DNA of 64,000 nt from Cellulomonas fimi (GCF_012952065.1 NZ_JABCJJ010000002.1:124001-188000); one strand, 5' to 3'; shown: positions 1-64,000, counted from the first letter of the stretch. Made by a program: numbers and translations. The notes: generated by a model from the letters alone, not told the origin.

Positions 1-598
1 GCGGCACCCCCGGCCGTGCGGTCGTCCGGACGTCGGGTGCGACGTCGCGCAGGATGCGGGCGGCCGCCATGCGCCGGGGCGAGCCGACGTCCCGGGCGGT
101 GTAGCCCCCGACGCCGAGGTCGCCGGCGGCGACGTCCCCGTCGTCCTCGAGGAGCAGCGTGCCTGTCCCTGCCGCGGCCAGCGTCACGGCGGTGCTCAGG
201 CCGAGCCGGCCGAGGCCGAGCAGACCGACGACCCGCGCGCTGCGTCCGTCGACCAGCGCCGCTCCCGACCCGTCGGCCAGCAGCCGGCTCCAGGTCGCGA
301 CGTCCGGGGCTGCCGACGCGGCGAGGGGGCGAGCCGCGGGCCGGGCCGCGCCGTCGGGCGTCGTCAGCTGGGCATGCACGAGGAGTGCGACGAGCTCCTC
401 GACCCGGGCGGGTGGGATGCCGGCGGCGCGCGCCCGGGTCACGAGGGCGCGGTCGGTGCTCCCGTCGTCGAGCGAGGTGAGCAGGTCGACCTCAGCCGGC
501 TCGAGACCCTGGATGCGGATGGCCCAGCGCGGGTCGGTGCCGACCTGGACCTCGTCCGGGCCTCGCCAGAGCACCCGCAGCCCTGTCCGCAGTCGCAT
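1..598 (-). CDS. ThiF-like (HesA/MoeB/ThiF) protein, 3' end outside window
   Basis: This is the 5' part of a minus-strand gene, with about 199 residues visible. The start ATG at 598 follows an AGGAGGGG ribosome site, and the protein begins MRLRTGLRVLWRGPDEVQ. The first 110 residues resemble the N-terminal region of actinobacterial ThiF-family adenylyltransferases. A glycine-rich stretch GLLGLGRLGLSTA near residues 120-135 looks like the start of the nucleotide-binding Rossmann fold. ThiF-family enzymes adenylate the C terminus of a small protein or peptide. In actinobacteria this gene is commonly found next to the DUF5679 and YgjP-like genes, as here. The catalytic part is beyond the window, so its substrate cannot be judged. 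Confidence 0.7.
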   Translation of the reverse strand, partial: MRLRTGLRVLWRGPDEVQVGTDPRWAIRIQGLEPAEVDLLTSLDDGSTDRALVTRARAAGIPPARVEELVALLVHAQLTTPDGAARPAARPLAASAAPDVATWSRLLADGSGAALVDGRSARVVGLLGLGRLGLSTAVTLAAAGTGTLLLEDDGDVAAGDLGVGGYTARDVGSPRRMAAARILRDVAPDVRTTARPGVP

Positions 599-747
599 CC
601 CGCCCCCCTCCTGGTGCGTCGCGCGGCACCAGACGTGCCGCGCGTCGTCGCCCACCCTGGCACCAACCGGCCCCTGGAGGTCCGTCGTCCACAGGGGAGA
701 TGACCCAGGGAGGCGACGCAGGAAAAGACGACGCAGGAAAAGACACA

Positions 748-790
748 GGGGCGGCCCGCCGCGTCAGCTGACTGACGCGCGGGCCGCCCC
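748..790 (-). terminator. Strong hairpin terminator after the DUF5679 gene
   Basis: A 12-bp GC-rich stem (748-759 with 779-790) continues, after a single bulged base, into a further 7-bp stem (761-767 with 772-778) closed by a 4-nt loop. On the minus strand it lies just past the DUF5679 stop and is followed by a T-rich stretch (TGTCTTTTCC). It should separate transcription of DUF5679 from the ThiF-like gene. Confidence 0.75.
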
Positions 791-807
791 TGGCGGTGCG
801 TGCTGGC

Positions 808-966
808 TCAGGCCTTGCCGAGGATCCGGTTCAGCTTGGTGCCGCAGACCGGGCAGATGCCCTTGGCCATCTTGCGGCCCGACTCCGAGACGACGACGTC
901 GCCCTCCGTCGTGCGCTTCTCCTTGCACTTCACGCAGTAGAACTCGCCCTGGTACTTCTCGGCCAT
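808..966 (-). CDS. DUF5679 small zinc-ribbon-like protein
   Basis: This 52-residue protein (MAEKYQGEFYCVKC...) has two CxxC pairs, CVKC near residues 11-14 and CPVC near 38-41, as expected of a small zinc ribbon. It matches the conserved actinobacterial DUF5679 family in length and sequence, including the central SESGRKMAKG segment. No function is established for the family. The ATG at 966 is preceded by an AGACAGG ribosome-site region, so the short form is preferred over upstream in-frame starts. Its neighbours are the ThiF-like gene downstream and the divergent YgjP-like peptidase upstream. Confidence 0.85.
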   Translation of the reverse strand: MAEKYQGEFYCVKCKEKRTTEGDVVVSESGRKMAKGICPVCGTKLNRILGKA

Positions 967-1213
967 GACCTGTCTCCGTTCGGATGTCTGTGTCTCGCCC
1001 GCCGCGGGTTGGCGGGCCGGCGGCACGGAGGAGCGGCCACGGCCGCACGCTCCCGTGCACGGACACGATAGTGGCCGCACAGGTCCCTCGCCCCACCGCA
1101 CACGGCGCGCCGTCGAGGCTGATCCTACGTTGCGAGCGTCGGCCCCCCAGAGGCAGGGAGGACAAACGGGTGACAACCGGACGCCAGGAGTCGCAAGACG
1201 CTAGCGTGCTGGG

Positions 1214-2056
1214 GTGCATCCGGACGATCCGCAGGGCCTGGTCGAGGTCCGCAGGAGCCGCAAACGCCTCCGCACCGTGACGGCGTACCGCGACGGTGAG
1301 CGGACCGTCGTGGCGATCCCGGCGCGATTCACCCGCGCCCAGGAGCGCGAGTGGGTGCTCCGGATGGTCAACCGGCTGGCCGACCAGGAGCGGCGTCGGC
1401 GTCCCTCCGACGAGGAGCTGGCGGCACGGGCGGCCACGTTGTCCGCCCGGTACCTCGGCGGACGGGCGACGCCCACGAGCGTCAGCTGGTCCGGCAACCA
1501 GGGTCGCCGCTGGGGATCGTGCACGCCGGTCGACGGCACGATCCGCATCTCGACGCGCGTGCGCGGCATGCCGCGCTGGGTGCTCGACTACGTCCTGCTC
1601 CACGAGCTCGCGCACCTGCTGCACGCGGGTCACGGCCCGGAGTTCTGGGCGGTTCTCGAGGGCTACCCGCGCACCGAGCGGGCGCGCGGATACCTCGAGG
1701 GGGTGTCGTTCGGCGAGGAGCGCGGACGCGACGTGAGCGCCGGGAGGGACCTCTCGCCCGCGGACGGACCCGCCGCCGACGACGTGGACGTGGCCGACGA
1801 CGCGGACGTGGCCGACGACGTGGACGTGGCCGACGACGTGGACATGGTCGACGACGTGGACGTGGCCGACGACGTGGACGTCGACGAGGCCGACCGGTCC
1901 GCCGAGTCGGACGGCGTCACCGATGTCGCGATCACGGAGGACGCCGTGGCGTCGGCCGAGACCGGTCGCGTCGCGTCGGTCACCGGGAGGCGGCCCTCCT
2001 CGGCCACCGGTTCGCAGCCTGCCGGTGGCGTGGTCGGGCGCGCTCGGCGCGACTGA
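1214..2056 (+). CDS. YgjP-like (SprT/M48-type) metallopeptidase with acidic repeat tail
   Basis: The N-terminal 165 residues form a YgjP/DUF45-type metallopeptidase. The zinc motif HELAHLLHAGHGPEFW (near residues 137-152) supplies HExxH plus the downstream His, and WGSC lies near residue 98, as is usual in the family. The protein starts with GTG at 1214 (MHPDDPQGLVEVRRS). From about residue 188 the protein becomes a low-complexity acidic tail built from six tandem DDVDVA-like hexapeptides, which is not part of the enzyme fold. It is convergent with the DUF2342 gene, with only 15 bp between the stops. Substrates of YgjP-like peptidases are poorly known. Confidence 0.82.
   Translation: MHPDDPQGLVEVRRSRKRLRTVTAYRDGERTVVAIPARFTRAQEREWVLRMVNRLADQERRRRPSDEELAARAATLSARYLGGRATPTSVSWSGNQGRRWGSCTPVDGTIRISTRVRGMPRWVLDYVLLHELAHLLHAGHGPEFWAVLEGYPRTERARGYLEGVSFGEERGRDVSAGRDLSPADGPAADDVDVADDADVADDVDVADDVDMVDDVDVADDVDVDEADRSAESDGVTDVAITEDAVASAETGRVASVTGRRPSSATGSQPAGGVVGRARRD
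1778..1885 (+). repeat. Six tandem 18-bp coding repeats (DDVDVA)n
   Basis: The unit gacgacgtggacgtggcc is repeated six times head to tail with a few substitutions. It encodes DDVDVA, DDADVA, DDVDVA, DDVDMV, DDVDVA and DDVDVD in the C-terminal tail of the YgjP-like protein. Exact 18-bp periodicity suggests recent slippage expansion. Confidence 0.9.
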
Positions 2057-2071
2057 CCGCGACCGACTGAC

Positions 2072-3616
2072 TCAGCGGCTCTCACCGGCGGCGCCGTCGC
2101 CGTCCGCGCTGTCGCCGTCCGCGCCGGTGCCCGGATCCTCGTCGGACGGCTGCGGCGTCGCGTCGCCACCGGCCGCGCCGAAGATCTCGGCCAGCGCCCG
2201 GTCGACGTCCGCGTGCTCGTCGGCCGCTGCCGTCCGCCTGCCGGCGTAGCCCGACGGGTCGTCGAGGTCGTGCGCGGCCGGCAGCAGGTCCGGGTGGTCC
2301 CACACGGCGTCGCGCGCCTCCGTACCCGCGACGCGTGCGATCTCGGCCCAGAGCGAGGCGGCGTCACGAGAGCGCCGCGGTCGGAGCTCGAGACCGACGA
2401 GCGTCGCGAACGTCTGCTCCGCCGGACCCCCGGCCGCGCGGCGTCGGCGGATCATCTCGCGCAGCGCGACGGCGTGCGGCAGGTGCGGCTGGGTCGCGGC
2501 GGCCGCGACCTCGTCGACCCAGCCCTCGACGAGGGCGAGCGCCGTCTCGAGGCGGGCGAGGCTGGCCTGCTGCTCGGGTGTCGTCTGAGGGGCGAAGACT
2601 CCGCCCGACAGCGCGCCCTGGAGCGCGGTCGGGTCGGTCGGGTCGATCGACCGCACCGCCTCCTCGAGGCTCTCGACGTCGATCGAGATGCCGCGTGCAT
2701 AGGCCTCGACGATGCCGAGGAGGTGCCCGCGCAACCAGGACACGTGCGTGAACAGCCGCGCGTGGGCCGCCTCGCGTACGGCCAGGAACAGGCGGACCTC
2801 GGGGAGGGGAGCGTCGAGGCCGGCCGCGAACGCCGCGACGTTCGCCGGGACGAGCACGGTCGCGGCGTGGTCGAGCAGCGGCAGGCCGATGTCGGTCGCG
2901 CCGAACACGTCGCGCGAGAGGGTCCCGGCAGCCTGACCGACCTGCATGCCGAAGACGGCGGAGCCGAGCTGGCGGACCAGCCGCGCCGGGTCGATGGCGC
3001 CCCCGGGCCCGCCGGGAGGTCCGGAGGAGCCGGGCAGGCCGGCAGCGCCGAGCCCGCTCAGCCCGCCCGTGCCGAGGAGACCTGTGCCGTCCCCCAGGCC
3101 CTCGGGGAGCTGATCGGTGAGGGCTGCGGCGAGCGCCTCGGACAGCGACGCCGCGACCGGCTCCGCGAGCACCCGCCACGTCGGCAGCGTGTGCTCGACC
3201 CACTCGGACCGGCTCCACGCCCGGGCGGGGCCGCCGGACGCGGGCAGGTCCGTGGCGGCGTCGAGCCAGTACTCGGCGACCTGCAGCGCCTCGGCCGCCT
3301 CGCGCACCTCGGCACGCGTGAGCGACGGGTCGCCCTCCATGACGGCGGCCTGGCGCGCGACGTCGTGCGCGACGTCCCAGTTGACCGGGCCCTGCCCCGA
3401 CGCGGCCAGCATGCGCTGCACCTGGCCCAGCACCTGACCCAGCAGCTGCGGGTCGTCGGGCAGCCCCGCGGCAGCCGCCATCGCCGTCGGGTCCATGCCT
3501 CGCTCACGCAGCTCGCGCAGCGCCTCCTCGGCGTCGGCGCCGAACATCGAGCGCAGCAGCTCCTCCCACTGCGGCGAACCCTCGTCGCCGGGGCCGGTCG
3601 GGAGCTCGCTGGTCAT
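2072..3616 (-). CDS. DUF2342 putative zinc-dependent metalloprotease-like protein
   Basis: This 514-residue protein matches the actinobacterial DUF2342 family (zinc-dependent metalloprotease / coenzyme-F420 biosynthesis-associated) in length and in its central REAAHARLFTHVSWLRGH region. A glycine/proline-rich insert lies near residues 195-230. No canonical HExxH is present; the REAAHARL segment is the likely active-site counterpart, so the peptidase label is inherited rather than shown. ATG 3616 (MTSELPTGPG) is chosen because a GGAG-like ribosome site lies upstream; an in-frame start 48 nt earlier is less likely. It is divergent from the PDZ protease, a common arrangement in actinobacteria. 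Confidence 0.8.
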   Translation of the reverse strand: MTSELPTGPGDEGSPQWEELLRSMFGADAEEALRELRERGMDPTAMAAAAGLPDDPQLLGQVLGQVQRMLAASGQGPVNWDVAHDVARQAAVMEGDPSLTRAEVREAAEALQVAEYWLDAATDLPASGGPARAWSRSEWVEHTLPTWRVLAEPVAASLSEALAAALTDQLPEGLGDGTGLLGTGGLSGLGAAGLPGSSGPPGGPGGAIDPARLVRQLGSAVFGMQVGQAAGTLSRDVFGATDIGLPLLDHAATVLVPANVAAFAAGLDAPLPEVRLFLAVREAAHARLFTHVSWLRGHLLGIVEAYARGISIDVESLEEAVRSIDPTDPTALQGALSGGVFAPQTTPEQQASLARLETALALVEGWVDEVAAAATQPHLPHAVALREMIRRRRAAGGPAEQTFATLVGLELRPRRSRDAASLWAEIARVAGTEARDAVWDHPDLLPAAHDLDDPSGYAGRRTAAADEHADVDRALAEIFGAAGGDATPQPSDEDPGTGADGDSADGDGAAGESR

Positions 3617-3713
3617 GGTGACTCTCCTGGGACGAGGGAGGACGCGGGTGACCACGTTAACCACATCAAGGCGCGGTCAGCCGTCCCGTCGGACCGCGCT
3701 GAGCGTGCGGTTC

Positions 3714-3800
3714 GCTCAGGGCGCAGCACGTCTCGGGGGATGGCTCGGGGCGCAGCACGTCTCGGGGGATGGCTCAGGTCACAGCACGTCATGGGGGATG
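3714..3800 (+). repeat. Three tandem 29-bp repeats spanning the start of the PDZ-protease gene
   Basis: Units lie at 3714-3742, 3743-3771 and 3772-3800, each ending GGGGGATG. The first two are almost identical; the third is diverged and contains the chosen start codon. Every unit carries a Shine-Dalgarno-like run of G next to an ATG, so the array copies a ribosome-binding region. The first-unit ATG at 3740 is in frame with the gene. Confidence 0.85.
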
Positions 3801-4975
3801 ATCGTCGGGTGCGTGACGCGTCGACCGGCCCCGGCCCCCACCCCGACACCGGCGCGCCGGCCACCTCGTCGACCGGTTCGACCGGTTCGACCGACCCGAC
3901 CGACACCCCGACGCTCCCGGTACCGCCGTCGCCGCGCTCGACGACGCTGAGCATCGCGGGTCTCGTGACGCTCGTCCTGCTCACGCTGCTCGTGTTCGTC
4001 CCGGTGCCGTACGCCATCGGGTCGCCCGGTCCGACGCGGGACACCTTGGGGGCGTACGACGGCGAGCCGCTGATCGAGGTCGACGGCGTCCCGACGTACG
4101 AGTCGACCGGTGAGCTGCGCATGACGACGGTGTCCTACGCGGGCGGTCCCGGGTATCCCGTGACGCTCCCGCTCGTGCTCCGGGGCTGGTTGTCCGGCGC
4201 ACGCGTCGTCACGCCGGTCGAGTCCGTCTTCCCGCCCGACCGCAGCCAGGACGAGATCGACCAGCAGAACGAGGCTGAGATGGTCTCGTCGCAGGAGAAC
4301 GCGACGGTGGCCGCGCTCGAGGAGCTCGGCTACGAGGTGCCGGCGGAGCTTCGGGTGGCCGGAGCGGTCGCCGGCACGGGCGCCGACGGGGTGGTCGAGG
4401 AGGGCGACGTGCTGCTGTCGCTCGAGGGCGAGCCGGTCGAGTCGTACACCGAGCTGGTCCGGACGCTCGCCAGGACCGAGCCCGGCACGACGGTCACGCT
4501 TGGCCTCGTGCGCGACGGCGAGCCGCTCGACGTCGACGTCGTCACAGGTGAGCGCGCTGGGGGTGGCAGCCAGCTCGGCGTGTTCATCGACCCGGTCTTC
4601 GACCTCCCGGTGGACGTGACGATCCAGATCGAGGACATCGGCGGGCCGAGCGCCGGGATGATGTTCGCGCTCGGGATCATCGACACGATGACGCCCGAGG
4701 ACGAGCTCGACGGTGCGGTGATCGCCGGCACCGGGACCGTCGACGTGGACGGGAAGGTCGGGCCCATCGGGGGCATCCGCCAGAAGCTCTTCGGGGCGGT
4801 GCGCGACGGGGCCGACTGGTTCCTGGCTCCCGGGGCCAACTGCGACGAGGTGGTCGGCAACGTGCCGGACGACCTTCGCGTCGTGCGGGTCGAGACGCTG
4901 GGTGAGGCGCGCGCGGCCATGGAGGCCATCGGCGCGGGCGCGGGCGACGCGCTGCCGACGTGCGAGGCCCCCTGA
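3791..4975 (+). CDS. YlbL-type PDZ domain / S16 (Lon-like) membrane serine protease
   Basis: The protein has a short Thr/Ser/Pro-rich cytoplasmic N terminus, one membrane helix (LSIAGLVTLVLLTLLVFVPV, near residues 54-73), a PDZ domain, and a C-terminal Lon-type S16 domain. The S16 domain carries the catalytic Ser in GGPSAGMMFA and the catalytic Lys in GGIRQKL, so the Ser-Lys dyad is complete. This is the actinobacterial YlbL-like family, a membrane-anchored protease facing outside. The start is uncertain: ATG 3740, ATG 3791 and GTG 3809 are all in frame, because the ribosome-site region is triplicated. It ends 23 bp from the convergent PPA1309-like gene. Confidence 0.85.
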   Translation: MGDDRRVRDASTGPGPHPDTGAPATSSTGSTGSTDPTDTPTLPVPPSPRSTTLSIAGLVTLVLLTLLVFVPVPYAIGSPGPTRDTLGAYDGEPLIEVDGVPTYESTGELRMTTVSYAGGPGYPVTLPLVLRGWLSGARVVTPVESVFPPDRSQDEIDQQNEAEMVSSQENATVAALEELGYEVPAELRVAGAVAGTGADGVVEEGDVLLSLEGEPVESYTELVRTLARTEPGTTVTLGLVRDGEPLDVDVVTGERAGGGSQLGVFIDPVFDLPVDVTIQIEDIGGPSAGMMFALGIIDTMTPEDELDGAVIAGTGTVDVDGKVGPIGGIRQKLFGAVRDGADWFLAPGANCDEVVGNVPDDLRVVRVETLGEARAAMEAIGAGAGDALPTCEAP

Positions 4976-4998
4976 CCTCGCCGGCCCTCGGTCCGGCG

Positions 4999-5592
4999 TC
5001 AGGCCAGCGTCGCCCCGAGCGCCACGAGCAGCCCCGGGACGAGGTCGGGGCCCGTCGCGACGGCGTCGTCGGCGTCGTGCGCACGGGTGCGGATCGCCGA
5101 CCAGGACTCCCCGGTCCGCAGGACCCCGACGGCGATCCGCACGTCCTGGCGGTCGGGGTGGCTCATGAGGTAGTCCAGCGCGGCGTCGGGCTCGGCCGGC
5201 ATGCCCTCCTCGGCCGCGGGGGGCAGCACGACGCGCTCGACGGTGATCGCGGTCCCGTCGACGCTGGGCGGCCACGTGATCCCGCCCAGCAGCTCCTCGA
5301 GGTCGGCAACCTGAGGCAGACCCTCCTGCTCGATCGACGTGAGGTGCGTGTCGTCGGCCTGCGCCGCCGCCACGACCGCGGGCGCGAGCTGATCCGCCAG
5401 CTCGGGGGACGCCTCGAGGGCCTGCGCGGTGCGGACGAGCGCGAAGACGCGGACCGGGGCGTCCCAGCCCGCGGTGGCGACGTGCTGCTCGATCTCGACG
5501 ACGGCGTCGGCCAGCGAGCGCTGCGCGCGGGGAATGGAGGACGGGGGCGCGGGGGAGCCGGCGGGCGTGGGCTCGGTGGGCTCGGTGCTCAT
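4999..5592 (-). CDS. PPA1309 family protein of unknown function
   Basis: This 197-residue acidic protein has a disordered Pro/Thr-rich first 25 residues, then the conserved segment of the PPA1309 family (AVVEIEQHVATAGWDAPVRVFALV near the start; ESWSAIRTRAHDAD near the end). No catalytic motif is visible and no function is known. The start at 5592 (MSTEPTEPT) is preferred; ATG 5601 is possible. The gene sits in the conserved order between the PDZ protease and UPF0182. Confidence 0.8.
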   Translation of the reverse strand: MSTEPTEPTPAGSPAPPSSIPRAQRSLADAVVEIEQHVATAGWDAPVRVFALVRTAQALEASPELADQLAPAVVAAAQADDTHLTSIEQEGLPQVADLEELLGGITWPPSVDGTAITVERVVLPPAAEEGMPAEPDAALDYLMSHPDRQDVRIAVGVLRTGESWSAIRTRAHDADDAVATGPDLVPGLLVALGATLA

Positions 5593-5747
5593 GGGCGCCA
5601 TCGTCGCATCCGGTGCGAGCCGATGTGGGAACCTGGGGGCATGCCGAGGCGTTCACCGGATGACACCGGCGGCCGCCGCACCGCATCCCCGTGCCGCCCG
5701 CGCCGCTCCGCCGACGCGCTCCACCGACGATTGAGGAACTTCACGCT

Positions 5748-8747
5748 GTGAGCTTCACCGGACCACCCCGACGCCCAGCCGCGCCCCCGCCCGCCCGCAA
5801 GAGACGGGGGGCGCTCGGCCCCACGGTCGTGGTGCTCGGTGCGCTGGTCGTCCTGCTGCTGATCCTGGCCCAGGTGTGGACCGAGGTCCTCTGGTTCGAC
5901 CAGGTCGGCTACCTCGACGTGCTGCGGACCGAGTGGCTGACGCGGTCGCTGCTCTTCGCCGCGGGGTTCGTGGTCATGGCCGGAGCCGTCGCGGCGAGCC
6001 TCAACGTCGCGTACCGCTCGCGCCCGGTGTACGCGCCGTCGACCCAGGAGCAGGCGAACCTCGACCAGTACCGCGAGGCCGTCGAGCCGCTGCGCAAGCT
6101 CGTCATGGTCGCCGGTCCGGCCCTGCTCGGGCTCTTCGCCGGGACAGCGGCGTCGCAGCAGTGGACGACGATCCAGCTGTGGCTCAACTCCGTCGAGTTC
6201 GGTCGGACCGACCCGCAGTGGGGTCTGGACCTGTCGTTCTTCGTCTTCACGCTGCCGGGCCTGCGCTTCGTCGTGTCCTTCCTCATGGCCGTCGTCGTGC
6301 TCTCGGGGCTCGGCGCGATCGCGACGCACTACCTGTACGGCGGGCTGCGGCTCGGGGGGCAGGGACCGCGCACCACGCGTGCCGCGCGCGTCCAGCTCTC
6401 GGTGCTCGCGGCGGCGTTCCTGCTGCTCGTCGCGGCGAACTACTGGCTCGACCGCTACTCGCTGCTGACCAAGGCGGGCGAGAAGTTCGAGGGCGCGTCC
6501 TACGCCGACGTCAACGCCGTGATCCCGTCGAAGGGCATCCTCGCGGTCGTCGCGGTCCTCGTCGCCGCCCTCTTCCTGGTCACCGCGGTGCGCGGCAACT
6601 GGCGGATCCCCGCCATCGGCGTCGGCCTCATGGTCGTCTCCGCGGTGGCGATCGGCGGGATCTACCCGGCCGTGGTCCAGCGGTTCCAGGTCCAGCCGAA
6701 CGCGCAGGAGCTCGAGGCCGACTTCATCCAGCGCAACATCGACGCGACGCTCACGGCGTTCGGGCTCGACGACGTCGAGGTCACGCCGTACTCGGCGAGC
6801 ACCACGGCCTCGGCCGGGGCGCTGCGCCAGGACGCCGAGACCGCGGCCAGCATCCGCCTGCTCGACCCGGCGATCGTGAGCCCGTCGTTCCGGCAGCTGC
6901 AGCAGAACAAGCAGTACTACAACTTCGCGGACGCGCTCTCGGTCGACCGGTACGACATCGGCGGCGAGAGCCGCGACACCGTCATCGCCGTGCGTGAGCT
7001 CAACCTGGCCGGGCTCGGCCCGTCGGCGCGGAACTGGGTCAACGACCGCACCGTGTACACGCACGGGTACGGGGTCGTGGCGGCATTCGGCAACACCACG
7101 AGCTCGGACGGCCAGCCTGCGTACTTCGAGGGCGGCATCCCGTCCACAGGTGAGCTCAGCCCGTACCAGCCGCGCATCTACTTCGGCCAGAACTCGCCGT
7201 CGTACTCGATCGTCGGGGCGCCCGAGGGCGCGCCCGAGTGGGAGCTCGACTACCCGGACGACGAGTCCGGTGGGCAGGAGAACACCACGTTCCCCACCGA
7301 CGAGATCCAGGCGGGCCCCAGCGTCGGCAACTACTGGAACAAGCTGCTCTACGCGCTGAAGTTCGGCGACGAGGAGCTGCTGTTCTCGGATCGCGTCACG
7401 ACCGAGTCGCAGATCCTCTACGACCGCGACCCGCGTGACCGCGTCGAGAAGGTCGCCCCGTACCTGACCATCGACGGCCGCGTGTACCCCGCCGTCGTCG
7501 ACGAGAAGGTCGTCTGGATGGTCGACGGCTACACGACCACGGACGCGTACCCCTACTCGAAGTCGGCGTCGCTCGACGACGTCACCGCGGACTCGCTGAC
7601 CGAGCGCTCGACGACGGTGGCCCAGCTGGCGCCGCAGACCGCGAACTACATCCGCAACTCGGTCAAGGCGACCGTCGACGCGTACACCGGCGAGGTCACG
7701 CTCTACGCGTGGGACCCGGAGGACCCGCTGCTGCAGGCGTGGCAGAAGGTGTTCCCGGGCACGCTCGAGCCGATCTCGGAGATCAGCGGCGACCTGATGA
7801 GCCACATCCGGTACCCGGAGGACCTCTTCAAGGTGCAGCGTGAGCTGCTCTCGACCTACCACGTGCAGGACGCGGGCGACTTCTACACCAACCAGGACTT
7901 CTGGACGACGCCGAACGACCCGACCCAGAGCGGTTCCGTCAAGCAGCCGCCGTACTACCTGACGCTGCAGATGCCCGGCCAGGAGCAGCCGTCGTTCTCC
8001 CTGACCTCGGCGTACATCCCGGCCGGTGGGACGCGCGACGTGCTCACCGGGTTCCTCGCGGCGGACGCGGAGGCGGGGAACGAGGCGGGCAAGCCGGCCG
8101 AGGGGTACGGCAAGCTGCGGCTGCTCGAGCTGCCGCGGAACTCGACCGTCCCCGGTCCGGGCCAGGTGCAGAACAACTTCGACGCGGACCCGGACGTCTC
8201 GACGACCCTGAACTTGCTGGCCCAGGGGAACTCGAACGTGCTGAACGGGAACCTGCTGACCCTGCCCGTCGGCGGCGGGTTGCTGTACGTCCAGCCCGTG
8301 TACGTCCAGTCGTCGAGCGGCACGCAGATCCCGCTGCTCCAGAAGGTGCTCGTGGCCTTCGGCGACACGATCGGGTTCGCCGACACGCTCGGGGAGGCCC
8401 TCGACCAGGTGTTCGGCGGCGACTCCGGCGTCGAGGTGGGCGAGGAGACGACCGACACCGGCCCGATCGCCCCCGACGCCGACGGGCAGGCTCCGGGCAC
8501 CGAGACGCCGACCCCGGCGCCGACGACGCCCACCCCGGCGCCGACGACGCCGGCCGACGGCGCGAGCCCGGACGCCGCGGCCGCACGGCAGCAGCTCGAC
8601 GCCGCGCTCGCCGACGCGAACGCCGCGCTCCAGTCGGGCCAGACGGCGCTCGCCGCGGGCGACTTCGCTGCGTACGGCGAGGCGCAGACCCGGCTCCGGG
8701 AGGCCCTCGACCGGGCGATCGCGGCCGAGGCGGCGCTCGCGGAGTAG
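5748..8747 (+). CDS. UPF0182 family large membrane protein
   Basis: This 999-residue protein belongs to the UPF0182 family found across actinobacteria. The first 330 residues contain about seven hydrophobic helices (for example LGPTVVVLGALVVLLLILAQ and LSVLAAAFLLLVAANYWL). A large extracytoplasmic domain follows, then a Pro/Thr linker (TPTPAPTTPTPAPTTP, near residue 920) and an Ala-rich helical tail. GTG 5748 is chosen because a TTGAGGA ribosome site lies 10 nt upstream and the protein then starts directly with its short Pro-rich leader. Function is unknown. A perfect 12-bp hairpin terminator follows the stop. Confidence 0.88.
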   Translation: MSFTGPPRRPAAPPPARKRRGALGPTVVVLGALVVLLLILAQVWTEVLWFDQVGYLDVLRTEWLTRSLLFAAGFVVMAGAVAASLNVAYRSRPVYAPSTQEQANLDQYREAVEPLRKLVMVAGPALLGLFAGTAASQQWTTIQLWLNSVEFGRTDPQWGLDLSFFVFTLPGLRFVVSFLMAVVVLSGLGAIATHYLYGGLRLGGQGPRTTRAARVQLSVLAAAFLLLVAANYWLDRYSLLTKAGEKFEGASYADVNAVIPSKGILAVVAVLVAALFLVTAVRGNWRIPAIGVGLMVVSAVAIGGIYPAVVQRFQVQPNAQELEADFIQRNIDATLTAFGLDDVEVTPYSASTTASAGALRQDAETAASIRLLDPAIVSPSFRQLQQNKQYYNFADALSVDRYDIGGESRDTVIAVRELNLAGLGPSARNWVNDRTVYTHGYGVVAAFGNTTSSDGQPAYFEGGIPSTGELSPYQPRIYFGQNSPSYSIVGAPEGAPEWELDYPDDESGGQENTTFPTDEIQAGPSVGNYWNKLLYALKFGDEELLFSDRVTTESQILYDRDPRDRVEKVAPYLTIDGRVYPAVVDEKVVWMVDGYTTTDAYPYSKSASLDDVTADSLTERSTTVAQLAPQTANYIRNSVKATVDAYTGEVTLYAWDPEDPLLQAWQKVFPGTLEPISEISGDLMSHIRYPEDLFKVQRELLSTYHVQDAGDFYTNQDFWTTPNDPTQSGSVKQPPYYLTLQMPGQEQPSFSLTSAYIPAGGTRDVLTGFLAADAEAGNEAGKPAEGYGKLRLLELPRNSTVPGPGQVQNNFDADPDVSTTLNLLAQGNSNVLNGNLLTLPVGGGLLYVQPVYVQSSSGTQIPLLQKVLVAFGDTIGFADTLGEALDQVFGGDSGVEVGEETTDTGPIAPDADGQAPGTETPTPAPTTPTPAPTTPADGASPDAAAARQQLDAALADANAALQSGQTALAAGDFAAYGEAQTRLREALDRAIAAEAALAE

Positions 8748-8761
8748 GCCGTGGTGCGGAG

Positions 8762-8798
8762 CCCGGACCGCCTGCCCGATTTGGAGAGGCGGTCCGGG
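8762..8798 (+). terminator. Hairpin terminator after UPF0182
   Basis: CCCGGACCGCCT (8762-8773) pairs perfectly with AGGCGGTCCGGG (8787-8798) around a 13-nt loop, 15 nt after the UPF0182 stop. There is no T tract, which is common in high-GC actinobacteria. Confidence 0.7.
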
Positions 8799-8820
8799 TG
8801 ACGTAGGGTGGAGACACCGA

Positions 8821-8894
8821 CGCGGGGTGGAGCAGCTCGGTAGCTCGCTGGGCTCATAACCCAGAGGTCGCAGGTTCAAATCCTGCCCCCGCTA
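8821..8894 (+). tRNA. Initiator tRNA-fMet (anticodon CAU)
   Basis: The cloverleaf is complete. The acceptor strand CGCGGGG pairs with CCCCGC but leaves position 1 (C) unpaired with position 72 (T), the initiator hallmark. The anticodon stem has the three G:C pairs GGG/CCC flanking CTCATAA, and the T-arm is GCAGG-TTCAAAT-CCTGC. CCA is not encoded. The 3' part of the gene (from 8853) is the left attachment core of the integrated element, so everything after the crossover belongs to the element while the tRNA stays intact. Confidence 0.95.
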
Positions 8895-8922
8895 CAAGTG
8901 AAGTACCAGGTCAGAGGCCCTT
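8853..8922 (+). other. attL core: 70-bp direct repeat of attR
   Basis: This segment (from CTCATAACCC in the anticodon arm to the 5' arm of the tRNA terminator) is identical over 70 nt to 42214-42283. It covers the last 42 nt of tRNA-fMet and 28 nt downstream. It marks the left boundary of the integrated element. Confidence 0.92.
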
Positions 8923-8949
8923 CCGATCGAGAGATCGGGAGGGCCTCTG
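8912..8949 (+). terminator. tRNA-fMet terminator hairpin at attL (element-derived 3' arm)
   Basis: A 17-bp stem (8912-8928 with 8933-8949, one G-T wobble) closes on a GAGA loop, 17 nt after the tRNA. The 5' arm starts inside the 70-bp core; the rest is element DNA. An equivalent hairpin with a different tip exists at attR. Confidence 0.75.
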
Positions 8950-8954
8950 GTGTT

Positions 8955-8976
8955 GATGTGGGCAGGATGTGGGCGG
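8955..8976 (+). other. Putative integrase arm-type repeats, left end
   Basis: GATGTGGGC and ATGTGGGC stand 3 nt apart, with a further CGTGGGCGG near 8990. The same pair with the same spacing occurs at 42074-42095 beside the integrase, in the same orientation. Matching paired repeats just inside both ends are what arm-type binding sites of tyrosine integrases look like. The rest of the gap to 9224 shows no gene. Confidence 0.5.
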
Positions 8977-9224
8977 CGGCCGCCCGCGGACGTGGGCGGA
9001 TTTCTGCGGCCGGCGGCGACGGGGGAGTTGCGAAGGGGCCGCGCGCGTGGGTTGCGGCGGAAGCGATCGATCACCATGCGTAGTCGATCTTCCAAGCTGG
9101 GTGTGCTTGGCCGGCATCAGGTTCGCTTCGAGAAGCGCTGGACGTTCCAACGACCTCTCGTGTCATCGCCGCCCGCGTCGGGGCAGGCGTCTAGCCTGGC
9201 TTCACCAGACCGAGGTGGTGCACC

Positions 9225-10358
9225 GTGGCTCCCCCCAGCAAGTACATGCAGATGGTCGAAGCGTCCCAGGACGAAGCGCAGCTTGCCGTGCGGCTGTACA
9301 ACGACCCGGCCGAGTCCCGGTCGTTCGAGGCGTTCATCGTTCACATGCACGTCGCGTGGCTGTACCTCCTGCATGCTCAGTTCGCCCGCGACAAGGTCGA
9401 CTGCCGCTACTGGAGGACGGTCGGGAAGCGGAAGTACCTCGAGCGCATCGACGGGGAACCCAAGCAGTGGGAACTCGCCAGGTCGGTCCGGGAGAGATGG
9501 CCGAGTGATCAGGAACCAGTCCGGGCGAACCTTGAGTTCTTCATTGGGCTCCGAAACAAGATCGAGCACCGCTACGCGAGGCGAGCTCAAGTCGCACTCA
9601 CCGCGGTTCTCGGCGGCCAGGCTCAGGCACTGCTCCTCAACTACGAAGAGGAACTCGTCGCCCAGTTCGGTGTTGAGCGTTCTCTCGCCACCAGGCTCCG
9701 GTTCCCAGTCTTCATCGGCTCCTTCACGACGGCCGGCGAGCAGGCGCTTCTTCGGCTACGCAAGCACCTGCCTGCCGCTCTTCGGACCTACATAGCTGCG
9801 TACGAGGCCAGTCTCAGCCAGTCCGTTGCGAACGACCCTCGTTTCGAACTCCGTCTGCGAGTCTTCCAGGAGCTGGCCCCGAAGGCGGGACCGGACACGC
9901 TTCCGCTTCAGTTCACGCGCTTCGACGACATGACTGATGAGCAGAAGTCCGCGGTTGAAGAGGCAGGAAAGAAGGGCCTCGTCGTGGTCAAGGAGCGTCG
10001 TCGCCCCGTCCTCGGCCATGGACTCTTGAAGCCGACACGGGCCGCCGCTGAGGTGGAGGCTCAGATCCCGTTTGCGTTCAACGTCGCTCACTTCACCGAG
10101 GCGTGGAAGAACCTCAAGGTGCGCCCCCCGTACGGCTCGGCCCATCCGGAGCGGACCGAGGAGAAGTACTGCGTCTACGACGAGTTGCACAAGGACTACG
10201 GATACACCGAGGCGTACATCAAGAAGCTCGTGCGGGAGTGCAGCACGGAGGCAGGCTTCAGGAGCGTCGTCGGCAAGGCGCCGAGACTGAAGCGGACGAA
10301 GTCCGCCCCGTCGCCGGCGGCGCCCTCCATGGGCTCTCGACTGGAGGAGTCGGCGTAG
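9225..10358 (+). CDS. DUF3644 family protein with HEPN-like Rx4H motif
   Basis: This 377-residue protein starts with GTG at 9225. The first 115 residues resemble DUF3644 (DEAQLAVRLYNDP ... FEAFIVHMHVAWLYLLHA). They end in a GLRNKIEHRY motif near residues 107-116, an R-x4-H pattern typical of HEPN-type RNase folds. The C-terminal 100 residues contain a segment resembling the end of other DUF3644 proteins (EEKYCVYDELHKDYGYTEAYIKKLV), likely helical and possibly DNA- or partner-binding. DUF3644 proteins are often found on mobile elements and in defence islands; a defensive or abortive role is inference. It is the first gene inside the left end and stands alone. Confidence 0.65.
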   Translation: MAPPSKYMQMVEASQDEAQLAVRLYNDPAESRSFEAFIVHMHVAWLYLLHAQFARDKVDCRYWRTVGKRKYLERIDGEPKQWELARSVRERWPSDQEPVRANLEFFIGLRNKIEHRYARRAQVALTAVLGGQAQALLLNYEEELVAQFGVERSLATRLRFPVFIGSFTTAGEQALLRLRKHLPAALRTYIAAYEASLSQSVANDPRFELRLRVFQELAPKAGPDTLPLQFTRFDDMTDEQKSAVEEAGKKGLVVVKERRRPVLGHGLLKPTRAAAEVEAQIPFAFNVAHFTEAWKNLKVRPPYGSAHPERTEEKYCVYDELHKDYGYTEAYIKKLVRECSTEAGFRSVVGKAPRLKRTKSAPSPAAPSMGSRLEESA

Positions 10359-10394
10359 GCGAAGACGGGTGACTCGCGTCGGCAAGCGCGATAG

Positions 10395-11753
10395 TCAGGA
10401 GATCGAGAGCGGCTCGACCTGAGACCTCAGGGCGCGGTGATCGGATGGCCTCGGTGCAGGCACTCCGATGGGGTGGGCCGCGACCTCCGCGTACATCGTG
10501 GCCACCGCGCGAAGGATCTCGTTCGGCGCCGGGACCGTGCGGCCATTGAGCCGGGCCGCTGCGACGTCGGGGTGGTCGGTAACCAGGTCACGGGGAAGTG
10601 CGCGCGCGGGGATGTGGAGCAGGCCCGCACGTGAGAGGCGGTCGAACGCGGCGCCTTCGTGGACGGCGATGTCCGCCATGACCTGGACGGCCCCATTGAG
10701 CGCCGCGCCGACGTGGCGATCCACGGTTGCGGTGCGGGCGCGATCACGGGGGGCATCGAGTGGCACGAGCTCGCTGAGCAGCCGGGCGGCCGCGACGGCG
10801 TCAGCCCGAACGCTCGCGGCCGGAGGCGCCAAGACCGCGAACTGCGAGAGTGCATGGTGCAGGCGCTGCCAGGCTCGACCGTGCGCGACGAGGGCGCCAG
10901 GCCCCGTCGGTCCGGCCCCGTCCGGTGCGGTGAGGTCGCCGCCATGGAGCGCCGCGGCATGTGCGTGGACGGCAACGCCGAGGCCGGCCGTGAGCCGCAG
11001 GGACGGCAGGACGTCGGCGTGGTCGGCGATGAGGCTCCAGACACCTTGGCGGAGTCGCACCATGCGGTCGCTCAGCTCCGCCGCTGGGTCGTCGGTGCGT
11101 ACGCGAAGCTGGGTCTGGCCGAGAGAGTTGAGGAGCGTCTCGGGGCGGCCCGCGCCCTGAGTGGAGAGCTCGCGCGCGGCGTCGGCGAGAGCTTCGAACC
11201 CAGGCAGCTGCCTGGTGACGATGGTGCGGGGCACGCCAGCCTGGATGGCCCGTAGAGCGAGGGGGCCCTCATGTGCGAGGGCCGCCACGGCGAGGTGGCC
11301 GAGGTCGACGAGGCCCGCGTCGAAGCTCGCGGTGGTGGCCGCAGCTGCGTCCGGGCTCCGAGGTCGTCCGTCCGTCGAGAAGTGCGTTCCGACGAGGTCG
11401 GCGGCAGCGCGCAGGGCAAGAGCCGATCGGGCCCACGGCGTCGTCCCAAGGCGGACTTGGGAGGGGTGTGGTCTCGCATCCCCGGTCAGGGCTTCGAGCC
11501 GCGTGATGAGGTCGATCGACGCCCGCTCCACGGGTGGGAGGCCGTCGCGGTGTCGGGTCAGGCCGAGCCGGCCGAGTTGGGCCGGGCGAAGGAGGCGGCG
11601 CCCGTGGGAGGCGATGGCGTCGAGGAGCCCGTGGAAGTCTCCGATGGCGTCGAGCGCCTCGTCCGGTGTCCAGAACCGGTCTCCTCGGAGGGTCGTGGAG
11701 CCCTCGCGCAGGTGGGCTGTCGCTTGCGCGAGGAGCTCGGCGTAGGTGGTCAT
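10395..11753 (-). CDS. Hypothetical protein, relaxase-linked (452 aa)
   Basis: This mostly helical, Ala/Leu-rich 452-residue protein has no recognisable catalytic motif, signal peptide or membrane helix. Its ATG overlaps the stop of the upstream gene by 4 nt (ATGA at 11750-11753), so the two are translationally coupled. The pair is divergent from the 86-residue gene and the MOBF relaxase. That placement fits an accessory role in mobilization or plasmid-like maintenance, but this is only inferred from position. Confidence 0.6.
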   Translation of the reverse strand: MTTYAELLAQATAHLREGSTTLRGDRFWTPDEALDAIGDFHGLLDAIASHGRRLLRPAQLGRLGLTRHRDGLPPVERASIDLITRLEALTGDARPHPSQVRLGTTPWARSALALRAAADLVGTHFSTDGRPRSPDAAAATTASFDAGLVDLGHLAVAALAHEGPLALRAIQAGVPRTIVTRQLPGFEALADAARELSTQGAGRPETLLNSLGQTQLRVRTDDPAAELSDRMVRLRQGVWSLIADHADVLPSLRLTAGLGVAVHAHAAALHGGDLTAPDGAGPTGPGALVAHGRAWQRLHHALSQFAVLAPPAASVRADAVAAARLLSELVPLDAPRDRARTATVDRHVGAALNGAVQVMADIAVHEGAAFDRLSRAGLLHIPARALPRDLVTDHPDVAAARLNGRTVPAPNEILRAVATMYAEVAAHPIGVPAPRPSDHRALRSQVEPLSIS

Positions 11754-12172
11754 GCCCACCGCCCGCTGACCTTCGCGCGGCCGGTGATGAGTCGGGCCAT
11801 CACGCGGGACAGGGCGGCCTGGGCGCCCAGATCGGTCTCCACCTCCGCGAGGGCTGCCGCGCGGTTCAGGGCGGACGCGGCGAGCCGGTCGAGGACCTCT
11901 CGGGCCTCCGGCACGTCGTCGGGCCGGAGTGCTCCGAACTGCACCGGTGCGGCTGTGCCCCGGACGTCCGGCCTGGCCCACTCGAGTTCGTCCTGAGCTT
12001 CGCGGAAGTCCATCGCGGCGTAGGAGATGGAGACCCCCACGCCCAGGGGCACGGTCATCGCCATGTTGAGGGCGCCCATCGCCGCGGCGTGGGTGAGTAC
12101 CCAGATGCCGGACCAGCTCTGGTCCGCCTCGCCCAGCAGCGTCTCCGCGGAGCGGGTCCACGTCGCCGTCAT
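11750..12172 (-). CDS. Hypothetical protein, relaxase-linked (140 aa)
   Basis: This 140-residue protein starts MTATWTRSAETLL. It has a mildly hydrophobic central part (HAAAMGALNMAMTVPLGVGVSISYA, near residues 28-52, broken here into helix-like runs) that could be a membrane-associated or packed helix. It overlaps the next gene by 4 nt and forms a two-gene unit with it. No family recognised. The 224-bp divergent gap to 12397 holds a short hairpin (GGAGGT-GCCA-ACCTCC near 12215) and probably both promoters. Confidence 0.6.
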   Translation of the reverse strand: MTATWTRSAETLLGEADQSWSGIWVLTHAAAMGALNMAMTVPLGVGVSISYAAMDFREAQDELEWARPDVRGTAAPVQFGALRPDDVPEAREVLDRLAASALNRAAALAEVETDLGAQAALSRVMARLITGRAKVSGRWA

Positions 12173-12396
12173 CGCTTCCTCCTCAGTGGCCCTGCGACGT
12201 CGCCGTCGCTCCTGCCAAGAGGTGTGCCCGCGGAGGTGCCAACCTCCGGGACGGAGGTGCGGCGGGGCGGGCGGTGGAGCGCCGGCCGTGGACGTCTGTC
12301 CTAGCCGAGGTCGGCTCGCCTACCGTGGGTTGCCATGGCGACGTCGTGCACCTAGGCCGCAATCAGCGGCCGCCCGTCACGACGATCGGAGAACCC

Positions 12397-12657
12397 ATGC
12401 TCACCCAGCACAACGCCCGTCTCGAGTTCGACCGCACGGACATCGACGACTTCGGTGATGAGCTCATCGACGGGCTGCAGGCGTACCACCCGGCCGTGTC
12501 GCTGTCGCCGCTCGGCCGCGCGCAGGCGGACGTGACCTTCCTCGCCCACGACATCCCGCACGCCGCGGACATGGCAGTCGCCATCGCGGCCGAGGTCGCC
12601 GGCGCATCCTTGGTCGCGCTGGAAGTCATGAGTACCGAGGACTTCGACCGGCTCTGA
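12397..12657 (+). CDS. Small hypothetical protein upstream of the relaxase (86 aa)
   Basis: This 86-residue acidic protein (MLTQHNARLEFDRTDIDDFG) has an ATG preceded by a GGAG ribosome site 6 nt upstream. The sequence alternates predicted strands and helices (VSLSPLGRAQADVTFLAH, then an Ala-rich helix), suggesting a compact alpha/beta fold. No family recognised. It lies 230 bp before the relaxase on the same strand, a position where small auxiliary mobilization proteins are often found. Confidence 0.6.
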   Translation: MLTQHNARLEFDRTDIDDFGDELIDGLQAYHPAVSLSPLGRAQADVTFLAHDIPHAADMAVAIAAEVAGASLVALEVMSTEDFDRL

Positions 12658-12887
12658 CCGCGCGGTCGACGTCGGTACCACGCCCGGCCCCACGCCCGGC
12701 CCCACCGGCGGTGATCGACGAGCGGTAGGGCCCTTGACTCGTCTGGCACTTTGGGTGGCGCCGGTCCTCAGGTTGGTATCCCTGCGGGCACACATCTTGG
12801 CGTGGAGACGACGCGACAGCGGGTCCTGGCGAGCCGGGCCTCTCGGACGCCGGGAGCAGCCGTGGTTGGCGGTGCATCGCCGTGGTG
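12658..12887 (+). other. Relaxase leader region, candidate oriT / promoter
   Basis: No gene is seen in these 230 bp. The region contains the direct repeat ACGCCCGGCCCC (twice in tandem, near 12680-12703) and a TTGACT box near 12734. MOBF relaxases commonly nick close to their own gene, so this is a reasonable place for oriT, but no known nic sequence was recognised. Confidence 0.25.
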
Positions 12888-15800
12888 ATGACGATGCACC
12901 GCCTGACCGCGGGCAGCGGCTACCAGTACCTGTTGCGCAGCACCGCGTCGGGCGACTTTGACCGTCCCGCGGCGTCGGACCTGACGACGTACTACATGGC
13001 TTCTGGGAACCCGCCCGGTCGCTGGTACGGGCGTGGGCTCGTGGGGCTCGCCAGCGGCGGCCCGGGCGAGGGTGCTCACGTCACGGAGGAGCAGATGGCG
13101 AACCTGTACGGCGAGGGCAAGGACCCGCGGACCGGCACGTCGCTCGGCCGCCCGTACCCGAGGCACACGCCCGCGGCGGAGCGGATCGCCAAGCAGGTCG
13201 CCGCCCTACCGGCCGGCCTCACGGACGAGGCCCGCGAGGCCGCGGTCGCGACCATCACCCGCGTCGAGCTCGCCAAGCGCACGCCTACAGCGGTCGCGGG
13301 GTTCGACCTGACCTTCACTGCTACGAAGTCCGTCTCCACCCTCTGGGCGGTGGCCGACGACGACACACGGGCCGCCCTCTTGGCGGCCCACCGCGCCGCC
13401 GTCGGGCAGGCGCTCGCCTTCCTGGAGGACACCGCCGCGTTCACGCGCACGGGCACCGCTGGTTGCCGCCAGCACAAGGTCTCCGGCCTCATCGCGGCCG
13501 GCTTCGACCATTGGGACTCCCGCGCGGGGGACCCGAACCTGCACACCCACCTCGTCGTCGCGAACAAGGTCCAGGGCCCCGGCGGTGCCTGGTTGTCGGT
13601 GGACTCCCGGGCGCTGCACCACGCCGTTGTGGTGGTCTCCGAGCTGTATGACGATCTGCTGGCCGACGAGGTCGCCCGTCGCCTACCGGTCCGGTTCGGA
13701 TGGCGTCATCGCGGCCCGCGCCGCTCGCCGGCGTTCGAGCTCGACGGCGTCGATGACGAGCTGATGACGGAGTTCTCCAGTCGTGCGACGCAGATAGACG
13801 AGGCGATGACGGGCGTGCTCGCCGACTTCTACGCGACCCACGGGCGCGGCCCGAACCGCATCGAGATCGTCCGGCTGCGCCAGCAGGTGACCCGCTCCGT
13901 TCGGCCGAAGAAGCACGTCACGCCCCTGGCTGACCTGATGACGCTGTGGCGCGCCCGGGCCGCGGAACGCTCCGGCAGGACGCCCGCCGAACTCACCGCC
14001 GCGGTGCTCAAGGCGTCCCAGGCCGCGCCGCTGGGGTGTGATCGCATCCCCGATGCCGTCATCGACCGGCTCGCCGAGCACACACTCGAGCAGGTGATGA
14101 CGCGGCGCTCGACGTGGACCCGGTGGAACGTCATGGCCGAGGCGGCGCGCGCCACCCGGGCGATCCGCATGACCGGCCCAGCCGACCGCGTCGCCCTCCT
14201 TGAGCGCGTCACCGACGCGGCACTTCGCTCGTGCACGAGCCTGCAGGCGCCCGACCCGCTCGTCGTCCCCGCCCGCTATACCCGGCCCGACGGCACCTCG
14301 CAGTTCACCAGAGTCGACGAAGGCCGGTACACCCACCACCAGGTGCTCGACGCCGAAGCCCGCCTCCTGGACGCCGCCACCCGCGAGACCGACGCACCCA
14401 CGACCGCCGCATGGCTCGCCAAGGCCGTCACGTCACGGCCGATCCACCGCACCGACGGCAGGACGGCCACGCTCGCGCAGGACCAGGCGGCCGCCGTCGA
14501 GCACATCGCCGGCTCGACCCGCCTCCTCAACGTCCTCGTCGGTCCCGCCGGCACCGGCAAGACCACAACCCTCGCGGCCCTCAAGGCGGCCTGGGAGCAG
14601 GGCCATGGACGCGGCAGCGTCGTCGGACTCGCCCCATCGGCAACCGCCGCCGCCGAGCTCGGCCACACCCTTGGGATCGCGTGCGAGAACACGGCCAAGT
14701 GGCTCTACGAGTCCACAGGCGCGGGCGCCGAGCGCCGCACCGAAGTCCTCGCCCGCCTCCACACCGAACGCGCCGGCGCCACGGGCTTGGACCAGCGGGC
14801 GCGGCTACGAGCCATCGACACCGCGATCACCACCCTGACCGCTCAGGGTGACCGGTTCCAGCTCCGCACGGGCCAGCTCTTGATCGTCGACGAGGCATCC
14901 CTCGCCGGCACTTTCGCGCTCGACGCCCTCACAGCCCAGGCAAGCGAAGCCGGCGCAAAGGTGCTGCTCGTCGGCGACCACAAGCAGCTCTCAGCTGTCG
15001 ACGCCGGCGGCGCCTTCCACCTCCTCGCCGAGCGCGGGCGACCAGCCACGCTGACCTCGCTGTGGCGCTTCAGCCACCCGTGGGAGGCCGCAGCGACGCT
15101 GCGCCTGCGCACCGGCGACACCCGCGTCATCGACGACTACGCCGACCACGCCCGCATCAGCGCCGGCCCTTCCGAGGCCATGTGCGAGGACGCGTACACC
15201 GCCTGGCAGACCGACACCGAACGCGGAGCCAGCGCCATCCTCATCGCCTCCGACTCACGCACCGTCGACATCCTCAACACTCGGGCTCACAACGACCGGG
15301 TCACCGACGGCCTCGTTACGGCCACCGGCGTCACGACCAGCGCCGGCACGGAGATCGGCGTCGGGGACCACGTCATCACGCGAGCAAACGACCGGCGCCT
15401 TCGCACACCCAACGGGCACGTCCGCAACGGCGACCTGTGGCAGGTCACGGCTGTCGCACGCGATGGCGCCCTGACCGTCGTGCCGCTCTCCCGCCGGGAC
15501 CGCGCAGCGAACGCGCGGGCGGACGAGGTCGTCCTTCCTGCTCCCTACGCCTCCCAGCACGTCGAGCTCGGCTACGCGACTACGACCCACCGCGCCCAAG
15601 GCATCACGGTCGATCGTGCGCATGTGCTCGCCGGGCCCGGCATGGTCCGCGAGAACCTCTACGTCGCCATGACCCGCGGCTGCTGCGACAACCACGTCTA
15701 CGTCGCCCTCGACAGCATCGAGGCCGCCTGCGACTACCCGCCCGAGCACCAGATCTCCCAAGGCGGCCGCGACGCGCTGGAAGCCATCCTCACGACGCCG

Positions 15801-16388
15801 GGTGCAGAGCTCTCCGCGACCGAGACCATCGCAGCCTCGCAGGACGAAGTGGCCTCGCCCAGGCGCCTGCTGCCCATCCGGCACACGCTCCTCGCCGACG
15901 CCGCAGCCGAGCGATGGGCCGCAGTGTTCTCAACCGTCGGGCTGACTGCGGAGCAGTGCAACCAGATCGCGACGTCGCCCGCGCGCGGGCCGCTCCTCAC
16001 CGCGCTCGAGCGGGGGCGCGCGCTCGGTCACCCGATGCACCAGGTCCTCGTGGGTCTCATCGCCGCCCGGCCGCTCGACGGACCACATCCGGCGGCGGAG
16101 ACCGCAGCGGTGCTCCACCACCGCGTGCACGAGTGGCTACGGGCGCAAACGGAGGACCCGGCCGAGGTGGCGATTACCCCGGACGCCGATGACGGCTCCA
16201 CGGACATCGGCGCACTGCTCGACCAGGTGGACGACATCCTCGCCGAACGTGCAGACGCTCTGGGTTCGGCAGCGTTCGGCAGCGTCCGCGACGCCGACCC
16301 GGCCCTCGAGGGCCACGTCCCTGCCTACCGGCCGACGACGGTTGAGCCGGTGTACCGAGCGGCAAGCGAGAGGAGCGTGACCCTGTGA
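12888..16388 (+). CDS. MOBF conjugative relaxase-helicase (TrwC/TraI-like)
   Basis: This 1,166-residue protein has an N-terminal relaxase domain with candidate nicking tyrosines in GYQYL (residues 12 and 14) and the metal-binding HUH motif in DPNLHTHLVVANK near residue 215. A C-terminal SF1 helicase follows, with Walker A GPAGTGKTT near residue 553, Walker B LIVDEASLAG near 665, and motif VI ENLYVAMTRG near residue 925. It would nick oriT, bind the strand covalently and unwind it for transfer. ATG 12888 is preferred because MTMHRLTAGSGY matches the usual start of the family; GTG 12882/12885 also exist. It overlaps the next gene by 4 nt. Confidence 0.9.
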   Translation: MTMHRLTAGSGYQYLLRSTASGDFDRPAASDLTTYYMASGNPPGRWYGRGLVGLASGGPGEGAHVTEEQMANLYGEGKDPRTGTSLGRPYPRHTPAAERIAKQVAALPAGLTDEAREAAVATITRVELAKRTPTAVAGFDLTFTATKSVSTLWAVADDDTRAALLAAHRAAVGQALAFLEDTAAFTRTGTAGCRQHKVSGLIAAGFDHWDSRAGDPNLHTHLVVANKVQGPGGAWLSVDSRALHHAVVVVSELYDDLLADEVARRLPVRFGWRHRGPRRSPAFELDGVDDELMTEFSSRATQIDEAMTGVLADFYATHGRGPNRIEIVRLRQQVTRSVRPKKHVTPLADLMTLWRARAAERSGRTPAELTAAVLKASQAAPLGCDRIPDAVIDRLAEHTLEQVMTRRSTWTRWNVMAEAARATRAIRMTGPADRVALLERVTDAALRSCTSLQAPDPLVVPARYTRPDGTSQFTRVDEGRYTHHQVLDAEARLLDAATRETDAPTTAAWLAKAVTSRPIHRTDGRTATLAQDQAAAVEHIAGSTRLLNVLVGPAGTGKTTTLAALKAAWEQGHGRGSVVGLAPSATAAAELGHTLGIACENTAKWLYESTGAGAERRTEVLARLHTERAGATGLDQRARLRAIDTAITTLTAQGDRFQLRTGQLLIVDEASLAGTFALDALTAQASEAGAKVLLVGDHKQLSAVDAGGAFHLLAERGRPATLTSLWRFSHPWEAAATLRLRTGDTRVIDDYADHARISAGPSEAMCEDAYTAWQTDTERGASAILIASDSRTVDILNTRAHNDRVTDGLVTATGVTTSAGTEIGVGDHVITRANDRRLRTPNGHVRNGDLWQVTAVARDGALTVVPLSRRDRAANARADEVVLPAPYASQHVELGYATTTHRAQGITVDRAHVLAGPGMVRENLYVAMTRGCCDNHVYVALDSIEAACDYPPEHQISQGGRDALEAILTTPGAELSATETIAASQDEVASPRRLLPIRHTLLADAAAERWAAVFSTVGLTAEQCNQIATSPARGPLLTALERGRALGHPMHQVLVGLIAARPLDGPHPAAETAAVLHHRVHEWLRAQTEDPAEVAITPDADDGSTDIGALLDQVDDILAERADALGSAAFGSVRDADPALEGHVPAYRPTTVEPVYRAASERSVTL

Positions 16389-16768
16389 GCGGCACGAGCA
16401 GAGGAACTGACCGAGGCTTCCTTCCCGAAATGGTGAACAGCCAGCCGAGCTTCCCACCCGAACCGATCATGTGGTCCGCCTACACCCGCGAGGAGCAGCG
16501 CCACCTCTTGGAGGGTCTCGACGTATGGGTCAGGTGGCTCGTGGACCACTACCGCCTCGACCGCCGCTACGTTCCCGAGTGCTGGACCAAGCACTGGGAG
16601 CTCATCGAGGAGCTCTCGGCTCTCCAGCTTGCTTGGGAAGGTGCCTACGCGACGACCTCCCACGACGACGCACCTCTGGCTTGGCACGAGCGGTTCGCAG
16701 TCGCGCGGACGAGGCTCGCGGAGTGGGTGGCTCGTACTGGCTGCCGGGCCGGCGACCACCGGCCATGA
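16385..16768 (+). CDS. DUF4913-like protein coupled to the relaxase
   Basis: This 127-residue protein has the pattern of DUF4913 proteins of actinobacterial mobile elements: WVRWLVDHYRLDRRYVPECW, then HWELIEELSALQLAW and a terminal WHERFAVARTRLAEWV. Its GTG start overlaps the relaxase stop (GTGA), so the two are translationally coupled. A second in-frame start at 16430 would remove the disordered leader. Function unknown; a role with the relaxase is inferred from coupling. Confidence 0.65.
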   Translation: MSGTSRGTDRGFLPEMVNSQPSFPPEPIMWSAYTREEQRHLLEGLDVWVRWLVDHYRLDRRYVPECWTKHWELIEELSALQLAWEGAYATTSHDDAPLAWHERFAVARTRLAEWVARTGCRAGDHRP

Positions 16769-16979
16769 GCCAGTCTGCGGGCGAGCGGGAGGGCTCCCGC
16801 GTCTGGGGGACCACTACGGCACCAAGATCGAGGATCGAGGCGCCGACGGCAGGAACTTCATCGATGCGCGGGCTTCGGTCACGGACGTTCGGTCGTCGGT
16901 CCATCGCGGCGGAGAGTTCGGGTCGTAGTCGCGAGCGTTTCTGAAGTCGGCACGGCGAAGCGGAGCAACGGCCGACGAG

Positions 16980-18821
16980 ATGGCGTCCATGCCGGTCTAT
17001 GGTCGCGTCGTGCTCGTCATCGACTGGGACAGGTGCTCGGGTGATCCAGAGTGGGTTCGTAGTCTCGTCGAACTTCTCGCGTCCGGCCCAGCGCCCTCGT
17101 CCTCTCTCGCCCTGCGCCTCGCCATCGGTGAGCTCGAGGACTGGATGCGCGTGGCGACGTCCGAGACGTGGCGAGCTAAGGCGAACAGGCGGGCACTCGC
17201 GGCGGATCTGGAGTCGAGCGCCTCCGGCGCAGGCAGCCACCTGAGGTCAGTTCTCGCCCCCGCGCTGGAGGAGCATGTCCGGTGGGCTGTCAGTGTGTTC
17301 GCGACCGCGACAGGAGCCAAGGACGCTGCGGGCGGAAGTCTCGGCGAGACACTGCTTGGGTCCATGGTCACCCCCGACGCGGTCATTGCGACGTGGCTCG
17401 ACCTGGTCGACGCACTCCGGGATGCTGATGACGATGCCGCGGCCTGGTGCAGAGAGTGTCTCCAGTCGCAGCTGAGCGCTTGGGGAGTCGACGGTTCCCG
17501 CCGGCTGCAAGAAGTTGCCTGGTACGTCGTTGGCAACGAGTCGCGCGGCGACGTCGGCCCTATCCCATCGCTCGCCATGCGGCTCGAGCGGGCCGCCGGG
17601 GCTCTTACCAGGCGGGTGCCGGCTCGCGACTGCGTCGTGTGGCTCACCTATGAGCGCGCCGACCTGCGCGAGTTCGTAGCGACCTTTGGACCGGTCACCT
17701 TCGTGGAGGCGGACTGGTGCCTTCCGAACGCCATCGCGAGCAACGGTCACGACTTCGCGTTTCGCGATGAGCTGCGCGCCCTTGCGGCGAGCGGGCACAA
17801 CTGGAGCTTCGACGAACACAACTGGACGCCGGACAGCAGTCGTCGGCCCTATGTGGTGCTGGCGAGAGTCGAACTCGGGGAAGGGCCGACCCGCGACGCA
17901 GTTGAGGAGGCAGCTCGGGAGGTTCAACTCATGCTCGACGTCGCACGGCTTCAAGGCGGCGGCGCGGCATGGCGCCGTCGCAGCCCGTCCTTGCTCGTTG
18001 TGGATGGCGAGGTGGTCGAGGAGTGGGGGCCGCCCGGCATGGATACCGTCGACCCTCCTGACACAGGAGCGCATTACGGACGCAACGCGTTTGCTGAGTC
18101 CCTGGCCGAGCACGGTCCTCTCGTCGGGCGACTGCTTGCCACGAAGATCGCCCCGGACCTCGCTGAGGCCGTGCGGATGCTCGGTGAGGCGGGTCAAGCC
18201 GATGACCCCTGGCAACACCCCAGCGCGTCGCGCGCGATTGATGAGCGCACGGTCCTCGCCTTGCACGACGCTGCGCACGACCACCTCGCAACGTTCGGTC
18301 GCCTCGAGAACGCCAGTGAACTCGAAGAGAGGCTCGTCGAGGAGTGGCCGATGCACACATGGCGAACCGGCATCATGAGGACCATCCAGGTGTGCCTCTC
18401 GCGTCCGTTGGGGACCGATACGGAGCTCGCGCGCGCTGTCCGGGTTGATCGCATCTATCACTTCAATGTCGCCTGGGAGCGGAAAGAGGAGCTGCTCGAG
18501 CGCGTCGAAGACACCCGCAGCAGACGGATCGCGGCGCGTTGGCTGCTGAGTATCGGTGACGCCGGGACCTGCCTGCGCCTCCTTGCGGAACTCGAGAACG
18601 AGGTAGACCTGCTGGCGAAACGCTTCCAGCGCGTACGGAACGGCATTCAGCATGGAACCCCACCGTCCGCCGGCGCAGTCGCGTCAGTAATGGACTTCTC
18701 CAGGTACAGGGTGTTCGGCTTGGCTGCAGGCACAAGGACTCCTCTCGGAGATGACATCGTCACCTCACGGCAGGTGTCCGGGGAAGCGGGTCAGACTCCC
18801 TTCCCCTTTAGGCTGAGGCGT
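16980..18821 (+). CDS. Unidentified protein with C-terminal HEPN-like motif, no own stop, runs into the maturase gene
   Basis: The frame encodes about 614 residues of a soluble, mostly helical protein that I do not recognise. Near its end, FQRVRNGIQHGTPPSAGAV (around residues 562-580) has an RN-x3-HG core, the R-x4-H pattern of HEPN RNases, which usually sits close to the C terminus of such proteins. Soon after it the sequence loses protein-like character (GTRTPLGDDIVTS...). The frame then continues without a stop into the anaerobic sulfatase maturase at 18822. The likely reading is a HEPN-type gene whose last part was removed when the sulfatase cargo was joined here. A genuine fusion is less likely. 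Start choice (16980 or 16989) is uncertain. Confidence 0.55.
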
Positions 18822-20123
18822 ATGACGGCAGACGCTCGACCGGGCGGGGACGACGGCGTGAGCGCGGGCGGTCCGCCACCCGGGGTTCGGCGTCTGCCGT
18901 TCTCGGCGCTTGCGAAGCCGATGGGGGCCGCGTGCAACCTGGACTGCGCGTACTGCTACTTCTTGTCGAAGCAGCTTCTGTACGACCACGACTCCCAACG
19001 GATGTCCGAGCGGGCGCTCGAGGCGTACCTCGCCAACCTCCTGTCGTCATCGCCCGACGGCCCGGTGGAGGTGGCCTGGCAGGGTGGTGAGCCGACGATG
19101 CGCGGATTGCCCTTCTTCCGTCGCGCGGTCGCCCTGGCCGAGCAGCTGCGCCGCCCGCGGCAGCAGGTGCAGCACGTCATCCAGACCAACGGCACCTTGC
19201 TGAACGACGACTGGGGCCGGTTCCTCTCCGAGCACGGCTTTCTCGTGGGCCTTTCACTCGACGGGCCACAGCACCTGCACGACGCATTCCGGGTCAACAA
19301 GGCCGGTCGGGGTACCCACGCCCAGGTCCAGCGCGGCTGGGAGGTCCTGGCCCGTCATGGGGTGGACGTAAACATCCTCTGCACGGTCAATGCCGCGAAC
19401 CAGGACCACGCCGTAGAGGTCTACCGCTACTTCCGCGATGGGCTCGGTGCACGGTACCTGCAGTTCATCCCGGTCGTGGAACGAGTACCGGCCGAGTCGT
19501 CGGCCCTTGCCGAGCAGGGCTGGCGAGCCGGCGACCATGGTCCCCGGACGGTGCTCTACCGCCAGCACGGGGACCGGGTGACCTCCCGCTCGGTGGATCC
19601 GCGCGCGTACGGGGAGTTCCTCGTCGCGATCTTCGACGAATGGGTGTCGCGTGACGTGGGAGAGGTCTTCGTCCGCGACATCGACGTGGCGCTGGGCAAC
19701 CTCTTGGGCCAGTACACGTTGTGCGTCACGGCCCCCCAGTGCGGCACCGCGATCGCGGTCGAGCACAACGGCGACGTCTACTCCTGCGACCACTACGTCG
19801 AACCGGGTCATTGTCTCGGCAACGTCATACACACCCCGCTCCAGTCGATGCTCCAGTCCGGCCAGCAGCGCTCCTTCGGCCGTTCGAAACTGACCGCCCT
19901 ACCGACGAAGTGCCGGACGTGCCCCGTCCGGTGGGCCTGCCACGGCGGCTGCCCGAAAGACAGGTTCGCCTCGACGACGGACGGCCGACCGCCCGTCAAC
20001 TACCTGTGCGCCGGCTACTACCGCTACTACAGCCACATCCGACCCGCGCTCGAGCGGATGGCGCATCTCCTACGGGCTGGGCAGCCGGCATCAAGGATCA
20101 TGGAAGACGCTGCCCGCCCGTAG
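18822..20123 (+). CDS. Anaerobic sulfatase-maturating enzyme (radical SAM/SPASM)
   Basis: This 433-residue protein has the radical-SAM cluster motif at C38-C42-C45 (AACNLDCAYCYF), the SAM-binding QGGEP segment near residue 90, and a C-terminal SPASM region with Cys clusters (CGTAIAVEHNGDVYSCDHY; CRTCPVRWACHGGCPKDRF). Enzymes of this family oxidise the active-site Cys or Ser of sulfatases to formylglycine without oxygen. ATG 18822 fits the family start, although the upstream frame is open. It is convergent with the oxygen-dependent FGE (56 bp between stops) and near two Cys-type sulfatases, its probable substrates. Confidence 0.88.
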   Translation: MTADARPGGDDGVSAGGPPPGVRRLPFSALAKPMGAACNLDCAYCYFLSKQLLYDHDSQRMSERALEAYLANLLSSSPDGPVEVAWQGGEPTMRGLPFFRRAVALAEQLRRPRQQVQHVIQTNGTLLNDDWGRFLSEHGFLVGLSLDGPQHLHDAFRVNKAGRGTHAQVQRGWEVLARHGVDVNILCTVNAANQDHAVEVYRYFRDGLGARYLQFIPVVERVPAESSALAEQGWRAGDHGPRTVLYRQHGDRVTSRSVDPRAYGEFLVAIFDEWVSRDVGEVFVRDIDVALGNLLGQYTLCVTAPQCGTAIAVEHNGDVYSCDHYVEPGHCLGNVIHTPLQSMLQSGQQRSFGRSKLTALPTKCRTCPVRWACHGGCPKDRFASTTDGRPPVNYLCAGYYRYYSHIRPALERMAHLLRAGQPASRIMEDAARP

Positions 20124-20178
20124 CGCCCGTCTTCGCTGCAGTCTGCCTGCGCAGAAGCCGTCCTCCGGGGCGCCATCC

Positions 20179-21174
20179 TCACCTGGATACCGTCCGGAAT
20201 CCGCCGTTGGCCATCGAGGAGTCCGGTGTGTTGGACGACCTGGCGGCGTTGCGGTACCGGTTGCAGTACGAGTCGTGGCACAGGAACGACCCACCGCGCA
20301 TCACCCTTGCGGTTCCGTGCGCCGGGCCCTGTGGTGCTGCGGACGGCGAACTGCCGTAGTAGGTCGGTGAGAACCAGTCGCTGCACCACTCCCACACGTT
20401 GCCGACCGTCTGCCACAAGCCGAACCCGTTGGGTTGGTACGCGCGCACCGGTGCGGTCGTGAGGAAGCCGTCGTCCCCGGCATTCACGACCGGGAAGCGA
20501 CCCTGCCAGATGTTGCATCGCCACGTCGACGCGCCGGGTGGATGAAGTTCATCTCCCCATGGATAGCGGGCGGCCCCAAGGCCACCTCGCGACGCGTACT
20601 CCCACTCGGCCTCGGTGGGAAGGCGCCGCCCGGCCCAAGCGCAGTACGCCTGTGCGTCGTTCCAGCTGACGTGGACCACCGGATGGTCGTCGCGTCCCTC
20701 GAGGCTTGATCGCCGGCCCTCCGGGTGCCGCCAGTCCGCGCCGCGCACAGCGAGCCACCACGGAGTCGACGCCGCACGTCCGAGGACGTCGTCGGGATCG
20801 GCGGCGAGCGCCAGGTGGAACACCGCTGAGTCTCCGAAGCGTTCGGCCTCGGTTACGTAGCCGGTGTCCTCGACGAAGCCGGCGAACGCCGCGTTCGTCA
20901 CGGTGGTCGCGTCGATGGTGAACGTCTGGAGGTCGACACGGTGCACGGGCACTTCCCCGTCGGCGGCCATCCCGTCGCCGTGGTGATCCCCCATCCAGAA
21001 CTCGCCGGCAGGCACCCGGACCTGCCCGATCGCATGCTTCGCGCGGCTGGTCGGATGCCGGTCACCCGGCGGCACGGCTTCGGAGTCGGTACTCGACCGC
21101 GCAGGGGTGCAGCACGCGCCGTACGGACCACTGGTGTCCTGAGCCAAGGTGTCGACCTTCCTCTCCGCGCTCAC
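20179..21174 (-). CDS. Formylglycine-generating enzyme (FGE, SUMF1-like)
   Basis: This 331-residue protein contains the full FGE-sulfatase domain: VPAGEFWMGD near residue 54, HPVVHVSWNDAQAYCAWAG, RLPTEAEWEYA and NVWEWCSDWF. The C-terminal copper and active-site segment GGSFLCHDSYCNRYR carries both catalytic Cys five residues apart, so it should be a true sulfatase activator and not a SUMF1-fold relative. It converts the Cys of CxPxR motifs to formylglycine using oxygen. The N-terminal extension contains CCTPARS (C21-R26), itself a sulfatase-like motif. GTG 21174 is the start, divergent from lacI with an operator-like site between them. Confidence 0.92.
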   Translation of the reverse strand: MSAERKVDTLAQDTSGPYGACCTPARSSTDSEAVPPGDRHPTSRAKHAIGQVRVPAGEFWMGDHHGDGMAADGEVPVHRVDLQTFTIDATTVTNAAFAGFVEDTGYVTEAERFGDSAVFHLALAADPDDVLGRAASTPWWLAVRGADWRHPEGRRSSLEGRDDHPVVHVSWNDAQAYCAWAGRRLPTEAEWEYASRGGLGAARYPWGDELHPPGASTWRCNIWQGRFPVVNAGDDGFLTTAPVRAYQPNGFGLWQTVGNVWEWCSDWFSPTYYGSSPSAAPQGPAHGTARVMRGGSFLCHDSYCNRYRNAARSSNTPDSSMANGGFRTVSR

Positions 21175-21308
21175 ATGCCGCCCTCGCCTGCCCTGGGTCC
21201 GCGGTGGCGTCGGGGTACCGCCGCGCGCCCGTGGATCCGTGACTGACCGCGGGGGGTCTGGCGTGGGGCGGTGCTCGAGCAGCCGATACCCGCGTGGTTG
21301 TCGTCGTA

Positions 21309-21318
21309 GGATCGGTCC
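21309..21318 (+). promoter_or_regulatory. Putative LacI-family operator O1 (GGATCGGTCC)
   Basis: This near-palindrome matches the two GGATCGATCC sites before the ABC operon (one centre base differs), and all three are followed by AAG. It lies between the divergent FGE and LacI genes, 47 nt before the LacI start, and overlaps a TAGGAT -10-like hexamer, so autoregulation and FGE control are plausible. Confidence 0.6.
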
Positions 21319-21364
21319 AAGCGGCTAGCTCGTCAAGGAGCGCCCGGTTCCGGAGGGGGCACTA

Positions 21365-22408
21365 GTGGCCATGGACACGGTCCGGAGCGGACGGCGGGTG
21401 ACCCTTGCGGACGTAGCTCGCCACGCCGGCTTCTCGCGCTCGACGGCGTCGCTCGTCTTCCAGGACAGCCCGATGGTTGCAGCGACCACGAAGGCGGCGG
21501 TGCTCGCGGCCGCCAAGGAGCTCGGCTACGTCTACGACCGCCGCGCGGCCGCCTTGCGGACCCGAAAGAGCCACACGATCGGCCTGCTGATCCCCGGACT
21601 TGCCAACCCGTTCTTCGCCGCTCTGGTGCAGGCGGTGGAAGAGGAACTCGGTCCCTCCGGCTTCACTGTGCTGCTGGCCAACACACTCGAAAGGCCGGAG
21701 CGACAGAAGGCCGTGGTGGAGACCTTGCTGGAGTATCGGGTCGACGGCCTGCTCATCGTTCCGGCCATCGGCTCAGGCCGCGAAGTCCTCGACGCGATCG
21801 AGCGCTTCGCCGTCCCGCACGTGCTGCTGACACGACGGGTGGTGGGGGCTGGCGGCGACTGGGTGGGCTCGGACGACCGTCGGGGCGCGACGTTGGCGGC
21901 TGAGCACCTCGTGAACCACGGCTGCCGGTCGCTGGCGTACTTCGGCGGCCCGACGGAGACCTACGCGCGCGCCACCCGGTACGGCGGGTTCGTCGATGCG
22001 GCCCGCGCTGCTGGCCTGAGGTTCGTCGAGGAATGGTCGCGAGGAACCGAGACCACAAGCTCCGCAGGGTACGAAGCGGTTCGGACCCTGCTGCAGTCAG
22101 GTCCGCCGCCCGAGGGGGTCGCCTGCCACAGCGACGCGATCGCCTTCGGTGCCATGCGTGCACTGCGGGACGCGGGTCTCACCGTCGGCAGTGACGTGCG
22201 AGTACTTGGCTATGACGATCTCGAGCACGCTCGGTCGTGGTCCCCCTCCCTCAGCTCGGTCTCCGTGTCGAGCGAGGAGATGGGCCGTACGGCTGCGAGG
22301 CTGCTGCTCGAGAGGATCGACCACCCGAGGACTTCGGCGAGTGGCCGGACCGTCGTCTTCACCCCCACGCTCCAGGCGCGAGAGTCGTGCGGCTCGCACG
22401 ACACGTGA
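21365..22408 (+). CDS. LacI-family transcriptional regulator of the sulfatase module
   Basis: This 347-residue regulator has an N-terminal helix-turn-helix (VTLADVARHAGFSRSTASLVF, near residues 12-31), a hinge, and a periplasmic-binding-like sensor domain (IGLLIPGLANPFFAALVQAVE; VLGYDDLEHARSWSPSLSSV). GTG 21365 follows a GGAGGGGG ribosome site by 6 nt; ATG 21371 is an alternative. It precedes the ABC importer operon and probably represses it, releasing on binding the imported sulfated sugar or a product. Three GGATCG(A/G)TCC sites nearby have the central CG typical of LacI-family operators. Confidence 0.88.
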   Translation: MAMDTVRSGRRVTLADVARHAGFSRSTASLVFQDSPMVAATTKAAVLAAAKELGYVYDRRAAALRTRKSHTIGLLIPGLANPFFAALVQAVEEELGPSGFTVLLANTLERPERQKAVVETLLEYRVDGLLIVPAIGSGREVLDAIERFAVPHVLLTRRVVGAGGDWVGSDDRRGATLAAEHLVNHGCRSLAYFGGPTETYARATRYGGFVDAARAAGLRFVEEWSRGTETTSSAGYEAVRTLLQSGPPPEGVACHSDAIAFGAMRALRDAGLTVGSDVRVLGYDDLEHARSWSPSLSSVSVSSEEMGRTAARLLLERIDHPRTSASGRTVVFTPTLQARESCGSHDT

Positions 22409-22466
22409 GCCCGGCCCGGACGGCAAGCACCCCGGGCGGGCGGGCACATCGTCGTGTCCAGCCCCA

Positions 22467-22506
22467 TTGACAGGCCCGCGCCGCGTCCCTAGCCTCGGAT
22501 CGATCC
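22467..22506 (+). promoter_or_regulatory. Promoter of the ABC/sulfatase operon with LacI operator O2
   Basis: A perfect -35 box TTGACA (22467-22472) is followed after 17 bp by TAGCCT (22490-22495). The perfect palindrome GGATCGATCC (22497-22506) sits directly downstream of the -10 box. A repressor bound here would block promoter clearance. Confidence 0.7.
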
Positions 22507-22595
22507 AAGGTGACCCCGGTCACTTGGTCGTCGAAGTTGCACCGGTGTCGGCATCGTTCGTCAGCGCGGCACCACGTTCAGGGCACATCGATTTC

Positions 22596-22605
22596 GGATC
22601 GATCC
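22596..22605 (+). promoter_or_regulatory. LacI operator O3 (GGATCGATCC)
   Basis: This is the second perfect copy of the operator, 99 bp downstream of O2 (about nine to ten helical turns) and 15 nt before the start of the binding-protein gene. It shares the extended context TCGGATCGATCCAAGG with O2. The pair suggests looping or a roadblock. Confidence 0.65.
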
Positions 22606-22619
22606 AAGGGAGAATCGTG

Positions 22620-23930
22620 ATGAGAAGGCCAGTGTCTAGGCGAGTGTCGGCCGCTGTGGCCGGGTTGGCCGCTGTCGGCCTGCTGACCGCATGCAGCTCG
22701 GAAGAACCCGGGACGGATGATGGTGGCGAGACCAGCGAGCCCAGCGCCAGCCAGGTCGAGGAGATCGTCGTCGCGACCGCTGAGACGCCGTGGCTGGCGA
22801 GTTACGAGCAGATGGCGAATCTGTACCAGGAGAAGACCGGAGTGACGGTCACCCTGCAGGTCTTCCCGTTCGACGGCCTGCTCACACAGCAGGCGAACGC
22901 GGCTCAGAACGGTTCGAACGCGTTCGACGTGTTCCAGATGAACGAGCAGTGGGTCGGGCAGTTCTACGACAACGGGTGGGTGCAGCCGCTCGAGGAGGTG
23001 GACCCCGACTTCGAGTGGGACCCCAACCTCATCGAGTTCGACGGGGTCGGCCGATGGGACGCGGACGCCCGGACGACGTCCATGGACGGCGTGCCGTACG
23101 CGTTGCCGATGAACGGGAACATTCACGAGTTCATGTACCGCAGGGACCTTTACGACCAGCTCGGCCTTGAGGTACCGACGACCTGGGAGGAGGTCATCGC
23201 CAACGGCAAGGCCGGTCTGGCTGCAGGCATCGAGAACGGCTACGTGCTGCGCGGCAAGACGCCGACGTACGACTTCAGCGCGCTGCTGTTCTCCCTGGAC
23301 GGGGACTGGTTCCCGGGCGAGCAGGACGGTGACTGGACCCCGGGCGCGGACACGCCGGAGTTCCGGTCTGCGCTCGAGCAGTTCAAGGCGCTTGCCGAGA
23401 TCGGCCCAGACGCACCTCAGACCGTTGCCCAAGCGGAGGCGACCTCGCTCATGCAGGGCGGATCCGTGCTCCAGGCGACTCTCGTCTCGGCCGTGGCGGC
23501 GCCGCTGGAGAACGAGGGTTCCTCGACCGTCGCGGGGAAGATCGGCTACGCGGTCCTGCCCGGTCAGACACCGGTGAGCGGCACCTGGACCGTCGGCGTG
23601 CCTGCGGGCCTGCCGGACGAGCGTGCACAGGCCGCTTACGACTTCATCACCTGGCTGACGAGCCAGGAGGCCATGCAGAAGTGGGCCGAGGTGGGTGGCA
23701 TCACGACCCGGACGGATATCGAGAGCGACCGTCCCGAACTGCAGGTCATCATCGACTCCGCCGACATGATCCGCGGCGGCCTCCGCTACACCTTTGCACC
23801 GCTCATGCTGGAGGTCACCGACCCGGCGATCGGCGAGTACCTGGCCGGTACGATGTCGCTGGACGAGACCATCACCCGGATCCAGGACGGCCTGACCCGG
23901 GTGGTGGAGGAAGCTGGCTACGGGTCGTGA
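22620..23930 (+). CDS. ABC sugar transporter, solute-binding lipoprotein
   Basis: This 436-residue extracellular binding protein of the CUT1 carbohydrate type has a signal peptide ending in the lipobox LLTACSS (Cys near residue 24), so it is a lipoprotein anchored to the membrane. The body matches family 1 solute-binding proteins (MNEQWVGQFYDNGWVQPLEE; AAYDFITWLTSQEAMQKWAEVGG). ATG 22620 follows a GGGAGA ribosome site. It overlaps the first permease (GTGA) and is the first gene of the operon. Given the linked sulfatases, the ligand is probably a sulfated saccharide. Confidence 0.88.
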   Translation: MRRPVSRRVSAAVAGLAAVGLLTACSSEEPGTDDGGETSEPSASQVEEIVVATAETPWLASYEQMANLYQEKTGVTVTLQVFPFDGLLTQQANAAQNGSNAFDVFQMNEQWVGQFYDNGWVQPLEEVDPDFEWDPNLIEFDGVGRWDADARTTSMDGVPYALPMNGNIHEFMYRRDLYDQLGLEVPTTWEEVIANGKAGLAAGIENGYVLRGKTPTYDFSALLFSLDGDWFPGEQDGDWTPGADTPEFRSALEQFKALAEIGPDAPQTVAQAEATSLMQGGSVLQATLVSAVAAPLENEGSSTVAGKIGYAVLPGQTPVSGTWTVGVPAGLPDERAQAAYDFITWLTSQEAMQKWAEVGGITTRTDIESDRPELQVIIDSADMIRGGLRYTFAPLMLEVTDPAIGEYLAGTMSLDETITRIQDGLTRVVEEAGYGS

Positions 23931-24886
23931 CCACCACGCCGGCCCCCGTGGTCCCGACCGTCACCGGTGCTCGCACTGCGCTGCGAGCACCGGGCGGCCG
24001 GGACCCCCGTCGAATGTCCCCCTTCAAGGTGCTCTCGCTGCTCCCGCTGCTCCTCGTGCTCGTCATGCTCGTGGCCTTCCCGATCGGGCAGATGATCTGG
24101 ATGTCGTTCGGCAACGTGCGGCTTACCGCGGGCGAGCTGATCTGGGACTCCGCGGGGCTGGCCAACTACGAGCGGATGCTCGGGGACGAGACGTTCCGGA
24201 TCTCCCTGTGGAACTCCCTCGTGTTCATCTTCTTCACCGTCGTGATCACCGTGGTCCTGGGCATCGCGCTGGCGCTCGCGGCCGACCGCCTGGTACGCGG
24301 CCAGAAGCTGGTCCAGAACGTGCTTCTCTGGCCCGCCATCGTCGCCCCTGTGGTGATCAGCGTCGCGTGGCTGTTGATCCTGAGCCCGCAGGTGGGTCTG
24401 GTGAACAAGATCCTGCGGTCGTTGGGGGCATCCCCGCAGAGCTGGCTGGGCGATCCGTTCGGTGCGATGGCCAGCGTCGTCGTCATCGACGTCTGGCACT
24501 GGACGCCCATCGTCTTCCTTCTCATCTACACCGCACTGCGCTCGTTGGACCCGTCTGTCCTCGAGGCCGCGCGCATCGACGGAGCGAACTACGTCGCCAC
24601 CGTCCGCTACATCGTCCTGCCGCTGCTGACCCCGGCCATCCTCGGCGCGGTGGCGATCCGGGTCCTGATGGGCGTGAAGGTCTTCGACGAGATGTATCTG
24701 CTCACCTTCGGGGGCCCCGGGACCGCAACGACGGTGATCAGCATCTACCTGCGGTCGGTGTTCTTCGAATCCTTCCAGTACGGCTTCGGCTCCGCGCTCA
24801 GCGTGACCGTAGTCGTCCTGGTCCTCGTCGCGCTGCTCGTCGCGCTCGCGGTCCGAAGCCTGATCCGAGGAGTCCGTCGTGCCTGA
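23927..24886 (+). CDS. ABC sugar transporter permease 1 (MalF-like)
   Basis: This 319-residue integral membrane protein has about six helices, starting with LSLLPLLLVLVMLVAF, and the ATPase-contact EAA loop EAARIDGANYVATVRYIVLP near residues 219-238. Its GTG start overlaps the binding-protein stop by 4 nt, and its end overlaps the second permease by 8 nt. No ATP-binding subunit is encoded nearby, so it must share a housekeeping MsiK-type ATPase, as many actinobacterial CUT1 importers do. Confidence 0.87.
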   Translation: MTTTPAPVVPTVTGARTALRAPGGRDPRRMSPFKVLSLLPLLLVLVMLVAFPIGQMIWMSFGNVRLTAGELIWDSAGLANYERMLGDETFRISLWNSLVFIFFTVVITVVLGIALALAADRLVRGQKLVQNVLLWPAIVAPVVISVAWLLILSPQVGLVNKILRSLGASPQSWLGDPFGAMASVVVIDVWHWTPIVFLLIYTALRSLDPSVLEAARIDGANYVATVRYIVLPLLTPAILGAVAIRVLMGVKVFDEMYLLTFGGPGTATTVISIYLRSVFFESFQYGFGSALSVTVVVLVLVALLVALAVRSLIRGVRRA

Positions 24887-25721
24887 TGCCATCCACCGGA
24901 ACCACCAGGGCTCCTGGCTCGTGCGGATCCTCCTCACGGGCGCCGTCGTCTCGACCATCCTGCCGATCCTGTGGCTGCTCCTCATCGCATTCCAGCGCCC
25001 CCGCGCGATCATCTCGCCGGGCTGGACCTTCGAGTTCTCACTGGCCAACTTCGAAGAAGTCTTCGGGCCTCGCCAGGTCTACGGAGCCCAGGTCGTCAAC
25101 AGCGTCATCCTGGTGCTGGTCTCGACCGCGATCACTCTCGTCATCGCAGCATTCGCCGCTTACAGCCTGAGCCAGCTGCACTGGTCACGGCGAACGGTCG
25201 CGTCCATTCTCGGGGGCGCCGGCCTGCTCCAGGTCATCCCTCCGGTCACGCTCGTTCCTGGTCTGTTCGCGACCCTGCAGACCCTTGGCCTGAACGGCAC
25301 GTTGAGCGGCCTCATCCTGCTGAACACGGTGTTCAACCTTCCGTTCGCCGTAATCCTCATCAAGTTCTACTTCGACACGCTGCCCACAGAGTTGCGGGAG
25401 TCGGCAGCGATCGACGGTGCGAGCGAGTTTGCGACCTTCCGCCGGATCATGCTGCCCCTGGCGGCGCCCGGGATCGCCTCCGTCGCCATCTTCACAGCCA
25501 TTCAAGTCTGGAACGAGTTTCTCTTCGGCCTGGTCTTCACGACCGGCGGGCGGGAAGCCCCGATCACCGTGGGGATCGCAACGCTCATCCAGCCACAGGA
25601 GATCAAGTTCGGACCCATGGCGGCGGTCGGGGCCGTCACCGCCGTCCCGATCATCATTCTTGCGATCGTGGCGAACCGGCACATCGTGGCCGGGCTGACA
25701 CGCGGCGCTGTCAAAGGCTGA
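24879..25721 (+). CDS. ABC sugar transporter permease 2 (MalG-like)
   Basis: This 280-residue permease has six predicted helices and the EAA motif ESAAIDGASEFATFRRIMLP near residues 173-192, followed by LAAPGIASVAIF. The GTG start at 24879 lies within the end of permease 1. Together they form the channel of a carbohydrate importer. The first sulfatase follows 26 bp later, so uptake and desulfation are probably co-transcribed. Confidence 0.87.
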   Translation: MPDAIHRNHQGSWLVRILLTGAVVSTILPILWLLLIAFQRPRAIISPGWTFEFSLANFEEVFGPRQVYGAQVVNSVILVLVSTAITLVIAAFAAYSLSQLHWSRRTVASILGGAGLLQVIPPVTLVPGLFATLQTLGLNGTLSGLILLNTVFNLPFAVILIKFYFDTLPTELRESAAIDGASEFATFRRIMLPLAAPGIASVAIFTAIQVWNEFLFGLVFTTGGREAPITVGIATLIQPQEIKFGPMAAVGAVTAVPIIILAIVANRHIVAGLTRGAVKG

Positions 25722-25747
25722 CCACACTACCGATCGGGAAAGTGCAG

Positions 25748-27073
25748 ATGACGACATCCCTGACCAACATTGCGCTGATCCACTGCCACGACCTCGGGGA
25801 CTGGCTCAGCTGCTACGGGTGGAACGCCGTGCCCAGCCCGAACCTCCAGGAGCTGGCGGACACCTCGATCGTCTTCGACAAGGCGTTCGCGACCTCCCCC
25901 CTGTGCACGCCTGCCCGTTCCTCGCTGTTCACGGGCCGGTTGCCGCACGCGAACGGGCTCATGGGGCTCGCACACGACGGGTGGCGGTACGGCCCCGGCG
26001 TGACTACCCTGCCGGAGCTGCTCGCGAGGGCCGGTTACCGCACGGCCCTGCTCGGGCTGCAGCACGAAGACATGGACGCCCGAGTGCTGGGCTACGACGA
26101 GGTCCATGGGCTCGGCTTCCTCCCGCGCGCACTCGAGGTCGCCCGGCTGACTGAGCGCTGGGTGGAGACGCGCCGTGCTCACGCGGGTACGCCGTACTTC
26201 ACTGCGATCGGCCTGTGGGAGGTGCATCGGCCCTGGCCGAACGAGGACTACGACCCGGTCGATGCGCAGTCCGTCACGGTCCCCCCATACCTGCCGGACA
26301 ACGAGCACAGCCGACGTGACATCAGCGGGTTCTACGGTGCAATCCGGCAGATGGACGAGGCCGTGGGCCGCATCGTCCGCGCTCTTCGCTCAGGACCCGG
26401 CGGCGCCGACACGCTGATCATCTTCACCACCGATCATGGTGTCGCGTTTCCGGGGGCCAAGAGCACGCTGTACGACGCCGGTGTCAAGGTCGCGATGATC
26501 GTCAGCCCTCCGCCGTCCTGGGGCCTATCCCCGGGCCGGCGCTCCGAGCTCGTCAGCCACCTGGACGTAGCCCCGACGCTGCTCGAGCTCGTCGGCGTGG
26601 ATCCGCCCGAGGACCTCGAGGGCGTCAGCATCCTCAACCACATCAAGGGCAGCCCGTCCGGAACAGGCGACCGGGTGCTTTTCCTGGAGAAGACCTACCA
26701 CGACCGCTACGACCCGATTCGCGCGGTCCGGACCGCCTCGGCGAAGTACATCCGCAACTTCGTGCCCGGCCCCAGGCTTCCCCTGTCGCTGGACCTCGAA
26801 CGGAGCGAGACACGGCAGGGAATGGGGGACGCGCACCTGGCACCGCGACCGGAGGAGGAGCTCTACCTGCTCGAGGACGACCCGTGGGAGCTGGACAACC
26901 GTGCCGAGGACCCGGAGTGCGAAGCCCTCCGGAAGGACCTTGCGGCGCGGCTCGTCGACCATCTCGAGCACAGTGACGACCCCGTTCTCCGCGGTGACGT
27001 CCCCCCGCCAGGACCGCCCTGCAACCCTCGGACGGCGTGCTCACCACAAGCCGCAGCTGCGGCAGGAAGGTGA
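25748..27073 (+). CDS. Cytosolic Cys-type sulfatase 1 (CTPAR)
   Basis: This 441-residue type I sulfatase has no signal peptide. The activation motif is PLCTPARSSLFTGR with the modifiable Cys at residue 53. Other family features are the N-terminal metal-site segment HCHDLGD and the FTTDHGVAFPGAKSTLYDAGVKV segment near residue 226, which resembles heparan N-sulfatase (SGSH)-type enzymes. It needs its Cys converted to formylglycine, and both maturases are encoded nearby. The cytosolic location fits desulfation after import. Substrate (O- or N-sulfated sugar) cannot be read from sequence. ATG 25748 is preferred over GTG 25742. Confidence 0.88.
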   Translation: MTTSLTNIALIHCHDLGDWLSCYGWNAVPSPNLQELADTSIVFDKAFATSPLCTPARSSLFTGRLPHANGLMGLAHDGWRYGPGVTTLPELLARAGYRTALLGLQHEDMDARVLGYDEVHGLGFLPRALEVARLTERWVETRRAHAGTPYFTAIGLWEVHRPWPNEDYDPVDAQSVTVPPYLPDNEHSRRDISGFYGAIRQMDEAVGRIVRALRSGPGGADTLIIFTTDHGVAFPGAKSTLYDAGVKVAMIVSPPPSWGLSPGRRSELVSHLDVAPTLLELVGVDPPEDLEGVSILNHIKGSPSGTGDRVLFLEKTYHDRYDPIRAVRTASAKYIRNFVPGPRLPLSLDLERSETRQGMGDAHLAPRPEEELYLLEDDPWELDNRAEDPECEALRKDLAARLVDHLEHSDDPVLRGDVPPPGPPCNPRTACSPQAAAAAGR

Positions 27074-27079
27074 CGTCGC

Positions 27080-28882
27080 ATGCGCGCCATCGTGGTCATG
27101 TTCGACAGTCTTAACCGCCGTTACCTGCCGCCCTACGACCCCGACTGCGGAACGGCCGCCCCCAACTTCGAGCGCCTGGCCCGTAGCAGTGTCCGCTTCG
27201 ACAACGCGTACGGCGGCAGCATGCCGTGCATGCCGGCGCGGCGTGAGCTCCATACCGGCAGGTACAACTTCCTCCATCGTGGCTGGGGGCCCATCGAGCC
27301 CTTCGACGACTCCGTCCCCCAGATGCTGGGCGAAGCCGGTGTCACCACACACCTGGCGACCGACCACATGCACTACTGGGAGGACGGCGGCGCCACTTAC
27401 CACACGCGGTACGGGACCTGCTCCCTCATCCGCGGACAGCAGGGTGACCCCTGGAAGGGACGCGTGGCGGACCCGGAGGTCCCGGACAGCCTGCGCGTCC
27501 AGCGGAGTGGTACGTGGCGTCAGGACCGTATCAACCGTGAGTACCTGAACGGTCTGGCCGACCACCCCCAGACCCGCACCTTCGGCGCCGGCCTGGAGTT
27601 CGTCCGGGACAATGCGCGTGAGCAGAGGTGGTTCGTGCAGATCGAGACGTTCGATCCGCACGAGCCGTTCTTCAGCGACCCTTCGTTCCTCGACGTGTAC
27701 GGCGGCGACGACGTATCGGTCCCGGAGTACGACTGGCCGGACTACGCCCAGGTCGTCGAGAGCGACGCGGTCCGGGCCAACGTCCGCAGGCACTACGCGG
27801 CGCTGGTGTCCATGTGCGACGCGTCGCTGGGCAGGGTGCTGGACGCGATGGACGAGTACGCGCTCTGGTCGGACACGCTGCTGATCGTCTGCACCGACCA
27901 CGGCTTCCTCCTGGGCGAGCAGGGCTGGTGGGGCAAGAGCGTCCAGCCCTGGTACGACGAGACGATCCACACGCCGTTGTTCGTCTGGGACCCCCGGACC
28001 GGCGTACGCGGTGAACAGCGTGACCGGCTGGTCCAGACGATCGATCTCGGCCCCACGCTCCTAGACTTCTTCGGCGTCGACCGGACCCCGGACATGCAGG
28101 GGGCGTCGCTGCGTGAGGTGATCGAGGCCGACCGACCCGTGCGCGAGTACGCGATCTTCGGAGCGTTCGGCGGCCACGTGTCGATCACCGACGGTCGGTA
28201 CGTGTACATGCGGGCTTGCCGGGAACCTGGGAACCGGCCCCTGTACGAGCACACCCTCATGCCGACCCATATGCGCGGCTTCTTCAGCATCGATGAGCTG
28301 TCGGCTGCCACGCTCGACGAAGGGTTCTCCTTCACCAAGGGTGTGCCGGTGCTGCGCACCGAGGGGCACGTCTTCACCGACCCCTTCGCCTTCGGAACGC
28401 TGCTGTTCGACCTGGAGAACGACCCGCGGCAGCAGCACCCCCTCGTCGACGACGAGACGGAACGTCGGATGGCCAGTGCTCTGGTGCAGATGCTCAGGCA
28501 GAGCGAGGCACCGGGGAGTCAGTACGAACGGCTCGGGCTGCCCCAGGTCGGCCCCGTCGAGGACAACCACCTGCTGTGCGCCGCCCAGCACGAGCAGGTC
28601 CTGCTCGCGCGGCGGCAAGCACCGCGGATCGAGGAGTTCCCGGACTCGCCCTTCAGCGTCCGGACCCCGGTCAAGGAGCTGCTGAACCACCCCCCGGCCG
28701 CCGAGATCCTGCGCCGGCACTGCACGCCGGTCACGGTCGGCCCCTTCGGTCGCGTCTGCGGAGAGATCCCGCTGTACCGGGCCGCAGCCGGCCTTGTCGG
28801 CGTGCTGCCCTGGGACGTGCTCCGCGTGATCGCGGCCGACCTGGCGGAACTGCCGCCCGCGGATGCGCCCACCGCTGGATGA
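27080..28882 (+). CDS. Cytosolic Cys-type sulfatase 2 (CMPAR)
   Basis: This 600-residue sulfatase starts MRAIVVMFDSLNRRYLPPY, with the N-terminal metal Asp in MFDSLNR. It carries the activation motif MPCMPARRELHTGR with the Cys at residue 50, and CTDHGFLLGEQGWWGK near residue 272. It lacks a signal peptide. It lies 6 bp after sulfatase 1 with a GAAGG ribosome site, so the two are co-expressed. It is only distantly similar to sulfatase 1, implying a different sulfate position or sugar. The phosphonate-monoester-hydrolase/sulfatase superfamily is broad, but CxPxR points to formylglycine use. Confidence 0.87.
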   Translation: MRAIVVMFDSLNRRYLPPYDPDCGTAAPNFERLARSSVRFDNAYGGSMPCMPARRELHTGRYNFLHRGWGPIEPFDDSVPQMLGEAGVTTHLATDHMHYWEDGGATYHTRYGTCSLIRGQQGDPWKGRVADPEVPDSLRVQRSGTWRQDRINREYLNGLADHPQTRTFGAGLEFVRDNAREQRWFVQIETFDPHEPFFSDPSFLDVYGGDDVSVPEYDWPDYAQVVESDAVRANVRRHYAALVSMCDASLGRVLDAMDEYALWSDTLLIVCTDHGFLLGEQGWWGKSVQPWYDETIHTPLFVWDPRTGVRGEQRDRLVQTIDLGPTLLDFFGVDRTPDMQGASLREVIEADRPVREYAIFGAFGGHVSITDGRYVYMRACREPGNRPLYEHTLMPTHMRGFFSIDELSAATLDEGFSFTKGVPVLRTEGHVFTDPFAFGTLLFDLENDPRQQHPLVDDETERRMASALVQMLRQSEAPGSQYERLGLPQVGPVEDNHLLCAAQHEQVLLARRQAPRIEEFPDSPFSVRTPVKELLNHPPAAEILRRHCTPVTVGPFGRVCGEIPLYRAAAGLVGVLPWDVLRVIAADLAELPPADAPTAG

Positions 28883-28968
28883 GGCCGCGGCACGACCTGA
28901 CCATTGAGAGGTCGGGCACGTGGCGGTGCCCGAAGCTGCCCCGAGACGCCAGACACCCGAGGAGACCG

Positions 28969-30288
28969 ATGCCCGCTGGCCCTGCAAGAGCGTCGCTTGC
29001 GTCCATGGTCAGGGTCGGCCTGATCGGATTCGGCGGCGGCAGCGCGCTCATCCCCCTCATGGAGGACGAGCTGGTGGCCCGTCGTCGCATCCTCGATCGG
29101 GCGACGTTCAGCAGGCACATCGTGGTTGCCAGCATCACCCCCGGCGCCCTGCCCGTGAAGCTCGGTGGCCTGGCGGGGACCACCGTCGGCGGAGCCTGGC
29201 TGTGCCTGACGATGGCGACACTGGTCTCGCTTCCGGGAACCGCCGCCACCGTCGGGATCCTCTCCGCGGTCCGCTCCGGTGGGCAGGGGGTGATCCGCTA
29301 CGTCGAGCTGGCGTCCGTGGGAGTCACGGTCTTCATCATCGCGCTCCTGGTGCACTACGTTGGCAAGGTCCTGACGTCCGAGGGGTCCGGCTGGCTCGTC
29401 GCCGCCGGGATCGCCACCCTGTCCTTCCTCGCCACAGGCGCCGCCGACGCCGCTGAGTTCATCGGTCACCTGATCGGACGGCAGTGGCAGCCGTCGGTCC
29501 CGCGACTGACCGCGGTCCAGCTCGTCGCCTCAGCGCTCGTCATCATCGCTCTTCGGGCCGCTCTGAGGCGCGGGCACCCGGCACGGCTGCCGGCCATCGG
29601 GCACGATGGCGGGCTCGGCGCCGCGGCGGTCCTCCGGTCCACCGCACTGCTGCTGAGCGTGGCCGCTGGCGCGACCGCGGCGGCAGCCCTGGTCGGCGGG
29701 AAGGAGGCGCTGGCGCTGATGGCCCTGGTAGCGCTGTCGACACTCACCTCCTTCGGCGGGGGGGAAGCATACGTCGGGGTCGCAGACGGGTTCTTCGTCG
29801 GTGGCGGGCACCTGAGCGCCGACGTCTTCTACAGCCAAGTCGTTCCCGTCGCCAATGCGCTCCCGGGCCCGATCTTGGTGAAGATCGCCGCCGGCGTGGG
29901 ATACGGCGCCACCGCGCCCACCCAGGGAGCGACGGCCGCGTGGGTGGTCGCGGCTGCCGGCGCCCTCCTGGCCGTCACCGTGGGAACCGCCGTCGCCGTC
30001 CTCGTCCTGGGCGCGTACCACCGTGCCCAGCGCTCCGCCGTCGTACGGGACATCGGCCTCTACATCCTCCCCGTCATCTGCGGCCTGCTGATCACGACGT
30101 CGCTCTCCATGCTCAACGCCGGGGCGGATGTGTCGATTCGCGCCGGGGTCCAGCCGTGGCTCACGCTGTGGCTCTCGCTCGCCGCGACCGTCCTCGTCAC
30201 GTGGCTGCGCCACCGCAGGTCTGTGCACGACGCCGTCCTGATCCTCCTGTGCGGTGCCGCCTCGCTCGCCGCGATGACGGCGGCGTGA
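28969..30288 (+). CDS. CHR-family chromate/sulfate-type anion transporter
   Basis: This 439-residue polytopic protein has two homologous CHR halves: GFGGGSALIPLMEDELV with SITPGALPVKLGGLAG in the first, and SFGGGEAYVGVADGFFV with NALPGPILVKIAAGVGYG in the second. Members export chromate, and their physiological anion is often taken to be sulfate. It follows sulfatase 2 by 86 bp in the same direction, with its own AGGAG ribosome site. In this setting export of sulfate released by the cytosolic sulfatases is the simplest role; chromate resistance as an unrelated passenger is the alternative. A small hairpin (28893-28898 with 28909-28914) sits in the gap. Confidence 0.82.
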   Translation: MPAGPARASLASMVRVGLIGFGGGSALIPLMEDELVARRRILDRATFSRHIVVASITPGALPVKLGGLAGTTVGGAWLCLTMATLVSLPGTAATVGILSAVRSGGQGVIRYVELASVGVTVFIIALLVHYVGKVLTSEGSGWLVAAGIATLSFLATGAADAAEFIGHLIGRQWQPSVPRLTAVQLVASALVIIALRAALRRGHPARLPAIGHDGGLGAAAVLRSTALLLSVAAGATAAAALVGGKEALALMALVALSTLTSFGGGEAYVGVADGFFVGGGHLSADVFYSQVVPVANALPGPILVKIAAGVGYGATAPTQGATAAWVVAAAGALLAVTVGTAVAVLVLGAYHRAQRSAVVRDIGLYILPVICGLLITTSLSMLNAGADVSIRAGVQPWLTLWLSLAATVLVTWLRHRRSVHDAVLILLCGAASLAAMTAA

Positions 30289-30443
30289 CGCCCCCCTGAC
30301 GCCCGACGAGGACCCCCGGCGCCGAACACGACTGTCGCACGTCGGACGCCGTACGTGCGGGCGGGTTCGCACGGTGCACGTGAGCCCCTCACCGGCCGCG
30401 GGCGCGGACGGCGGCTCTGACCGCGCGCACGGTATTGACTGCC

Positions 30444-30938
30444 TCAGCCGGCTGGGTAACCCCGCCCTGATGGCTCGCCTGGCGCGCCACTGACGTCGTC
30501 ACCGTAAATCTGCTCTGCGGCTCGCCGCAGCGCCGCGAACGCCGTGGCGATGGTCTGCACGCTCTCGTCGTCGAGGCGGGAGAGGAGTGCGACGCGATGT
30601 CCGGCGCCTTCGGCCATCAACTGCTCCACCAGGTGTGAGCCTTGAGTTGTGGGGCGTACGTGTCGGGCGCGCCGGTCGGTCGGGTCGGCTACGCGTTCGA
30701 CGAGGCCTCGGTCCGCGAGTCTGTCCACCAGACCGGTAACTGAGGCCGGGCTGATCTTCAGCGCGTCGGCCAGCTCGTGGCTCATGAGGGAGCCGTCGAC
30801 GTGCAGCAGCAGGAGGACCTTGAGTTGCTGCATCGTCAAGGTCGTCTGCAGCAGAGCGGTGAACTGCGCCCGCGAGAAGAGGCGGATCAACGCGGCCTCG
30901 TCCTCGGCGATCGCCGCCATCACTGCGTCGCGTTCCAC
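30444..30938 (-). CDS. MarR-family regulator
   Basis: This 164-residue winged-helix regulator has MSHELADALKISPASVTGLVDRLADRGLVERV as recognition region (split here by the wing) and DPTDRRARHVRPTTQG as the wing with the conserved DxRxxxV-like segment. The start is GTG 30938; ATG 30920 is possible. It is divergent from the RND transporter with only 65 bp between, and probably represses it and itself. The short gap contains AGTCG half-sites in direct repeat. Confidence 0.85.
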   Translation of the reverse strand: MERDAVMAAIAEDEAALIRLFSRAQFTALLQTTLTMQQLKVLLLLHVDGSLMSHELADALKISPASVTGLVDRLADRGLVERVADPTDRRARHVRPTTQGSHLVEQLMAEGAGHRVALLSRLDDESVQTIATAFAALRRAAEQIYGDDVSGAPGEPSGRGYPAG

Positions 30939-31003
30939 CGTGTACCCCGATCCTTCGGTCGACCCGTACTATTCGACTTGCTGCGACTATACGGGAGATC
31001 TCC

Positions 31004-34000
31004 ATGACTCGTCTTGCCCGCCTGAGCCTTGCAAACCGCGCCGTGGTGGCACTGGCCACGCTGATCCTCATCGTCGTGGGCGTCCTGTCGACCACGTCGC
31101 TGAAGCAGGAACTCATCCCCTCGTTGGAGATCCCGCTCGCCGTGGTGGTGACCCCTCTCCCGGGCGCGGCGCCCGACGTGGTCGAGCGGCAGGTCACCGA
31201 GGTGGTCGAGGCTGCCGTCAGCGGTGTCAAGGGTCTGGAGGGGACCGAATCCACGAGCAGCAACAGCCTGTCGGTGGTGACGGTGGAGCTGGCCTACGGC
31301 ACCGACATGCAGGCGGCCCAGCAGGACCTGGAGCAGGCGCTGTCCCGGGCGGGCACCGGCCTGCCGGCGGGCGTCATACCGTCTGTGATCACCGGCAGCA
31401 TCGACCAGCTTCCGGTGGTGCAACTGGCGGTGGCCGCCCCGCAGCTGGATGAGCAGGAGCTCGTGACCCGGGTGGAGGACGAGATCGTTCCGCGGCTGCG
31501 CGGCCTGGAAGGGGTCCGTGACGTCACCCTGTCCGGGGCGCGGGAGGTCCGGGTGGAGGTCGTTCCGGACCCCGTGGCCCTGGCGACCGCGGGGATCGGT
31601 CTCGATGCTCTCACTTCGGCACTGCAGGCCAACGGCGTGGTCATCCCGGCCGGCACGGTCACCGATGGGCAGCGCAGCCTGAACGTCGTGGTGGGCCAGC
31701 GGTTGTCCTCGGTGCAGGACATCGCCGCGATCGCGCTGCCCGCCGCTGCCCCCTCCGGGGCACCGGTCCTGCTGGGCGACGTGGCCACTGTCCGGCAGGC
31801 CGCGGTCCCCGCCACCTCCTATGCGCGGACCAACGGTCAGGCCAGCATCGCCCTGGCGATCACCAAGACCCCTGACGGCAACACCGTCAGCGTCTCGCAC
31901 GACGTGCGGGATCTCATCCCGGGGATCGAGGCCGCACTGGGCGAGGGGGCTGCCGTCGACGTGGTCTTCGACCAGGCACCGTTCATCGAGAAGTCGATCG
32001 AGGACCTGAGCACCGAGGGCCTCCTCGGCCTGATCTTCGCGGTGATCGTGATCATGCTCTTCCTGCTGTCGCTGCGCTCCACGCTGGTCACCGCGATCTC
32101 GATCCCGCTGTCGTTGCTCATCGCGATGACCGGTCTGCTGGTCGGTGGGTACTCGCTGAACATCCTGACCCTGGGGGCGCTGACGGTCGCGGTCGGGCGG
32201 GTCGTGGACGACTCGATCGTGGTGATCGAGAACATCAAGCGACACCTCGGGTACGGGGAGCCGAAAGCGCAGGCCATCTTGACCGCGGTGCGCGAGGTCG
32301 CCAGCGCCGTGACGGCGTCGACGATCACCACCGCGGCGGTGTTCGTGCCGATCGGGATCGTCGGAGGTCAGGTGGGTGAGCTGTTCCAGCCTTTCGCCTT
32401 CACGGTTGCCGTAGCACTGCTGGCCTCGTTGGTGGTTTCCTTGACCATCGTCCCGGTGCTGGGGTACTGGTTCCTGCGCGCCCCGGCCGAGCGCGCGGAC
32501 ACGGCTGTGGACCGGGACCGTGTCGAGCAGAGGGAGCGGCACGGAGTCCTCCAGCGCAGCTACCTTCCGGTGCTCCGGGGGGCCATCGCCCACCCGGTGA
32601 TCACCCTCGCCATCGCCGTCGCCGTGCTCGGCGGGACCCTCGCAGGGGCCACGCGGCTGGAGACCAACTTCATCGGCGACGCCGGGCAGAACACACTCAG
32701 CGTCGACCAGCAGCTGCCGGCCGGGACGAGCCTGGATGTCACCGACGCCGCCGCGCGACAGGTCGAGGAGGTCGTCGCTGCTCTGGACGGCGTCGAGACC
32801 TACCAGGTGACCGTCGGCTCGGGCGGCAACGGGCTGCAGACCGCCTTCCTGGGCGGTGGTGGCGGATCGAACACGGCCACCTTCGCGATCACCACAGCCT
32901 TGGACGCCGACCAGGCCCGCGTCGAACGGGATCTTCGTGCCGCGATCGCGGAGCTGGATGACGTCGGACAGCTGACCGTGAGCACCGGCCAGGCCGGGTT
33001 CGGTCTGCCCCCGGTGGAGGTCGTGGTCCGCGCCGACGACGACCAGACGCTGCGTCAGGCCGCAGACCTGGTCGCCGAGGCCATGGCGGATGTCCAGGGC
33101 ACGACCGACGTCGTGAACAACCTGGCCTCGGACGCACCAGCCGTCCAGATCCAGGTCGACCGACAGGCGGCCACGCTGGCCGGCACCAGCGAGACCGCAA
33201 TCGGACAGGCCGTGGCCGGCCTGCTGCGTGGTGCCCCGATCGGCCAGGCGGACATCGCCGGACGCACGACCGACGTCGTGGTGCTCCTGGGCCAGGCCCC
33301 CGCCGATGTCCAGGCCCTGCGCGACACCCCCATCCCCACCACCACCGGGATCGTGCCCCTCGGTCGGGTCGCCGAGGTCAGCGAGGTCCAACAGCCGACC
33401 AGCCTGACCCGCCAGGACGGGGAGCGCACCGCCACGGTGACCGCCACCGCGACCGACCAGAACCTCGGCGGGATCACCACCCGACTGCAGGAACAGCTCG
33501 ACACCCTCGACTTGCCCGACGGAGCAGAAGCCGAGATCGCAGGCGTCAGCGCCGAGCAGCAATCGGCGTTCGCCGACCTGTTCCTGGCCTTGCTGGCCTC
33601 CATCGCCATCGTCTACCTCGTGATGGTCGCCACGTTCCGCTCCCTGCTGCAGCCGCTCATCCTGCTTGTGTCGGTGCCGTTCGCCGCCACCGGCGCACTG
33701 GCCCTGCTGCTGCTCACCGGCACACCCCTCGGTGTGCCCTCGCTGATCGGGCTGCTCATGCTCGTCGGCATCGTCGTGACAAACGCGATCGTGCTCATCG
33801 ACCTGGTCAACCAGAAGCGAGAGCAGGGCCTGAGCATTCACGATGCCGTGATCGAGGGGTCCCGGTACCGGTTGCGGCCGATCCTGATGACCGCAGCGGC
33901 GACGATCGGCGCCCTGACCCCGATGGCACTGGGACTGACGGGGGGCAGCGTCTTCATCTCCCAGCCGCTGGCACTGGTCGTCATCGGCGGACTGACGACT

Positions 34001-34114
34001 TCTACCGTCCTGACTCTGGTGCTCGTCCCAGTCCTGTACAACCTGACCGAACGCGCCAGCACAGCCCTGCGTGAGCGCCGAGGCCGCCGGACGGCCGCCA
34101 CCCTCCCCGCATGA
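31004..34114 (+). CDS. RND-family (MMPL/HAE1-like) efflux permease
   Basis: This 1,036-residue protein has the duplicated RND layout: a helix near the N terminus, large extracytoplasmic loops, and two bundles of helices (LIFAVIVIMLFLLS ... ; LALLASIAIVYLVMVATF ...). The TM4 proton-relay acids are in GRVVDDSIVVIENIKRHLG, and GIVVTNAIVLID is the pseudo-symmetric counterpart. It resembles SwrC/YerP-type pumps that work in Gram-positive cells without an outer-membrane channel. No membrane-fusion partner is adjacent. Expression is likely set by the divergent MarR. Confidence 0.88.
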   Translation: MTRLARLSLANRAVVALATLILIVVGVLSTTSLKQELIPSLEIPLAVVVTPLPGAAPDVVERQVTEVVEAAVSGVKGLEGTESTSSNSLSVVTVELAYGTDMQAAQQDLEQALSRAGTGLPAGVIPSVITGSIDQLPVVQLAVAAPQLDEQELVTRVEDEIVPRLRGLEGVRDVTLSGAREVRVEVVPDPVALATAGIGLDALTSALQANGVVIPAGTVTDGQRSLNVVVGQRLSSVQDIAAIALPAAAPSGAPVLLGDVATVRQAAVPATSYARTNGQASIALAITKTPDGNTVSVSHDVRDLIPGIEAALGEGAAVDVVFDQAPFIEKSIEDLSTEGLLGLIFAVIVIMLFLLSLRSTLVTAISIPLSLLIAMTGLLVGGYSLNILTLGALTVAVGRVVDDSIVVIENIKRHLGYGEPKAQAILTAVREVASAVTASTITTAAVFVPIGIVGGQVGELFQPFAFTVAVALLASLVVSLTIVPVLGYWFLRAPAERADTAVDRDRVEQRERHGVLQRSYLPVLRGAIAHPVITLAIAVAVLGGTLAGATRLETNFIGDAGQNTLSVDQQLPAGTSLDVTDAAARQVEEVVAALDGVETYQVTVGSGGNGLQTAFLGGGGGSNTATFAITTALDADQARVERDLRAAIAELDDVGQLTVSTGQAGFGLPPVEVVVRADDDQTLRQAADLVAEAMADVQGTTDVVNNLASDAPAVQIQVDRQAATLAGTSETAIGQAVAGLLRGAPIGQADIAGRTTDVVVLLGQAPADVQALRDTPIPTTTGIVPLGRVAEVSEVQQPTSLTRQDGERTATVTATATDQNLGGITTRLQEQLDTLDLPDGAEAEIAGVSAEQQSAFADLFLALLASIAIVYLVMVATFRSLLQPLILLVSVPFAATGALALLLLTGTPLGVPSLIGLLMLVGIVVTNAIVLIDLVNQKREQGLSIHDAVIEGSRYRLRPILMTAAATIGALTPMALGLTGGSVFISQPLALVVIGGLTTSTVLTLVLVPVLYNLTERASTALRERRGRRTAATLPA

Positions 34115-34387
34115 CCCTGACACCTCCCGGCGGCGTCCAGCGGCTCGTGATTCACAGTCGCTCCCGGTCGACCTTGCAGCTCGAGTTCGTGGACCGGCGC
34201 GCCTGGCCCAACCATGCCGAGCGCGCCTCGGCGATCTTCGAGTGCCGGCGCCACGCCGGCCTCAGTTGCCGGTCCCCGCACGACTTCGCGGACCTTCACA
34301 CCGCTGCGGTGGCTGTGGCACGCTCAACGAGTCGTCCGGGATCCCGGGCCAGGCTCCTGCGGCACGACCTCAAAGAAGGGGTTGGCG

Positions 34388-35401
34388 ATGAAGGCAGCAC
34401 GGTTGCACGAGTTCGGCGGTGACTTCGTGGTGGAGGAGGTCCCGACGCCCGAGCCAGGTCCCGGTGAGGTACGGGTCCGCGTCGGCGGGTCGGGTGCCTG
34501 CCACTCCGACCTGCACGTCCGGGCGGGGGAGATCCCCGTCCACCTCCCCGCACTGCTGGGGCACGAGAACGCCGGGTGGGTCGACGCCATCGGTCAGGGC
34601 GCCGAGGGCTTTGAGGTCGGTGAACCCGTCGTGGTGTTCGGCGGGTGGGGCTGCGGCCACTGCCGTCTGTGCCTGGGCGGCCAAGAGCAGCTGTGCGACA
34701 CCATGCGGTGGGGCGGCATCGGCCCCGACGGCGGCTACGCGGACTACATGCTCGTCCCGAGCACCCGGCACCTGCTGGCCGCTGGCGACCTGGACCCGGC
34801 GCTCGCCGCCCCGCTGACCGACGCGGCGCTCACCCCGTACTCCGCCGTGAAGAAGGCCCTCCCGCGTCTGGTGCCCGGTACCACCGTGGTGCTGGTTGGC
34901 GCCGGTGGGCTCGGCCAGTACGGGCTGCAGTTCCTCAAGCTGCTCTCCGCGGCGACGGTGGTCGTCGTCGACAGCTCGGCGGACAAGCGGCGCCTCGCCC
35001 TCGAACTCGGCGCCGACCAGGTGGTCGACCCGGCGGACGCCGACGCCATGGAGCAGATCAAGGCCGCCAGCCACGGCGAAGGTGCAGCGGTCGCACTGGA
35101 CTTCGTCGGGGCCGACGCGACGATGACACTGGGCGCGTCGTCGCTCGGGCCGCAGGGCCTGTTCGTCCTGGTGGGTCTGGCGGGAGGGTCCTTCCCGTTC
35201 TCGTTCTTCTCCCTGCCGGTCCAGGCGACGCTGACCAGCAGCAGCTGGGGCAGCCGCAACGAGCTGGAGGAGGTCCTTGCCATGGCCCGGACCGGACGCC
35301 TGGTCTCCACGATCGAGCGGTATCCGCTGAGCGAGATCAACGACGTGTTCGCGCGCCTCGCCGCCGGCCAGATCCAGGGCCGTGCCGTCCTGATCCCCTG
35401 A
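34388..35401 (+). CDS. Zinc-dependent NAD(P)-alcohol dehydrogenase (MDR family)
   Basis: This 337-residue medium-chain dehydrogenase has catalytic-zinc residues in SGACHSDLH (Cys38) and GHENAGWV. A four-Cys structural zinc loop CGHCRLCLGGQEQLC lies near residues 90-104, and the Rossmann motif GAGGLGQYGLQ near residue 174. It oxidises alcohols or reduces aldehydes; sequence alone does not give the substrate. ATG 34388 has a GAAGGGG ribosome site. The 273 bp before it hold no recognisable gene. It is followed by the IS481-type element. Confidence 0.88.
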   Translation: MKAARLHEFGGDFVVEEVPTPEPGPGEVRVRVGGSGACHSDLHVRAGEIPVHLPALLGHENAGWVDAIGQGAEGFEVGEPVVVFGGWGCGHCRLCLGGQEQLCDTMRWGGIGPDGGYADYMLVPSTRHLLAAGDLDPALAAPLTDAALTPYSAVKKALPRLVPGTTVVLVGAGGLGQYGLQFLKLLSAATVVVVDSSADKRRLALELGADQVVDPADADAMEQIKAASHGEGAAVALDFVGADATMTLGASSLGPQGLFVLVGLAGGSFPFSFFSLPVQATLTSSSWGSRNELEEVLAMARTGRLVSTIERYPLSEINDVFARLAAGQIQGRAVLIP

Positions 35402-35536
35402 GCACTCCTCAACCTCCCGCTAGGGCGCGTCTGCCACGGCGAGCGTTATCGTGCGCTGACGCCGTCGTCCTCGCCACAATCATCACCCGCCTGAAGACAG
35501 GGGACATGCCCTAGGTCTGCCCTAGGTCCGGGCTAG

Positions 35537-36625
35537 GTGTACTCGGCCGTCACGTTGGTGACAGGCGGCTGATGGGTGGGAGTCCTCCGAGGGCGCTGTG
35601 GCGTCTGCGAGTGTTGTAGTCCTCGAGCCAGGGGGCAAGGGCTGCGGCGCGTTCGTCGTTGCTGGTGAAGACCTGCCGGTTGGCCCACTCGGTCTGCAGG
35701 GTGCGGTTGAGGCGTTCGACCTTCCCGTTCTGCCAGGGGCAGTGCGGCTTGATGAACACCTGCTCGGCGCCGAGGTCGGCGGCGACCGCGCCCAGGGAGT
35801 AGCGGTAGGCCCAGGCGTTGTCGGTCATGATCCGTTCGATCCGGGTGATGCCGTGGGCTGCGAAGTAGGCCGCAGCCCGGGCCAGGAAGGCGGCGCAGGT
35901 GGGGCCCTTCTCGTCGGGCAGGATCTCGGAGTAGGCCAGCCGGGAGTAGTCGTCGACCATCGAGTGCACGTAGTCGAACCCGATCGGGGTCTTGTCCACG
36001 CGTGCCTGGTGGCTGGCCAGCGTCCCTCCGCTGGCTCGCCAACCGCCGCCGTCGGGGGATGCGTCCGAACTTCTTGACGTCCATGTGCACGGACTCGCCG
36101 GGCCGGTCACGCTCGTAGCGGACCGTGGTGGCCTTCGATGCCCGGATGACCTGTCCGGTCAGGGGGTCCAGGTCGCGCAGCAGCGGCATGCCGCGCCGGC
36201 GCAGGACCCGGGTGATCGTCCGGGCCGGGACCCCGAGCTCACCGCTGAGCACGTCCGGGCCGGACCGCTCGCGAGCTCGCGCCTCGCAGATCGCGTCCTC
36301 CAGAGCGGTCGGCGTCCTGCCCGGGCTTGAGTGCGGCCGGGAGGCCCTGTCCAGCAGGCCGCTCGCTCCCTCGGCACGCCAGCGGCGCACCCATCGGTAG
36401 CCGGTCTGGCGGGCGAATCCCAGCTCGTGGGCGACGTGGGCGACCGGTCGCCCTTGATGCACGACGCGCTTGATCATCAGCTGGCGGCCACGCAGATTGA
36501 GACGGGCGTTAGCGTGAGGCACGAGAACCTCCGGGTGGGTGTGGGCCTTCGACAAGCCACAGCCCACCCGGAGGTTCTCCTCTCGTCAACGACCCCCGAC
36601 GTCACCAACGTCCTGGCCGAGTACA
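35537..36625 (-). mobile_element. IS481-type insertion sequence (about 1.09 kb)
   Basis: The terminal inverted repeats are TGTACTCGGCC... at 35538-35562 and the complementary copy at 36601-36625, matching at 23 of 25 positions. The 5-bp sequence GCTAG flanks both sides (35532-35536 and 36626-36630), consistent with a target duplication. The right copy contains the stop codon of the HxlR gene. Confidence 0.85.
35550..36522 (-). pseudogene. IS481-family transposase, split by a +1 frameshift
   Basis: The N-terminal half begins PHANARLNLRGRQLM and carries two helix-turn-helix regions; it reaches the first catalytic Asp in VHMDVKKFGRIP. The remainder (DYVHSMVDDYSRLAYSEI, then KVERLNRTLQTEW with the catalytic Glu) continues in another frame. 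The break is at a run of five C (about 36054-36058): one C fewer would restore a single frame. It could be a decay mutation or a sequencing error in the homopolymer. Programmed frameshifting is not usual for IS481. Confidence 0.8.
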
Positions 36626-36626
36626 G

Positions 36627-36986
36627 CTAGTCGGCTGCCTGGGCCCAGTCTGCTGCCCAGGACGAGATCGCGTCGATGACCGGCCCCAGAGCCTGTCCCT
36701 TAGCCGTCAGCACGTACCGCGGGGCGCCTGAGGTGCCCGGGCAGATGCGGGAGAGGAGTCCTTCGCGTTCGAGCTCTCGCAGCCGCTCGGCCAGCAGGCG
36801 GTCGGACAGCCCGGGGATCACGGCCCGGATCTCACCGAAGCGCTCGGCGCGGGCCATCAGCGCGTGAAGGATGACACCGTTCCACCGTCGACCGAGCAGC
36901 TCGACGGTCTGGTGGAACGACGGGCAGTAGCGTCCGCAGTCATCGCCCACTAGGCCGATCGTCCCGTCCGTCACCTCGACCCCCAC
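36627..36986 (-). CDS. HxlR-family transcriptional regulator
   Basis: This 119-residue winged-helix protein has the family pattern VELLGRRWNGVILHAL, IPGLSDRLLAERLRELEREGLL and PRYVLTAKGQALGPVI. Two Cys near the N terminus (DDCGRYCPSF, four residues apart) fall where redox- or quinone-sensing HxlR proteins carry reactive Cys. It starts with GTG at 36986 and is divergent from the DoxX gene, with a promoter and a perfect inverted repeat between them. The IS481 target duplication covers its stop codon without changing the protein. Confidence 0.85.
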   Translation of the reverse strand: MGVEVTDGTIGLVGDDCGRYCPSFHQTVELLGRRWNGVILHALMARAERFGEIRAVIPGLSDRLLAERLRELEREGLLSRICPGTSGAPRYVLTAKGQALGPVIDAISSWAADWAQAAD

Positions 36987-37002
36987 GTCCGCTCAAGCGT
37001 GA

Positions 37003-37053
37003 TTGACCTTCTCCCAGGGTACTGCTATACCTCAATCACTTACGCTTTGTAAG
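37003..37053 (+). promoter_or_regulatory. doxX-direction promoter with HxlR operator
   Basis: TTGACC (37003-37008), a 17-bp spacer and TATACC (37026-37031) form a near-consensus promoter. The inverted repeat CTTAC-GCTTT-GTAAG (37039-37053) follows at once and is a good candidate for HxlR binding. Confidence 0.75.
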
Positions 37054-37074
37054 CGACGATCTTCGGAGGACGAT

Positions 37075-37494
37075 GTGGACGTTCTGGTGCTCGTCGGCAG
37101 GGTGGTCTTCGCCTTGCTCTTCCTCGGCTCAGGCTACGGACACCTCGCACAGCGGCAGATGATGGCCGGTTACGCCGCCGGCAAGGGGGTGCCTGCCGCC
37201 AACGTGATGGTCCCGCTGACGGGGCTGCAGCTCCTGGTCGGCGCACTGATGGTGGCCCTGGGGATCTGGCCCGACGTCGGTGCCTTGCTACTGGTGGCTT
37301 TCCTGGTTCCCACAGCCTTCGTCATGCACGGCTTCTGGGCCGAGACCGACCCCGGAGCCAAGGCCATGGAACAGACCCAGTTCCTCAAGGACCTGGCCCT
37401 GGCCGGTGCGGCACTGGTGATGTTCGCCGTCTTCGCCTACCTCGGTGACGAGCTCGGCCTCGTCCTGGTCGACCCGCTGTTCACCCTCTCGTGA
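37075..37494 (+). CDS. DoxX-family membrane protein
   Basis: This 139-residue protein has four hydrophobic helices (VLVGRVVFALLFLGSGYGHL; PLTGLQLLVGALMVALG; LLLVAFLVPTAFVMHGF; LALAGAALVMFAVFAYL), as in DoxX/DoxD-like proteins. GTG 37075 follows a CGGAGGA ribosome site. Members are linked to quinone or thiosulfate redox chemistry and detoxification. It overlaps the DUF5519 gene (GTGA), so the pair is coupled, and HxlR probably controls both. Confidence 0.82.
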   Translation: MDVLVLVGRVVFALLFLGSGYGHLAQRQMMAGYAAGKGVPAANVMVPLTGLQLLVGALMVALGIWPDVGALLLVAFLVPTAFVMHGFWAETDPGAKAMEQTQFLKDLALAGAALVMFAVFAYLGDELGLVLVDPLFTLS

Positions 37495-38006
37495 GGGACG
37501 GCGTCCCCGTGGCCATGCCTCAGCGCCTTGGCCCGCGACCCTCGACGACCCCGACCAACCCACACACCCAGCTTGACCAGCAGCCCAGCGACGACCGACC
37601 GCGGCAGCACCTCATCGGGCAGCTCGCCCACCTGCCAGGTGTGGTCTGGGCGGGCTCGCTGATCTCCGTCCCGGGTGCACGAGCCCTCACGCTGCCTGAA
37701 GGCCCAGTCCAAGGGCCACCCGACGCGTTCATGATCGGCACCGAGTTCGCCCACCTCCACCCAGCCCCCGACCACTCCCTGCACCTGGTGCTGCCGCCGG
37801 CGGCCGCCGAGGCTGCGATCGATGCCGGCTGGGCCGAGCAGCACCCCATCGCCCGCCTCGGGATCATCTCGCCGGGAGCGGTCATGGTCTACGCCCCGCG
37901 TGACGCGCACGAGGCGGACATCGCCGCCGACCTCGTCCGGGCGTCCTACGCCTACGCAACCGGTTCGGAACTTCCGCGCAGCACCGAGAACCTGATAGGG
38001 CACTGA
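37491..38006 (+). CDS. DUF5519-like (luciferase-domain) protein
   Basis: The 171-residue protein has about 40 disordered N-terminal residues, then a domain resembling DUF5519: the pattern EFAHLHPAPDHSLHLVLP, a GWAEQHP segment and VMVYAPRDAHEADIAADLVRASYAYA. Two conserved His (AHLH, SLHL) are visible. The biochemical role is unknown. It is translationally coupled to DoxX. Family assignment is from recalled pattern only. Confidence 0.6.
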   Translation: MRDGVPVAMPQRLGPRPSTTPTNPHTQLDQQPSDDRPRQHLIGQLAHLPGVVWAGSLISVPGARALTLPEGPVQGPPDAFMIGTEFAHLHPAPDHSLHLVLPPAAAEAAIDAGWAEQHPIARLGIISPGAVMVYAPRDAHEADIAADLVRASYAYATGSELPRSTENLIGH

Positions 38007-38066
38007 CGCCGCGGTCCGGCTCGCGGGTCGCGCTGGTACGGACAACTACTCAAGGAGGAGTACCTC

Positions 38067-38921
38067 ATGGCAGGACGACTCGAGGGCAAGGTTGCCCTCA
38101 TCACCGGCACGGCGGACGGCCAGGGACGGGCCGCCGCACTCGCCTTCGCCGCTGAAGGCGCCAAGATCGTCGGGTGCGACCTCAAGGCGGACCTAGCCGA
38201 ACAGACCGTCGAGCTCGTCCGGGCGCAGGGCGGTGAGATGGTCTCGATGCAGCCGCTGAACCTGGGCGACGAAGCAGGGGTGCAGCGCTGGATCGACTTC
38301 GCCGTCGACCAGTACGGAGACTTCGACATCCTGTACAACAACGCCTCGGGCGTCCGCGGCGGCACCATCGAGTCCCTGACCCGCGCGGACTGGGACTTCG
38401 ACATGACCAACGAGGTCACCATCTTGTTCCTGGCGATCCAGAAAGCTCTCCCGGTCTTCAAGCGCAAGGGCCGCGGCACCATCCTCAACACAGGCTCGGT
38501 CGCCGCGATGGTCGGCGCGGCCATGCCCGGGAACGTCGCGGGCAACCTCGTGCACAACGTGGCCAAAGCCGCCGTCCTGCGCCTGACCGTCAATCTCGCC
38601 GTCGAGCTGTCACCGTGGAACATCCGCGTCAACACCGTCTCCCCCGGATTCATCGACACCCCAGCGACCCGATCACTCCTGGAGGCCGGCGGGCGCGCAC
38701 CGGTCGAGCGCGCACTGCTCAACCCCCGCATCGGGCGACCCGAGGACATCGCCATGGCAGCGGTGTACCTCTGCTCAGACGAGGCCGACTACGTCACCGG
38801 CGCGAACCTGGTCGTTGACGGCGGCTGGGTCGCAGGCGGCGGCGTCGGCCGCCCCGACCCCGAGATCGAGCAGATCTTCGGAGAGGTGATGAAGAAGTTG
38901 ACCAATGCCCCTACCGCTTGA
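38067..38921 (+). CDS. SDR-family oxidoreductase with His replacing the catalytic Tyr
   Basis: This 284-residue short-chain dehydrogenase has the cofactor motif TGTADGQGRA (residues 14-23) and NNAS near residue 91. It has the active-site Ser in NTGSVAAM and the Lys in HNVAKAA, where the canonical YxxxK reads HxxxK. The C-terminal half ends VTGANLVVDGGW as usual. Loss of the Tyr suggests altered chemistry or a binding-only role; a different residue may substitute. ATG 38067 has an AAGGAGGAG ribosome site. Confidence 0.85.
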   Translation: MAGRLEGKVALITGTADGQGRAAALAFAAEGAKIVGCDLKADLAEQTVELVRAQGGEMVSMQPLNLGDEAGVQRWIDFAVDQYGDFDILYNNASGVRGGTIESLTRADWDFDMTNEVTILFLAIQKALPVFKRKGRGTILNTGSVAAMVGAAMPGNVAGNLVHNVAKAAVLRLTVNLAVELSPWNIRVNTVSPGFIDTPATRSLLEAGGRAPVERALLNPRIGRPEDIAMAAVYLCSDEADYVTGANLVVDGGWVAGGGVGRPDPEIEQIFGEVMKKLTNAPTA

Positions 38922-39124
38922 CAGGGAGGATGTAGGCGAGCCCTCGGCGACGCTCCCTGGCCTCCGCGCGACTGACGGTCACCGACGCCGCCGACCCTTT
39001 GGTGCCGCCGATCTGGCTTGTTCGCGCAGAGGTCTTCGCGGTCGTGCTGTTGGCCGCCACCACCCGATCCCTCCGGCGAACACGGACCGCGGCGCTGGTC
39101 GCGGCATGGCGAAAGGTCAACGAC

Positions 39125-39697
39125 ATGATGCCTGACATGGGAACGATGCTCGCGCACTGGGCCGAGAGGGCCGGGCCCCACTCAGACGGCGCCCTCCTGC
39201 CACCGCACCACGAACGGTGCCTTGGTTGCGGCCTCGACAACCCCCACGGCCATCACCTACAGGTCCACCGCCGTGGGGACGGGGTGGTGGCTGACCACGT
39301 CTTTGACGAGCGCCACGTCGGAGCTCCCGGAGTCGTGCACGGCGGCGCCGTTGCCACCGTTCTCGATGACCTGTTCGGGTTCCTCCCCTACCTGGTGGGG
39401 ACGCCGGCCGTCACCCGCCAGCTCACGGTGGACTACCTGTCCCCGGTGCTCGTCGGAGTCAGCTACCGGATCGAGGCGACGGTGACGAGCCGGGAGGACC
39501 GGAAGGTCTTCGTCGCCGCCACCGTGAGCGACTTCGACGAACGCACAGTGGCCACGTCGAGCGCGGTGTTCATCACGGTCGACGTCGAACACTTCGCCCG
39601 GCACGGAGGCGTCTCCGGCGGTAGCCCGACGCCACCCGTCGCGGATGACCACCGTGACACCGGTCGGGAGGGCGAGATGGGTCAGCAACGCGGCTAG
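39125..39697 (+). CDS. PaaI/hotdog-fold thioesterase-like protein
   Basis: This 190-residue protein has a CLGCGLDNPHGHHLQ segment near residue 33, then the hotdog core with VVHGGAVATVLDDLFGF and LTVDYLSPVLVGVSYRIEA, typical of PaaI-type acyl-CoA thioesterases. ATG 39125 follows GAAAGG. The stop TAG coincides with the left CTAG flank of the IS5-type element, so the original C terminus may have been longer. About 200 bp before it show no gene. Confidence 0.75.
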   Translation: MMPDMGTMLAHWAERAGPHSDGALLPPHHERCLGCGLDNPHGHHLQVHRRGDGVVADHVFDERHVGAPGVVHGGAVATVLDDLFGFLPYLVGTPAVTRQLTVDYLSPVLVGVSYRIEATVTSREDRKVFVAATVSDFDERTVATSSAVFITVDVEHFARHGGVSGGSPTPPVADDHRDTGREGEMGQQRG

Positions 39698-40797
39698 AGC
39701 GTGTCTCCAAAGGATTGGGGGGTGGGTCGCGCAGGCCGGTCTGGTGACTCGTGAAGCCCTTCTCGACGATGGCCAGTGGAAGCTGATCGAGCCGCTGCTA
39801 CCGGCTCAACGCTCGGGTCGTGGACGCCCGATGAGTGATCACCGGCAGGTCGTGGAGGGGATCATCTACCGGTATCGCTGCGGCATCGCCTGGCGGGATC
39901 TTCCGGCCTCGTTCGGGCCGTGGCAGACCGTGTGGAAGCGGCACCGCCGGTTCAGCGGCGACGGGACCTGGGACGCCATCTTGGCCACGCTGCTGGCCCA
40001 GGCCGACGCCGCGCACCAGATCGACTGGACGGTCAGTGTGGACTCCACGATCAACCGCGCGCACCGGCACGCGACGAACCTGCCCCGGGAGCCCAAGACC
40101 GACCCGAAGATCGCATCGGAGGTGACCGGCGACGCCTCGACCCCGCTCGGCCCCGCAGGGGTCGATGCGTCGGCTCGTGCGGTCGTCGGGCTCCTCGCGG
40201 GCCCCACAGGGGGCTGGGTCGAATCACAAGGATTCTGCGATTCGGGCAGGTCAGGACGCTCCTGAGGTCGCGCTCGGGCTCTATGACGAGCCGGTCGATC
40301 ATGGCATCGGCCGTTCGCGTGGCGGGTTGTCCTCCAAGATCCACCACCTCGTCGACGGTCGCGGCCGACCGCTGGTCGTCCTGGTCGGCCCCGGGCAGGC
40401 CAACGACTCCCCGATGTTCCCGGTGCTGCTGAACCACCTGCGCGTCGACCGCGTCGGGCCCGGGCGGCCCCGGACCACACCGGACGCCGTCCTGGGCGAC
40501 AAGGCCTACTCCGCACGAGCGCACCGCACGCTGCTGCGTTCACGCGGGGTCAAGACCGTGATCCCCGAACCCTGCGACCAGATCCGCAACCGCCAACGCC
40601 GCGGCTCACGCGGCGGACGACCACCAGCCTTCGACTCCGAGCTCTACAAGGCCCGCAACGTCGTCGAGCGGTCCTTCAACACCGTCAAGCAGTGGCGAGC
40701 CCTGGCCACCCGCTACGACAAGCTCGCGATCGTCTACCGCGGCGCGGCCGTCCTGCGCGCGATCACCATCTGGCTGAAGCACCTTTAGAGACACGCT
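39698..40797 (+). mobile_element. IS5-type insertion sequence (1,100 bp, CTAG flanks)
   Basis: The ends are AGCGTGTCTCCAAAGG at the left and the complement of AGCGTGTCTCTAAAGG at the right, each flanked by CTAG (39694-39697 and 40798-40801), the target often used by IS5-family elements. The left flank supplies the stop codon of the thioesterase gene. Confidence 0.85.
39744..40788 (+). pseudogene. IS5-family transposase in two overlapping frames
   Basis: The first frame (39744-40265) holds the N-terminal region and the first catalytic Asp (VSVDSTINRAH). The second (to 40788) holds GIGRSRGGLSSKIHHLVDG, the second Asp in LGDKAYS, and the Glu in NVVERSFNTVKQWR. The frames overlap by about 100 nt around 40165-40265. 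Some IS5 relatives use programmed frameshifting between two frames, so it may be functional. No clear slippery sequence was seen, and the shift sense is +1, so decay is equally possible. Confidence 0.75.
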
Positions 40798-40903
40798 CTA
40801 GTGCGTGTCTTGGCGGCGATCCTGTGCGCGTGCGTTCCAGTCCGACCCTGAACCCGCCACGCGCCGGAGGTCCGCGGAACCGCGCGCTTAACGCCCCGGG
40901 GGG

Positions 40904-42055
40904 TCACCTCGAGGCGCGAGAGCGGGTGGCGTGAAAGGCGGCGAGTGCGCGCTGATCGGCGTCGTCGAGGGTGTGCAGGTACTTCTGGGTGGTCTGGATC
41001 TGCGCGTGGCCCATGCGTGCCATGACGGATCGCAGGTCGGCGCCGCCGGCGAGGAGCCATGAGGCGTGGGCGTGGCGCAGGTCGTGCATGCGGACGGGGA
41101 AGTCGATGCCGGAGCGCTGGACGGCTGGCCGCCAGTAGCGGGTGTTGAACGTGGCTCGTGAGAGGGGCTGGCCGCCCGCGGTCTCACGGGAGGGGAAGAG
41201 GAGGTCGTCGTCGCTGAGGTCGAGATCGTGGATGCGTGATGTGAGGGTGTCGATCAACTCCTGGGAGACGGCGAGGGTCCGGTGTTCGTCGTCCTTGGGG
41301 TAGGGCTTGACGAGCATGCGTTGTCCGGTGGGGGAGTCCTTCGCGGAGACCTCGACGATGGTGTCCTGCACCGTGATGGTGCAGCTGTTGGTGTCGATGT
41401 GCCGGGGTCGGAGGGCGACCAGCTCGCCCCAGCGCAGCCCGGTCTCGATCGCTGTCATGACCATCACGGTGAACCGGGGTGGGATCTGTGCCAGCAGCCG
41501 GGTGTACTCGTCGGGCGTCAGGGTGCGGGTCCTGGTAGCCACGACCTTGGGCAGGTCGGTAGCCGCGCAGGGGTTGAACGGGATGATCCGGTCGGCGACT
41601 GCGCGGGCGAAGATCGAGTGAAGCATGACGTGGTACTTGACGATGGAGCGTGCGGACAGGCCCTTGCGTTCCTTGCCGGCGACGGTCTTCGGCGTGCCGG
41701 CTTGGTTGACCCACGCCTGCACCATCGCGGGCATGATCCGCGCCATCGGGTAGTCCCCGAAGAACGGGATGAAGTGGATGCGCAGGTTCGAGGCGTAGGC
41801 GGCGTAGGTGGTCACCTCCAGGTGTCGTGAGGGCAGCCAGACGTTCTCGGCGTACTCCCTGAAGGTGAGGCGCCCAGCGCGTGGGTCGATCCACGTCCCC
41901 TCGGCCAGGGCGAGTTCCGCGCGGACGGCGGCCTGCATCGCGGCCTTTTCGGTGCTGAACGTGCCGGCGGTGCGCTTGGCCCCTGACCCGTCCCTGTAGC
42001 GGCCTTGGTACCGCTTCCTGCCGTCGTCGGCCCGCCGGACGGTCACCCAGGCCAT
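40904..42055 (-). CDS. int: Tyrosine recombinase (integrase) of the element
   Basis: This 383-residue integrase has an N-terminal arm-binding part (GRYRDGSGAKRTAGTFSTEKAA), a SAM-like core-binding domain and a catalytic domain with Arg in TGLRWGELVAL, HxxR in HDLRHAHASWLL, His in MGHAQIQTT and the nucleophile in KYLH. ATG 42055 (MAWVTVRR) is preferred. The frame is open to 42109, but that upstream part overlaps the arm-type repeats. It reads away from attR, just inside the right end, and would integrate the element at the tRNA-fMet gene. Confidence 0.92.
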   Translation of the reverse strand: MAWVTVRRADDGRKRYQGRYRDGSGAKRTAGTFSTEKAAMQAAVRAELALAEGTWIDPRAGRLTFREYAENVWLPSRHLEVTTYAAYASNLRIHFIPFFGDYPMARIMPAMVQAWVNQAGTPKTVAGKERKGLSARSIVKYHVMLHSIFARAVADRIIPFNPCAATDLPKVVATRTRTLTPDEYTRLLAQIPPRFTVMVMTAIETGLRWGELVALRPRHIDTNSCTITVQDTIVEVSAKDSPTGQRMLVKPYPKDDEHRTLAVSQELIDTLTSRIHDLDLSDDDLLFPSRETAGGQPLSRATFNTRYWRPAVQRSGIDFPVRMHDLRHAHASWLLAGGADLRSVMARMGHAQIQTTQKYLHTLDDADQRALAAFHATRSRASR

Positions 42056-42073
42056 CGCGACCACCGTGTCCCA

Positions 42074-42095
42074 GATGTGGGCGCAATGTGGGCAG
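42074..42095 (+). other. Putative integrase arm-type repeats, right end
   Basis: GATGTGGGC, 3 nt, then ATGTGGGC: the same paired repeat as 8955-8976, here directly upstream of the integrase start and 119 nt before the attR core. Integrase binding here could also repress its own promoter. Confidence 0.5.
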
Positions 42096-42213
42096 ACGTA
42101 GCCGACCACCGGCGGACCGGCGCGAACGCAGGCGTACGCATGAGGGGCGCTGACGTGCGCAGATACATGCAGCGAGCCTACTCAGGCGGGGTGCGGGCAC
42201 AACAGGGGCTGCA

Positions 42214-42283
42214 CTCATAACCCAGAGGTCGCAGGTTCAAATCCTGCCCCCGCTACAAGTGAAGTACCAGGTCAGAGGCCCTT
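42214..42283 (+). other. attR core with 3' fragment of tRNA-fMet
   Basis: An exact 70-nt copy of 8853-8922. Only the anticodon-loop-to-3'-end part of the tRNA is present (42214-42255), so this is not a second tRNA gene. It marks the right boundary of the element. Confidence 0.92.
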
Positions 42284-42310
42284 TCGCTCAGTAGAGCGGG
42301 AGGGCCTCGG
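42273..42310 (+). terminator. Hairpin at attR (ancestral tRNA-fMet terminator)
   Basis: A stem (42273-42289 with 42294-42310, with a few mismatches next to the loop and one at the base) closes on AGTA and is followed by ACTTTCTT, a T-rich tail. This is probably the original chromosomal terminator of tRNA-fMet, left behind at the far end by integration. Confidence 0.65.
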
Positions 42311-42444
42311 ACTTTCTTGTGAGCGGTTCGTCAACGAAAGCCGCTCGCGGACATGACCGCTCCGCCTGGACCGGCGCGCCGTGTCAGGTGAGTGGTCCGG
42401 CGTCGGCCCCCTCCCGCCACCTGGTCCGGTGCGGTTCGCTCAGA

Positions 42445-43614
42445 TCAGGCGGGACGGCCCCGCCGGACCACGAGCGCGACGCCGGCCAGGGCGGCCGCCA
42501 TCACCCACAGCACGCCGCCGACCCCGGCGGAGGAGGCGGCGAGCCCGGCGACGGTCGGCACCATGGTCTGCCCCAGCCGGTTGCCGGTCAGCCGCACCGA
42601 CAGCCAGGTGGCGCGGGCACCGGGCGGCGACGCCTCCGTCACCCAGGCCATCGTCAGCGGCTGTCCGATCCCGAGCGTCAGCCCGCCCAGCGCCATCACG
42701 GCGAACAGCACGGCGAGCGGCATCGGTACCGGGATGGCGGCGACGGCCAGCGAGGAGATCGCCAGCGAGGCGCCGAGCGTCGGGATGCGGCGGAAGCGAG
42801 CCACAAGACCGCCGACGAACATGCGCGAGACCATCGACGCCGCCGCCCGCACCGAGAGCAGCAGGCCGACTGTTCCCGCGCTGATCCCCGCCTGCGCACC
42901 TAGCGCGGGCACGTAGACGACGAGGAGGTCGATGGCCGCGATCAGCACGAGGGAGGCCGTGATCGCAGTGAGGAGCTCGCTGCGCACGGGTCCGGTCACG
43001 CTCATCGCCTGCCGTAGGCTTCCCGGCACGGCGTCGCGGACGGGCTCGTACCGCGAGGTGCGTAGCGCTGCGGTGCTGACCACGAGCACGACGGCGAGCA
43101 CCACCGCCCCGTCGAAGATGGCCGAGGTGTCCGGGATGGCGCCGTCGCCGCCGAGCAGCGTGATCAAGCCCGGGCCGACGATCTGGCCGAACGATACCGA
43201 CAGGGTGTAGCGCCCGAACGCCGAGTCCAGGCTGCGGGCGCTGCGCGCCACGGTCACGGTGGTCTGCTCGCCGACGATGGTCAGCAGGTGCCCGACGCCG
43301 AGCACCACGCTCCAGAGCAGCAGCGCCATGAAGGAGTCGGCCAGCCACGCTAGCCCGGCCGTCGCCACCAGCATCAGGCCCGCGCCGGTCCAGAGGACGA
43401 GCCGCTCGCCGCGCAGGTCCGTCATCCGCCCCACCGGGATCGCGATGAGCAGGGGGACGACGGCGAAGGCCCCGGAGAGCAGGCCGAGCTGGCTCGCCGG
43501 GACCTCGAGCTCGAGGGCACGGTACGCCGTCGTCGGGCGAAGGACGTAGGTGAGCGCCTGAACCACGACGGCGTGGCACATCAGGGCGACCGGCCATCCT
43601 CGTGCTACGCCCAT
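42445..43614 (-). CDS. MFS transporter
   Basis: This 389-residue protein has twelve predicted helices. It carries the family A-like motif in GRMTDLRGERLVLWTGAG near residue 62 and a central charged loop (RTSRYEPVRDAVPGSLRQ). It is the last gene of a minus-strand unit, 4 nt after the tctA stop, so it is probably co-transcribed with the tricarboxylate transporter. Substrate unknown; export of a related organic acid or drug is possible. Confidence 0.82.
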   Translation of the reverse strand: MGVARGWPVALMCHAVVVQALTYVLRPTTAYRALELEVPASQLGLLSGAFAVVPLLIAIPVGRMTDLRGERLVLWTGAGLMLVATAGLAWLADSFMALLLWSVVLGVGHLLTIVGEQTTVTVARSARSLDSAFGRYTLSVSFGQIVGPGLITLLGGDGAIPDTSAIFDGAVVLAVVLVVSTAALRTSRYEPVRDAVPGSLRQAMSVTGPVRSELLTAITASLVLIAAIDLLVVYVPALGAQAGISAGTVGLLLSVRAAASMVSRMFVGGLVARFRRIPTLGASLAISSLAVAAIPVPMPLAVLFAVMALGGLTLGIGQPLTMAWVTEASPPGARATWLSVRLTGNRLGQTMVPTVAGLAASSAGVGGVLWVMAAALAGVALVVRRGRPA

Positions 43615-43618
43615 CGGG

Positions 43619-45127
43619 TCACACGGCGGCGTCGACGCGAGCCCGCGCGGCGGTCCGCCGGGCCAGCACCCGCGGCAGCACGACCGCGACCACGAGGAGC
43701 ACGTAGACGACGATGGAGAACGGCGAGCTCACCAGGATGCCGAGGTCGCCCGCGGAGATGTCGAGCGCCCGGCGCAGCTGGAGCTCCGCGAGCGGGCCGA
43801 GGATGGCGCCCATGATGAGCGGCGCGACCGGGACGCCGAACCGGCGCATCACGTACCCGAGCAGCCCGATCGCGGCCATGACCCACACGTCGAAAGCCGC
43901 ACCGTTGAGCGTGTAGGCGCCGAGGAGGGCGAACAGCGCGATCCCGGCGTAGAGGTACGGCTTGGGGATCTGGAGGATCTTCACCCATACGCGCACCAGC
44001 GGGAGGTTCAGCAGGAGCAGCATGACGTTGCCGATGAACAGGCTCGCGATGAGGCCCCACACCAGCGGGGCCTGGGTGGTCAGCAGCTGCGGGCCCGGCT
44101 GGATGCCGTACTGCTGGAAGGCCACGAGGATGACCGCGGCGGTCGCCGACGTCGGGATGCCGAGCGTCAGCAGGGGCACCAGGACGCCGGCGGCGTTGGC
44201 GTTGTTCGCCGCCTCCGGTCCCGCGACGCCCTCGATCGCCCCGTTGCCGAACTCCTCCGGGTGCTTGGAGAGCTTCTTCTCCAGCGAGTAGGACAGGAAG
44301 GTCGGGATCTCCGACCCACCGGACGGGATCGTCCCCATCGGGAAGCCGATGGCGGTGCCACGCAGCCACGGCTTCCAGGAGCGGCGCCAGTCCTCGCCCG
44401 ACATCATCCGTCCGCTGAGCTTCGTGATCGAGAACGCCGCCCCCGTCTGGTGGGCGGCCACGTAGATCACCTCGCCGATCGCGAAGAGGCCGACGATGAC
44501 CAGGACGACGTCGATGCCGTCCAGGAGCCGCACCAGCCCGAAGTCCAGGCGGGCCTGCCCGCTCTGGAAGTCGATGCCGATCAGGCCGATGACGAGGCCG
44601 AGGCAGAGGCTGACGAGGCCGCGCAGCACGGACCGGCCCAGCAGCGCGCTGACCGTCAGGAACGCCATGACCATGAGCGCGAAGTAGTCGTGCGGGCCCA
44701 GCTTGAGGGCGACGCGCACGATCGCGGGCGCGGCGACCGCCAGGGCCGCCGTCGCCAGGGCGCCGGCGACGAACGAGCCGATGGCCGCCGTCGCCAGGGC
44801 GGCGGCACCCCGGCCGGCGCGCGCCATCTTGTTCCCGTCGATCGCCGTGACGATCGACCCGGCCTCGCCCGGGGTCTTCAGCAGGATCGACGTCGTCGAG
44901 CCGCCGTACATCGCGCCGTAGTAGATGCCGGCGAACATGATGAACGTGCTCGACGGCTCGAGGCCGTAGGTCAAGGGCAGCAGCAGGGCGATCGTGAGCG
45001 CAGGACCGATGCCCGGCAGCACGCCGACCAGCGTGCCGATCGCGGTGCCGGCCAGCGCGTAGAGCAGGTTCGTCAAGGTCAGCGCGACGGCGAAGCCCTG
45101 CGCGAGGGAGCTGAGCGAGTCGGTCAC
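43619..45127 (-). CDS. tctA: Tripartite tricarboxylate transporter large permease (TctA)
   Basis: This 502-residue protein with about twelve helices has the family hallmarks [24 protein letters not shown] (near residues 36-59, broken here by turns), [23 protein letters not shown] and [20 protein letters not shown]. It forms the transport channel for citrate or a similar carboxylate. The GTG start overlaps the tctB stop by 4 nt. With TctB and TctC it makes a complete system. Confidence 0.92.
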
Positions 45128-45675
45128 AACACCCCTTCGAGCAGGCCCGGGGGCAGGCGGATCGACAAGCCCTTCGTGAAGCCCACGTAGATCACGACGG
45201 CGAGCGTCGCGGAGATGAGGAAGTCGCGGACGTAGCGGCGGGCGCCGAAGGCGTACGCGATGGCCCAGAACGTCACCAGGGCGGTCGGCACGTAGCCCAG
45301 CCGCTCGAGGGTCAGCCCGTACCAGGCGATCGCGACCAGGACGATGAGCGCGGAGCGGACGTGAGCGACGTCGACGTCGACGTCGCCCTCACCCTCGTCC
45401 GGGTCTCCACGACCACCGAGGAGCACGTGCACGATGAGCGCCGCGGCCACCACCATCGTCACCACCGCGACGATGGTGGGGAAGAACCCCGCCCCGATGC
45501 CCGAGGCCGACGTCGAGGCCGGCAGCGAGCGGGCGTCAAGGACGACGAGGACGCCGACGGCCAGGACGGCCACGCCCAGGACGAGCTCGCCCCACGCGAC
45601 ATGGCGGCGAGCCCGCCCATCCGGGGCGGAGGGGGTCTTCGGCGTCGCCCGCCGGGCGCCGCCGTCGGCCGTCAC
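45124..45675 (-). CDS. tctB: Tripartite tricarboxylate transporter small permease (TctB)
   Basis: This 183-residue protein has four predicted helices ([79 protein letters not shown]), as in TctB. GTG 45675 is chosen because it overlaps the tctC stop in the GTGA style seen between the other genes of the operon. An acidic loop ([17 protein letters not shown]) follows helix two. Confidence 0.85.
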
Positions 45676-46709
45676 TGGACGAGACCGAGGCCCTCGAGAA
45701 CCTCGGTGACGCGGGTGTTCTCCTCCTCGAGCCACGTACCGAACTCCTCACCGGAGAGGTAGGCGTCGTCCCAGGCGTTGTCGGTGAGGGTCTGCTGCCA
45801 CGTCTCGGACTCCTGCAGGGCGTCCAACGTGGCGATGTACTGGTCGATGGTCTCCTGGGGCAGGTCGGCCGGGGCCATGATCGAGCGCCAGTTGAAGAAC
45901 TCCAGGTCCTCGAGGCCTTCGTCGGTCAGCGTGGGGGCGTCGGGGATGGAGGAGACCGGCTCGAGGGAGGAGACGACGAGCGCACGGAGCTCGCCGCTCT
46001 CGATCTGCGCCGCGAACTCGCCCGTGCCGGAGATGCCGGCCGCCACCTGGTTGCCCAGCAGCGCCGTCGTCGCCTCGCCGCCGCCGGAGAACGGGACGTA
46101 GTTCAGGTCGCTCGGGGTGATGCCCCGTGCCTCCGCAAGGAGACCGAGGAAGAGGTGGTCGGCGCTACCCGCCGAGCCGCCGGCGATCGGCACGGCGGCC
46201 GGGTCCTCCTCGATGGCGGTGAGCAGGTCGTCGAGGGTCTGGAACTCCGAGGCGGCCGGGACCACGATCACCTCGTACTCGCCGATCATCCGGGCCAGAG
46301 GGGTGACGTCATCGAGCGTGATGTCGGCGTTGTTGGTGATGATGCCGGTCATCATCGCCAACCCTGAGGCCATCCACAGGCCCTCCTTGCCGGTCTGCGG
46401 GGCGATCTGCGCCAGGGCGACCGTGCCGGACGCGCCGGGAACGTTGGTGACAGTGACCTGCTCGGCGAGCGATTCGTCCTGCAGCGCCGCCTGCACGGCG
46501 CGGGAGGTCTGGTCCCACCCGCTGCCCGGGGCGGCGGGTGCGATGATCTCCAGCTGGGTGATGGGCTCGGCGGCCGCGGCGCCGCCGCCCGTGGCGGAGG
46601 TCTCTTCACCGCCAGCGGCGCCGGTGCCGGTGTCGCCGCCTCCGCAGGCGGCGAGCGTCAGGGCGACGGTGGTGAGGGCAAGGAGGCCAAGGGGGCTGCG
46701 AGGACGCAT
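45672..46709 (-). CDS. tctC: Tripartite tricarboxylate transporter substrate-binding lipoprotein (TctC)
   Basis: This 345-residue binding protein has the signal peptide LGLLALTTVALTLAACGGG with the lipobox Cys near residue 21, so it is membrane-anchored outside the cell. The mature part has the Bug/TctC pattern IIAPAAPGSGWDQTSRAVQ and GSAGSADHLFLGLL. It is the first gene of tctCBA. ATG 46709 begins the signal peptide. Divergent from the GntR regulator. Confidence 0.9.
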   Translation of the reverse strand: MRPRSPLGLLALTTVALTLAACGGGDTGTGAAGGEETSATGGGAAAAEPITQLEIIAPAAPGSGWDQTSRAVQAALQDESLAEQVTVTNVPGASGTVALAQIAPQTGKEGLWMASGLAMMTGIITNNADITLDDVTPLARMIGEYEVIVVPAASEFQTLDDLLTAIEEDPAAVPIAGGSAGSADHLFLGLLAEARGITPSDLNYVPFSGGGEATTALLGNQVAAGISGTGEFAAQIESGELRALVVSSLEPVSSIPDAPTLTDEGLEDLEFFNWRSIMAPADLPQETIDQYIATLDALQESETWQQTLTDNAWDDAYLSGEEFGTWLEEENTRVTEVLEGLGLVQ

Positions 46710-46801
46710 CGGAGACCTTCCGGTTCGACTGCACATCGTTGTCAGTGTCTGCCCCCGGTCGACCGGTCGCCAGCGCGGGTGCTGACCGGAACCTACTGCG
46801 G

Positions 46802-46817
46802 TGTATGCATGTATGCA
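46802..46817 (+). promoter_or_regulatory. Putative GntR operator (TGTATGCATGTATGCA)
   Basis: Two adjacent TGTATGCA copies form a tandem repeat with an internal TGCA-N4-TGCA symmetry. It lies between the divergent tctC and GntR starts, where a local regulator of both would bind. Confidence 0.5.
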
Positions 46818-46847
46818 AGGTCGAGATCTGCTGAAAGACTAACTGGC

Positions 46848-47510
46848 ATGTCGATTGCCAACGTCCGACGGGGGACAGGTCTGGAGACGGTGTATGCCAC
46901 GGTCCGCGGGCAGATCATCGACGGGTCGCTAGGCCCGGGGGACCGGCTGACCGAGCCGGCTCTCGCCGAGCGGCTGAATGTGAGCCGGACCCCAGTGCGC
47001 GAGGCGCTACGCCTCCTGCTCGCTGAGGGGCTCGTCCACCGTCAGCTCTCCGGCGGCCTGCGCGTGGCGCCGCTGCGGCGGGAGGATCTCGCCCGGATCT
47101 TCGACATCAGGGCACGGCTCGAGGGCCTGCTTGCCCGTGACGCGTCCCTGCGGATGACGCTCGAGGCGAGGTCGCGGCTCGAGAAGCTGTTGGAGCGGAT
47201 GGACCGTGCGGAAGGCGACGAGTCCGAGATCCTGCGCCTTGGCCGGGAGTTCCACGCTACCGTCGCCGAGTGCGCCGACAACCCCTGGTGCAGCCAGCTG
47301 CTGCACGAGATCCGCGGCCACGTCGACCGGTACAAGGCCTGGGCCACGAGCGATCCGGGCAGGCCGGCGAAGGCCGCGGTCGAGCACCGCGCCATCTTCG
47401 ATGCCCTGATGTCCGGGGACCCGGACGCAGCCGACCGGGTGATGCAGGAGCACGTGGTAAGCAGCGCCGTCGCCGCCCGGCGTGCTCTGCCGCCGGAGTG
47501 TCCGAGCTAG
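46848..47510 (+). CDS. GntR-family (FCD) regulator of the tct operon
   Basis: This 220-residue regulator has an N-terminal winged helix (VRGQIIDGSLGPGDRLTEPALAERLNVSRTPVREALRLL, residues 19-57, discussed in parts) and a C-terminal FCD ligand domain (REFHATVAECADNPWC; EHRAIFDALMSGDPDAAD) with the His/Asp pattern that binds a metal-carboxylate. It is divergent from tctC and likely controls it in response to the transported acid. ATG 46848. Confidence 0.87.
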   Translation: MSIANVRRGTGLETVYATVRGQIIDGSLGPGDRLTEPALAERLNVSRTPVREALRLLLAEGLVHRQLSGGLRVAPLRREDLARIFDIRARLEGLLARDASLRMTLEARSRLEKLLERMDRAEGDESEILRLGREFHATVAECADNPWCSQLLHEIRGHVDRYKAWATSDPGRPAKAAVEHRAIFDALMSGDPDAADRVMQEHVVSSAVAARRALPPECPS

Positions 47511-47568
47511 CTCTGTGGACCGCGCCGACAGCCAAGACCCCGACCGCCTCGACCGAGAAAGGACCGCG

Positions 47569-47958
47569 ATGACGATCGTCGTCGGCTACACCACCAAGCC
47601 CGAGGGCAGGGCTGCGCTCGCCCGCGCCATCCACGAGGCCCAGGCCCACGCCGAGGACGTGCTCGTCCTCAACGTCTCGGCAGGGCAGGCCTACGCTGAC
47701 CCGCTGCTCGCCAGCGAGGACGAGTTGGACGAGGTCCGCGCCCAGCTCGCGGACGCCCGTGTGAAGGGGGAGGTCCGCCAGCTCATGCGGGGCAAGGACG
47801 TGGCCGACGAGCTCTACGCGATCACCAACGAGCTAGGGGCCAGCCTGCTCGTCATCGGCCTGCGCAAGCGCTCACCCGTGGGCAAGCTGGTCCTCGGCAG
47901 CAACGCCCAGAAGATCCTGCTCTCGGTCGACGTCCCTGTGCTGGCCGTCAAGGCCTGA
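47569..47958 (+). CDS. Universal stress protein (UspA family)
   Basis: This 129-residue single-domain Usp starts MTIVVGYTTKPEGRAAL. It has the nucleotide-binding signature GLRKRSPVGKLVLGS near residues 100-114, followed by AQKILLSVDVPVLAVK. These bind ATP and accumulate under stress. ATG 47569 lies 59 bp after the GntR stop on the same strand and may be co-transcribed with it. Confidence 0.88.
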   Translation: MTIVVGYTTKPEGRAALARAIHEAQAHAEDVLVLNVSAGQAYADPLLASEDELDEVRAQLADARVKGEVRQLMRGKDVADELYAITNELGASLLVIGLRKRSPVGKLVLGSNAQKILLSVDVPVLAVKA

Positions 47959-48280
47959 GAGGGGCCGGGCCAGGAGAGCTCCTGTGGAGATCGCGACAGA
48001 GATCGACGCACCGCCGGAACGCCGTTTGCCGTCGGTCGAGAGACAGATTTTCGAAGGTGATCAAGGAACTGCCCGAGGTCGCTCGACAGTCCCGGCGGAC
48101 GCCTGCTGGGCGTCTACCAGTGGTCCCGCCTTGACCCGGTCGCGTGTGCCTGGACGATCTCGGTCAGAGCGGTTCGCCCACCCGACCGCGGTGTTCACCG
48201 AGCGCATGATGACCCACCGGCATCTGCAGCCTGCCCGGACACCCGTTGTCGGATCCGCCCTCAGCGGAGGAGGGCGCGTC
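47959..48280. other. Intergenic, no gene seen
   Basis: These 322 bp separate the Usp gene from the convergent pyruvate-oxidase-type gene. A short palindrome CAGGAG-AG-CTCCTG (47971-47984) just after the Usp stop could act as a weak terminator. Nothing else is recognisable. Confidence 0.5.
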
Positions 48281-50007
48281 TCAGAAGAGCTGTCGGTAGT
48301 TGGCGGTGGCCAGGTCGAGCAGCTCGTCCCCGCGTCCTGACAGCACGGTGCGGATGGCGTAGAGGGTGAAGCCCTTGACCTGCTCGGCGGTGATCTTGGG
48401 CGGGATGCTGAGCTCGTCCCGCTCTGTGACGACGTCGACGAGCGCCGGACCGGGATGCGCGAACGCGTCTGCGAGGCCGGAGCGGAGGTCTGCGGACCGC
48501 TCGACCCGGATGCCCTTGATCCCGATGGCCTCGGCCACGGCGGCGAAGTCGGGGTTCTTCAGCTCGGTTCCGAAGTTCACGAAGCCGGCGGCCTTCATCT
48601 CGAGCTCGATGAAGTTGAGCGAGGAGTTGTTGAAGACGACGACCTTGACCGGCAGGCGGTGCTGGGTGAGGGTCAGCAGCTCGCCGAGGAGCATGGCGAG
48701 CCCGCCGTCCCCGCTGAGCGCGATCACCTGCCGGTCCGGGAAGGCCTTCTGGGCTCCGATGCCGTGGGAGAGGGCGTTCGCCATCGTGCCGTGGGTGAAC
48801 GACCCGATGAGCCGGCGCCCGCCTCCCGCGTGCAGGTAGCGGGCGGCGTAGATGACCGGTGAGCCGACGTCGGGGATCAGCACCGCGTCGTCGGAGGCCA
48901 GCTCGTCGACCAGGCGCGCCACGTACTGGGGGTGGATCGGTCGGTCGCCCCGCGACTCCGTGGCGAGGTCGTCGAGCCTGGCGCGTGTCTTGGCGTAGTG
49001 GTCGCGGGCGTCGTCGAGGTGGTCGCGGTTCTTGTCTCCGTCCAGCAGGGGGAGCAGCGCGCGTGCGGTCTCGCCGACGTCGCCGACGATCCCCAGGTCG
49101 AGCGGGGTGCGTCGTCCGAGCTGTTCGCCTCGGAGGTCGACCTGGATGATCTTCGCGTCCTGGGGGTAGAACTGCTGGTAGGGGAAGTCGGTCCCGAGCA
49201 TGAGCAGGGTGTCCGAGCTGTCCATGGCGCGGTAGCCGGAGGCGAAGCCCAGCAGCCCGGTCATCCCGACGTCGAAGGGGTTCTCGAACTCGATGCGGTC
49301 CTTGCCGCGCATGGTGTGGACGATCGGGGCCGCCAGGCGGTCGGCGAGGGCGACGACGTCGTCGTGCGCGTCGCCCACGCCGGCGCCGGCCAGGATGGTG
49401 GTGCGCCGGCCGGCGTTGAGGATGGCCGCGGCCCTCCGCAGCTCGCCGTCGGACGGGACCACCCGTGGCTGGGTGGGTGAGACGACCACCGTGCGCTCGT
49501 TCACGGCCCTGGCCAGGGCGACGTCGCCGGGCAGCACGATGACGGCGACGCCCCGCTGCTCGAGCGCGGAGCGCATCGCGATCTCGAGGACGCGCGGCAT
49601 CTGCTTCGGTCGGCGACGAGCTCGGCGTAGACGCTGCACTCGCGGAAGAGCTCCTGGGGATGCGTCTCCTGGAAGTAGCCGCTGCCGATCTCGCTGCTGG
49701 GGATGTGGGCGGCGATCGCCAGCACCGGCACGCGGCTGCGGGCCGCGTCGAAGAGGCCGTTGATGAGGTGGAGGTTGCCTGGTCCGCCGCTGCCGACGCA
49801 GACCGCGAGCCGCCCCGTGAGCTCGGCGTCGGCGGTCGCTGCCAGGGCGGCGGCCTCCTCGTGGCGGGTCGTCACCCACTCGATCGACCCGTCCCTGCGC
49901 ACCGCGTCCGTGAGGCCGTTGAGGGAGTCGCCCGCGATGCCGTACACCCGCTCGACGCCGTTCGCCCTCAGCACGGCCACGATGTTCTGCGCGATCGTGA
50001 TGGCCAC
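48281..50007 (-). pseudogene. Pyruvate oxidase/dehydrogenase-type TPP enzyme (PoxB-like), frameshifted
   Basis: The N-terminal third ([56 protein letters not shown]) and the remainder (FAD/central domain, then GDGGLAMLLGELLTLTQHRLPVKVVVFNNSS with the TPP-Mg motif) are in different frames. The break is near 49606-49611, where GAC-CGAAGCAGATG should read GAC-CCGAAGCAGATG; one base is missing. The joined product would be about 575 residues, the normal PoxB length, converting pyruvate to acetate and CO2 with electron transfer to quinone. With no other lesions it is a recent mutation or a sequence error. Confidence 0.85.
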
Positions 50008-50077
50008 GAGTGCTCCTCGATCCCTCGGCGCTGGTCGTCCCTTCCTAGCACGTGCGCGACGTCACAGCGCCCGAGGG

Positions 50078-50101
50078 AACTAGTTGACAGTTCATCTAGT
50101 T
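50078..50101 (+). promoter_or_regulatory. Inverted repeat operator between the poxB-like and FMN-reductase genes
   Basis: AACTAG (50078-50083) and CTAGTT (50096-50101) are perfect inverted arms around TTGACAGTTCAT. The AT-rich TAGTTGACAGTTCATCTA form resembles MarR/HxlR-type operators, and it embeds a TTGACA box. No regulator gene is adjacent. Confidence 0.55.
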
Positions 50102-50154
50102 AGACCAGCCGGAGGGGTCGATCACCGGCCCCACGTCAGAGTGAGAGGGAGTCC

Positions 50155-50736
50155 ATGACCAAGATCGCCATCGTCACCGGCAGCATGCGCCCCGGACGGC
50201 AGAGCCTGAACGTCGCCCACTGGGTCAAGTCGATCGCCGACCAGCGGCCCGACGCCGAGTTCGAGATCGTCGACATCGCCGACTTCGACCTCCCGGTGTG
50301 GCAGGAGGCGACGCCGCCGTCGTGGGGCCCCGCCCAGTCGGCCGAGGGCCAGACCTGGTCCGCGAAGATGGCGGAGTTCGACGGCTTCGTGTTCGTCGTC
50401 TCCGAGTACAACCACTCGATCACCGGCGCGCTGAAGAACGCGCTCGACTACCTCTCGCCCGAGCTGACCAACAAGGCGGCCGGCTTCGTCTCCTACGGTT
50501 CGGCCGGCGGGGCCCGCGCGGTCGAGCACCTGCGCGGCATCCTGTCCGAGATGCAGGTCGCGCACGTCCGCAACGCGGTTCTGATGTCGCTGTTCACCGA
50601 CTTCGAGAACTTCTCGGTGTTCACCCCGACCGAGCCGGCCGCCGCGAGCGTGGAGCCGATGCTCGACCAGCTCGTCACGTGGACCAAGGCGATGGAGTCG
50701 GTGCGCGCCGGCGACTTCACCCCGGTGGCCGCCTGA
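50155..50736 (+). CDS. NADPH-dependent FMN reductase family protein
   Basis: This 193-residue flavodoxin-like protein starts MTKIAIVTGSMRPGRQSLNVA, where GSMRPGRQS is the FMN phosphate loop. EYNHSITGALKNALDYL near residues 83-99 is the second signature of NAD(P)H:FMN/quinone reductases. It probably reduces quinones or azo compounds using FMN. It is divergent from the poxB-like gene across a putative operator. Confidence 0.88.
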   Translation: MTKIAIVTGSMRPGRQSLNVAHWVKSIADQRPDAEFEIVDIADFDLPVWQEATPPSWGPAQSAEGQTWSAKMAEFDGFVFVVSEYNHSITGALKNALDYLSPELTNKAAGFVSYGSAGGARAVEHLRGILSEMQVAHVRNAVLMSLFTDFENFSVFTPTEPAAASVEPMLDQLVTWTKAMESVRAGDFTPVAA

Positions 50737-50835
50737 GCCTCGCACCGACGCGGCGCGGACCCGTCCGTGCCGCGTCGGGCCGCGCGAGGCCGGCCCGGCC
50801 GGGCGGGCCGGTCGAGCGGTTCTCGGTGGCGCGTC

Positions 50836-51042
50836 TCAATCGAGCCTGAAGCCCACCTTGAGCAGCACCTGGAAGTGCCCGACCCGGCCGTCGTCGATCA
50901 TGCCGCGAACCTCCTTGACCTCGAACCAGTCGAGGCCGCGCAGCGTCTGGCTCGCCTTCTCGATCCCGTTCCGGATCGCCTGGTCCATACCGTCCGGCGA
51001 CGTGCCGACGATCTCGGTGACCTTGTAGGTGTTGTCTGCCAT
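50836..51042 (-). CDS. Dodecin
   Basis: This 68-residue protein (MADNTYKVTEIVGTSPDGMD) has the flavin-stacking Trp in LDWFEVKEVRG and the C-terminal GHFQVLLKVGFRLD strand, matching dodecins in length and sequence. Dodecins form hollow dodecamers that bind flavins and buffer them. The ATG at 51042 follows a GGAGGGCC-like ribosome site. The 290 bp upstream hold no gene. Confidence 0.92.
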   Translation of the reverse strand: MADNTYKVTEIVGTSPDGMDQAIRNGIEKASQTLRGLDWFEVKEVRGMIDDGRVGHFQVLLKVGFRLD

Positions 51043-51334
51043 GAGGGCCCTCCTCGCGGTCCTGGGTTCGCACGAGTCTTCCGCTGACCCCCCGCGCTGG
51101 CAATCGCCCTGCCCCGGACGCCCGCACGTCGGCGGGAAACCCCTGTTCCGGTGACCACCCGACCTCGCCGTGGTGCCTGATCTCACGCGCCGGCTGCAGC
51201 CCGGTGTGGGGGTGCGGCGGCACACGCATGCCACCGGTGGCGGCGACGTCAGGAGAACGACCCCGAGCACCGGTCGGGGTGACCCGACCGTCGGACGGCG
51301 GTAGGTCACCCGCACGAGCAACCCCTCATGCGCG

Positions 51335-51778
51335 TCAGCCTGTCTGCGGCCGCCCCGTGATGTACGTCGTCAGCTGGTCGCGCTCGTCCTGCACCTCGGC
51401 GATCCGCTGCTTGACGACGTCGCCGATGCTCACGATCCCGGCGAGGCGGCCGTCCGCGACCACGGGCAGGTGCCGGATCCGGCGCTCGGTCATGACGGTC
51501 ATGAGCTCGTCGATCCGGTCGTCGGGGTCGCACGTGTGGACCTCGGCGGTCATGATCTGCGACACCGTGCCGTCCAGGACGTGGTCGCCGTCGGCGTGCA
51601 GCCGTCGCACGACGTCCCGCTCGCTCACGATCCCGTCCACCCGCGCTCCGTCGGCCGAGACCACCACCGCACCGATCCGGTGCTCGGCCAGCAGCCCGAG
51701 CAGCTCGCGCACGCTCCGCCCCGGCTCGATGGTGACGACCGTCCCGCCCTTGCGCCTGACCACCTCGTTGACGTGCAC
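51335..51778 (-). CDS. Two-CBS-domain protein
   Basis: This 147-residue protein consists of paired CBS domains: VSERDVVRRLHADG in the first and LPVVADGRLAGIVSIGDVVKQRI in the second. Such stand-alone pairs bind adenosyl ligands and often regulate redox or transport partners. GTG 51778 (MHVNEVVRRKGG) is chosen for its GAAGGGGG ribosome site; the longer open frame would overlap the neighbouring oxidoreductase. It follows the FAD/Rieske gene on the same strand. Confidence 0.85.
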   Translation of the reverse strand: MHVNEVVRRKGGTVVTIEPGRSVRELLGLLAEHRIGAVVVSADGARVDGIVSERDVVRRLHADGDHVLDGTVSQIMTAEVHTCDPDDRIDELMTVMTERRIRHLPVVADGRLAGIVSIGDVVKQRIAEVQDERDQLTTYITGRPQTG

Positions 51779-51912
51779 CGTGGAAGCACCCCCTTCACCG
51801 ACGCTCACCACGACGCGCGCCGTCGCGGTCTCGCTGCTGCTGACCGTACCGAGATGGCCGGGACGCGGATAGGGCCCGACGACGCGGCCCCGGCCGCGCA
51901 CCTCGCCTCGTC

Positions 51913-53451
51913 TCACCCCGCCGGCGGATCCAGCTCCACCCGGTCGAGCGGACGGTTCGCGGGGCCCTGGAGGACCGCGCCGTCGACCGCGAAGCGCGAG
52001 CCGTGGCACGGGCACTCCCAGGCCACCTCGGTGTCGTTGAAGTGCACGAGGCAGCCAAGATGCGTGCACCGCGCCGAGACCGCGTGCAGCGCACCGGCGT
52101 CGTCGCGGTAGACGGCGCAGCGCTTCCCCTCGACCTTGAGCACCGCACCGGCGCCGGGCGCGATCTCCTCCACGGAGTCGACGTCGGACCGACGCAGCCG
52201 GTCGCCCACGAAGTGCCGCGCCACGGTGCCCTGCAACGTCGCGAGCGGACCGGCCTCCTGGCGCAGGTGCAGGCGGCGCGGGTCGTACAGGTCGGTCCAG
52301 GGCAGCGTCTGCCCGGCGATGGTCGCCGCCAGCAGCCGGCCGGCCATGACGCCGTTGCTCATCCCCCAGCCACCGAACCCGGCGGCGACGTAGACGTTCC
52401 GGGCGCCCGGGTGGAACGGCCCGACGAAGGGCAGCTGGTCGGTCGTGCTGTTGTCCTGCGTCGCCCAGCGGTAGAGGACCTCGGCGGCGGGGAACTTCTC
52501 CCGCGTCCAGGCGATCAGGCGCTCGTAGCGCTCGGCCACCTCACCCTGCTCCGCGGTGCCCGGCGTGAAGTGCTCGCCGGTGACGATGAGCAGCCGTCGG
52601 CCGTCGTCGTACGGGGCCGTGCGGACGGAGCGGGTGTTCTGCTCGGGGGTGATGTAGATGCCGCCAGGGTCGTCGGCGGCGGGGATGGCCGCCGCGACCA
52701 CGACCTCGCGCACCGGATCGAGCCGCGTGAACAGCATCGCCCGGTCGAACACCGGGTAGTGCGTCGCGACCACGACGTGCCCGGCCGTCACGACGGAGCC
52801 GTTCTCCGTGGTCACCCGGCACGGGTCGCCCTCCGTCAGGTCCACGGCGCGCGAGTGCTCGAAGATCCGGCCGCCGCGGCGGACGAGGTCCTCGGCGAGG
52901 CCGAGCAGGTACGTGCGCGGGTGGAACTGGGCCTGGTCCTCGACCCGCACCGCCCCGGCGACCCGGAACGGCAGACCGGTCTCGGAGACGTAGGTCGCCG
53001 GCAGCCCGGCCTCCGACGCCGCGACGACCTCGTCGCCGATGTCGTCGAGCTGGTCCACGCCCTCGACGAACGTGTAGCCGGGGACACGCTCGAGGTCGCA
53101 GTCGATCCCGAGCTCGGCCGAGACGGCCGCGACCCGCTCCACGGCGTCCTGCTGGGACCGCGCGTAGAGGGCAGCGGCCTCGGCCCCGAACGCGCCGCGG
53201 AGCTTGCCGTAGAGCAGCGTGTGGAGGGACGAGAGCTTCGCGGTCGTGTGGCCCGTGACCCCCGCGGCGATCCGGTCCGACTCGAGCAGCACCACCCGGT
53301 ACCCCGCGGCCGCCAGCTCCCACGCGACCGAGATGCCGGCGATCCCCGCACCCAGGACGGCGACGTCGGCCTCGACGTCCGCCTCCAGCGTCGGGTAGGT
53401 AGGCCCGGGAGCGGTGTGCAGCCAGTACGACTCTTCGGTGCCCAGGAGCAT
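51913..53451 (-). CDS. FAD-dependent oxidoreductase with C-terminal Rieske domain
   Basis: This 512-residue protein has a DAO-type FAD domain (VAVLGAGIAGISVAWELAAAG near residues 30-50; GWGMSNGVMAGRLLA) and a C-terminal Rieske [2Fe-2S] domain with CTHLGC and CPCHGS. This combination is widespread in actinobacteria and of unknown substrate; electrons probably pass from the flavin to the Rieske centre. ATG 53451 is preferred, as the residues upstream in frame are Arg-rich and not protein-like. Confidence 0.9.
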   Translation of the reverse strand: MLLGTEESYWLHTAPGPTYPTLEADVEADVAVLGAGIAGISVAWELAAAGYRVVLLESDRIAAGVTGHTTAKLSSLHTLLYGKLRGAFGAEAAALYARSQQDAVERVAAVSAELGIDCDLERVPGYTFVEGVDQLDDIGDEVVAASEAGLPATYVSETGLPFRVAGAVRVEDQAQFHPRTYLLGLAEDLVRRGGRIFEHSRAVDLTEGDPCRVTTENGSVVTAGHVVVATHYPVFDRAMLFTRLDPVREVVVAAAIPAADDPGGIYITPEQNTRSVRTAPYDDGRRLLIVTGEHFTPGTAEQGEVAERYERLIAWTREKFPAAEVLYRWATQDNSTTDQLPFVGPFHPGARNVYVAAGFGGWGMSNGVMAGRLLAATIAGQTLPWTDLYDPRRLHLRQEAGPLATLQGTVARHFVGDRLRRSDVDSVEEIAPGAGAVLKVEGKRCAVYRDDAGALHAVSARCTHLGCLVHFNDTEVAWECPCHGSRFAVDGAVLQGPANRPLDRVELDPPAG

Positions 53452-53672
53452 GTCAGCCGTCCTCGGTCGAGCCACGCCCGTGCGCCCGTCTCGCGCGGCG
53501 CGGTCCCGGCGACGCGGCCCGGCGGCCACGTCCCGTGATGATGGCCCGCGCCACGCGGCCCGGCAACCGCGCACGAGCGTCCGGCGGGGACTCCCGCTCA
53601 CCAGGGCGCGGGTGAATCATGGGAGCGCACGCCGGCGCGGGCGGGCGCGTGCCTCACGAGAAGGGTGTCGAC

Positions 53673-54842
53673 ATGGAGCTGTCGGACCGGGCCAGGGCGG
53701 CGAGCGCGGCGATCGAGCCGGTGACGTCGTTCTTCCTCTCGTTGCGCGCGATGGGCGACAGGCCCGACGTCGTGGACCTCACCTTCGGCGACCCGCACGA
53801 GATGCCGCTGCCCGCCCTCGTCGACGCGATCCGGGCGAACCTCGAGCCGCGTGCCGAGGACTGGTTCGCGTACAAGTCGAGCCAGGCGCCCGCCCAGGAG
53901 GCGATCTCCGCCGGCCTGCGCGCCGAGCTCGGACTGGACGTCGAGCCCGCGGACATCGCGATGACGCAGGGCGCGTTCGGCGCCATCGCGCTCGCCTTCA
54001 GGCTCGTGGCCGACGCCGGGAGCGAGGTCGTGATCCCCGAGCCCGGCTGGTTCTACGCGCCGATGCTGCGCGCGGCCGACATGGTGCCCGTCGTCGCGTC
54101 GCTCGCCCCCGACACGTTCGACCTGGACGTCGAGGCGATCGCGCGCGCGATCACGCCCCGCACCCGCATGGTCGTGGTGAACTCGCCGGCGAACCCGACC
54201 GGCCGGGTCTACGGACGCGACCGGCTGGTCGAGCTGGCCGCGGTCCTCGAGGAGGCGTCGGCCCGCCACGGCCGCCGGATCTGGCTGCTGTCGGACGAGC
54301 CCTACCGGCGGATCCGCTTCGACGGCACCGGGTTCACCAGCCCGGCCGCCTGCTACGCGTGGACGCTGGTCGACTACAGCTACGGCAAGGTGCTGCTCGC
54401 CCCTGGGCAGCGGCTGGGCTACCTCGCGCTCTCCCCGCTGATCCCGGCGGCGGACCGCGACGCGCTGCGCGGCGTGTTGCTCCCGCTGCAGCTCGCGATG
54501 GGCTGGGGCTTCCCGGACGCGCTCATGCAGTACGCCGCGCCGGCGCTCGAGTCGGTGTCGATCGACCTGGCCGAGCTCACGCGACGGCGCGACCGCACCG
54601 TCTCGGCCCTGACCGACGCCGGGTACCGGCTCACCGTGCCCGAGGGCACCTTCTACCTGTGGGGAACGGCGCCGGGCGGCGACTCCGTCGCGTTCGCCGC
54701 CGCGCTGGCCCAGCGCGGGGTCTACGTCCTGCCGGGGACCGTGTTCGGGCGGCCCGAGAACTTCCGGATCAGCCTCACCGCGACGTCGGACATGCTCGAG
54801 CGGGCGCTGCCCGCGCTCCGCGAGGTCGGGGCCACGGTCTGA
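53673..54842 (+). CDS. Class I/II PLP-dependent aminotransferase
   Basis: This 389-residue fold-type I aminotransferase has EPGWFYAPML and NSPANPTGRVYGRDRL (the PLP-contact Asn/Pro segment), SDEPYRRIRF with the PLP-ring Asp and Tyr, and the Schiff-base Lys in DYSYGKVLLAPGQRLGYL. The carboxylate-binding Arg is in NFRISLT. It transfers amino groups between an amino acid and a 2-oxo acid; specificity is not evident. ATG 53673 follows GAGAAGGG. Confidence 0.88.
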   Translation: MELSDRARAASAAIEPVTSFFLSLRAMGDRPDVVDLTFGDPHEMPLPALVDAIRANLEPRAEDWFAYKSSQAPAQEAISAGLRAELGLDVEPADIAMTQGAFGAIALAFRLVADAGSEVVIPEPGWFYAPMLRAADMVPVVASLAPDTFDLDVEAIARAITPRTRMVVVNSPANPTGRVYGRDRLVELAAVLEEASARHGRRIWLLSDEPYRRIRFDGTGFTSPAACYAWTLVDYSYGKVLLAPGQRLGYLALSPLIPAADRDALRGVLLPLQLAMGWGFPDALMQYAAPALESVSIDLAELTRRRDRTVSALTDAGYRLTVPEGTFYLWGTAPGGDSVAFAAALAQRGVYVLPGTVFGRPENFRISLTATSDMLERALPALREVGATV

Positions 54843-54860
54843 GGTGTCGCCGCGGCGACC

Positions 54861-55343
54861 TCATGGGGCGCGGTGGCCGGTCCAGGAGCCGCCGTCCCAG
54901 TACTGCTGGCCGGCGCCGTCGGGAGACGGGTACCAGCCGGCCGGTGGGAAGTCGGTCGTGTGCGGCTGGGCGTGCCCCGAGAACTGCTGGGCCACCATGA
55001 TGTTGACCGACATCGGCGCGCTGACCACCTGGTGCGCCTGGCAGGCCATGACGAGTGCGACGACCCAGCCGACGAAACTCCAGCCGAGCAGTGCGTTGAT
55101 GAGAGCGATCGTCCCGTGATTCGCCTTGCCGCGGGTCGCTGCGACGGCCCACGGCAGCATGTACAGAGCGGTGACGACGGCGACCACCCACGCGACCGTG
55201 ACGAGGGCGCCGCTGACCGGGCGCTGGTCCGTCACCACCTGCGTGTGCGGCTGTCGGTAGGCGGCGACGGGATGGGCGCCACCCACGGGGTGCGGGGGCC
55301 CGGAGGGGGTGCGACCACCGGCGTAGGGCTCGAGCTGACTCAT
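54861..55343 (-). CDS. Superinfection-immunity-like membrane protein with DUF2510 domain
   Basis: This 160-residue protein has a Pro-rich N terminus and two helices with the pattern YMLPWAVAATRGKANHGTIALIN then LLGWSFVGWVVALVMAC, as in the superinfection-immunity (Imm_superinfect) family. A C-terminal DUF2510 segment follows (PPAGWYPSPDGAGQQYWDGGSW). Despite the family name, chromosomal copies have no proven immunity role. The ATG at 55343 starts MSQLEPYAGG. Confidence 0.8.
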   Translation of the reverse strand: MSQLEPYAGGRTPSGPPHPVGGAHPVAAYRQPHTQVVTDQRPVSGALVTVAWVVAVVTALYMLPWAVAATRGKANHGTIALINALLGWSFVGWVVALVMACQAHQVVSAPMSVNIMVAQQFSGHAQPHTTDFPPAGWYPSPDGAGQQYWDGGSWTGHRAP

Positions 55344-55557
55344 GGCGGACTCCGGTGCTGCGGTGCGGACGGGGTAGGTTCGCGTGCCTCGCCACTGTGC
55401 CACCACGAAGCGCGCGGGGAAGTGACGCGACCGGGTGAGTTCCGAACCCGCGCGCACCGACGGTCCCGCCGCCCTACCCTTGCGGCGTGACGAGTGAGAG
55501 CAGACCGCCGGTGCGTGCCACGCCTGACGTTCACGCGGTGCGGGCGGGGCACCGCTG

Positions 55558-56526
<969 letters not shown>

Positions 56527-56556
56527 GCGGGCGCGGCGCACCGACCCGCTGGCGGG

Positions 56557-57225
56557 TCAGCTCCTCGGGTCGACGACCCCGGCGCTCCCGCCACCGCGCC
56601 GGGTCGGCTCGGCCGCCGCGAGCAGCGAGCCGTCGCCCAGGAACTCGATCCCGGTGGCCGCCCCGATCTCCGGGTTGTCGCTGAAGGTGTGCCCGAGCGC
56701 CTGGAGGCCCGTGCGGGGGAAGCCCGGCTCGGCCTGGACCGCCGCCGTGTTGCGCTGGGTCGCGCGCGGTGCGGCGATCGCCTCGGGGAGCCCCATCCCC
56801 AGGTCGAGGCGGTTCATCAGGACCTGCAGGACCGTGGTGATGATGGTCGATCCGCCCGGTGAGCCGACGGCGAGCAGGGGCTTCCCCTCCATCAGCACGA
56901 TGGTGGGGGCCATCGAGCTGCGCGGCCGCTTGCCCGGACCCGGCAGGTTCGGGTCGGGCGCGTCGCCCTGCGTGCCGGTGAAGTTGAAGTCGGTGAGCTC
57001 GTTGTTCAGCAGGAAGCCGCGCCCGGGCACGACCATCCCGTTGCCGCCCGTCGACTCGATCGTGAGCGTGTACGCGACGACGTTGCCCCACCGGTCGGCC
57101 GTGGTCAGGTGGGTCGTGGACACGTCGTCCGAGCCCGCCACCCCGGCGGCGGCCATGTCATCGCACGCGGCGTAGTCGCCGTCGGGCACGCCGGGTGGCA
57201 CCGGCTTGGCCAGCGCGGACCCGGA
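56557..57225 (-). pseudogene. Gamma-glutamyltransferase remnant (small subunit only)
   Basis: The frame encodes the complete small subunit of a gamma-glutamyltransferase. The autocleavage/nucleophile Thr is in VSTTHLTTADRWGN, with NNELTDF, PRSSMAPTIVLMEGKPLLAVGSPGG and LDLGMGLPEAIAAPRATQRN. The preceding linker ALAKPVPPGVPDGDYAA is also present, but family resemblance stops abruptly near 57225, and the whole large subunit (over 350 residues) is missing. The neighbouring plus-strand denitrification-type locus begins there, so a deletion or rearrangement joined the two. Confidence 0.85.
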
Positions 57226-57286
57226 ACGCAGGACCCGGGACCAAGGTCCGGGGCCGCTCCCGCGTGCCGGTGCCTACGGTCGGGTG

Positions 57287-58483
57287 GTGAGGAACCCCGC
57301 CCGCCTGGCCTTCCTGCTGCCCGCGGGTCTCGCCCTCCTCGCGGGCCTCGACGCGGCGCTCCTCCTGCTGGGGCTTCCGGCCCCCGTGACCACCGAGCGG
57401 TTGCCCCAGGTCCACGGCGGCCTCCTCGTGCTCGGGTTCGTCGGCACGGTGATCGCCCTCGAGCGGGCGGTCGCGCTGCGGACGTGGTGGGGCTTCACCG
57501 CACCGGGCACGACGGCGCTCGGCGCGGTCCTCCTGCTGGCGCCGGTCCCGCTGGTCGTCGGCCAGGGCCTCCTCGTCGCCGGCACGGGTGCCCTCCTCGC
57601 GGTCTACGCCGCGCTGTGGCGGCGGCAGGAGTCACTCGCGCTCGGCGTCCAGGTGCTCGGCGCCGTGCTCGCGACCGGGTCCGCGCTGCTGTGGTGGGGC
57701 GGCGCCCCGGTCCCCGTCGTGCTGCCCTGGTTCGTCGGCTTCCTCGTGCTGACGATCGCGGGGGAGCGGCTCGAGCTCGCGCGCGTCGGTCGGCCCGGCA
57801 GCCGGGCGGAGCGTGCGATGGGCGCCGTCGCCGCCACGCTGTTCGCCGCCGTCGTGGCCGCGCCGCTCTGGCCCGGCGTCGCGCACCCGGCCCTCGGTGC
57901 GGCCCTGCTCGGCCTGGTCGCCTGGCTGGTGCGGCACGACGTCGCCCGACGCACCGTGCGGTCCACCGGGCTGCCGCGCTTCATGGCGTGGTGCCTGCTC
58001 GCGGGCTACGCCTGGCTCGCGGTCGCGGGCGCGACGTGGCTCCTGCTCGGGCCGGTCGCGGACGGCCCGGCCTACGACGCCGTGGTCCACAGCGTGTTCC
58101 TGGGCTTCACGGTCTCGATGATCATGGCCCACGCGCCCGTGATCCTGCCGGCGGTGATCGGCCGGGCGCTGCCGTTCCGCCGCGCGTTCTACGGCCCGGT
58201 CGTCCTGCTGCACGGCTCGCTCGCGCTGCGGGTCGTGGGCGGCGACCTTCGCGGCGAGCAGTGGGCGCTCCAGGTGGGGGGCGCGCTCAACATCGTGGCT
58301 GTGCTGCTGTTCGTGGCGCTCGCGGTCTGGTCGTCGGTCCGGGGCGGCGGTGCCGGCCGGCTCGGTCGCGCGCCGCGCCGTACCGCCCCCGCTGCGGCCA
58401 CGACCTCGGCGCGTGCAGCGGCCCCGGCCGTGGCCGCTGCGCGCGCCGAGGTCGGGTCCGTCGAGCTGGAGACGGCCCGATGA
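57287..58483 (+). CDS. Polytopic membrane protein, NnrS-like, linked to nitrite reductase
   Basis: This 398-residue protein has about eleven hydrophobic helices. The conserved-looking segments QVHGGLLVLGFVGTVIALERAVAL near residue 43 and VVHSVFLGFTVSMIMAHAPVILP near residue 265 place His in helices, as in heme-copper-associated NnrS-type proteins. The last 70 residues are Ala/Arg-rich. GTG 57287 is chosen as the first start before the helices. Its stop overlaps the next ATG (ATGA), so it is coupled to the copper oxidoreductase. Family assignment is tentative. Confidence 0.6.
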   Translation: MRNPARLAFLLPAGLALLAGLDAALLLLGLPAPVTTERLPQVHGGLLVLGFVGTVIALERAVALRTWWGFTAPGTTALGAVLLLAPVPLVVGQGLLVAGTGALLAVYAALWRRQESLALGVQVLGAVLATGSALLWWGGAPVPVVLPWFVGFLVLTIAGERLELARVGRPGSRAERAMGAVAATLFAAVVAAPLWPGVAHPALGAALLGLVAWLVRHDVARRTVRSTGLPRFMAWCLLAGYAWLAVAGATWLLLGPVADGPAYDAVVHSVFLGFTVSMIMAHAPVILPAVIGRALPFRRAFYGPVVLLHGSLALRVVGGDLRGEQWALQVGGALNIVAVLLFVALAVWSSVRGGGAGRLGRAPRRTAPAAATTSARAAAPAVAAARAEVGSVELETAR

Positions 58484-61143
58484 GGGGCCGGTGGCACCTG
58501 CGGGTCAACGCCATCGTGGTCGCGTGGCTCGTCGCGGCGGCCGTCGTCGCGGCCGGTCACCGCGCCGTCCCGCAGGCGACGTGGCTCATGCTCCACCTGC
58601 TGCTCCTGGGCGCGGCGAGCACGGCCATCCTCATCTGGAGCGCGCACTTCGCGGAGGCGGTCCGGCGCCGTCCGCTCCCCGGGGGGCACCGGGCACAGGC
58701 GGCGCGGCTCGCGCTGCACAACGCGGGCGCCCTGGCGGTGGTCGCGGGCCTGCTCACCGGGACCTGGCCCGCCGTCGTCGGGGGCGCGACCGCCGTGGGC
58801 ACGGCGGCGCTGTGGCACGCCGGGACGCTGGTGGCCCAGGGCCGCGGCGCCCTCGGCGTGCGCCTCGGGTGGACCGCCCGCTACTTCGTGGCCTCGGGAG
58901 TCGCGCTGCCGGTCGGCGCGGGCCTCGGCGCGCTGCTGGCGCGTCCGGACCTGACCGGCGAGCTCGCGTCCCGCGCCTACGTCGCGCACGTCACGGTCAT
59001 GCTGCTGGGCTGGGTCGGCTTGACCGTGGTGGGCGCGCTCGTGACGCTCTGGCCGACGATGCTGCGCGTCCAGCTGCACCCAGACGCCGCGCGGGCCGGC
59101 ACGCACGGCCTGGTCGTGCTCGTGCTCGCGCTCACGACGACGCTCGCGGGGACGGCCTCGGGGTCGCTGCCGGTGGCGGGGGCGGGGATCGCGCTCTACC
59201 TCGTCGGCCTCGTGCGCGTGGCGTGGCCGTGGGCAGCCGGGGCGCGGGACCGTCCGCCGACGACGTTCGCCGCGCAGTCGGTGGGGCTCGGGGTGGTGTG
59301 GCTCGGGCTCGCGGTGGCGACGTGGAGCGTCGGTCTCGCGACCGCGCCGTCGTGGGACGTCGCCCATGCCAGGTTCGCCGGACTGATCGCTCCGCTCGCC
59401 GTCGGGTTCACGGCCCAGGTCCTGCTCGGCGCGCTCGCGCACCTCGGTCCGATGATCCTCGGCGGCGGCCCGTCAGCCGTCCGTGCCGCGATGGCGGTGC
59501 TCGAGCGGGGCGCGGGCGCCCGGCTGCTGCTGGTCAACGGCGGTCTCGCGCTCTTCGTGGCCCCGGTCCCGAGCCTGGTCCGGGTCGGGACGTCGATGCT
59601 CGTGCTGGGCGCCCTGGTCGCGACGCCCGTGCTCCTCGTGCGCGCCGTCGTCGTGTCCCGACGCCGGGCCCGGGCGGCGCAGGGCGGTCCCACGCTCGTG
59701 CCGGTGGCCGACCTCGCGACGGCCCGGCGGCGACCGGAGCCCCGCCGGCCGATGGGTCCGACGGTCGCGGCCGCCGCAGCGCTCGCCCTGGTCGTCGCCG
59801 GTGCCGTCGCAGCGGACCCGGCCGCTGCCGGGCTTGGCACGTCGTCGGCCGCGGGGGCCGCGGCGACCGGGCGCGTGGTCGAGGTCGAGGTCGAGGCGCG
59901 CGACATGCGCTTCGAGCCGTCGAGCGTGACGGTCGACGCGGGCGACAGCCTGGTGCTGGTGGTGACGAACGTCGACACGGCGGTGCACGACCTGGTGCTC
60001 GACTCAGGGGCGTCGTCCGGGCGGATGGCTCCCGGCGCGACCGTGCGGGTCGAGGTCGGCGTGGTCGGACGCGCCCTCGACGGCTGGTGCTCCGTGGCGG
60101 GACACCGGCAGATGGGCATGCTCTTCGACGTCGTCGTCCGCGGCGGGGGCGACGGCGCGGCGTCGGCGAGCGAGGGCGGGACCGGCGATGCGGACGGTGG
60201 TGCGGCTGGGTCGGCGGGTGTCGCGTCGTCGGCGGCCGACGCGATGGACCTGCGCGGCGACCCCGCCGACGACGTCCGCCCGTACGACCCCGCGCTCGCC
60301 CAGGCGCCGGCGGGCACGACCCACCGCGTGACCCTCGACGTCACCGAGGTCGAGCGCGAGGTCGCGCCCGGTGCGCGGCAGGCGTTGTGGACGTTCGGCG
60401 GCACGACGCCCGGGCCGACGCTCCGCGGGAAGGTCGGCGACACGTTCGTGGTGACGCTCCGGAACGACGGGTCGCTCGGCCACTCGATCGACTTCCACGC
60501 CGGCGCCGTCGCGCCCGACGAGGTGACACGCACGATCGAGCCGGGGGAGTCGCTGACGTACACGTTCACCGCGACCCGAGCGGGCATCTGGACGTACCAC
60601 TGCTCGACCTCGCCGATGTCGCTGCACATCGCCAACGGGATGTTCGGGGCCGTGATCATCGACCCGCCCGACCTGCCGCGCGTCGACCGCGAGTACCTCC
60701 TGGTCCAGTCCGAGCTCTACCTCGGCGAGCAGGGCGGCATCGCGGACGCGACGAAGATCGGCGCCGAACGCCCCGACGCGGTCGTCTTCAACGGCTACGC
60801 GAACCAGTACGACCGCACGCCGCTGCCCGCGCGGGTCGGCGAGCGCGTGCGCCTCTGGGTGCTCGACGCCGGGCCGAACCGGCCGACGTCGTTCCACGTC
60901 GTCGGGGGCCAGTTCGACACCGTGTTCGCGGAGGGCGCCTACCTGCTGGGCGGACCCGGCGGACCCGGCGCGGCCGGCGGACCCGGCGACGGGACCGGTG
61001 GCGCGCAGTCGCTCGCCCTCGCGCCCGCGCAGGGCGGATTCGTGGAGCTGTCCTTCTCCGAGCCCGGCACCTACCCCTTCGTGTCCCACCTGGTGGTCGA
61101 CGCCGAGCGCGGCGCCCGGGGGACCCTCGCTGTCCGCCCCTGA
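58480..61143 (+). CDS. Membrane-fused copper nitrite reductase-like multicopper protein
   Basis: This 887-residue protein has three parts. Residues 1-430 are a membrane domain of about ten helices resembling the upstream gene product. A cupredoxin (about 460-545) has type-1 copper ligands in VHDLVLD and GWCSVAGHRQMGM. A two-domain NirK-like region (about 610-887) has HSIDFHAG (type-2 His and catalytic Asp), YHCSTSPMSLHIANGM (type-1 His-Cys-His-Met plus type-2 His), SFHVVGGQFDTVF (catalytic His) and VSHLVVDA (third type-2 His). All ligands expected for nitrite reduction to NO are present. Ala/Gly-rich linkers separate the parts. Confidence 0.82.
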   Translation: MRGRWHLRVNAIVVAWLVAAAVVAAGHRAVPQATWLMLHLLLLGAASTAILIWSAHFAEAVRRRPLPGGHRAQAARLALHNAGALAVVAGLLTGTWPAVVGGATAVGTAALWHAGTLVAQGRGALGVRLGWTARYFVASGVALPVGAGLGALLARPDLTGELASRAYVAHVTVMLLGWVGLTVVGALVTLWPTMLRVQLHPDAARAGTHGLVVLVLALTTTLAGTASGSLPVAGAGIALYLVGLVRVAWPWAAGARDRPPTTFAAQSVGLGVVWLGLAVATWSVGLATAPSWDVAHARFAGLIAPLAVGFTAQVLLGALAHLGPMILGGGPSAVRAAMAVLERGAGARLLLVNGGLALFVAPVPSLVRVGTSMLVLGALVATPVLLVRAVVVSRRRARAAQGGPTLVPVADLATARRRPEPRRPMGPTVAAAAALALVVAGAVAADPAAAGLGTSSAAGAAATGRVVEVEVEARDMRFEPSSVTVDAGDSLVLVVTNVDTAVHDLVLDSGASSGRMAPGATVRVEVGVVGRALDGWCSVAGHRQMGMLFDVVVRGGGDGAASASEGGTGDADGGAAGSAGVASSAADAMDLRGDPADDVRPYDPALAQAPAGTTHRVTLDVTEVEREVAPGARQALWTFGGTTPGPTLRGKVGDTFVVTLRNDGSLGHSIDFHAGAVAPDEVTRTIEPGESLTYTFTATRAGIWTYHCSTSPMSLHIANGMFGAVIIDPPDLPRVDREYLLVQSELYLGEQGGIADATKIGAERPDAVVFNGYANQYDRTPLPARVGERVRLWVLDAGPNRPTSFHVVGGQFDTVFAEGAYLLGGPGGPGAAGGPGDGTGGAQSLALAPAQGGFVELSFSEPGTYPFVSHLVVDAERGARGTLAVRP

Positions 61144-61188
61144 GCGGTCGCACCACCACCCATCCGCACCATGATCGAGGAGACCACG

Positions 61189-61605
61189 ATGACCACGACA
61201 CCGACGACCCCCGCGACCCCGACGACCGACACCGTCGAGCAGCAGGTCGGCGCCGACGAGCAGGCCGAGGGCTGCGCGTGCGGCGGATGCGGCTGTGACG
61301 ACACCGCCGGGCGGTCGACCGCCGGGCAGGCGACGGACGACACGGTGGCGATCACGCGCAAGCCCGAGGTCGAGCCCACCGACCTCGACGTTCGCCCGCT
61401 CCCGCCCGCGCAGCGCCACGAGCGGATCCTCGCCACGGTCGCGGCGCTCGTGCCCGGCGAGGCGTTCGTGCTCGTCAACGACCACGACCCGAAGCCGCTG
61501 CGGTACCAGCTCGACGCCGAGCAGCCGGGGCAGATCGCGTGGGAGTACCTGGCCGAGGGACCGGAGCTGTGGCGCGTCCTGCTCACGCGTGAGCGCTGCT
61601 GCTGA
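61189..61605 (+). CDS. DUF2249 protein with Cys-rich N-terminal segment
   Basis: The C-terminal 70 residues match DUF2249 (LDVRPLPPAQRHERILATVAAL ... PLRYQLDAEQPGQIAWEYL ... WRVLLTR), a small domain often encoded near denitrification genes. The N-terminal half is Thr-rich with CACGGCGCD and a terminal CC, possible metal ligands. ATG 61189 has a GAGGAG ribosome site 7 nt upstream; ATG 61171 is the alternative. It lies 45 bp after the NirK-like gene. Confidence 0.78.
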   Translation: MTTTPTTPATPTTDTVEQQVGADEQAEGCACGGCGCDDTAGRSTAGQATDDTVAITRKPEVEPTDLDVRPLPPAQRHERILATVAALVPGEAFVLVNDHDPKPLRYQLDAEQPGQIAWEYLAEGPELWRVLLTRERCC

Positions 61606-61801
61606 CGCCAGGGACGGTCGCGCCGACCGACCGCAGCCGTGACGCCGGGCTCGACTCGCGGCGTCGTCCCGGGTAGCGCGGTCGGTCGGCGCGGACGACC
61701 GTTGCCAGAGCGGGTCGCAGGGCGGGATGATCCTCCCAAGACGCACATACCCCCTCGAAGCGGACCCGCCGACGGGCGTGCGCGTAGAGGGACGGTGCCC
61801 C

Positions 61802-64000
61802 ATGGGCCAGCCCGACGACGTCCGGCAGGACGAGCGGCCTCAGGTCGACGCCCGCCTCCTGCGCACGCGCGACCTGGTCGACCTGCGCCTCCAGGCCCCG
61901 GGATGCACGCTCGAGGCGACCGACGGCGGCGCCGAGCTGGTGGCCGGACCGGACGCCTCGCTCGTCGTCCACCTCCCGCCGCAGCACCTCGGCGAGGAGG
62001 TCTGGCAGGCGGGGGCGCAGTCGCCCCCGAGCCCGCCACCCCCGCCGACGCCCCCGCCCCGACCCTCGAGCCACGTCGCGGCGGGGCCGAGCCGGCTCGT
62101 GTTCGAGCTCCCCGAGGGCACGCGTCTGGCGTACTCGCTCGAGGGCGTGCTCGGGGCGCTGCCCGGTCTGCGCCTGCGCGTCTCGGCCGCCGCGACGCCC
62201 GCGGGGGAGGCGGGCGACCTCGGCATCGAGCCGCCGGGCGAGCTCGAGACCGCGATCGAGGCGCCCTACCGGCTGATCGTCTCGCCGAGCGCGCGCGGCG
62301 CGTTCCGTCACGAGACCAGCCCGAAGGGACCGCGTGACCGGGTCGAGCTGTGGCGCACGCACCTGACCGTCCGGACGGACGACGGCGGCCTCGACGACGA
62401 CGACGCCGACCAGCGCATCGTGCGCGCGCTCTGGACCCGCGACGGCGAGCTGCCGCCGCCGACCTTCGACCAGCCGCTCGTCCCGTTCGACCGCACCGCG
62501 ATCGTCGCCCAGACGCACGGCGGTGACCCCGCGAACGCGCTCACCCCGCTCGAGGCCACGAGGCTCGAGCTCTCGAGCCTCGGCGCGTGGTTCGACTGGA
62601 AGCAGTCGTGGGAGTTCCCGTCGACCGTCGTCGACTACCGGCACCAGGCCTTCATGGGCCGTGACGCCTACGTCCGCGTGGCCTACCCCGGGCTGCTCTT
62701 CCCGTTCGGGCACCGGTGCTTCCTGGTGAAGGTCACCGAGCGGGAGATCAAGCACCGGGACGATCCGGTCGCCTACCTGTGGCAGCGCTGGTTCATCATC
62801 CTGCGCCAGCCGACGCGCACCTACCCGCCGACCGACCGGGACAACCCGTTCGGGCAGGTCACCGTGAGCCCGCTGGTCACGCCGGACATCGACAAGCCGC
62901 CCGAGGACCAGCAGCCGTTCGTGCCGACCCGCAACGGCGTCCCGTTCCCGTTCACGCTCACGACGGTCGACCGGGGCGGCGGGACGCGGGCGTGGGCGGC
63001 GCCGCTCCTGTTCGTCCAGGCGGGCAAGGACGGGCCTCAGACCTTCGTCTTCCACGCGGACGTGGCGTCGGCACGGTACTTCCCGGTGCGCGCGATCCCG
63101 GGCCGGGGCCAGACGCTCGCGGTCGCGCCGCCCGTCAAGGCGGGGGACACCTCGGTCGAGGTCGCGCACCTGGTCTTCGACGGCGAGATCGACACCGGCG
63201 CGGTGACGTCGCGGCCGTTCCTCACCGAGCTGCGGGGCGTCGTGCCCGCCATGCGGCACCTCGCGCCGCAGGCGCCCGCCGTCGACCTCGTGCTCGCGAA
63301 GCCCTACCTCGCGCACGGCCTGCCGACGCGCGCCGTCGACGCCGCCCCGGTGCCCGGGACGCCCAACGCGGGCGAGCTCGTCCTGGCGCTGAAGAGCCTG
63401 CCGCCCGCCGTCGACTTCACCAGCGGGTCCGACCGGTCCGGCGGGTTCGTCGCGCCCAACCTGTCCGTCCAGGGCGTCTCGCGTGCGCTGGGCGCGGTCG
63501 GGGTGAGCGGTGACGCGCCCACGCCGTTCGACGCCGGCGCGTTCGACCCGGCCTCGTTCCTGTCGGGGGCGATGCCCAAGCTGTTCGGCCTGTTCAGCCT
63601 GCTGGACCTGCTCGACGCCGCGGGCCTCGACGAGGCACCCGCGTTCGTGTCCGACGCGCTCGACGCCGTGACGAAGCTGCGCACGGAGGCGCTGCGCCTG
63701 CGGGCCGCGCTCGACGACGCGCAGGCGCGGCTCGCGCAGGAGGTCGCGAGCGCGGCGCACGCGGGCGCCAAGGCCGTCGCGCAGCGCGCCGAGGACGAGC
63801 TCGACGCACGCGCCGCGACCCTCGCGACCCGGCTCGACGCGCTACTCGCGGCCGTCCAGGGGCTGCCGGGCGACCCAGGCGCGGTGAGCGCGGCCGCCGT
63901 CGCGCTCGCGGGCGAGCTCGAGCCCCTCCTGACGGCGATCGGGCTGCCCGGTGTCCCCGCCGCGGTGCGGTCCGCCCTGACCAAGCCGGTGCAGACGCTG
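61802..64000 (+). CDS. Large unidentified protein, 3' end outside window
   Basis: An uninterrupted frame of 733 codons runs from ATG 61802 (MGQPDDVRQDERPQ) to the window edge. It has protein-like composition and strong third-position GC bias. It has a Pro-rich segment near residues 78-92, a long beta-rich middle (WRTHLTVRTDDGGLDDDD; WEFPSTVVDYRHQAFMGRDAYVRV; RWFIILRQPTRTYPP), and an Ala/Leu-rich coiled-coil-like region from about residue 615. No signal peptide or catalytic motif is obvious. I do not recognise the family; a large structural or surface-associated protein is possible. A competing minus-strand frame is Arg-rich and not credible. Confidence 0.7.
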   Translation, partial: MGQPDDVRQDERPQVDARLLRTRDLVDLRLQAPGCTLEATDGGAELVAGPDASLVVHLPPQHLGEEVWQAGAQSPPSPPPPPTPPPRPSSHVAAGPSRLVFELPEGTRLAYSLEGVLGALPGLRLRVSAAATPAGEAGDLGIEPPGELETAIEAPYRLIVSPSARGAFRHETSPKGPRDRVELWRTHLTVRTDDGGLDDDDADQRIVRALWTRDGELPPPTFDQPLVPFDRTAIVAQTHGGDPANALTPLEATRLELSSLGAWFDWKQSWEFPSTVVDYRHQAFMGRDAYVRVAYPGLLFPFGHRCFLVKVTEREIKHRDDPVAYLWQRWFIILRQPTRTYPPTDRDNPFGQVTVSPLVTPDIDKPPEDQQPFVPTRNGVPFPFTLTTVDRGGGTRAWAAPLLFVQAGKDGPQTFVFHADVASARYFPVRAIPGRGQTLAVAPPVKAGDTSVEVAHLVFDGEIDTGAVTSRPFLTELRGVVPAMRHLAPQAPAVDLVLAKPYLAHGLPTRAVDAAPVPGTPNAGELVLALKSLPPAVDFTSGSDRSGGFVAPNLSVQGVSRALGAVGVSGDAPTPFDAGAFDPASFLSGAMPKLFGLFSLLDLLDAAGLDEAPAFVSDALDAVTKLRTEALRLRAALDDAQARLAQEVASAAHAGAKAVAQRAEDELDARAATLATRLDALLAAVQGLPGDPGAVSAAAVALAGELEPLLTAIGLPGVPAAVRSALTKPVQTL

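Follow-up and report, generated by a model that had tools for sequence, protein, structure and literature searches.

A putatively LacI-controlled sulfatase operon adjoined by two mechanistically different maturases on a probably mobilizable element of Cellulomonas fimi

A 64,000-nucleotide stretch of the Cellulomonas fimi genome (GCF_012952065.1, NZ_JABCJJ010000002.1:124001-188000; hereafter the window) harbours a sulfatase gene block in which an oxygen-dependent formylglycine-generating enzyme (FGE) and a radical-SAM/SPASM anaerobic sulfatase maturase (anSME) are encoded side by side. This block is probably, though by no means certainly, a LacI-controlled sulfatase operon carried on a mobilizable element, with FGE as its own maturase and anSME as a later-joined enzyme that acts when oxygen is scarce. 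According to this model, a small sulfated compound, most probably a sulfated sugar, would be imported, its sulfate would be removed in the cytoplasm by two formylglycine sulfatases (Sul1 and Sul2) and the released sulfate would leave the cell through a CHR-family exporter. In air, Sul1 and Sul2 would be matured by FGE. The anSME, apparently derived from the host's own wider lineage and attached later, at an IS3 scar, beside the operon's FGE end, would most likely convert the same CxPxR cysteine when oxygen becomes too scarce for FGE; both its expression and its action on Sul1 and Sul2 are predictions of the model. The relevant features are as follows (window coordinates, strand).

8821..8895, plus: tRNA-Met (CAT), integration site (ARAGORN)
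8853..8922, plus: left att repeat, 70 bp, identical to the right copy
12882..16388, plus: MobF (TrwC-type) relaxase/helicase (NF041492, 227 bits against a cut-off of 100; PF08751)
16980..18715, plus: truncated plasmid-type gene reading into the anSME frame (similar to plasmid hypothetical proteins)
18716..18799, plus: IS3-family transposon end remnant, 84 bp (Cellulomonas plasmid NZ_CP081863.1)
18822..20123, plus: anSME (TIGR03942; 4K36; clade with Actinotalea/Xylanimicrobium)
20179..21174, minus: FGE (PF03781; 2Q17; sister to the G071 FGE, see below)
21307..21320, no strand: LacI-type operator O1 (TAGGATCGGTCCAA), before lacI, at the same place in G071
21365..22408, plus: LacI-family regulator (PF00356, PF13377)
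22495..22508, no strand: LacI-type operator O2, directly downstream of the promoter-like pair TTGACA-18-TAGCCT
22594..22607, no strand: LacI-type operator O3, before the solute-binding protein gene, conserved in G071
22620..23930, plus: solute-binding lipoprotein (SBP) of a carbohydrate ABC importer (PF01547; ATG start by inspection)
23924..24886 (start approximate), plus: ABC permease 1 (PF00528)
24879..25721, plus: ABC permease 2 (PF00528)
25748..27073, plus: Sul1, Cys-type sulfatase, CTPAR (PF00884)
27080..28882, plus: Sul2, Cys-type sulfatase, CMPAR (PF00884)
28966..30288 (start approximate), plus: CHR-family transporter (PF02417)
40904..42109, minus: tyrosine integrase, just inside the right att repeat (PF00589, 2.6e-27)
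42214..42283, plus: right att repeat, 70 bp

Both maturases look catalytically complete from their sequences. The anSME scores 422.8 bits against the NCBIfam equivalog TIGR03942 (cut-off 349) and, when aligned with the solved anSME 4K36, its C38, C42 and C45 correspond to C15, C19 and C22 of that structure. The auxiliary (SPASM) cluster cysteines and the CD motif with its conserved aspartate also match 4K36, and thus the CX3CX2C motif, SPASM cysteines and aspartate that characterize anSMEs are all present. FGE matches PF03781 at 277 bits, has Streptomyces coelicolor FGE (2Q17, E 8e-135) as its best solved relative and keeps both active-site cysteines of the family in a CHDSYC motif that aligns with 2Q17. 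These comparisons bear out the first-pass annotation, which had described a radical-SAM maturase with a C38/C42/C45 cluster and an FGE with both catalytic cysteines. The stop codons of the two genes are 55 bp apart, both maturases lie within ~2.4 kb and the Cys-type sulfatases are located ~7 kb downstream of them.

Sul1 and Sul2 each combine a PF00884 domain with a CxPxR motif, as do Cys-type S1 formylglycine sulfatases. The nearest solved relatives of Sul1 are S1_8 sulfatases and that of Sul2 is a choline-sulfatase, the latter a weak match; no signal peptide was evident by eye on either protein. The importer genes are accompanied by no ABC ATPase gene within the sulfatase block, and the CHR-family transporter is a probable sulfate exporter. 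The two sulfatases, LacI regulator, importer and exporter listed by the earlier annotation were all found in place, with Pfam matches. CHR genes were also observed at distances of up to 10 kb from anSME/sulfatase genes in five of 80 surveyed loci (L017, L023, L024, L031 and L033), which belong to Propionibacteriaceae and Actinomycetaceae, and in none of the FGE/Sul2 loci viewed; this recurrence near anSME is suggestive only of a role in sulfate export. The block accounts for every sulfatase and maturase found in the genome: the assembly, which is 99.97% complete, has two PF00884 proteins, a single anSME and a single PF03781 protein, none of them elsewhere. With no further sulfatase encoded, neither maturase has an evident client apart from Sul1 and Sul2, and for the same reason their CxPxR cysteine is the most likely target of anSME.

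The palindrome TTGGATCGATCCRA, allowing up to two mismatches, occurs at three sites in the window (21307, 22495 and 22594). Counting both strands, this amounts to six matches where 0.57 are expected, a number reached in none of 100 shuffles. The positions of O1-O3 are also kept in G071, a genome from another family of the same order (loci L103, L121 and L122), amid otherwise diverged intergenic DNA. The simplest reading of this arrangement is that LacI represses the importer-sulfatase operon and lacI itself, possibly with looping. Control of FGE by LacI is uncertain because the conserved block sits on the lacI side, although the O1 region is common to the divergently transcribed FGE. A genome-wide search with the exact operator pattern, an overly strict form, matched the lacI-side site only. 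Near anSME, the palindrome scan of the window found no LacI operator, and a promoter/terminator scan identified no consensus promoter at this gene and nothing above chance.

The same G071 genome provides the closest counterpart of the operon. Its FGE, LacI, SBP, two permease, Sul1 and Sul2 genes match those of the window in order and orientation and encode proteins of 77-88% identity, and window positions 20189-21036 and 21299-28866 align to it at ~80% nucleotide identity. This homology stops at the FGE end and at the Sul2 end. Unlike the window, G071 possesses FGE without any anSME at E<=1e-60 and, following Sul2, carries a gene that reads, from a translation judged by eye, as a TauE/SafE-type exporter (L122:880-1614) in place of CHR. 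The FGE tree places the window enzyme as sister to that of G071 with a support of 97. The anSME has a separate ancestry: its nucleotide sequence is 76% identical to that of Actinotalea and, on the evidence of a five-member set that includes Actinotalea, Xylanimicrobium and a metagenome-assembled genome (support 97), it belongs to a Cellulomonadaceae/Promicromonosporaceae clade. Its nearest relatives, 73-75% identical, are encoded by Actinotalea sp. M2MS4P-6 (L003 and L004), where a Sul2-type sulfatase (60%) lies 5 kb from the L004 gene; in contrast to the window, no FGE was found in that genome, nor any comparable ABC/LacI operon. Proteins of the Sul2 family are located near anSME where no FGE was detected (Actinotalea L004, 60%; Bifidobacterium L044, 50%); in G071 and further Micrococcales they are neighbours of FGE. 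Because the family occurs beside each enzyme, either maturase can plausibly serve a Sul2-type sulfatase. At a locus in another genome of the host's family (L113, genome G485), an anSME gene and a Sul2 relative beside it are matched in broken pieces only, which suggests decay of an anSME/sulfatase pair. In terms of these ancestries the block is a patchwork and not one ancestral package. We infer, mainly from G071, that the operon came first and anSME later, an order that would be reversible had G071 lost its anSME.

The DNA upstream of anSME is a composite. Residues 8-576 of the open reading frame (ORF) that starts at 16980 are 25-27% identical to free-standing hypothetical proteins of 639-640 residues encoded on Streptomyces and Arthrobacter plasmids, and this truncated gene has no Pfam match. 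It is followed by the IS3 remnant, whose 84 bp are 96.4% identical to the terminus of an IS3 element on the Cellulomonas plasmid NZ_CP081863.1 and which is separated from the anSME start codon by a gap of 23 bp. The remnant, together with the plasmid-protein matches, indicates that the plasmid-type gene was cut short by an IS end, which adjoins anSME. The 1047-codon ORF from 16980 is thus a chimaera of truncated plasmid-type gene, IS3 end and anSME, which automatic annotation would read as a single fused protein. A true fusion enzyme of 1047 residues was considered and rejected, as its residues 1-576 correspond to plasmid proteins that stand on their own and residues 570-608 to the IS3 end, and as the extension is absent from the anSME relatives examined. 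Since the first ~580 codons belong to the unrelated truncated gene and the IS3 remnant comes after them, the start at 18822 chosen in the first-pass annotation is a sensible one. Taken together, the anSME-free operon of G071, the different ancestry of anSME, the IS3 remnant preceding it and the lack of a nearby operator argue for FGE as the cognate maturase.

The rarity of the pairing was assessed in 80 related anSME loci, which share 50-75% identity with that of the window and in some cases have short flanks. Only at one of them, that of Tessaracoccus oleiagri CGMCC 1.9159 (L027/L097), is FGE located no more than 10 kb from anSME, and an FGE-like gene was found anywhere (E<=1e-40) in 18 of 78 of the genomes that contain such loci. 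Among 395 genomes of the class, anSME is present in 10 and FGE in 97, with both only in the window's own genome; among 150 genomes of the family the respective counts are seven, 48 and two, the second genome having them on different contigs. Mutual exclusion of the two enzymes is not claimed, because the absence of FGE from all nine other anSME genomes of the class has a chance probability of ~0.1. Outside this sample, Kiritimatiellota anaerobes are described, in excerpts from two reports, as having one anSME and several FGE-domain genes per genome (PMC6388578, PMC10880615); they resemble the host in possessing both maturase types, but differ in being anaerobes with many sulfatases, and the excerpts mention neither adjacency nor a mobile element. 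No description of an adjacent FGE/anSME pair was found in the open-licence literature. With regard to whether such pairs are already common, co-occurrence in one genome is therefore known and described, whereas adjacency is rare among the 80 related loci.

One alternative, favoured by the first-pass annotation, is a purpose-built dual-maturase cassette whose two enzymes were selected together for any oxygen regime and travel as one unit. The low frequency of adjacency lends this view some support, as it suggests that the arrangement is not a default, and the T. oleiagri locus lends it more. There, adjoining FGE and anSME genes are likewise followed by genes for a related SBP, two permeases and Cys-type sulfatases; however, in contrast to the window, all genes run in one direction, FGE and anSME overlap by ~4 bp and no operator of the window's type is present. 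Identity to the window is 61-62%, with the sulfatases 27-28% alike, and the T. oleiagri FGE has the CHDSYC motif. As the trees put both T. oleiagri enzymes apart from those of the window, the pairing has arisen on two independent occasions. This locus demonstrates that coupled pairs exist and counts against a graft as the explanation. Nevertheless, the claim that the two maturases form one packaged unit is not supported by G071, which has the whole FGE operon without anSME, and is further weakened by the different ancestry of anSME, by the IS scar in front of it, by its lack of an operator and by the fact that the nearest relatives of FGE and anSME differ, neither having the pair. A jointly selected cassette is consequently judged unlikely. 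A broader proposal, that selection has repeatedly favoured dual-maturase loci, put together on two or more independent occasions (in this element and in T. oleiagri), because they confer transferable desulfation with or without oxygen on facultative actinobacteria, can be entertained only tentatively.

A second alternative is that anSME is a passenger of IS recombination, unexpressed or unused, with FGE performing all of the maturation. This would account for an anSME gene preceded by a truncated ORF and IS remnant and devoid of operator or promoter matches, and G071 manages with FGE alone. Against this, the anSME frame is open, its catalytic residues are all present, its only possible sulfatase clients adjoin it and its dN/dS relative to Actinotalea is low (0.21-0.23), although this value averages both branches and is compatible with a recent loss of function. 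The corresponding values for FGE, Sul1 and Sul2 relative to G071, likewise averaged over both branches, are 0.14-0.19. An idle passenger thus seems a rather improbable explanation. That anSME instead serves as the maturase of an unrelated peptide, in the manner of other radical-SAM/SPASM enzymes, is very improbable, for its matches to many RiPP maturase models are weaker and every such model listed falls far under its own cut-off, whereas the anSME equivalog cut-off is passed, and an unsystematic look noticed no precursor peptide beside the gene. The later-joined anSME of the preferred model is probably a functional, oxygen-independent backup, anSMEs being known to accept Cys-type sulfatases (PMC3920027), and oxygen-independent desulfation by this operon is plausible.

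With two sulfatases, one maturase of each type and no others in the genome, this organism offers a natural test of FGE/anSME interchangeability within one cell. The locus also illustrates how mobile DNA mixes and matches maturases around the same sulfatases, and ties what appears to be a complete LacI regulon with its operators to a putative sulfate-ester uptake pathway.

The block resides on a 33.4-kb region that is an integrated, probably mobilizable element, in agreement with the earlier annotation, which had placed it on an integrated element. The region is inserted at tRNA-Met and bounded by 70-bp exact att repeats nested in a 148-bp repeat of 82% identity, the right-hand att being a copy of the 3' part of the tRNA gene. 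It carries both the integrase expected of an integrative element and, in MobF, the relaxase expected of a mobilizable one; type IV secretion genes, which would define an integrative and conjugative element, were absent from the element ORFs scanned, a set that excluded some small ORFs. The UPF0182-tRNA-Met gene order occurs with neither an adjoining integrase nor a DUF3644 homologue in Actinotalea, Xylanimicrobium, Demequina and one Micrococcales genome, and the neighbouring UPF0182 protein is 66-67% identical to its Actinotalea and Xylanimicrobium counterparts, which puts the host close to Cellulomonadaceae/Promicromonosporaceae. The G+C content of the cargo is 68%, against 73% in the flanks. 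Immediately inside the left att end is a gene for a DUF3644 protein (9225-10358), followed by overlapping ORFs with no Pfam or NCBIfam match (10395-12161). A second cargo at 30444-38921 comprises MarR, AcrB-type RND pump, zinc alcohol dehydrogenase, HxlR, DoxX and SDR genes and includes an IS481-type transposase gene (35533-36567), and an IS5-type transposase gene lies at 39645-40265.
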